A DNA stretch of 29,813 bases, taken from IMG/VR virus record IMGVR_UViG_3300031877_000265, positions 1 to 29,813 of that record. One strand, 5' to 3'. Below are positions 1 to 29,813 of this stretch, piece after piece. Below the pieces are notes generated by a model. That model was not told where the DNA came from. It made no database searches and saw nothing but the letters and a program-made list of their open reading frames with translations. The stretch is from a virus. The number at the start of each line of letters is the position of its first letter. Position 1 is the stretch's first letter. The position numbers were made by a program, and so were the translations under genes.

Positions 1-3000
1 GAGGTGGCAGGGCAGCTCGGTCTGATCTCGGTGCCCCAGATCATGAGCCTGGTGCGGGTCGCCGAGCTGCTGGCTTCGGCTACAGACCTGGCTGGCCGTG
101 AGAGCGTGGAGGCCCTGGGGCGCATGGCCATCATGTATGGCGTCTCAATGGATCAGATCGAACAATGGACGTTCAGGGTCGCCACCACCATTAACATCTT
201 GGAGAATACCACTGCCGCCTCCGCTCGCCAGATCGCTGTGGCGGCCCTGGAGGCGTCGTCAGCCTGGGTCCTGGCTGGCGGCAAGATCGAAGATATATCA
301 GCTTTCGTCGCCACGGCTATCGCAGCTGGCCTCGATGCAGAGGAGGCAGGGAATGCCTTCCGCCGCGCCACAGAGAATATCATCTCCAACATGGAGCTGA
401 TATCTAAAGCCACGGGCCGCTCAATGGATCAGCTCAAGGCCGCCCTCGCCGAGAAGGGCATCACGGGCTTCATGCTGGACCTGATCAACTCCTTGCGCAA
501 CATTCAGGACGAATACACCCGCACCGTCGCCTTTCAGAAGATTTTTGAGGTGCGCGGCGCACGCGGCGCCGCCCGCATTGCGGCGGCCTATCCGTACTTT
601 ATCCAGAACCTCGGGACAGCTCGCCAGGAGTTTGAGGCCGGCACCAGCATTATCGCTGAGTATGAGCGAGCCCTGCTTTCCACGGCCGGTCAGCTTCAGG
701 TCCTCCGCAACAACCTGATCGTAGCAGCTTCAGCTATCGGGGATGTGATTTTACCGGTGATCAATCAGTTCATCCAGATCGCCGTGCCGGGCATTCAGAT
801 GGCCCTGGAGGCTTGGGCTAGGCTGCCGGATCGCATCAAGCTGGTCAGCATAGCGCTGGCTGTCCTGCCTGCCGTGCTCTTCCCCGTCATAGTGGTCCTC
901 TCCAGCCTAGCCTTCGCCGTCGGCATCGGCGTAAGCGGCATCATGCGCATGGCGGCCGGGTTTGGCGTATTGACCGCATCGATCCAGCCGGTGATTGCTG
1001 CTTTTGGGAATGTAGCGACCGTGCTCGCCTTGGTTGTGCTGGTCTTCGGCAGGGAGCTGGCCGGTGTCCTGGCGCAGGGAGCCGCCATCCTCAAGAGGAC
1101 AGCGGCCGAAGCGCGCAACTGGGGTTATGGGCTCATCTCCTCCCTGGCCGCTGGCATTCTGGATGGCGCGGCCCTGGTGGTCAATGCTGCGGCCCAGATT
1201 GCCGAGGCCATTGCTGCTTTCTTCCGTGCTGCCTCACCCCCCAAGAAGGGCCCGCTGCGCGGCATCCTGGAGTGGGGCGCGGCCCTGATCGATAACTACT
1301 TACGCGGCTTCCGCGAGGCCGATTTCACGATAATCAGGGAGATTGGCTCCATCATTGAGGGCGCCTTCCGTGCCTTATCGGCCAAGGCAGGACAGGATGC
1401 AGCGCGGGCTTTCGCCAAGATGATCCCTCAGATCATCGCTTCGCAAGAGGCGCTGGTCCAACTGATCCATACCTTCAACGAGACCGGGCGCATCTCGGAT
1501 GAGTTGATGGCGCGCGTGGTGGATGGGCTCAAGGGCGCGAAGGGGCCGGTATCGGAGCTAATCAGGGCCTACCTGGAATATTATGCCATCCAGAGGCGTC
1601 TCGATGATGTGGAGCGGCGGCGTGTCGATGTGCGCCGCCGTTACCGTGAGCAGGCACGTGCTGTTAACGCTCTGGCGGGACTGGACGCGACAGAGAGGGC
1701 CAGGCGAATGCGCCTCATCCAGCAGCAGCGGGCCGCTGAGCTGGGGAGCCTCGATGAGCAGGAAGAGGCCCTAAGGGAACAGCAGAGGGAGGCCGAGGGG
1801 CGACTCGGTACCCTGCGAGGGATCGTAGATTTCCAGCAGCGCATCGATGATCTGTTGGCGGAGCAGCTGAGGTCCCTGAACCGCATCGGCCGGGCGCTGC
1901 GCAGCTGGCTGGATCGCCTTGAAGATCTCCAGAAGGAGCTAAGGGCAGTGCTGGCAGCGCAGGAGCTCTACAGGCAGAAGGGCATGGATATTGAGCCCCT
2001 TCTGCGAGACGAGTTGCGTATCCGTGAGAATATCGTCCAGCTGCTCCTGCAACAGGATAGCCTCACTGAGGACCAGAAGGGGCTTCTACAGGACAACATC
2101 GACCGGGTCAAGGAGTTGCAAGCCATCTTGGGTGAGGCTCCTCGCATACCGCCGTTCGAGCTTCTGCCGGTTGATGCCGCGGATGAGATCGCCAAGTTCT
2201 GGAAGCAGGTCACCGGTGTTACCGAGCCGGTCAGGACATTGGCGCAGCGCCTCAATGAGGGGCGCAGCGCGATTGATTGGTTCCTGACGGGGCTGCGAGG
2301 CGCCGAGGCGCCCATAGGCACCGCGGCAGACGGGATGTCCCTTCTCAGTGACCAGGAGCAACGGGCTTACGACCTGGGCCGGCGCTTATACCGCATCTAT
2401 GACGACCTGCGATCCACGTTTGAGTCCGTCAGCAGGCCCATCGATCAGGCGGCAGCCAGCCTTGACCGCTTCGTGGGCGCCTTGCGGGCCGGCGCCAGAG
2501 ACATCCCGATCAGCGAGACGAAGCTGGGCCAGCTATCCGAGGCCGAGGATCAGGTCTATAGGGCCGGGCAATGGTTAAGACGAGGGCTGCTTGCCCTTCA
2601 TGCCATCCTCACTCAGCTATTGGGGCCTACCGGCTATCTGGGTCGGGCTTTCCAGTTCCTGCGCGAGGCTTGGCAGGCTGCTGTTGCCGGATTTAGGGGC
2701 GGTGAGGCCGCGGCGGAGCTGTTCCGGCGCTTCGGTGGCCACCTGAGCGGCGTCGTTGGCTGGATGTACCGCTTGGGCACGACGGCGCGGCAGGTCTTTG
2801 GCCAGATCGCCGCCAGGGCCAGAGATACGAAGTGGCTGACCCAGCTCTGGCAAGACATCCAGACGTATGCTCCGGTAGCGCTGGGCCTCTTCCTCGCCCT
2901 ATTTGGCCTTATCCGTTTGATGAGTTCGCCTGCCTTCCAGCTCGCGAGAGCCATAGCCCTCATCTTCGCTGGCGGACGCTGGGGGTATGTGCCAGGAATG

Positions 3001-5280
3001 ATCCGGCGGAGCTCTCTCTTGGGAAAGGCGCTGTCACTGCTGGTAGGTATTGGCGGCCGGGTGCGTAATGCGCTGGGGATGCTCGGCACGACGTTGCTGA
3101 GATTGCCTGGCTTCTTCACCCTGGCGATGGGCGGCACCCTGCGGCTGATCGGCACTCTCGCCCAGTTGGTAACCGGTGGTGGGCGGATCAGCGGTTTCAT
3201 CATGCGGTTGGGTGGCTTGTTCATGGGGACGGGCGCGAAATTTCTGCGTTTTGGCGGTATCTTTGCCAGGGTCGCCGGGATGATCCTTGGGCCCTTGACC
3301 TCCATCGGCCTCAGCATCGGCCTGGTGATTGTGGCCGCGCTGGCGCTGGCCGGGATTATCACCGGCGCTGTCATGTGGATCGCCAAGAATTTCGATCTGG
3401 TCAAGCAGAAAGCAGCTGAGTTCGCCCAAAACTTCCTCAAGGCGGCTGGCGGCTCGGCGGGGCTGCAGGCCAGGCTGGAGCGCCTGTGGGAGAGCCTCAA
3501 GAAGGTGTTTGGCTTCTTCGTAGTCCTGGGGGCTATCCTCGCGCAATTCGTCACCTATGCCTTGCCTAATCTGGGCACCGCCTTTGGTGGCGCCTTCAGC
3601 CTCATCTTGGCTGCCGTCGAGCTCGTCGTCAACACCTTGGGCGCCTTCTTTGATCTGATCGGGAAGATCATTGAGGCGATTCAGACCGGTAACTGGGAGC
3701 CGGCCTTGACAGCCTTGGGCGACCTGTGGTCGACCTTCGTGGATGGCATCAAGGCTATCCTGTCCAGCGCTGTGGATGTGATCATGGGCTTGCTCGGCGG
3801 CATCGTCTCCGGCATTCTGGGGCTGATAGACCCCAAGTTGGCGGCCGATTTCGACAAATGGTGGGCAGGAGCCATCGATTCCGTCAAGAAGTTCTTCGAT
3901 GGCGCCCTTGATATTGTTGGCCGCTTCGGCTCCTGGTTGCTGGAGTGGGCGGGCAGGATCGTCGTCGGTTTCGGCAAGGCTATCTACGGCCTCTATACCG
4001 CCATCAAGAACCTGTTTGAGGGTGACATCGTTGGTTTCCTGAGCGGCATAGGGGCCATCATAGTTGCGGCTTTAAGCGCAGGCATCCCTCTCATCATCGA
4101 GGTCTTCGGCAGAATCCTGGCGGGCATCTTCGAGATCTTCGGTGCAGACGGGGAGAAGGTCTACGGGTTTTTCCACGGCATTGTCGAGAAAGTGATCGGC
4201 TTCTTCAACGATCTATACAACAATCTGGTGGGCCGCAGCATCCTCCGGGACCTGCTGTCTGGGATTGAGGAGATCTTTGGCCTCATGCTCAAACCCATCC
4301 AGCTTTTGGGTGAGACCATCGATGGGATCATCTCTAAGGGGCTGGAGATCATTGATCGAGTGTTGGGACGCAAAGACCCCGCCCAGTCTGCCAAGGACCT
4401 CGCGGCCGCCTGGAAGACGGCAGAGGAGGCCATTAAGTTGGGCCTTGCCAAGATCACGACGGCGATTACCACGCTTATAACTCTGATCAGCGGCCGCGAA
4501 GGTCTTGAGGAGACTTATACCGCCTTTGCCAGCGATTTCCTTGCTAAGTGCCTCGCCATGTTTGAAGCCCTGGCCGGTGGCGGTGACAGCCTAGTAACCG
4601 GGGTCAAATCTGTGTCCGAGAGCATATCGGGCCGTGGGGGATTGCGAGAGAGGTACCTGGACTTTTACAGCACCTTCATAAGCAGGAATACCGGCATGAT
4701 CACGGCCCTGGTTGGCCCCGCCAACAGCCTCAACGCCGCATTCAATACCATCAAGGGCACCATCGGCTCGACCAAATCCAAAGTTGAGGACTTTGCTTCA
4801 ACGGCGGTTCAAAAGATTAACGATGTCAAGAATGCGCTTGATAGCGCCGCACCACCCGGCCTTATACAGCTCTTCAGGTCCTTGAAAGGTAAAATCGAGG
4901 ACGTGATTGACGCCATCGAGGACATCCCGCGGGAGATCACTATCACCATTCGCTACGTGACAGTAGGATCACCACCAGGGGGTGGCGGGAGTGGCGGGGG
5001 TGGCGGCCCACCCGAGTTTCAATATGGCGGACTTGTACCCTTCACGCCGGGAGGATTCCTGGCCAGCCTTGCCGAGCGCGAGCCTGAGCTGGTGATCCCT
5101 CTCAGCCGCGTGGAGGATTTCATCGGCGAGGCCAGCCGCAATGTAATTGTGAACGGGCCCCTGGTAGAAGTGAACCACCCCGTCCTCACCGATAGGCGGG
5201 CCATCAACGATCTGGCCAAACAGATCGCCGAGGCTCTGGGCCGCGAAACAACGGTGCGGCTGCGGTATGGGGGCATGTGA
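1..5280 (+). CDS. Phage tail tape measure protein, 5' end outside the window
   Basis: The reading frame is open from base 1, so the N-terminus is missing; 1759 residues are visible. The first ~260 residues are an Ala-rich helical region with the pattern of the TP901-type tape measure core domain. A segment near residue 409 (AASPPKKGPLRGI) matches the SPP-K-GPL motif common in these proteins. Residues ~530-720 are charged and coiled-coil-like, and residues ~950-1150 contain several hydrophobic, membrane-like stretches. A glycine-rich linker (about 1659-1670) precedes a C-terminal segment with EREPELVIPL, a usual tape measure ending. In siphoviruses this protein sets tail length and enters the envelope during DNA ejection. 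The position just before the distal tail genes agrees. The GTG at base 4 is unlikely to be the true start, because the core domain begins mid-fold there. Confidence 0.93.
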   Translation, partial: EVAGQLGLISVPQIMSLVRVAELLASATDLAGRESVEALGRMAIMYGVSMDQIEQWTFRVATTINILENTTAASARQIAVAALEASSAWVLAGGKIEDISAFVATAIAAGLDAEEAGNAFRRATENIISNMELISKATGRSMDQLKAALAEKGITGFMLDLINSLRNIQDEYTRTVAFQKIFEVRGARGAARIAAAYPYFIQNLGTARQEFEAGTSIIAEYERALLSTAGQLQVLRNNLIVAASAIGDVILPVINQFIQIAVPGIQMALEAWARLPDRIKLVSIALAVLPAVLFPVIVVLSSLAFAVGIGVSGIMRMAAGFGVLTASIQPVIAAFGNVATVLALVVLVFGRELAGVLAQGAAILKRTAAEARNWGYGLISSLAAGILDGAALVVNAAAQIAEAIAAFFRAASPPKKGPLRGILEWGAALIDNYLRGFREADFTIIREIGSIIEGAFRALSAKAGQDAARAFAKMIPQIIASQEALVQLIHTFNETGRISDELMARVVDGLKGAKGPVSELIRAYLEYYAIQRRLDDVERRRVDVRRRYREQARAVNALAGLDATERARRMRLIQQQRAAELGSLDEQEEALREQQREAEGRLGTLRGIVDFQQRIDDLLAEQLRSLNRIGRALRSWLDRLEDLQKELRAVLAAQELYRQKGMDIEPLLRDELRIRENIVQLLLQQDSLTEDQKGLLQDNIDRVKELQAILGEAPRIPPFELLPVDAADEIAKFWKQVTGVTEPVRTLAQRLNEGRSAIDWFLTGLRGAEAPIGTAADGMSLLSDQEQRAYDLGRRLYRIYDDLRSTFESVSRPIDQAAASLDRFVGALRAGARDIPISETKLGQLSEAEDQVYRAGQWLRRGLLALHAILTQLLGPTGYLGRAFQFLREAWQAAVAGFRGGEAAAELFRRFGGHLSGVVGWMYRLGTTARQVFGQIAARARDTKWLTQLWQDIQTYAPVALGLFLALFGLIRLMSSPAFQLARAIALIFAGGRWGYVPGMIRRSSLLGKALSLLVGIGGRVRNALGMLGTTLLRLPGFFTLAMGGTLRLIGTLAQLVTGGGRISGFIMRLGGLFMGTGAKFLRFGGIFARVAGMILGPLTSIGLSIGLVIVAALALAGIITGAVMWIAKNFDLVKQKAAEFAQNFLKAAGGSAGLQARLERLWESLKKVFGFFVVLGAILAQFVTYALPNLGTAFGGAFSLILAAVELVVNTLGAFFDLIGKIIEAIQTGNWEPALTALGDLWSTFVDGIKAILSSAVDVIMGLLGGIVSGILGLIDPKLAADFDKWWAGAIDSVKKFFDGALDIVGRFGSWLLEWAGRIVVGFGKAIYGLYTAIKNLFEGDIVGFLSGIGAIIVAALSAGIPLIIEVFGRILAGIFEIFGADGEKVYGFFHGIVEKVIGFFNDLYNNLVGRSILRDLLSGIEEIFGLMLKPIQLLGETIDGIISKGLEIIDRVLGRKDPAQSAKDLAAAWKTAEEAIKLGLAKITTAITTLITLISGREGLEETYTAFASDFLAKCLAMFEALAGGGDSLVTGVKSVSESISGRGGLRERYLDFYSTFISRNTGMITALVGPANSLNAAFNTIKGTIGSTKSKVEDFASTAVQKINDVKNALDSAAPPGLIQLFRSLKGKIEDVIDAIEDIPREITITIRYVTVGSPPGGGGSGGGGGPPEFQYGGLVPFTPGGFLASLAEREPELVIPLSRVEDFIGEASRNVIVNGPLVEVNHPVLTDRRAINDLAKQIAEALGRETTVRLRYGGM

Positions 5281-5303
5281 CAGGTTAGACGGAAGGCGGT
5301 GGG

Positions 5304-5333
5304 CCAACTGGCCGCGCCGGATTTGACCAGTTG
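5304..5333. other. Small inverted repeat after the tape measure gene
   Basis: CAACTGG at 5305-5311 is the reverse complement of CCAGTTG at 5327-5333, giving a 7-bp stem with a 15-nt loop in the 109-nt gap between the tape measure and distal tail genes. No T-run follows, so an intrinsic terminator is not supported. It lies directly before the larger palindrome at 5343-5368, and the two may form consecutive RNA hairpins. Confidence 0.35.
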
Positions 5334-5342
5334 AGGCGTTGT

Positions 5343-5368
5343 GAGCGCCTATGCTAACATGGGCGCTC
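5343..5368. repeat. 26-bp imperfect palindrome, degenerate copy of the 18-bp element
   Basis: GAGCGCC at the left end pairs with GGCGCTC at the right end. The centre CCTATGCTAACATGGG differs from the palindrome CCTATGCTAGCATAGG (seen at 23181-23196 and 27621-27636) at two positions. It sits 21 nt upstream of the distal tail gene start. It could be an operator-like dyad, an RNA hairpin or a copy of a host-iterated palindrome; the sequence alone does not decide. Confidence 0.6.
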
Positions 5369-5389
5369 CCGATGCATTCTGAGGGCAAG

Positions 5390-7615
5390 ATGCCGACTTG
5401 CAAGCTGGAGTTACATCGAGGCAATGAGACGGTTGACCTGATCGGCTCTCTCTATCAGCTCGTGGAGGGGACCCTGGCCATGCCTGCTCCTGAGCCAGAT
5501 GCCATCTGGACGGAATCGCAGGGAATGCGCCACGGCGCCGAGCTGCTGGACGTCACCTTCCCCAACCGCGAGATCGCCATGCAGCTGCAGATCAGAGGGA
5601 CGGGTATTGATGATTCCCTGCGGGAAGACGCCATCATCGCTGGCGTCGTCGCCTTGCGCAGAATACTCTACCTGGCAACGCAACGTCAGAAACTCGGGCG
5701 TGGCCCGGGCGTTACGCTCCATTATCAGTGGTCCACCAGTAACTACGAGACCGTCTTTGATGTGCTATCCGGGGAGCTGACAACGCCTGATCCCTTCGGT
5801 GTTGAGAAGCTGATACGGCTCCCAGATGATGCCCTGGCCCTGACAGATTGTGCTCTCAGACTGGTGTGCAAGCCATTTGGCAGGCTGGCTGAGGACCTGG
5901 AATTTGAAAACTTTGTGCAGAACGGTGCGATGCTCAAGGCGAGGCAGACGTGGGCCAGGGCTGACAGCTCGGACAGCACCATCTACTGCGTTGACATCAA
6001 TGCCTTCGATTGGCCCGAAGGGGATGTCGTCTTTATTGACGATGGCCAGAACAGCCAGTATGCTCTCATCACGGGGGTAGGCCCCGGCGATCTGGGATCG
6101 CTCACCCTGGAGAGCCTGGACTATACCTTCAAGAAGGGAGCGATTATCACCAATCTTAATCGCGCCTGGAAATGGAATGATCTTTACGAGGCAACAGCCA
6201 CCCGCAACTACGCATACAGCCACAGTTTCGGGGTATCAATCCTCGTCCACTTTTTCTTCGCGACCGGCTACGTACAGCAGGTCTTCACTGAACTGCCAGC
6301 AGGAAATTATTCGCTCATCTTTTGGTGTCTCAAAGCTGACGACGCTGATACCACCTTCCGCGCCCAATTTCTCAAATGGGAGGACGACGACTGGGTAGAA
6401 TACGCCGGCCAGGACATAACCGGCCTCGTCGGCTCAACAGAGGATGGGGGACAATTCGAGCGTTACGAGCTGGTCGCGGATGGTATGACGGCAGGCTCTT
6501 ATGCCATCCGCTTCTACGCGCCAGAAGATTCCGACCCGGCCGAGTTCTATCTTGACTCGGTTATGCTCCTGCGTAAGAATGTACTCGATGAGCTCGATTA
6601 CACCTGCTATGCCGGCTCGGTTACCGGATGCAGTGGTCCCCCCTACCCGTATATCTACGCAGTCCTGAACTACAGGGCCAAGGACAACCGCTATCTGGTC
6701 AGCGGCATCCCGGGCGATGGCCCAGCATCATGTCGTCTCTATCTCAGCCGGATCACCGGCCCGGATAATATGTCGTGGCAGAAGTTTTCCCTCTCAAGCC
6801 GCACCTATGACGACGAACTCCAGATCGAGCAACGCTATTACCTTCCGGCGGCTTGGGCGAGAGAGCTCGATGGTGATCAGGTGCCCCTCACGGCGGCCGA
6901 TTTCGATGATAACTGGCCCTTCGGTTTTCGCGCCACGCTCACGAATACCTCTTCCTGGGCCCATTGGGGTCGCTGGCGGGTGCCTGGTGACCTGCTCAAT
7001 GGTTATTACCGGCTGGCTATCTATGCTTATGATCATCTCTCCTCCAGCTACCCGGATTGGCAGAGCCGGATTGAGATTAGCACCGATGAAGCGGGTGAGA
7101 ATGTGATCTACGTTGGGAACACGATCTTGGAGGCGCCACGCCAGAGCGCGTTCGTCATGGGCTACGGCCCGTTCTCGCTGCCGCCCGTGGGCCTGTATGC
7201 GGAGGATTTGGAACCATCCGACTACTACATTCACCTTTACACCAGGAGGGAAGAGGATTTTTCCTATGGCAGCTATGATGTCTGGGTCTTTGGCCTCTTC
7301 ATCCTGCCGATAGATGAGGCGATCTGTGACCTGGAGGTGCTATTTGATAGCGTCTCGGACGAGAGGAGCATCCTTCTGGACGGATTGGCGGACAGGCCGG
7401 CTGTCTATTCATATGACTCTGATACGGGCCGCGTGATGGACCCGATGATGTTCTATGACAAGCTGCCCCAGCTGGCGCCCAAGGTATCGCAGGTTCTCTA
7501 TTGGAACCTTCGGTACTCTGCTGGGCAAGGCGCGCTGAATGGCAACCTTATCGCGCAGCCAAGGCTAGTGATCAGGCCACATTTCCTGGATGTGGGGAGA
7601 CTAAGCACACCATGA
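5390..7615 (+). CDS. Large distal tail (Dit-like) protein with carbohydrate-binding-like insertion
   Basis: This 741-aa protein follows the tape measure gene, where siphoviruses encode the distal tail protein that links the tail tube to the tip. I chose ATG 5390 because GAGGGC lies 3 nt upstream; the in-frame ATGs at 5351 and 5372 lie in or next to a palindrome and have no ribosome site. Residues 1-180 are compact and Dit-like. Residues ~263-395 resemble a CBM4/9-type sandwich, with the motif LPAGNYSLIFW and the ending EFYLDSVMLLRK. A second sandwich-rich region covers ~400-640, and the last ~60 residues resemble the usual C-terminus of tail proteins (QPRLVIRPHF). The family norm is about 200-350 aa, so this is enlarged, probably by glycan-binding modules (an evolved Dit). 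The assignment rests mainly on position and domain style. Confidence 0.68.
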   Translation: MPTCKLELHRGNETVDLIGSLYQLVEGTLAMPAPEPDAIWTESQGMRHGAELLDVTFPNREIAMQLQIRGTGIDDSLREDAIIAGVVALRRILYLATQRQKLGRGPGVTLHYQWSTSNYETVFDVLSGELTTPDPFGVEKLIRLPDDALALTDCALRLVCKPFGRLAEDLEFENFVQNGAMLKARQTWARADSSDSTIYCVDINAFDWPEGDVVFIDDGQNSQYALITGVGPGDLGSLTLESLDYTFKKGAIITNLNRAWKWNDLYEATATRNYAYSHSFGVSILVHFFFATGYVQQVFTELPAGNYSLIFWCLKADDADTTFRAQFLKWEDDDWVEYAGQDITGLVGSTEDGGQFERYELVADGMTAGSYAIRFYAPEDSDPAEFYLDSVMLLRKNVLDELDYTCYAGSVTGCSGPPYPYIYAVLNYRAKDNRYLVSGIPGDGPASCRLYLSRITGPDNMSWQKFSLSSRTYDDELQIEQRYYLPAAWARELDGDQVPLTAADFDDNWPFGFRATLTNTSSWAHWGRWRVPGDLLNGYYRLAIYAYDHLSSSYPDWQSRIEISTDEAGENVIYVGNTILEAPRQSAFVMGYGPFSLPPVGLYAEDLEPSDYYIHLYTRREEDFSYGSYDVWVFGLFILPIDEAICDLEVLFDSVSDERSILLDGLADRPAVYSYDSDTGRVMDPMMFYDKLPQLAPKVSQVLYWNLRYSAGQGALNGNLIAQPRLVIRPHFLDVGRLSTP

Positions 7616-9180
7616 GCCTCACTCTACATGAGCGCGTTGGAGCATCCAACAAGATTTTCCTGGACCTCACCCCTTTCGCCTCGGGCATAAGCGTCTCAAG
7701 CCGCCTGCCGGGCGGATATATGAGCCTGACCGCCCGCCTCGGATTGTCCTATACGGACGCGGCGCGCTTCCAACGGCTTTACTTGATGCATCAACTGGTC
7801 TTGCGCGAGCAAAGCCTCACCCTCTTCGAGGGGCGCATTGAGGACATGGCATTGCGGGATAATGGGCTGGAGATTACGGCCTATGGTTACTTCTCTCACC
7901 TGAACGATAGGGTTTACGAAGGGGTTTGGTACGCCGAGGACCCTGACAATCCAGGTATCTATTCGCGCAATCCTGGCGGCTTGGCACCTACGATCCCAAA
8001 CATCATCAAGGATGCGCTGGACCTGTGTGACCAGATCAGCGTCTATCGGGGCTGGATCGATCCCGATAACGAGATCACGGACGATCTCCCGCAGGATTTC
8101 ACAGAGCAAGCCATCCAGGTAAGCGATCTGATCCCGCAATTGACGCAATACGGCGACCTGGCGCCGACTCCCAACTACGTTCGCTTCGCCATCTGGGAGA
8201 GTCGAGTGCCATTCCTGTGGATCACGGACATGCAGAGCGTTCAGTGGATCATGCGGCGCCAGGACATCACTGCGGGCAGCCTTGACCTGACGCTCAGCCG
8301 GGGCAATCTGGCCAACAAGATCAAGGCGGTTTACTCAGACGAGAACGGTGAACGACTCTACTACCCGTTGGAGCCATATTTCCCCGACCTGACGACCGAG
8401 GTACTTAACCGCTTCTTGACCTCCCTGAATGCGATCCTCGACCGTCTCGATAGCTTTCCTGGCGACCTCAACGCCGAGCAGCAGGCCACCCTGAATGGCG
8501 TGATCGCCGATCTCAACGCTTTGAAGGCGGACATCAGCGGAGCTTCCGCTTTGTTGCCGATGGAGCCAGCAGCCCAGCAGGTACTATTGACAGGTTGGCA
8601 GGAGGTGCTGTCGAACGCTCAGAACGATCTGGACCAGCTCGACGATCAGGGCTCGCTGACCGGCGAGCAGGAGAGCGAGGTTAACGGGATCAAGGCTGAC
8701 TTGATGTCGCTCTCCCAAGATATCGCCACGTTTACGCCTAGCTATACTCAGGAGTATCTGTCCGGCTTTGCTGAGGACAGCCGCTCCCAGGAACGCTACG
8801 GGGTCATTGAGCGCTATATCTCAATGGGAGGGATACCAGAGGATTTCGCCCGCGCTATGGTGGAGGCGGCCCTGGCTGACATGAAGCAGCCACAATTTTC
8901 CTGTGGCCTCTCCTTCACCGGCTATGCTTACTCCAGGGCCGGCGGTCGCCACCCCCTGTGGGCCGTCAGGGCGGGTGATATAATCGAGGTAGTTGACCTG
9001 ATCCCGCAAACCGCCCATATTGAGGCTATAGAAGTGGACTGGCCACGCCTGCGCCGCCTTGAGGTTCAGGAGGCTACTTACGACTGGGATAGGCGGCAAT
9101 TGACCGTGGTACCGTCTGGCCCCTATAGCCGACTGGACGTTGTCACCGCGCTGGCCAATGCCGGGCCAAGGGGAGTTTAG
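7612..9180 (+). CDS. Tail-tip / minor tail protein (Tal or gp37-like)
   Basis: This is a 522-aa protein whose ATG overlaps the upstream stop in ATGA, a sign of translational coupling; an upstream extension to 7501 would overlap the previous gene by 115 nt and is rejected. The N-terminal ~200 residues (FLDLTPFASGISVSSRLPGG, then GRIEDMALRDNGLEITAYGY) have the beta-rich pattern of siphovirus tail-tip proteins that follow Dit. Residues ~265-385 form helical, Asn/Asp/Leu-rich coiled-coil segments with repeated L-x-x-D-L-N units. The C-terminal ~100 residues return to beta structure. The likely role is to close the tail tip and hold the fibres. The order tape measure, Dit-like, tip protein, fibres supports this; no catalytic motif is visible. 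Confidence 0.7.
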   Translation: MSLTLHERVGASNKIFLDLTPFASGISVSSRLPGGYMSLTARLGLSYTDAARFQRLYLMHQLVLREQSLTLFEGRIEDMALRDNGLEITAYGYFSHLNDRVYEGVWYAEDPDNPGIYSRNPGGLAPTIPNIIKDALDLCDQISVYRGWIDPDNEITDDLPQDFTEQAIQVSDLIPQLTQYGDLAPTPNYVRFAIWESRVPFLWITDMQSVQWIMRRQDITAGSLDLTLSRGNLANKIKAVYSDENGERLYYPLEPYFPDLTTEVLNRFLTSLNAILDRLDSFPGDLNAEQQATLNGVIADLNALKADISGASALLPMEPAAQQVLLTGWQEVLSNAQNDLDQLDDQGSLTGEQESEVNGIKADLMSLSQDIATFTPSYTQEYLSGFAEDSRSQERYGVIERYISMGGIPEDFARAMVEAALADMKQPQFSCGLSFTGYAYSRAGGRHPLWAVRAGDIIEVVDLIPQTAHIEAIEVDWPRLRRLEVQEATYDWDRRQLTVVPSGPYSRLDVVTALANAGPRGV

Positions 9181-9183
9181 AAC

Positions 9184-10251
9184 GTGCCACAGTGGGTTCC
9201 ACCGCCGACCTTAGTTAACACGCTCAGGACCTTCTTCGTCACCCGCAAGGGGACGAATGTGATCGAGATCCTCCAGTCCTCCAACTGGAGCCGAGCTAAT
9301 CAGACCGGTTGGCGGCTGCAGGATGATGGCTTTGCTTACTTCTTCGGCTGGACCCAGCTGGGGCCCGGCGACAGCACTCTCATCCTCGATGAGTACGGGC
9401 TCTCAATCTACGGGGCCAACATTGTCCTCTTCGATGAGCTGGGCGCCCTGGCCCATGCGCTGATTGCCCGCCGCACGACGATCCAGGGGATCACCTTTAA
9501 TCCCGGCGATTCCTTCAATGGCCACCTGGGGACCGCGGCAGATCCCGGCATCAACCTGTACTTTACCCAGTTGGGCATGGATATCCGCTCCTACATCAAC
9601 ACGATCCTGCGCTTCCGTGGCGACAGGGGGAGTATCGAGGGGTTGATGTCTATCGGTCCCCAGTTCGGCGCCAGCATCCTGTTTGGGGCTGGGCGCTTCT
9701 TTGCCGTCAGGAACGCGGCCGGTGAGGATGGAGTTTTCTTTCAGGTGGGGACGGATGCTGATCCCAACTATCTGTACTGTCGGCTTGGCTGGCCTGATCC
9801 TTACCAGCCACACATTATCCTGACCAACCAGGCTTTGCGGATTGATGCCGAGGCCCTGGTGGGGAGCCTGCCGCTCGATGTCCTGAATGTCACCTATCTC
9901 TCCGAGATCAGCGATCAGGCCGGATACCTCACTCAGCTCAACATGCAGAACTATCCCATTGATGATGTGGGTGATCCTCTGGATGATACCGATGCCATTA
10001 ACAAGGGATATGCCGATAGCCACCTGCAAGGCAGGACGCTCATCACGGATGAGGCGGTCGATGGACAGACCGTAAGATGGGACGATGCCGCCGACCAGTG
10101 GGAGCCGGGATGGTCAACCCCACCTCCCTCACAGGAGGGGCAGGTGCTCTACAGCCTGGATGGAGTGACCTTCACCGCTCAGCTGCCGGTCACCACCGAG
10201 GAGGATGGGTGGCTGGTTAATGAAGAAGGTCTATTGATTGTAGCGGGATGA
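9184..10251 (+). CDS. Tail fibre or receptor-binding-associated structural protein
   Basis: This 355-aa protein starts at GTG 9184, 3 nt after the previous stop, with AAGGGGAG as ribosome site. The N-terminal ~200 residues are beta-rich without a family I recognise. The C-terminal part has typical phage fibre phrases: DDTDAINKGYADSH at about residues 261-274, GQTVRWDDAADQWEPG near 296-311, and short LYSLDGVTFT units. These resemble shaft and attachment repeats of many tail fibres. It probably bridges the tail tip and the larger fibre encoded next. No signal peptide is present, as expected for a virion protein. Confidence 0.65.
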   Translation: MPQWVPPPTLVNTLRTFFVTRKGTNVIEILQSSNWSRANQTGWRLQDDGFAYFFGWTQLGPGDSTLILDEYGLSIYGANIVLFDELGALAHALIARRTTIQGITFNPGDSFNGHLGTAADPGINLYFTQLGMDIRSYINTILRFRGDRGSIEGLMSIGPQFGASILFGAGRFFAVRNAAGEDGVFFQVGTDADPNYLYCRLGWPDPYQPHIILTNQALRIDAEALVGSLPLDVLNVTYLSEISDQAGYLTQLNMQNYPIDDVGDPLDDTDAINKGYADSHLQGRTLITDEAVDGQTVRWDDAADQWEPGWSTPPPSQEGQVLYSLDGVTFTAQLPVTTEEDGWLVNEEGLLIVAG

Positions 10252-10255
10252 GATT

Positions 10256-11968
10256 ATGACGGACGCACTACACAGCAGGCAGACCAGTGTGCATCGCATA
10301 GAATCCTGGGTCTACGCGAACGAATCTGCGCGCGAGGGAGCCTCAGGCTTTACATCCTATGACGTAGGCAAGATCGCCTATCAGTCAGACGATGGGACGT
10401 ACTGGCGGCTGATCGATGATTCGCCAGTTACCTGGCAACAGATCGGAGGGCCGCCTGGGGCCATAGACGTGTTTAATGATGGAGAGGGGGACCCGGCAGA
10501 TGTGGCTGGGTCTGCAGCTGATGGCACTTCCACTTATGCTGCGCGTAGAGATCACATCCATACTATTGGCTCAGGGATTGTCACATCAGGGATGCTCCAA
10601 GACGGAGCTGCTCTGGCTGAGATATTGGACGACGATGGATCGGGAAGCGGACTGGATGCCGATCTGGTCGATGGCAGTCATGCGTCCGCGTTTGCAGCAT
10701 CGGGCCACACTCATGAAGTCGACGAGCGGGCCGATATGTTCAACGATGCGGAGGGCGATCCTGCAAACGTAGCTGGGACTGCCACTGACGGCACGAGCAC
10801 CTATGCCGCCCGCCGGGATCACGTTCACACGATTGGGGCAGGCATAGTCACATCGGCCATGCTCGAAGACGGAGCTGCACTGGCTGAGATACTAGACGAT
10901 GATGGCGCTGGCTCCGGGCTTGATGCTGACTTGCTCGATGGCAGCCACGGTTCGGCGTTTGCTGCATCTGGACATACTCACGCCTTCTTGGGATTGACTG
11001 ATACGCCCAGCAGTTACTCAGGCCAGGCCGGGAAGATTACACGGGTCACCTCTGGCGAGACAGCCCTGGAGTTTGTGGCCCTGGAGGCAACTAGTGCCGA
11101 GTACCAGCAGTCCAGCTACACCGGAAGCGACATCAGCATGGGGACCTCCACCGATGCAGACTTCGTGGATGCCTCAGCTAGCCTTCAGATTCAGATCACG
11201 CCGTCGGCGCCAGGGAAGTACCGGGCGCAGTTCACCTTTGGCCACCAGAAAAGCGCCACGGAGGTGGCTACGCAGTTCCGGTTGACAGATGGGACGACTA
11301 ACTCTGGGGTAATCGAGAGTTACACGAACAGCGCCAACGTAGAAGAAGAGGTGTCGTTGTCCTACATTTTCAACTGGACTGACACTTCCCAAAAGACTGT
11401 CAAACTCCAGAAGAAGGTGAGGGTCGCGAGTTCCGTCTCGGTAAACCATGTCATGGGCGCAGTGGGACGGTGCACCATCATGGAGGTAGTCCGGCTAGGC
11501 GGGACAGGGGTAAGCTACAACGACGCCGAGGGGGACCCGGCGGCCATCGCTGCCTCCGCCTCTGATGGCACGAGTGCCTACGCCGCCCGGCGGGATCATG
11601 TGCATTCGGATGCCGGGGTCATTGCCCACAAGAACGCCTCGGCGAACGTTCATGGCCTGGGGGCTAGCGTCAATGTCCTGGGCAATCGCAATGCCGCCGG
11701 GGAGTTCGTACAGCGGGGAACGTCCAGCATCTCGGCAGCACTGGGAAGTGCGATCTCCATCAGCGCTGCAAATGCGGCAGCCGTTACTTTCCCGGTAGCT
11801 TTCAGTGCTAACCCTATCGTCCTGCTTACGCTCTACAACACCGCTCAGGGATTGGGGGCCTGCATTTCAGCAGGTACTCTGTCAACGACTGGTTTCACCC
11901 CGGCGGTCTATGGGACCGCAAGCGCGACGGCGACTGGAACGCTTCACTGGATCGCATTAGGGAGCTAA
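10256..11968 (+). CDS. Tail fibre with repeated YAARRDHVH modules
   Basis: This is a 570-aa protein starting 4 nt after the preceding stop. Three copies of a module with (F/Y)NDxEGDPAxVA followed by DGTSxYAARRDHxH begin at residues 73, 162 and 421; the first two belong to an 89-residue tandem unit that also contains DADLxDGSHxSAFAASGHTH. Such His-tipped modules are common in phage fibres, where they form trimeric shafts and may bind metal ions. Residues ~283-415 are a beta-sandwich-like region. The last ~115 residues contain FPVAFSANPIVLLT and end in WIALGS, resembling the gp53-like or H-type-lectin-like tip of fibres. It probably binds the host surface. Confidence 0.85.
   Translation: MTDALHSRQTSVHRIESWVYANESAREGASGFTSYDVGKIAYQSDDGTYWRLIDDSPVTWQQIGGPPGAIDVFNDGEGDPADVAGSAADGTSTYAARRDHIHTIGSGIVTSGMLQDGAALAEILDDDGSGSGLDADLVDGSHASAFAASGHTHEVDERADMFNDAEGDPANVAGTATDGTSTYAARRDHVHTIGAGIVTSAMLEDGAALAEILDDDGAGSGLDADLLDGSHGSAFAASGHTHAFLGLTDTPSSYSGQAGKITRVTSGETALEFVALEATSAEYQQSSYTGSDISMGTSTDADFVDASASLQIQITPSAPGKYRAQFTFGHQKSATEVATQFRLTDGTTNSGVIESYTNSANVEEEVSLSYIFNWTDTSQKTVKLQKKVRVASSVSVNHVMGAVGRCTIMEVVRLGGTGVSYNDAEGDPAAIAASASDGTSAYAARRDHVHSDAGVIAHKNASANVHGLGASVNVLGNRNAAGEFVQRGTSSISAALGSAISISAANAAAVTFPVAFSANPIVLLTLYNTAQGLGACISAGTLSTTGFTPAVYGTASATATGTLHWIALGS
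10472..11005 (+). repeat. 89-residue tandem duplication inside the tail fibre gene
   Basis: Two adjacent units of 267 nt begin at 10472 and 10739. Both encode the DPAxVAG, DGTSTYAARRDHxHTIG, DGAALAEILDDDG and GLDADLxDGSHxSAFAASGHTH motifs in the same order. The DNA copies have diverged, mostly at synonymous sites, so the duplication is not recent. A partial third copy of only the first motif block begins at 11516. Confidence 0.9.
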
Positions 11969-11970
11969 CG

Positions 11971-12531
11971 ATGATCATTCAGAGGACAATCTACGCGGGG
12001 GACACCCCGTTGGAGAGCACCATCGTCGTCGAGCAGACCGGCCCGATGCAGTTGACCGTGCGGGCCGGTCACTTCACAACCACGGGCCAGGCGCGGATCG
12101 TGCCTTTAAGCCCACAGGTCGAGGAGCTGATCGCCGCAGGGAAGGCCGAACGCCTGCCTGATGGGTTGCGGGCTCTGGTATGGCTTGTAGACAGAGACGG
12201 CAGCCCTATTGAGCTGTCACAGACCTACGTCTTGGAATCCGATCAAGTGCTCGATCTGGTCAGCCACCCCAGCTACGACAAGTTCTACCGGGTAGAGCTG
12301 GTCTTCAACGGGATTAGCGTGGACATGCTGGCTATGAGCCGGATTGACGCCTATCCTATGCCACCTACAGGTTGGCGGGAAGTCCATGATCTAGTGTTCG
12401 AGTTCGGGGTCCCTGCCGGTGCCACATCGTTGAGCGATATCGAGATACCCGTCCTGACGGTTCTGCCTGGATTTCCGCCAGGCACAGGGCCGGAGGACTG
12501 GCTTGTGCAGACGGGAACAGGAGTCGTCTGA
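11971..12531 (+). CDS. Hypothetical tail-region protein, 186 aa
   Basis: ATG 11971 follows the fibre stop by 2 nt, with GGGAGC upstream. I do not recognise the family. The protein is soluble, beta-rich and without signal peptide or membrane segment. Its N-terminus (RTIYAGDTPLESTIVVEQTG) and two compact beta regions would suit a fibre accessory, chaperone or tail-associated structural protein. It is probably in the same transcription unit as the fibres, and its stop overlaps the next start (TGATG). Confidence 0.6.
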   Translation: MIIQRTIYAGDTPLESTIVVEQTGPMQLTVRAGHFTTTGQARIVPLSPQVEELIAAGKAERLPDGLRALVWLVDRDGSPIELSQTYVLESDQVLDLVSHPSYDKFYRVELVFNGISVDMLAMSRIDAYPMPPTGWREVHDLVFEFGVPAGATSLSDIEIPVLTVLPGFPPGTGPEDWLVQTGTGVV

Positions 12532-12731
12532 TGGCGAAGGTGATCGAAGGTGAACGTGATCCGCAGGCAGTAGCGGCTGAGGAGCGAGCAGCGGCTATCA
12601 AGGCTTTCTTGCAGAAGTATGCAGGGCGCTCATGGGCTGACTTGGAACTGAAAGAGAAGGAGCGCGTCTTGGTAGCCGTCTGTGTGGCCCTTGGGTGGAT
12701 AGATGCATCGGGAAAGTTCACTGAACCATGA
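12531..12731 (+). CDS. Hypothetical 66-aa protein
   Basis: The ATG overlaps the preceding TGA by one base, which suggests coupled translation. The protein is small, charged and predicted helical (EERAAAIKAFLQKYAGRSW, then KEKERVLVAVCVALGWID), with no membrane segment. I do not recognise it. It lies at the border between tail genes and the membrane-protein cassette and could be a fibre assembly factor or a small phage accessory protein. Confidence 0.6.
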   Translation: MAKVIEGERDPQAVAAEERAAAIKAFLQKYAGRSWADLELKEKERVLVAVCVALGWIDASGKFTEP

Positions 12732-12734
12732 GTT

Positions 12735-12763
12735 AAGGAGAATTTTAAAAGGAGAACTTCAAA
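12735..12763 (+). promoter_or_regulatory. Tandem Shine-Dalgarno sites before the holin-like gene
   Basis: AAGGAG occurs at 12735-12740 and again at 12749-12754 as near-identical AAGGAGAA-C/T-TT units in an A/T-rich gap. The second is 9 nt from ATG 12764. This is a locally AT-rich island in a GC-rich window and predicts very efficient translation of the next gene. The upstream copy has no start codon of its own at good spacing, apart from the sites already assigned. Confidence 0.55.
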
Positions 12764-12982
12764 ATGGAGTTGCCAGGAGCGATGTGGATCGCATTAGTCG
12801 TAGTCCTGACTGAATGGGTCAGGCAGTGGAAGGTGGGCGGTAGGTGGGCGCCACTTATCGTGCTGATCTTAGGCACGGTAGCTAAAGCCATAGAGCTGGC
12901 CATGAAGTGGCCCGAATTAGCGGCGCGGGGGCAAAACATCCCCTTGATCTTCCTATTTGGTCGCGCCACACTGGGTCTTTAG
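12764..12982 (+). CDS. Small membrane protein, holin-like
   Basis: This is a 72-aa protein with a strong ribosome site. Residues ~6-17 are hydrophobic, followed by the charged stretch EWVRQWKVGGRW, then a second hydrophobic helix ~29-45 (APLIVLILGTVAKAIELAM) and a third weaker one near the C-terminus. The size, the two to three short helices and the position right after the tail genes fit a phage holin, which makes holes in the inner membrane at lysis. No family-specific motif is visible, so holin-like rather than holin is the safe name. Confidence 0.6.
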   Translation: MELPGAMWIALVVVLTEWVRQWKVGGRWAPLIVLILGTVAKAIELAMKWPELAARGQNIPLIFLFGRATLGL

Positions 12983-12983
12983 G

Positions 12984-13385
12984 TTGCACTTTTCATGGCG
13001 CCAACTGGCGAGAGATCTCGTGATCCTCCTGATCGGCTTCCTGATCGGCTCGATCTCCAGCGCCCACGCCGTGGATTTGCATGCCCAAGAGCGGCGGGTG
13101 CAGATTATGGATGCGAGAGTTGAGGAGCTGCGGCTGGGCTTGAATGGCCGCATGGAGAAGATCGAGCAATCCTACTTCAGTGATATGTTGCGATTGGCCG
13201 AGTTGGAGGCTGCTGTCTATGGGCCCCGATTCGAGGACCCCTGGCACAGTTTCCCTCCGCCCAATCGCTATCCGCCAGAGAGACGCAAACAAGTGCACGG
13301 GGGCGATCTGGCATATTGCAGATTGGAGGTGATTGCTCCCATCCCAGCTGAGCCCGTTCCCGGCGTGGGGCTGAAAGCATATTAG
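12984..13385 (+). CDS. N-anchored coiled-coil membrane protein (spanin-like topology)
   Basis: A membrane helix (DLVILLIGFLIGSISS) near residues 11-27 is followed by a charged coiled-coil-like region (about residues 30-75) and a Pro-rich tail. The start is uncertain: I prefer TTG 12984, one base after the previous stop, giving 133 aa; TTG 12957 would add 9 residues and overlap the previous gene by 26 nt. Neither has a good ribosome site, so translation is probably coupled. The topology resembles an i-spanin (Rz) or a membrane-bound linker protein. Similarity beyond topology is not visible. Confidence 0.55.
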   Translation: MHFSWRQLARDLVILLIGFLIGSISSAHAVDLHAQERRVQIMDARVEELRLGLNGRMEKIEQSYFSDMLRLAELEAAVYGPRFEDPWHSFPPPNRYPPERRKQVHGGDLAYCRLEVIAPIPAEPVPGVGLKAY

Positions 13386-13401
13386 CCGGAGCTAACAGTC
13401 A

Positions 13402-14265
13402 ATGCACATCCTGATCATTGCTCCCGATATTCCACAGTTGGCTGGCGTCGATGAGGAAGTCAGCGCTGTGGCTTCCCTGCACAAGGTGGAGCTCCTGCAC
13501 GGACGGGTAGTTGAAGCTGACATTCGGCACGCCACGGGCCGCTACTTCGACATCGTTTGGTTCATCACTCACGGCAGCTCTGCTGGCCTTATGCTCTCCG
13601 AGGGCGAGACTCTCAGTATTGATGCCGTAGTCCAGTATGTGCGATCAGCCCGGCCCGGGCTCTGCATCCTGAACTCCTGCGAGAGCGTAGACATCGCCAC
13701 CGCTATCTTGGACGCAACTGACATGACCGATGTGATCGCCACGGTCAGCGATGTCCCAGACCGAGATGCGGTCAGGCTAGGCGTGCTCTTCGCCAGGGAA
13801 CTATCGCGCCTCAATGATTACCGGCAGGCATTTGAAGCCTCCAGGCCACGATACAACCGACACTACATATATCTCAGGAACTTTGGGCGGTATCGGAACG
13901 AGGGGCCCGATCCCATCCCCGCATCATCGCTGGATAGCGGACAGAATTACCTAGTCGAGCGCCTCATCCGCCTGACAGACCAGATGCGCTCAAACATTCA
14001 TGAGTGGCAGTCCAGCTCCAACACCCAGCTAGCATTACTGAAGCGCAGCGTGGACGATCTGGAGAGGCAGGGTGCTTCGCAGGCAATCGTCACGGCCGCC
14101 TTGACCCAGGATGTCGCCTTGATTAAAATGCGGCTTGGCATGGACGGACAGCTCCCCCTTGGCCGCCCTAATAATCTGACCCTGGTCTTTGTAGCTGCCA
14201 TCGCTGCCATGATACTGGTGATGGGGCTTGCTCTTTTTGTGGCTATGCAAGGAGGGGTTCGCTAA
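13402..14265 (+). CDS. Membrane-anchored CHAT-domain (caspase-like) protease
   Basis: This 287-aa protein has an N-terminal caspase-like fold. A beta-strand (DIVWFITHGSS) ends at His57-Gly58, and a second (GLCILNSCES) carries Cys93; this is the His-Gly / Cys-Glu-Ser dyad arrangement of CHAT peptidases (clan CD). It is followed by DVIATVSDVPDRDAVRLG and a helix with FARELSRLNDYRQAFEASRP, which match the small-subunit half of CHAT domains. Residues ~180-245 are a helical coiled-coil-like stalk. A strongly hydrophobic helix at ~259-282 anchors the C-terminus, leaving a short GGVR tail. No N-terminal signal is seen, so the protease head probably faces the cytoplasm. CHAT proteases usually act in bacterial immunity or cell death; one inside a phage late operon is unexpected. 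The stop (TAA) abuts the next ATG. Confidence 0.82.
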   Translation: MHILIIAPDIPQLAGVDEEVSAVASLHKVELLHGRVVEADIRHATGRYFDIVWFITHGSSAGLMLSEGETLSIDAVVQYVRSARPGLCILNSCESVDIATAILDATDMTDVIATVSDVPDRDAVRLGVLFARELSRLNDYRQAFEASRPRYNRHYIYLRNFGRYRNEGPDPIPASSLDSGQNYLVERLIRLTDQMRSNIHEWQSSSNTQLALLKRSVDDLERQGASQAIVTAALTQDVALIKMRLGMDGQLPLGRPNNLTLVFVAAIAAMILVMGLALFVAMQGGVR

Positions 14266-14658
14266 ATGCAGCTAAACTTACAACTTCTTGAGAAGGCCAG
14301 CGTAGTTATCGCCTCTTTCACCTATCCCATACTCTTCGTTCTCTTTGGATTCATGCTGCTGCTGGCGGCTCTGGAGAATGAGCCGCGGCTGCGGCAATGG
14401 GAGCGAGCCGGGTTTCACTTCTGTTTGGCCGTAATGTTCGGGGCACTGGGGATAGGGATGTCCCGCGTTCCCTTTCTCACTCTTGAGCAGAGTCGAGTTG
14501 TCTTCCGCTTTCTGAGCTTGGGACTGGCATTCGTTATGGCGAGGCCCATCGCCTTTCACCTCGCGGTCCTCATTAGAAGGACATCGGATGCCTTGAATGG
14601 GGGACAACTTCCCCCAGAAGGTTTTGCCGCTCAACGGGAGGGGACGGTTGAAAGATGA
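14266..14658 (+). CDS. Three-helix membrane protein, 130 aa
   Basis: ATG 14266 directly follows the CHAT gene stop, and AGGAGGGG lies inside the end of that gene. Hydrophobic helices are seen at about residues 12-35, 47-63 and 76-97, followed by a polar tail. No family is recognised. The coupling with the CHAT gene suggests a shared function, for example a membrane partner, a substrate or a second holin. Its start lies in the same frame order as a typical two-gene operon pair. Confidence 0.62.
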   Translation: MQLNLQLLEKASVVIASFTYPILFVLFGFMLLLAALENEPRLRQWERAGFHFCLAVMFGALGIGMSRVPFLTLEQSRVVFRFLSLGLAFVMARPIAFHLAVLIRRTSDALNGGQLPPEGFAAQREGTVER

Positions 14659-14929
14659 GACATTGCTGAGGCAACGCCTGACCGAGGCGCTGGTACGGAA
14701 ACAACAGATCGATGCGCTCATTCAGACCTTGATCTTGGAATCAGCCCGCTTGGGTGCCATCTATTCGGAGCTGTACGCTATCATCAACGATTTGGAGCCG
14801 GAGCCGCTGGAGAGGTTTAATGTCAAGGCGCCATCTGGTCCGGGACGCAGTGCTGACGGCGCTCCTGCTGGCCTTGCTGGCCGCTTGCCAGTTGAGGACG
14901 GCAGAGCCGACGGTCAGCGCGCCGACTGA
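14648..14929 (+). CDS. Short coiled-coil protein overlapping its neighbours
   Basis: TTG 14648 is chosen because GGGAGGGG lies 4-11 nt upstream and it overlaps the previous stop; ATG 14597 would add 17 residues with no ribosome site. Residues 1-55 are a Leu/Ile heptad-like helix (LLRQRLTEALVRKQQIDALI and on), probably a coiled coil. The last ~36 residues are low in structure and overlap the start of the lipoprotein gene by 110 nt in another frame, so this tail may be incidental. It may be a soluble partner of the membrane proteins upstream. Confidence 0.5.
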   Translation: MKDETLLRQRLTEALVRKQQIDALIQTLILESARLGAIYSELYAIINDLEPEPLERFNVKAPSGPGRSADGAPAGLAGRLPVEDGRADGQRAD

Positions 14930-17900
14930 GGCTGCACCAGCCTATCGCAACATAGGTGCGCGCTTCACGGGAGGCGGGGTCCCATCGTTGGGGGATGGGA
15001 CCCTGCTCTACCTGCAATATGACTGGCGCAATACCGACTGGGGCATCCAATACCCAGAGTATGGAGCCATTGGCAGCGGCATCTACTTTGAGTGGTACAG
15101 GGAATGCGAGACGGCAGACTGCCCATCGCCCCAGACTATCCTATTCTTATCCCAGTCAGCTGATTATTGGGTGCAGCTCGACGGCGGGACGTGGATCAAG
15201 CGGCCTGTGGCGCTCTCTCTCTACGTCGCAGGGGATACGCAGGACTACACCCCCTCACGAGTATACGAGAGCGGCGATGTCCCTTATGAGACCATGCCGG
15301 ATGGGTCAAGGGTCGGCTACCGACTAGAGCCAACCAGGGACCCAAGCCAGTCAGCCTTGGGCGATTGCCCTCCGCGGTCAGCGCCTCGCTATGATGATCC
15401 AGACTGGCAGGCAGCCTGGCTGGCTGACCTCCAAACATGGCTGACCAACATTAAGAATGGCTCCTACGCGGATCAGGTCTACGCGATCTGGCTTGGCTTG
15501 GGTGTAGACGGGGAGACCCAGCCGGCCAAGAACTATTCTTCAATGCCCCTCAAGGGATGCTATTACGGTGATGAGCTGGCAAGCCGCATGGGAAGCGATG
15601 GCTGGCAAAGCTACCTCGATTTCGTCGAGCTGTCAATGCAGACGGCCCGCACAAGCTTCCCCAGCCGACCCATCTTCGTGCAGGCGGCAACTGATCCAGG
15701 CGCTTACTGGGGCAGGACCTTGAGGGACGACGTAGTGGTTTATGCTAACAGCATCGGCGTTGGCTACAAGCCCAATGGCCTGACCCCGGACCGGGCCAAT
15801 CTATGGGGTTATGGGACAGCGGAAGGCAAATGGCTGATTGACGTCATGATGCCATACTCGATAACAATGCCCATTGCCTTCGAGCCAGCTTTTGGGCCGG
15901 GCGGCGAGGATGGGAGCCTGACGCCACCTTATCCCTATGGCCCTCCAGGACATGCAAAGTACCTGTGGTGGATGCTGATGCAGGGTCTCTCCCGACGGCC
16001 CGACTTGATGGACCTCCAAGAGGGCTGGTTCCCGATCATCCAAAGCAACTATCCCTGGATGTTCAAATTCATCCGGCGCACCCTGGGCAAACAGCCAACT
16101 GATCTGGACCAGATCTGGACCGTCTTCCGGCAGGCCGAATGCACACCGACCTGGTACAATCCGCCGACCAACACGAACGGCGTCGGCTGTACGCCTGGCC
16201 CCTTCACATTGGGGCTCAGCCCCTCCGTCGTCACAGGCTCCGATTACGTCACGCAGACGGTCTTCTCCGGGAATGTCCTGGCTCAGCCATACTCCCGTCA
16301 CGCTTATAAGCTGGCGGCAGGTCAAGCGATCACGCTGACCGTGGATGCTGATTACCAGTGGTATAATCAGACGCCGGCCGCCAATGGTGGGACGGCAGGG
16401 TTCGTGCTCTCGGTTTTGGCTCTGGACAGCGGCACCGATCTGATGTATCTGGATTACACAGATAACGCGGGCGATGTCTTGACCCTCACGATCACCAAGA
16501 CGAATACAGCCCTACTCAAGTGGCGGGACTTCGCCGTCTCAGGCGCTCGCTGGAATGGGGCCCTCGATGGGGCCGATCTGCGCATCCGCAATGATGGGAC
16601 AGGGACAGAGTACGTCGTGATGGCAGTAATACGCTACTTTTACAGCCCGGGCGGGGTCTGCGCGCAGATCAACGGCTGCGAAGGGATCGAGGGAGGTGCC
16701 CTGAGCGAAGGGAGCGCCGCCACGGCGACGGCCACGCCGACCAGGACCAGGATGCCAACGGCGACGCCGACTTCAATCACCCCCACCTCAACGCCCACGC
16801 CGACGCCGACCGGTCCGACTGCGACCCCCACACCGACATTCACCGGCACGCCGCCGACAGCGACGGCCACGGCCACGCCGGGGCTGGTTGTCTACGAGTT
16901 CATGGCCTACAACGATACGCTGCCAGAGACGATCTACTGGACCAACGTGATCACCTATGTGGGCGTCGGTGGTGGCACTTACTCAATAGTGACAGTGCCG
17001 GGCTACTCTGGCAATGCCTACCGCTATAACATCAACGCCAGCGATAGCTACGGCTGGGTCGGGACCTACTGGGACAGCGGCGCGCTGCAGACGGAAGGCA
17101 TCTTAGATGTGCACGTTTCATTCACCGGGACCCTGCCCTTCGACTTCCTGCCCTCGACCTTTGCCGGGGTGTACGAGGAGATAGCCACGCAGGCCGGCGG
17201 GCAGCTTGGTCAGAGGCAGCAATGGACTTTGGATAGGATGGGGACCAGCCAGGGCGCTATCAGATTGCGTTGCCCGATGTGCATGCCCACTCAAGACTTG
17301 GAGGTAAGATCAAGCACCACTATGGGTGCCTGGTATCATTTCACCGTGCACTGGGAATACAAGGATGGGGGCACTGGCTATATCAGGGTCTATGACGACA
17401 CTAGCCTGAAAGTAGACTGGACGGGGGGCCTGAACAGCTCCTATGATCGTTGGCGCTACGCGATGGCAGGCATCCTGGGCGCTCACTATTTCTGGGACCA
17501 TAACGTTTATCATACTGTAGACGAAGTTGGCGCCTGTACCTCCGATCCCTGCGCTGCTCAGGCTCAGGCAGCCATCTCGCCGCTGGTGATCAACGAGATC
17601 GGGCGCCACGCAGATGAAGATTGGTTCATGGGCGGCGGCGTGACTGAGGACGACGACTTTATTGAGCTCTATAATAGTACCGCGGTCAAGCAGCCTCTCG
17701 CCTCGTATCAGCTGTGTGTCGACGACACCTGTTTTACCTTCGCCAGGGGCGAGTACGTGAACGCTGGCCAGGTAAAGGCTCTCTTCGCAGGCGATACCGG
17801 CCTCTATCTCCCATTGGCAGATGCCGAAATCTGCCTCTATAATTATGCCGGCCGGGTGATCGATTGCGCAACCTGGTCGGCCATGACGACCGGCGCCCGC

Positions 17901-18533
17901 AGCATCGGTCGCTACCCAGATGGCAGCGCCATATGGAGGGAGTTCGTCTGCGTCACCCACGGACGGATCAATACCTATTGGGACTCGGTGACCTGCCCAT
18001 CGGTGCCTTATGTGCCGACGCCGACACCCACCCCCACATTGACGCCAACCGTCACCCCCACCCCTGCTTACACGCAGGAGTTGCTCTCCTCCAGAGATAC
18101 GCATATTCTGAAGGACATCGAGACGCCTGACCCGTACAATATGGAGCTCTATCTCGATCTCGGCCCGGCGCCGGCCTTGCCATACGGTGAGGCCCTAGTC
18201 TGGTTCGTCCTGCCCACGGTCACGCCAGAAAATCTGGAGCGGGCCGAGCTGCTTTTCCAAGTCAAGACGCTCTACATGCCGATGATCTTGAGGATTCACG
18301 GCCTGGGCATTGACGCGGACGACTCGGCGACCTGGAGGTATGCCTCATCTACCGGCACACCCACTCCCTGGGCCACGCCCGGAGCGCAGCCGGATGTGGA
18401 TTACTATGGGACGCCGGTGGCGACCGTCCAAATAGCAAGCACCGGGGCCTATACTGTTGACATCACGTCGCTCGTGCAGGACTGGATCGATGGCAGTAAA
18501 CTGCCAATCATTATCCTCGTGCCAGAGGATTAG
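14820..18533 (+). CDS. Multidomain lipoprotein: glycosidase-like barrel, lectin-like, lamin-tail and DNRLRE-like domains
   Basis: This is a 1237-aa protein. ATG 14820 has GGAGAGG upstream and begins a lipoprotein signal with lipobox L-A-A-Cys23; the in-frame start at 14754 would destroy it. Residues ~35-460 look like a clan GH-A TIM barrel related in style to GH42/DUF4832-type proteins: PRYDDPDWQAAW, then GLGVDGE (Glu232) and MPIAFEPAFG (Glu355), plausible acid/base and nucleophile. A sandwich domain spans ~465-625. A Thr-Pro linker (632-688) leads to a LamG-like domain (689-908), a lamin-tail domain (918-1058, VINEIG and DFIELYNS), another linker, and a DNRLRE-like domain (1084-1237, DDSATWRYASS and PWATPG). 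The protein should sit on the host cell surface and bind or cut glycans. The substrate is not predictable. Confidence 0.75.
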   Translation: MSRRHLVRDAVLTALLLALLAACQLRTAEPTVSAPTEAAPAYRNIGARFTGGGVPSLGDGTLLYLQYDWRNTDWGIQYPEYGAIGSGIYFEWYRECETADCPSPQTILFLSQSADYWVQLDGGTWIKRPVALSLYVAGDTQDYTPSRVYESGDVPYETMPDGSRVGYRLEPTRDPSQSALGDCPPRSAPRYDDPDWQAAWLADLQTWLTNIKNGSYADQVYAIWLGLGVDGETQPAKNYSSMPLKGCYYGDELASRMGSDGWQSYLDFVELSMQTARTSFPSRPIFVQAATDPGAYWGRTLRDDVVVYANSIGVGYKPNGLTPDRANLWGYGTAEGKWLIDVMMPYSITMPIAFEPAFGPGGEDGSLTPPYPYGPPGHAKYLWWMLMQGLSRRPDLMDLQEGWFPIIQSNYPWMFKFIRRTLGKQPTDLDQIWTVFRQAECTPTWYNPPTNTNGVGCTPGPFTLGLSPSVVTGSDYVTQTVFSGNVLAQPYSRHAYKLAAGQAITLTVDADYQWYNQTPAANGGTAGFVLSVLALDSGTDLMYLDYTDNAGDVLTLTITKTNTALLKWRDFAVSGARWNGALDGADLRIRNDGTGTEYVVMAVIRYFYSPGGVCAQINGCEGIEGGALSEGSAATATATPTRTRMPTATPTSITPTSTPTPTPTGPTATPTPTFTGTPPTATATATPGLVVYEFMAYNDTLPETIYWTNVITYVGVGGGTYSIVTVPGYSGNAYRYNINASDSYGWVGTYWDSGALQTEGILDVHVSFTGTLPFDFLPSTFAGVYEEIATQAGGQLGQRQQWTLDRMGTSQGAIRLRCPMCMPTQDLEVRSSTTMGAWYHFTVHWEYKDGGTGYIRVYDDTSLKVDWTGGLNSSYDRWRYAMAGILGAHYFWDHNVYHTVDEVGACTSDPCAAQAQAAISPLVINEIGRHADEDWFMGGGVTEDDDFIELYNSTAVKQPLASYQLCVDDTCFTFARGEYVNAGQVKALFAGDTGLYLPLADAEICLYNYAGRVIDCATWSAMTTGARSIGRYPDGSAIWREFVCVTHGRINTYWDSVTCPSVPYVPTPTPTPTLTPTVTPTPAYTQELLSSRDTHILKDIETPDPYNMELYLDLGPAPALPYGEALVWFVLPTVTPENLERAELLFQVKTLYMPMILRIHGLGIDADDSATWRYASSTGTPTPWATPGAQPDVDYYGTPVATVQIASTGAYTVDITSLVQDWIDGSKLPIIILVPED

Positions 18534-18572
18534 ACCGGCGGAGAGCCGGATATCAAGAAAGGAGAGATTCGC

Positions 18573-18710
18573 ATGGCAAAGGAACCGAAGATCACCATAA
18601 CCTTTGCACTCAAGGACTTCGAGGTCTGGCTTGCTCAAGAGCCAGAGACCTCCTTGAAGCGATTCTTCAGGGAAGTCACCCGACTTACCCAGAGGAACTG
18701 CGCGGCTTAA
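18573..18710 (+). CDS. Tiny 45-aa protein, paralogue A
   Basis: ATG 18573 has a strong site (AAAGGAGAG) and the product begins MAKEPKITITFALKDFEVW. It is clearly related to the 53-aa product encoded 42 nt downstream: both share EPKI-x-ITF, K-x-FE-x-W and a following charged helix. This pairwise similarity and two good ribosome sites argue that both are real genes. A beta-strand followed by an amphipathic helix is likely. The function is unknown; a small DNA-binding or regulatory protein is one possibility. Confidence 0.68.
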   Translation: MAKEPKITITFALKDFEVWLAQEPETSLKRFFREVTRLTQRNCAA

Positions 18711-18752
18711 GGGCAGAACCCACAGCCGGGTGGGGCTAGGAAGGATAGGCCG

Positions 18753-18914
18753 ATGGAACCAAAGATCAAGATCACTTTCACGATCAAGCATTTCGAGGAA
18801 TGGATGAGGGAAGGTGAAGATACGCCACTGCGCCGGCTCGTTCTGGAGCTGATCAAGATGGCTCCAGAAGGGGTACGAGACCTCAAGGCTTCCCCGACGG
18901 TCGGGTGGCACTAA
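18753..18914 (+). CDS. Tiny 53-aa protein, paralogue B
   Basis: The product begins MEPKIKITFTIKHFEEWMRE and continues with PLRRLVLELIKM, aligning with the 45-aa neighbour through its first ~38 residues. Ribosome binding would use the AGGAAGGATAGG stretch. It arose with its neighbour by tandem duplication. There is no membrane segment or recognised family. The two are placed between two large surface-protein genes. Confidence 0.65.
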   Translation: MEPKIKITFTIKHFEEWMREGEDTPLRRLVLELIKMAPEGVRDLKASPTVGWH

Positions 18915-18960
18915 GCCCTGACCCGCGCGGTCCTCACCACTGTAGGGGACGACAGGTATA

Positions 18961-18988
18961 GGGCAGGTTCTATCCACACGGCCTGCCC
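18961..18988. other. Inverted repeat in the leader of the 655-aa protein gene
   Basis: GGGCAGG at 18961-18967 pairs with CCTGCCC at 18982-18988 around a 14-nt loop, in the 100-nt gap before GTG 19015. There is no following T-run. It could be a leader hairpin; evidence is only the symmetry. I see no other feature in this gap. Confidence 0.3.
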
Positions 18989-19014
18989 CGCACTGAAAGT
19001 GGAGGTTGCCAAGC

Positions 19015-20982
19015 GTGAGGAGAAGGGACTGGATCACGCTGACCTTGACGATCATCATAGCCATCATGCTGGCCCTGGCAGCGCGCGCCTTGGCAGGGCC
19101 ATCGCCCCTTGGGGCTGATATCGCCCCCCTGGCCTACAGCAATAATTACTATTGGTCAACGGCAGGAGACTGGGAGGGCTGGATAGGAAGCGGGATTACC
19201 GGCATGATCAGCGGGGGCGGCCCTGAAAATGAGCCCAAGTGTTATGCTAACAACTGTTTGTATGCTCGCAACAACGGGTCATACCTGCAAAGCCCGAACC
19301 AGACCAAGACGGCCGGGTATAACGTCAGGGCTATGATACGCATGGGAAGCGCGGGCAGCCAGATTCGTTACGTTCGCTTTTACACAATGGATGGTGTAGA
19401 GCGATGTGGCTTCTCCACGACAAGCAATGGATTTCAGACGTTCAATTGCAGCGAGGAAAATATACAGGCGGCGATTCAATGGTATTTTCGCTTCTACACC
19501 ACTGGCAGCACCATTGTGACGCTGGACAACGTCACATTGAGTGATGTGGCACCAGCGCCCACCTCTACACCGACGCCCACGAAAACAGCCACTCCTACCA
19601 CAACGCCGACGCCCACCCCTCCTACACCCACTCCGACCCCTACCGTCACGCCTACGTGGACGCCTGGGCCGCCTCTGTACGCGTATGAGCCATTCGATTA
19701 TCCAGGCAGCAATGATGGCGATCCCCTGAACGGGCTGGATGGCGGGACGGGATGGGCGGGGCCCTGGTCGGCGGGAAGTGGTGGTGCAGTCTTGGATGAT
19801 GATCGCGCGCTGGGAGGGGCCAGTGATATATTCACGGCCAAGGGAAGCGATGTCCCTACATCCAGAGGATTTGGCGAGTTTGCTGTCGGCGATTTCTGGA
19901 TGTCGTTCAGGTTTGCCGTTCAAGCCTCGGAGAACTTCTGGCATGGGATCAACATCTATGATGGCGGGTATCTCAGGGCCACCATAGGGGACATGAACTA
20001 CCAAGAGCTTGATGGCATGTCAGTAACAGGGATGAAGGTGGTGATCTCGGGCTGCACTCGCACCACCAACCACACCTTGCTCCTGTACATCCCAATCAGC
20101 CCAACAGGAACCGAGAACCTCTATTTGTGGTGCGATCCAGATGCCGACGACGACGTCAACACCTATGACGCCTCAATATTGAATCAGGAAATGGGGAGCA
20201 TTGACACCATAAAGATCGTGGCCGGATCGGGCGCTCAGAAGGGGTTCTGGGTTGACGACATCCGCATCGCGGACAACTACACATTTGCGCCCCCTGTGAC
20301 CTCGACGCCGACGGCCACACCGACTGGTAACCCAACTTTCACGCCGACCGCCACTCCGACCGTCACGCCAACGACGACGCCAACGACGACGCCGCGCCGA
20401 CTCGTTATTAACAGCTGGGAGGGGACGCCATCGGTTGAGCCAAGGCTCGTCCTTTACATGCACGGTGATACCCCAACTCCGACGGTCACGCCGAGCATTA
20501 CGCCCATCCCAGATTACAGTCAGGCAATGTTGCCGTCGATGGATACTCACATCCTGCGAAACATCGAGACGCCTGATCCTTACAAAAGTGGTCTCTATAT
20601 CGATCTGCCTTTGACACCGCCGATCATACCTGGTTCCAAGGCTCTCATCCGCTTCATATTGCCGACGGTCACGCCGGAGAACCTGGCCCGCGCCGAGCTG
20701 GTCTTCCATGCGCGCAGCGTTTACATGCCAATGAATCTGAGGATTCACGGCGTAGCCAAGGAGTGGGATGAATCGGCAACCTGGAACTATGCTTCGTCCT
20801 TTGATCCAGCCACGCCCTGGGCAACGCCGGGGGCCAAGCCGTATGTGGATTATTACGGGAAGCCCGTCGCTACAGTAAGCGTAGCAGGGTCAGGATTTTA
20901 CACGGCAGACATCACATCTTTAGTGCGTGACTGGATTGCCGGAGTCAAGCAGCCAGCTGTAATCATCGTGCCAGAGTACTGA
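19015..20982 (+). CDS. Exported modular protein with sandwich, LamG-like and DNRLRE-like domains
   Basis: GTG 19015 is chosen because GGAGG lies 9 nt upstream; TTG 19006 touches that site and is not usable. The 655-aa product has a signal peptide with RRR followed by a long hydrophobic core. Domain 1 (~41-178) contains GSYLQSPNQTK and YVRFYTMDGVERC and is shared with two later proteins (24234 and 25241). A Thr-Pro linker (181-219) leads to a LamG-like domain (~220-425, YEPFDYPGS and LNGLDGGTGW). A second linker is followed by LVINSWEGTPS and LVLYMHGDTPT, and a DNRLRE-like domain (~503-655) with DESATWNYAS and PWATPG. It is probably a surface adhesin or glycan-binding protein. No catalytic residues are evident. 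Confidence 0.78.
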   Translation: MRRRDWITLTLTIIIAIMLALAARALAGPSPLGADIAPLAYSNNYYWSTAGDWEGWIGSGITGMISGGGPENEPKCYANNCLYARNNGSYLQSPNQTKTAGYNVRAMIRMGSAGSQIRYVRFYTMDGVERCGFSTTSNGFQTFNCSEENIQAAIQWYFRFYTTGSTIVTLDNVTLSDVAPAPTSTPTPTKTATPTTTPTPTPPTPTPTPTVTPTWTPGPPLYAYEPFDYPGSNDGDPLNGLDGGTGWAGPWSAGSGGAVLDDDRALGGASDIFTAKGSDVPTSRGFGEFAVGDFWMSFRFAVQASENFWHGINIYDGGYLRATIGDMNYQELDGMSVTGMKVVISGCTRTTNHTLLLYIPISPTGTENLYLWCDPDADDDVNTYDASILNQEMGSIDTIKIVAGSGAQKGFWVDDIRIADNYTFAPPVTSTPTATPTGNPTFTPTATPTVTPTTTPTTTPRRLVINSWEGTPSVEPRLVLYMHGDTPTPTVTPSITPIPDYSQAMLPSMDTHILRNIETPDPYKSGLYIDLPLTPPIIPGSKALIRFILPTVTPENLARAELVFHARSVYMPMNLRIHGVAKEWDESATWNYASSFDPATPWATPGAKPYVDYYGKPVATVSVAGSGFYTADITSLVRDWIAGVKQPAVIIVPEY

Positions 20983-21002
20983 ACATGGCCCAAAGGTATC
21001 CC

Positions 21003-21020
21003 CTCGGCCAAGATGCCGAG
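21003..21020. other. Hairpin before the BMP lipoprotein gene
   Basis: CTCGGC at 21003-21008 and GCCGAG at 21015-21020 form a perfect 6-bp stem with a 6-nt loop in the 58-nt gap after the 655-aa gene. TTGAAAG follows, not a T-run, so it is at best a weak terminator. It ends 21 nt upstream of ATG 21041, just before the ribosome site AAGGGAGG. Confidence 0.4.
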
Positions 21021-21040
21021 TTGAAAGAAAGGGAGGCAAA

Positions 21041-22306
21041 ATGTTCGGTCGATTGGTTCGTTTGATCGTGTTGTTCTCACTGTTGGTGGTGGCAAGCTGT
21101 GCGCCGCCGCCCTCACCTGCGGAGACCTATCGAGTTGGCTTCATGTACGCTGATAGCCACCTCGACAAGGGCTGGAATGCCGCTCACTGGCGTGGGATGC
21201 AGAGCCTACGGCAGTTAGGGGAGGTGGTCAGCGAGTCCGACGTAGGCTTTACTGTCAGGGTCCCCATCGGTGACGGCAAAACATTCAAATTACTGGAGGT
21301 GAAAGCAGCTGAAAAGGTCGGCTATGCTGATGCCGACATCGAGCGCGTGCTGCGCTCGCTGATCGAAGGCCGGGCGCCCGTCAACATGGCCTTCGGGACA
21401 TGGTGGGATAGCCAATATGCCTTCGGCAGGCTAGCTGATGAGCGCCCTGACGTGATCTTTGAGCACGCCTCATCGTTCCCTGCCCAAAAGTCGGCGGATC
21501 ACCCGAATCGTAATTTCGCTACCTACATGATCCGCATGGAGCAGGGAAACTGGTGGCTGGGCAAGGTTACAGCTGAGGTTGGCATCCGTGAGATAGGGTT
21601 CGTGGGCACGCAGACGATCCCAGAGGTGGTGCGCGGTATCAACGCCGAGGTTCTAGGTATGCGAAGCGTGACACCGGACGCCACGGCCCACGTTGTCTGG
21701 CTCTACTCCTGGCTGAATGAGACAGCGGAACGGGAGGCCGCGATGGGGTTGCTCGACGTCCGGGTGGCCAAGATGAAGAACATCCTTCCTGAAGATCGTC
21801 CGCCGTATGCCATCCAACAACTGGCCGACACTCCGACCAGCTCGCAAGCCGTCTGTGAGGCGATCCAGGTGGAGCCCTACGATCAACTGAACGTCGTCCC
21901 CATCGGCTATGGCACGAATGTCCTTCCATCGGCCCCCTGCGCCCTGGTTGGCGCCAGCGAGTGGGTCTGGGGCGGCTATGTCAGGGAGCAGGTTATGGCC
22001 GCCCTCGAAGGGCGCTGGCAGCCACATGACTGGTTCGGTGGCATGGTTGAAGGTGCCGTTGTCCTGGCAGGATGGGACAACGTGCCGGACGCCATTCGTT
22101 GGAAGATGAATGCCATGAATACGGTCCCCTTCCGCGGCCCCTTCAAGGTCTGGGGGCACGATTGGGAAGCCACAGTTCCAGCCGGGAAGTGCCTAACTGA
22201 TAATACCCTCTTGCAGATGCAGTTCTACGTCGAGGGGGTAGATCGGGAGTCAGAGCTGCCCACGCTGCCACCGGATGGCTATGTGCTCGAATGGGAGGAC
22301 TGTTAA
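21041..22306 (+). CDS. BMP/PnrA-family nucleoside-binding lipoprotein
   Basis: This 421-aa protein begins with a lipoprotein signal (lipobox V-A-S-Cys20) after the strong site AAGGGAGG. Residues 42-46 are DKGWN, the conserved ligand-loop motif of BMP (basic membrane protein) family binding proteins. The block from residue 118 (FGTWWDSQYAFGRLADERPD) and the later GKVTAEVGIREIGFVGTQ, with IPEVVRGINAEVLGMRSVTP, are the characteristic central motifs. BMP/PnrA proteins bind purine nucleosides and feed ABC importers. No permease or ATPase gene is near, so it may use a host transporter or act as a scavenger. Its stop overlaps the start of a phosphoribosyltransferase gene, supporting a purine-salvage role. 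The family call is strong; the ligand is inferred. Confidence 0.88.
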   Translation: MFGRLVRLIVLFSLLVVASCAPPPSPAETYRVGFMYADSHLDKGWNAAHWRGMQSLRQLGEVVSESDVGFTVRVPIGDGKTFKLLEVKAAEKVGYADADIERVLRSLIEGRAPVNMAFGTWWDSQYAFGRLADERPDVIFEHASSFPAQKSADHPNRNFATYMIRMEQGNWWLGKVTAEVGIREIGFVGTQTIPEVVRGINAEVLGMRSVTPDATAHVVWLYSWLNETAEREAAMGLLDVRVAKMKNILPEDRPPYAIQQLADTPTSSQAVCEAIQVEPYDQLNVVPIGYGTNVLPSAPCALVGASEWVWGGYVREQVMAALEGRWQPHDWFGGMVEGAVVLAGWDNVPDAIRWKMNAMNTVPFRGPFKVWGHDWEATVPAGKCLTDNTLLQMQFYVEGVDRESELPTLPPDGYVLEWEDC

Positions 22307-22929
22307 TGGGAAGCCGCGGTGTGTATGCCGCCCCCCTCATGGGGGGCGGCACAATTGACCTGCCGATGGTCCCCCTTGATCAAGACCTCGGCATAGCATT
22401 GCTCATGGTCAATGACGAGGACTTTGAGCGAGTTGATCGCATCGTGGCGGGCCTCTGCGACCTGGCTTGGCCATTGCGGCCGGAGGCTACACTAGGTATG
22501 CCGGAACAGGGGATATGGCTAGTCCATGCCGTCGCTCGCAAGCTCGGGCTCGCTCGCTCCTTCGTCGTGAGGAAATCACCCAAGCGATGGGAGGGGGACT
22601 CTATCTCAGTCCGCTTCCAGTCCATCACCAAGCGAAGCGAACAGTCCCTCTATGTGCCTAAAAGCTGGGCAGCTTTGCTAAGCGGCAAGCGAGTTATCAT
22701 CGTGGACGACGTTATCAGTTCCGGTGCGACGGTTAAGGCTATGCTGGATGCGGTCGCGCTGTTGAGTGGATGGGCGGCGGAGACGATTGAGGTCACAGGT
22801 ATTGTGGTCGCCTTCACTGAGGGGACCTATTGGCGGGAGACGTTGGGAGAGCGAGCGAAGCTGGTGCACTCGCTTGGCCACCTTCCGCTATTTAGGCCCT
22901 CAGCTTACGAGGCCATGGCTGGCACGTAA
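22306..22929 (+). CDS. Type I phosphoribosyltransferase (adenine PRT-like)
   Basis: This is a 207-aa protein. ATG 22306 overlaps the BMP gene stop by one base and has GGGAGG upstream; ATG 22339 lies in a hairpin and is an alternative. The PRPP-binding motif VIIVDDVISSGAT occupies residues 130-142, with the paired acidic residues Asp134 and Asp135. LGMPEQGIWLVHAVARKLG and VVRKSPKRWEGD match the substrate-loop and flexible-loop region of APRT/PurR-like enzymes, which transfer ribose-5-phosphate from PRPP to a purine base. It acts in the cytoplasm. Together with the nucleoside-binding lipoprotein it suggests purine uptake and salvage; a regulatory PurR-like role cannot be ruled out, although no DNA-binding domain is visible. 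Confidence 0.87.
   Translation: MGSRGVYAAPLMGGGTIDLPMVPLDQDLGIALLMVNDEDFERVDRIVAGLCDLAWPLRPEATLGMPEQGIWLVHAVARKLGLARSFVVRKSPKRWEGDSISVRFQSITKRSEQSLYVPKSWAALLSGKRVIIVDDVISSGATVKAMLDAVALLSGWAAETIEVTGIVVAFTEGTYWRETLGERAKLVHSLGHLPLFRPSAYEAMAGT
22327..22350. other. Perfect GC hairpin at the start of the phosphoribosyltransferase gene
   Basis: GCCGCCCCCC (22327-22336) and GGGGGGCGGC (22341-22350) are exact reverse complements around the loop TCAT, giving a 10-bp all-G/C stem 19 nt after ATG 22306. The in-frame ATG 22339 begins in the loop. In the mRNA this very stable structure could slow ribosomes or control the choice of start. Confidence 0.75.
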
Positions 22930-22946
22930 AGGCCAGAGGAGATGCT

Positions 22947-23126
22947 ATGATGGTGATTACCGCAGATGTAATCTCGGGCGGCCTGACGATCATCGTCATG
23001 GCCGACGGGGTTGAGCTCTTCAGGCTCATTATCTCCCCCCGCGGGAAAGAGTTCCTAGAGGCTCTGGGGGTCAACTGGGGAGTTATCGGAAGGGCCCTGG
23101 CCGCCTTGGGGGTGAACTGGGGCTAG
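22947..23126 (+). CDS. Small 59-aa protein with duplicated ALGVNWG motif
   Basis: ATG 22947 follows GAGGAGATGCT, a good ribosome site 17 nt after the phosphoribosyltransferase stop. The product begins MMVITADVISGG and is hydrophobic up to residue ~30. The motif ALGVNWG occurs twice, near residues 38-44 and at the C-terminal end (53-59), from a short DNA duplication. A membrane or membrane-surface location is possible. I do not recognise the family. Confidence 0.6.
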   Translation: MMVITADVISGGLTIIVMADGVELFRLIISPRGKEFLEALGVNWGVIGRALAALGVNWG

Positions 23127-23143
23127 GCTCCACAGGCTGAAAC

Positions 23144-23183
23144 AGGCCCGGGCGGAGCCGGCCTACGAGCACAGCCCGGGCCT
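23144..23183. other. GC-rich inverted repeat overlapping the 18-bp palindrome
   Basis: AGGCCCGGGC (23144-23153) and GCCCGGGCCT (23174-23183) are perfect reverse complements around a 20-nt loop. The right arm overlaps the left end of the palindrome at 23180-23197, so the two hairpins cannot form at the same time. This could be an attenuator-like switch or a terminator, but no T-run follows. Confidence 0.55.
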
Positions 23184-23197
23184 ATGCTAGCATAGGC
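23180..23197. repeat. 18-bp perfect palindrome, copy 2 (intergenic)
   Basis: GCCTATGCTAGCATAGGC equals its own reverse complement and is identical to the copy at 27620-27637; a degenerate copy lies at 5343-5368. Its right end overlaps AGGCGG, the likely ribosome site of the gene starting at GTG 23205. An RNA hairpin would hide that site, and a dimeric DNA-binding protein could use the dyad. Confidence 0.7.
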
Positions 23198-23204
23198 GGA
23201 CAAT

Positions 23205-23609
23205 GTGAGGAAGAGGACTCTGCTCTTTTCTGTGCTGGTCGTCATTCTAATGGGCATCTTTGCGCAGTGTCAGCTGCGCCCACTGGCTCCGGTGGCAGGC
23301 ACAGTGCTGTCATTCCCAGCGCCACCCCCTGGCGTCATTCATGAGCCTATCCTGCATGTGAAGGCAGTCCAAGTCCAGCAGAAGGCAAGGGTCGAGGCCA
23401 TAGCCGGGAGGAGGATTTTTTATCTTTTCGAGGTAGACCGTCCGGCCTGGCACCTGATCCCCTTGCCCGGCGATCTTGTGGGGCACTGGCAGCAGGGCGA
23501 AACGCCAGCCGTGGAGTTGAGATCATGGCCACCAGGGTCTGTCACCTGGGGGCTGATGGAAGGGCCGGAACAGGAGAGGCCCTGGATTACCTTTGACATA
23601 GGAGATTAA
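23205..23609 (+). CDS. Small exported protein, 134 aa
   Basis: GTG 23205 is used with AGGCGGA 4-5 nt upstream. The N-terminus (RKR followed by a hydrophobic stretch) is a signal peptide or anchor. A Cys at residue 22 follows F-A-Q, which is not a standard lipobox because Gln is at -1, so lipoprotein status is doubtful. The rest is a compact beta-rich region with several Trp and Pro residues (AWHLIPLPGDLVGHWQQGE). No family is recognised. It ends 1 nt before the next ATG, which points to one operon with the following surface proteins. Confidence 0.6.
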   Translation: MRKRTLLFSVLVVILMGIFAQCQLRPLAPVAGTVLSFPAPPPGVIHEPILHVKAVQVQQKARVEAIAGRRIFYLFEVDRPAWHLIPLPGDLVGHWQQGETPAVELRSWPPGSVTWGLMEGPEQERPWITFDIGD

Positions 23610-23610
23610 C

Positions 23611-24237
23611 ATGAAGAAACTAATCTGGCTGGTAGTTTTTGCGGTTGCGGGGCTGACAGCGCTGCTGATGATGCGGCCGGAGGCTGAGGCCGCGCCACAC
23701 TATCAGTCAACTCCGACCCCTACGCCTACGGCTATCTCGACCCCGCTGCCTACGGCTGCGGCGCGGCGGATCAGGTGGGATCAGGACAACACGCGGCCTG
23801 AGTACCAGGTCGTCCTGCGCTTCGGGACGAAGCCAACGGGGACGCTGCTCAACACGACACTTAACTTCTCGGTGACCAACGTCGTGACCCCGCCCATGCA
23901 GGTCGGAGTGTTTGCCGTCACCCCGAAGTGGGTGGGGCCGTGGACTGACTGGTACTCATTCTATCATCACCGGGAGCCTGCTGAGGCATGGACCCTCTGG
24001 GACACAGCAGGCGCTTTAGGTGCCGGGGATACTCCTGCCTCGCCGACCTATACCGTGACTATTTCGGCTATAGGATGGTACACGGCCGATGTCCAGGGCC
24101 TCGTGGCAGGATGGAGCGGGAGCAACACTGACCTGCTCATGAGGACGGTGGCCGCAACCCAGACCCAGGAGATTTCCATTACGACTGAGGCCAGCGCCGC
24201 GGACAAGCCGTACTTGACGATGGACGTGATCCAATGA
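23611..24237 (+). CDS. Exported DNRLRE-like protein, 208 aa
   Basis: ATG 23611 is one base after the preceding stop, with AGGAGA upstream. The signal peptide (KKLIWLVVFAVAGLTALLMM) is followed by a short Thr-Pro linker (~34-50) and a single DNRLRE-like domain. The motifs VGPWTDWYSFYHHREP, GWYTADVQGLVAGW and a DTAG segment match the 336-aa protein encoded next, defining a second subtype of the domain. This is the minimal member of the family. It probably lies outside the membrane, released or weakly attached. Confidence 0.7.
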   Translation: MKKLIWLVVFAVAGLTALLMMRPEAEAAPHYQSTPTPTPTAISTPLPTAAARRIRWDQDNTRPEYQVVLRFGTKPTGTLLNTTLNFSVTNVVTPPMQVGVFAVTPKWVGPWTDWYSFYHHREPAEAWTLWDTAGALGAGDTPASPTYTVTISAIGWYTADVQGLVAGWSGSNTDLLMRTVAATQTQEISITTEASAADKPYLTMDVIQ

Positions 24238-25244
24238 GGCGCTGGCCACCGGCCCTTGGGCCACCGGTAATTGCGAGCCTGGCGGTAGCGCTGGCCCTTG
24301 CCCTCGTGGGCAACGCCGTCTCAGCCCTGCCTTACTCCAATTACTACGACTTCGAGAGTGGGTGGCAGGGGTGGTCTGGCTCTGGCACCACCGGCAGGAC
24401 CGCTGAATCAGGCTGCGCCTCCGGCTACTGTTTGTACGCTGCCGGCAACGGCTCGTACTTGCAGAGCCCCAATCAGACCAAAGGAAGACACTACAACGCG
24501 AAGGCCACCATATATCTGGGGAGTGCAGGAAGCGATACGCGCTATGTGCGCTTCTACACCACGGATGGTGTGCAGCGCTGTAGCTTCTCCACCACCACCA
24601 ACGGTTCCCAGGCGTTCACCTGCGAAGACCCGACCCTTCGCCTGGCCACTGCGTGGTACTTCCGGCTCTATGTCACCACAGGCATCATAGTACGGCTGGA
24701 TAATGTCACCCTGGAGGATGTAGGCCCGATACCTACTCCTACCGCGCAGACGACGCCGCAGTCCACCCCGATGTCGCTGCGGGTGCGCTATGATTCCGTT
24801 GAGGCGTTGCCGATCATGCAAGGGCTGACCCGCTTCGATACCCTCCCGGCGGGGCAACTGGTGGAGGCGACGTTACACTTCAAAGTCACCGGCGTGGTGA
24901 GCCCGCCGATTAAGCTGGGGGTGTTCGGGGCCAGGCCGATGTGGGTAGGACCATATGTGGATTGGCAGAGTTTCTACCACCACGTCCCTACGCCGGAGTC
25001 TTGGACGCTGTGGGAAACGCCAGGTGCCCGGGGTCCCACTTACGACGTAATCGAGCCAGCGACTTACACCGTCACGGTGTCAGCGACAGGGTGGTACACA
25101 GCGAGTGTCCAAGGATTGGCCTCGGGGTGGCAGGACTACAACACTGGCCTCGTCCTCCGGGTGGTCGACCCGGCGGGGACGCAGGAGGCCACCATCTCAC
25201 TTGGGGCGGACAGCCCTTACATCACCGCCGGAGTTATCCCGTGA
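24234..25244 (+). CDS. Exported two-domain protein with sandwich and DNRLRE-like domains, 336 aa
   Basis: The ATG overlaps the previous stop (ATGA), so translation is probably coupled. After a signal peptide, residues ~33-165 form the sandwich domain also seen in the 655-aa protein: GSYLQSPNQTKGRHY and RYVRFYTTDGVQRCSFS. A short linker (PTPTAQTTPQSTP) leads to a DNRLRE-like domain of the 208-aa subtype: VGPYVDWQSFYHHVP and GWYTASVQGLASGW. It thus combines parts of two neighbours, as expected from domain shuffling by recombination within the array. Confidence 0.74.
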   Translation: MRRWPPALGPPVIASLAVALALALVGNAVSALPYSNYYDFESGWQGWSGSGTTGRTAESGCASGYCLYAAGNGSYLQSPNQTKGRHYNAKATIYLGSAGSDTRYVRFYTTDGVQRCSFSTTTNGSQAFTCEDPTLRLATAWYFRLYVTTGIIVRLDNVTLEDVGPIPTPTAQTTPQSTPMSLRVRYDSVEALPIMQGLTRFDTLPAGQLVEATLHFKVTGVVSPPIKLGVFGARPMWVGPYVDWQSFYHHVPTPESWTLWETPGARGPTYDVIEPATYTVTVSATGWYTASVQGLASGWQDYNTGLVLRVVDPAGTQEATISLGADSPYITAGVIP

Positions 25245-27955
25245 TCAAACGCTGGCTAATCCTGGCAGCAGCCGTCCTGGTAGCCAGCACAGTGGCAGTG
25301 CTGGCCTATTCGACCACTTACTATTTCACGTCCGGGTGGGATGGCTGGACGATCTTGTCAGGATCGCCGGAGTGGGTCACCTCTGGCTGTTACAGCGGCG
25401 GCTGCATCTTCATGGGATCATCGGGGCAGGCCGTCCGCAGCCCAACCGTCTCCAAGGACAGCGGCAGCACGGCCAAAGCGACGATCTGGTTCAGCGCTGC
25501 TGTCAGCCGCAATGTCTACTTCCACACGGGCGACGGGACGCAGAGGTGCAGCTTCAGCAACTCGTCCAGCGGCTTCCAGACCTTTGAATGTACTGAGTCC
25601 AACATGGTGAGTGCGACTTCGTGGTACCTGCGCATTGTGCATGGCAGTGCCCTGGACAGCCGGTTCGACAACGTGACCCTGGAAGATATTCCTCCGACGG
25701 CAACTCCTACGCCTACGCCTACCAGCACGCCCACGGCAACGCCAACAGCCACGGCAACCCCTTACTACGTGACGCGTGTGATCACCGATGCGGCAAACAT
25801 GCTTTACAACACGCCTACACCCTCCAAGCTCAACCAAGAAGTAAGTTCGTGGGTGGGAACTTGGACTCAGGTATTCGGCTGCGGGACCTGTTACCAGGCC
25901 GACTTCCGCTACCCAGTTTACCCGGACGAGGAGGAGCGGTGGGCCGATTTCTCTTTCGAGGGGGCAGGGATCAAGGTCTACGCCAGGGTGGGGCCGATAG
26001 GAGAGACCTTCGACATCTACCTGGATGGCTCCTACCGCGATACGGTGGACCTCTTCTATCCCAGCTACTTGGGGGACAGGTTGGTCTGGGACAGTGGCGA
26101 TGTGGGCCTGGACGTTCACCTGATCAGGATCATACCAACCGCGGGCATGACCGAAGTGTGGCTGGATGCCTACGAGATAGAATATTACGACGCGACTGTG
26201 ACCCTGACAGCGACACCGACCCGTACGCATACGCCGACGGTAACGCCGACATCAACACCGACTTATACGCCGACGAGTACGCCATTCGCCGCAACGCAGG
26301 TGGCTGGAGAATCGGGAGGGGTAGTTTACGCGACCATTACGCCAACACCGACCGGGCCAACCCCGACACCGACACCGACAGCAACCCCCACAGCGACGGC
26401 CTTCCAAGCGACTCAGGTGGCTGGGGAGTCGGGCGGAGTGGTCTATGCAACGTTGACCCCGACACCAACGCCGACATCCACGCCGACGCCGACGAACACG
26501 AACACCCCCTTCGCGGCAACCCGCGTCGCTGCCGAATCAGGGGGAATGTGGTATCAGTCACCCACTCCCACTTTCACGCCGATGTTGATTCAGACGCCGA
26601 CCCCGACGCCGACCTCTACACCGTTCGCGGCGACGCAGGTGGCCGGCGAATCAGGCGGGCTGGAGTATGTGACGATCACGCCAACATGGACCCCGACCCT
26701 GACCCCCACGCCGCTATCATACACCCCAACCCCTATGACCAGGATCGCTGAGGAGTCAGGCGGTATAGCTTACGCCACGCCAACTGACACGCCGACGCCG
26801 AGCGACACAGCGACCCCCACCGTGTCACCTACTCCAACGGCGACCCCGGTTAGCGCGCCACTGAACGTGGCGTGGTGTGTCTCCAGCTCAGTGACGCAGC
26901 CGTGGACTTGTGTCTACGCCTTCGATGAGAACTCGGAAACCTCGTGGGTTGCTGCCACTGGGCTCAATGGCGAATGGCTCACGCTGGATCTAGGGAACCC
27001 TGAAGGGGCTAACGCGGTGCGGCTGGATGGCCTCTACTCGGTCCTGTCGTACTGGAAGCTCCAAGGGTCGAATGATGGTGTTTGGTACATGAATGTGGCA
27101 ACTCACTACGCCCCCGGCTTGTGGTTCTTCTACCGGAGGACATACAGGTATTGGCGGGTCTATAACGTCTCCGACCTGCCCAGTGGCACATTCCAGGTAG
27201 TGCAGATGTACCTGTACGACGGGGTGCTGGAGCCGACACCCACGCCTACGTGGACGCATACCCCCACGCCGACGGAGACACCCACACCGACGTCAACGGT
27301 GACAGAGACCCCGACAGTAACGCTAACGCCAACGATCACGCCAACTCCCACAGCAACTCCAACTCCAACCCCGACGGAGATACCGACGGAGACGCCTAAG
27401 GCTGGTCGGCTCATCATCAACAGCCTGGAGGGAACGCCGACTCAGATGCCGCTGGTTATGCTGTACCTGTACGGTGACACGCCGACGGTGACCACGACAC
27501 CCACAGCCACGCCGACCGGGCCAACCGCTACCCCGATCCAAGGAGAGGTGGATACCCACGTCGCGTACTTGGTTGAAACGCCGCAACCAGATGCGACATG
27601 GCTCACAATATCGAGACGCGCCTATGCTAGCATAGGCTCTGAGACTTTGGTCTACTTCACTGTGCCGGTGACAGCGACGAAGGCGCGCCTGAGCTTCTAT
27701 GTGGGCGCGCTCTACCGGGAACCTGTTGCGCTTAAGGTGGGGAGAATGCTGGTAGATTGGGACGAATCTGCTACCTGGAGCTATGCCAGCACAGTGTCCA
27801 CGCCGACGCCCTGGGCGACGCCAGGGCTTCTCTCCGGGACGGACTATCTGATGCCGACGCCCGCGCCAACCGTGCCTGTCTTTGAGACGGGGTGGTATAC
27901 CGTAAGCCTGGACTCGCTTTTGCCGATCACCTATGGGGTGATCATCAAGCCGTAG
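25241..27955 (+). CDS. Exported modular protein with repeat array, F5/8C and DNRLRE-like domains, 904 aa
   Basis: GTG 25241 overlaps the previous stop (GTGA) and starts a signal peptide; an open frame continues upstream to 24941 but lies inside the previous gene. The order is: sandwich domain of the shared type (~22-150); Thr-Pro linker; a sugar-binding-like sandwich (~175-318, WADFSFEGAGIKVYARVGP); a Thr-Pro array with five ESGG units (~348-520); an F5/8 type C (discoidin-like) domain (~540-661, AFDENSETSW, EWLTLDLG and KLQGSNDGVW); a linker; LIINSLEGTPT; and a DNRLRE-like domain (~768-904, DESATWSYAS, PWATPG). It is likely a cell-surface, glycan-binding adhesin. Its gene contains copy 3 of the 18-bp palindrome. 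Confidence 0.78.
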   Translation: MIKRWLILAAAVLVASTVAVLAYSTTYYFTSGWDGWTILSGSPEWVTSGCYSGGCIFMGSSGQAVRSPTVSKDSGSTAKATIWFSAAVSRNVYFHTGDGTQRCSFSNSSSGFQTFECTESNMVSATSWYLRIVHGSALDSRFDNVTLEDIPPTATPTPTPTSTPTATPTATATPYYVTRVITDAANMLYNTPTPSKLNQEVSSWVGTWTQVFGCGTCYQADFRYPVYPDEEERWADFSFEGAGIKVYARVGPIGETFDIYLDGSYRDTVDLFYPSYLGDRLVWDSGDVGLDVHLIRIIPTAGMTEVWLDAYEIEYYDATVTLTATPTRTHTPTVTPTSTPTYTPTSTPFAATQVAGESGGVVYATITPTPTGPTPTPTPTATPTATAFQATQVAGESGGVVYATLTPTPTPTSTPTPTNTNTPFAATRVAAESGGMWYQSPTPTFTPMLIQTPTPTPTSTPFAATQVAGESGGLEYVTITPTWTPTLTPTPLSYTPTPMTRIAEESGGIAYATPTDTPTPSDTATPTVSPTPTATPVSAPLNVAWCVSSSVTQPWTCVYAFDENSETSWVAATGLNGEWLTLDLGNPEGANAVRLDGLYSVLSYWKLQGSNDGVWYMNVATHYAPGLWFFYRRTYRYWRVYNVSDLPSGTFQVVQMYLYDGVLEPTPTPTWTHTPTPTETPTPTSTVTETPTVTLTPTITPTPTATPTPTPTEIPTETPKAGRLIINSLEGTPTQMPLVMLYLYGDTPTVTTTPTATPTGPTATPIQGEVDTHVAYLVETPQPDATWLTISRRAYASIGSETLVYFTVPVTATKARLSFYVGALYREPVALKVGRMLVDWDESATWSYASTVSTPTPWATPGLLSGTDYLMPTPAPTVPVFETGWYTVSLDSLLPITYGVIIKP
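26285..26775 (+). repeat. Five ESGG repeats in a Thr-Pro linker
   Basis: Units with consensus (F)AATQVAGESGGVxYAT, each followed by a Thr-Pro stretch, start near 26285, 26402, 26510, 26627 and 26732. Each spans about 35-39 codons. The 4th matches the 1st closely, and the 3rd and 5th have changed most (ATRVAAESGGMWY, MTRIAEESGGIAY). The short motif between linkers may be a small binding or crosslinking element on an extended stalk. Confidence 0.8.
27620..27637. repeat. 18-bp perfect palindrome, copy 3 (inside a gene)
   Basis: The same GCCTATGCTAGCATAGGC as at 23180-23197, here read as codons for A-Y-A-S-I-G in the last domain of the 904-aa protein. Its presence in coding sequence argues against a function limited to promoters or untranslated regions, and suits an iterated palindrome or a site bound on DNA. 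Confidence 0.7.
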
Positions 27956-27966
27956 GTGGAAGCCAG

Positions 27967-29813
27967 ATGATCAGTCGACGAGATTTGTTGATGCTGATGC
28001 CGCCTATCCTGCTGACGCTGGTCGTTCTCTTGATCTCGCCAGGGTCAATAGTCACAGCCTTGCAAGCCCCAACCCTTGTAGCGACGGCCGCCTACGATAC
28101 GGCCATAGGGCAGGGGACTGAGACCCCACAGCCTGAGCCTACCATGCTTGTGTTGAGGACTGATCCCAGCACAGACAAGACCCTCTTCCACTTTAATGTT
28201 CTCCCTGAGGGCTCTTATTACAGGGTCTACCTGAGCTTCTATGTGGAATCCATTGGGATGCCCATGATTCTGGCCGTCGGCAAAGTCAATCGGAGCGACT
28301 GGACAGAGAACGCTACGTGGGGCTATGCCAATCCTCCTGAGACAGCATGGGCCGCCCCTGGCATGGAAGCGGGCACAGACTATGATGCGACACCAGTAGC
28401 TACGGTGGAGGTAAACTCTACCGGTCGTTATACCGTAGAGGTAACCGGCATCACCGAGGCAGGGCAGGCTGCCGAGTTGATCGTCTGGTACATACCGCCT
28501 ACACCGACCCCAACACCTACAGCCACCCCGACCAGTGCAGTAACCCCCACGCCAACGCCCACGCCAACTGAGACGCCAACGCCCACACCGACACCGACGG
28601 CCACGCAAGGAGCCCTCGGGGGCACCTACTATGTAATGAGTGATCCTGAGGACATATCATGTGAGACTTATGGCTCGTACAGGACTTGCTACCGTCTGTC
28701 CACAACGCTGACGTTCGGTGGCGGTTACGATCAGTTCTCATCCCTACGCTTCATCCTGTCTGGCATCCCGCAAGGCGCTAATATCGTCTCAGCCACCCTG
28801 AGGATAAGCAACACCAATGCTGGTGCCGACAGTATTGACGGGTACATCATAGGCATACGCTCCAGCGACACGATCACGGCTCCCATCCGCAATGTTGGGG
28901 TGGCGTATGAGAGTGTCCTGGGCTACTTCGTAGAGCCGGTGCGTTGGTTGCAGGCCAACGCCTGTGGCTCAAGCCCATGCGATATAACAAGTCCTGAGAT
29001 CGCCCGCATCCTCAATTACTTCGTGAACCAGCCGACCTGGGCTCCGGGAACACCTATCGAGATCTCGTTGTATGATACTGGTAGCAGCACCGCCAACAAT
29101 CTGCAATACAACTCGGCTGGTGGCACCCCGACAATAGTGCCGCGCATAGTGCTAACCTACACATCTGGTGGGCCAACGCCGACCCCGATGCCGACATCCA
29201 CACCTGACAAGGAGGATGATACCCAGGGACAGCCACCAGGGATATACTCTCTGGCGACAAGTGGAACGAACGTAACTGTGACCCAATCAACGGATTACGT
29301 GTTCCCCGGTTCGACCTATAGCTGGAAGTTCCAACGAACGGCCTCCAGTTCAGACCGACTGTATCTGTACAGCGCCGACGCGAACTATTCTAATAGGACA
29401 GACTTCCACTTTTACGCACCGTCGCTACCCGCTAGCACTAACGCGGTTTGGGAGCAGTGCGGCAACACGACCTGCTACCAGTCTACGCACAGCAACACCA
29501 AGCTGATGCTGAACTCCTCCGGCTACTGGGAGCTGTGGAAGGACAACGCCACCGGCAACGACGACCTGGTTGCCACATCCACCAGCCCGATCCAGGCAGG
29601 TCAGTGGTATACAGTTACCATGCGCGTTCATCTGCTCGCCAACCGCTCTATGTACTTCACACTAGAGATAAACGGCGATGTGGTCTTGACTACCCCGATC
29701 CTCGGATACCTGGAGGCATACACCTATCACGGTCTCGGCCTGTCTCCGCTCAACACCACTTCTCTCGGCACGTGGACATACTATGTGGACCGTCTCCGTC
29801 TGTGGGATGGCGT
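27967..29813 (+). CDS. Exported modular protein, 3' end outside the window
   Basis: The frame stays open from ATG 27967 to the window end, giving at least 615 codons. A signal peptide (MISRRDLLMLMPPILLTLVV) is followed by a DNRLRE-like domain (~35-175, TENATWGYANPP, AWAAPG and TDYDATPVATVE), a Thr-Pro linker (~178-213), a second beta-rich domain (~218-398) of DNRLRE type, a short linker with a charged DKEDD stretch, and a LamG/concanavalin-like domain from ~425 onward. That domain resembles in style the one in the 1237-aa lipoprotein. It probably has the same surface-binding role as its neighbours. Confidence 0.75.
   Translation, partial: MISRRDLLMLMPPILLTLVVLLISPGSIVTALQAPTLVATAAYDTAIGQGTETPQPEPTMLVLRTDPSTDKTLFHFNVLPEGSYYRVYLSFYVESIGMPMILAVGKVNRSDWTENATWGYANPPETAWAAPGMEAGTDYDATPVATVEVNSTGRYTVEVTGITEAGQAAELIVWYIPPTPTPTPTATPTSAVTPTPTPTPTETPTPTPTPTATQGALGGTYYVMSDPEDISCETYGSYRTCYRLSTTLTFGGGYDQFSSLRFILSGIPQGANIVSATLRISNTNAGADSIDGYIIGIRSSDTITAPIRNVGVAYESVLGYFVEPVRWLQANACGSSPCDITSPEIARILNYFVNQPTWAPGTPIEISLYDTGSSTANNLQYNSAGGTPTIVPRIVLTYTSGGPTPTPMPTSTPDKEDDTQGQPPGIYSLATSGTNVTVTQSTDYVFPGSTYSWKFQRTASSSDRLYLYSADANYSNRTDFHFYAPSLPASTNAVWEQCGNTTCYQSTHSNTKLMLNSSGYWELWKDNATGNDDLVATSTSPIQAGQWYTVTMRVHLLANRSMYFTLEINGDVVLTTPILGYLEAYTYHGLGLSPLNTTSLGTWTYYVDRLRLWDG

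Follow-up and report, generated by a model that had tools for sequence, protein, structure and literature searches.

The 287-amino-acid protein encoded at positions 13402 to 14265 of the window, by which we mean the whole 29,813-nucleotide stretch of viral DNA analyzed here, is almost certainly a CHAT-fold protein and very probably an active protease. It belongs to a phage family whose members are minimal, tail anchored, and distinct from the cellular TPR-CHAT proteins. Among the lysis, superinfection exclusion, and counter-defense roles that had been put forward for it, comparative context favors a putative role on the lysis side, because small membrane genes follow it immediately and, in several deep branches of the family, holin or endolysin genes are close by; host lysis could well be its main role, a proposal that we hold tentatively.

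The open reading frame begins with ATG, lies within a run of late genes on the same strand, and comprises the following parts:

13402-14265 (+), CHAT-coiled coil-TM protein of 287 aa (P0001), from the ORF, the Pfam CHAT match, the model and Foldseek, and a 22-member alignment
13405-13881 (+), CHAT (caspase-like) domain, residues 2-160, from predicted secondary structure and pLDDT
13570-13572 (+), codon of His57, predicted to be catalytic; invariant in 22/22 aligned members and aligned with the His-Gly of SAVED-CHAT 8tl0
13678-13680 (+), codon of Cys93, predicted to be catalytic; invariant in 22/22 aligned members and aligned with the Asn-Ala-Cys of SAVED-CHAT 8tl0
13924-14133 (+), helical coiled-coil stalk, residues 175-244, from the model
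14173-14259 (+), C-terminal helix, residues 258-286, with a hydrophobic core (residues 262-280) as tail anchor, from the model and a Kyte-Doolittle peak of 2.91

The sequence-only reading had described a caspase-like CHAT domain with His57-Gly and Cys93-Glu-Ser, followed by a coiled-coil stalk and a membrane anchor, and this architecture was upheld. The residues occupy those positions, in the stretches ...DIVWFITHGSSAG... (His57-Gly58) and ...CILNSCESVD... (Cys93-Glu94-Ser95), and PF12770 (CHAT, Pfam) matched residues 11-136 with an E value of 8.2e-8 and a score of 32.5 bits, above the curated cutoff of 24. The AlphaFold2 model, which was built from an alignment including 13 family members, had a mean pLDDT of 80.7 and values of at least 90 across residues 1-140. 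It shows the caspase order, with a strand (51-55) leading to His57 and a second strand (87-91) leading to Cys93, and a small-subunit half that consists of a strand (110-114), two helices (120-136 and 140-147), and a further strand (155-158); beyond the CHAT domain, a long helix (175-244) is followed by the C-terminal helix (258-286).

Comparison of the predicted structure with known CHAT and caspase folds had been suggested as a check, and a model without the caspase fold would have spoken against the assignment; instead, the caspase fold was predicted, and the first Foldseek match in the PDB was SAVED-CHAT 8tl0 (E 1.1e-9), with caspase-7 (1.7e-4), CED-3 (3e-4), and separase (3e-3) among the further matches. 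The family sequence profile likewise had 8tl0 as its best PDB match (E 3.2e-7), in an alignment that pairs up both active-site motifs. A phmmer search of the PDB with the single window protein gave chance matches only and was set aside, and Csx29 was absent among the matches listed in the PDB searches with the window model and the family profile. In the window protein there is no TPR region before the CHAT domain, which starts at residue 2 in the model, and no Pfam TPR match; neither was there a Pfam match to a SAVED domain, for which the model leaves no space N-terminal to CHAT. No family among the PADLOC anti-phage defense models matched the protein at an E value of 1 or below.

When the window protein was used as the sole query, no relatives were found in phages, plasmids, PHROGs, PADLOC, viral contigs, or genome contigs. 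The first relatives were obtained from IMG/VR with a degenerate DNA pattern encoding WF..HG...N[SA]C, which returned 17 loci (5 true relatives and 12 chance matches); alignment-based rescans raised the number of relatives to 12 and then to 24 viral contigs, some of them near-identical, and an additional scan yielded no new ones. Since these pattern scans demand near-exact motifs, the family is probably larger than observed. A 257-Gb genome collection contributed one relative (L031, from an Azonexus MAG); because its contig also has capsid and Mu-F genes, this must be either a prophage or a stray phage contig. No match was found in 50,697 GenBank phage records for five members from different subfamilies, the window protein included, and searches with the neighboring genes of the window revealed no related phage among the viral contigs. 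The Chloroflexota host suggested for this phage is putative. No description of a phage-encoded tail-anchored CHAT protein was found in the literature, within a coverage that excludes most subscription journals and preprints.

The 22 aligned sequences are 27 to 38% identical to the window protein, and all 13 members scanned matched Pfam CHAT (E ≤ 0.1; best, 1.9e-9). W53, H57, N91, C93, and S95 are invariant in these 22 divergent members, although conservation within the scanned motifs (WF..HG and LN[TS]C.S) partly reflects how the relatives were retrieved; members retained by one motif alone still have the other catalytic residue. Homologues lacking the His and Cys, which had been named in advance as evidence against the assignment, did not occur. 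In four members (L032, L033, L035, and L043), the Gly that follows the catalytic His is replaced by Ala, Thr, Ser, or Met, and the Cys motif is intact. A hydrophobic segment is present in the C-terminal region of 22 of 23 members, and some have two. Nine pairs gave dN/dS values of 0.07 to 0.20, which is purifying selection on the family. Because five residues, among them the catalytic pair, are invariant in 22 divergent relatives and dN/dS is this low, the observation goes beyond chance.

The CHAT gene of the window is flanked by the small genes listed below; gene calls at this and the other loci are ORFs judged by eye and simple rules, without a trained gene finder:

12764-12982 (+), 72-aa holin-like membrane protein, two genes upstream of CHAT; phrog_1299 holin, E 0.0012
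12957-13385 (+), product of at most 142 aa, counted from an uncertain TTG start, in which a hydrophobic segment at the N terminus precedes a charged helical stretch; no matching family
14266-14658 (+), protein of 130 aa predicted to have three TM helices, a positional partner whose first base immediately follows the CHAT stop; no family match
14597-14929 (+), ORF of 110 aa that overlaps the 3' end of the three-TM gene, its cassette membership uncertain; no family match

The same-strand late genes and the phrog_1299 match upstream agree with the description of this region as a phage late gene cluster with holin-like neighbors. The N-terminal hydrophobic segment and charged helical region of the 12957-13385 product are reminiscent of an inner spanin. 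The gene order of the window is resembled by that of L032, in which a membrane protein directly upstream of CHAT is weakly similar to the 72-aa holin-like protein (E 2e-4 in a single comparison) and a 91-aa three-TM protein follows; three-TM proteins are also found downstream of CHAT in L033 and L034. Across the family, 11 of 21 loci have a small TM ORF whose start lies between -30 and +45 nt relative to the CHAT stop, compared with 13 of 157 ORFs used as controls (P = 4e-6); a stricter count, from which two dubious loci were removed, left 9 loci against the same controls (P = 1.5e-4). The controls come from the same loci, some of which are close kin and not independent, so both P values are optimistic. 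A MazG-like protein downstream in L037 and L042, which the hydropathy rule had counted as TM, was dropped from the stricter count.

These downstream proteins are of more than one kind. The three-TM proteins of L032 and L033 are homologous (55%), and a scan with this pair found those two contigs only; homology of the 130-aa window protein to its L032, L033, and L034 analogues was not supported in comparisons, and the idea of a single three-TM family across subfamilies was abandoned. Directly after CHAT in L023 (10823-11332) and L026 (7860-8372) are homologous proteins of 169 and 170 aa (35% identity over 117 aa), another kind of partner with one TM segment and a probable outside domain. In L025 and L027, which belong to the head-module clade described below, an ORF of 76 aa that contains two hydrophobic segments (10827 onward) overlaps the 3' end of CHAT; a PHROG search with this ORF gave nothing better than an E value of 0.088.

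From 14754 to 29813, the window encodes a series of large secreted proteins, apparently paralogous, that have Thr-Pro-rich (TPTPTP) linkers and share a repeated module at the C terminus (for example, ...DTHILRDIETPDPYN...). Three of them were scanned without a Pfam match, and the product of 14754-18533 had a weak lamin-tail match only. Within this region, 21041-22929 encodes a PnrA/Bmp-like lipoprotein (E 2.2e-10) and, after it, a phosphoribosyltransferase (E 2.6e-9); distant relatives of the lipoprotein occur in eight phage records from the human gut that lack annotation.

Four lysis family models were searched against 19 records; 12 of the 19 had no match, and proximity was judged in the remaining seven (six independent). 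Holin_LLH is encoded directly upstream of CHAT, with overlapping codons, in L030 and at a distance of 1.6 kb in L043; M23 endolysins are found 2 to 3 kb downstream in L023 and L026 (M23 plus SLT in the latter); and a cell wall hydrolase is located next but one, 0.6 kb downstream, in L037/L042 and at a distance of 3.4 kb in L003. The combined P value for proximity of CHAT and lysis genes within contigs was 0.013 (six independent records), and the lysis-side members are spread over deep branches of the family tree. However, proximity to lysis genes is common among late genes in any case, and this counts against the lysis reading, as does the lack of a single homologous family among the partner membrane proteins. 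Furthermore, eight members located between capsid/connector and tail genes form one clade in the tree, and in L024, L027, L028, L031, L039, and their close kin the CHAT gene is among head-tail genes, not lysis genes. In the window itself, PHROG and the four lysis-family searches gave the weak holin match and no recognized endolysin. The earlier suggestion that the protein could be a lysis trigger is upheld in part: the small membrane genes that follow CHAT agree with it, as do the holins or endolysins encoded nearby in several deep branches, but the head-module clade does not.

The frequent placement of relatives beside small membrane or lysis genes suggests that some phages may lyse their host with the aid of a protease drawn from the bacterial cell-death machinery. 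We propose, as a plausible reading that falls short of probable, that the window protein is a phage-specific, tail-anchored CHAT cysteine protease that is made late, together with small membrane proteins, and processes membrane lysis proteins. Because there is no signal peptide and the anchor is at the extreme C terminus, the topology would be that of a tail-anchored protein with its protease domain facing the cytoplasm. It can be imagined that the coiled coil lets the protein cluster in the membrane and that activation follows either from its build-up to a sufficient level in the late phase of infection or from the sensing of a change in the membrane. The activated protease would then cleave a co-encoded holin- or antiholin-like membrane protein, or itself, and this cleavage would set or trigger lysis. 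A clustering-activated protease of lysis membrane proteins is the simplest model, given the late-operon position and the membrane partners. The narrower scheme, in which the tail-anchored caspase-like protease triggers or times lysis through cleavage of a small membrane protein encoded alongside it, is possible but doubtful; by analogy, and with the same reserve, it would be the viral counterpart of killing by a caspase or CHAT protease and gasdermin, with the holin-like protein in the place of gasdermin.

One alternative explanation is superinfection exclusion or phage-borne abortive defense, in which an anchored sensor protease, triggered by a second phage, kills the cell or blocks the newcomer, much as cellular CHAT effectors do, except that here the resident phage would supply it. 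Known prokaryotic CHAT proteases (Csx29 and SAVED-CHAT) act in antiviral immunity, at least two members (L030 and L032) are in integrase-bearing phages, and one clade has its gene within the head module, where accessory genes sometimes insert. However, there is no sensor domain apart from the coiled coil and anchor and no PADLOC match, the spacing with the late genes is tight or overlapping, unlike that of a stand-alone gene, and lysis neighbors recur in several clades; we consider this explanation somewhat unlikely. Counter-defense genes are usually early, but the CHAT gene is among late and structural genes, and cleavage of a host defense protein at the membrane would leave the conserved anchor and membrane partner genes unexplained; we consider a counter-defense role unlikely, even though the protease is phage encoded and cellular CHAT and gasdermin-type systems are plausible targets (PMC9729208).

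An assembly or virion protease, for example one that processes head or tail proteins at the membrane, would suit the clade whose gene lies between capsid/connector and head-closure/HK97-gp10 genes. It is distinctly unlikely in view of the membrane anchor and the location of most clades elsewhere, and for L028 a role in head maturation was rejected because that phage encodes its own S77 prohead protease (E 4.7e-12). Finally, a catalytically dead, CHAT-fold membrane scaffold that merely binds is very unlikely: the Gly after the His varies in four members, but neither His57 nor Cys93 changes in any of 22.

In bacteria, CHAT proteases are known to carry out immune responses. The presence of a compact, membrane-anchored CHAT protein with an intact active site in many diverse uncultivated phages would mean that phages turn an immunity device to their own ends. 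If the lysis role proposed here is true, then a proteolytic switch would be added to the holin-endolysin picture, and phage lysis would be linked to protease-gated cell death.

Among known systems, the closest is the SAVED-CHAT protease (8tl0), the best PDB match by both structure and sequence profile, which shares the CHAT caspase fold; unlike it, a cellular enzyme activated by cyclic nucleotides via its SAVED domain, the window protein lacks a SAVED domain and carries a coiled coil and TM helix at its C-terminal end. The CHAT fold and His-Cys dyad are also shared with the TPR-CHAT protein Csx29 of Craspase, in which the dyad is H585/C627 (PMC9729208), but the window protein has neither a TPR region nor a gRAMP partner and is membrane anchored and phage encoded. 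In 200 bacterial genomes related to the Azonexus MAG, the family profile found, beyond the phage gene itself, weak matches only (best E 8e-8); nearly all of these cellular CHAT proteins lie within frames of 770 to 1,219 aa, whereas the phage members are 219 to 303 aa long and score E 3e-70 or better. Two viral BFVD proteins, unnamed or uncharacterized, have a similar predicted fold (A0A1P8DJ94, E 2.7e-13; A0A8S5MXG5 of Myoviridae sp. ctWaE18, E 9.8e-6), and phage genes of similar fold may therefore sit uncommented in databases. A0A8S5MXG5 is merely 9% identical to the window protein and perhaps represents a second phage caspase family. LypABC, which the Caulobacter gene transfer agent needs for lysis (PMC13236601), differs in being a chromosomal, three-component, CARD-NLR-like system, and the word CHAT does not appear in that report. 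It nevertheless uses immunity-type peptidases to lyse the producer of phage-like particles and, by analogy, may be regarded as a precedent in kind: an immunity-type peptidase system serving as the lysis device of a phage-like element.
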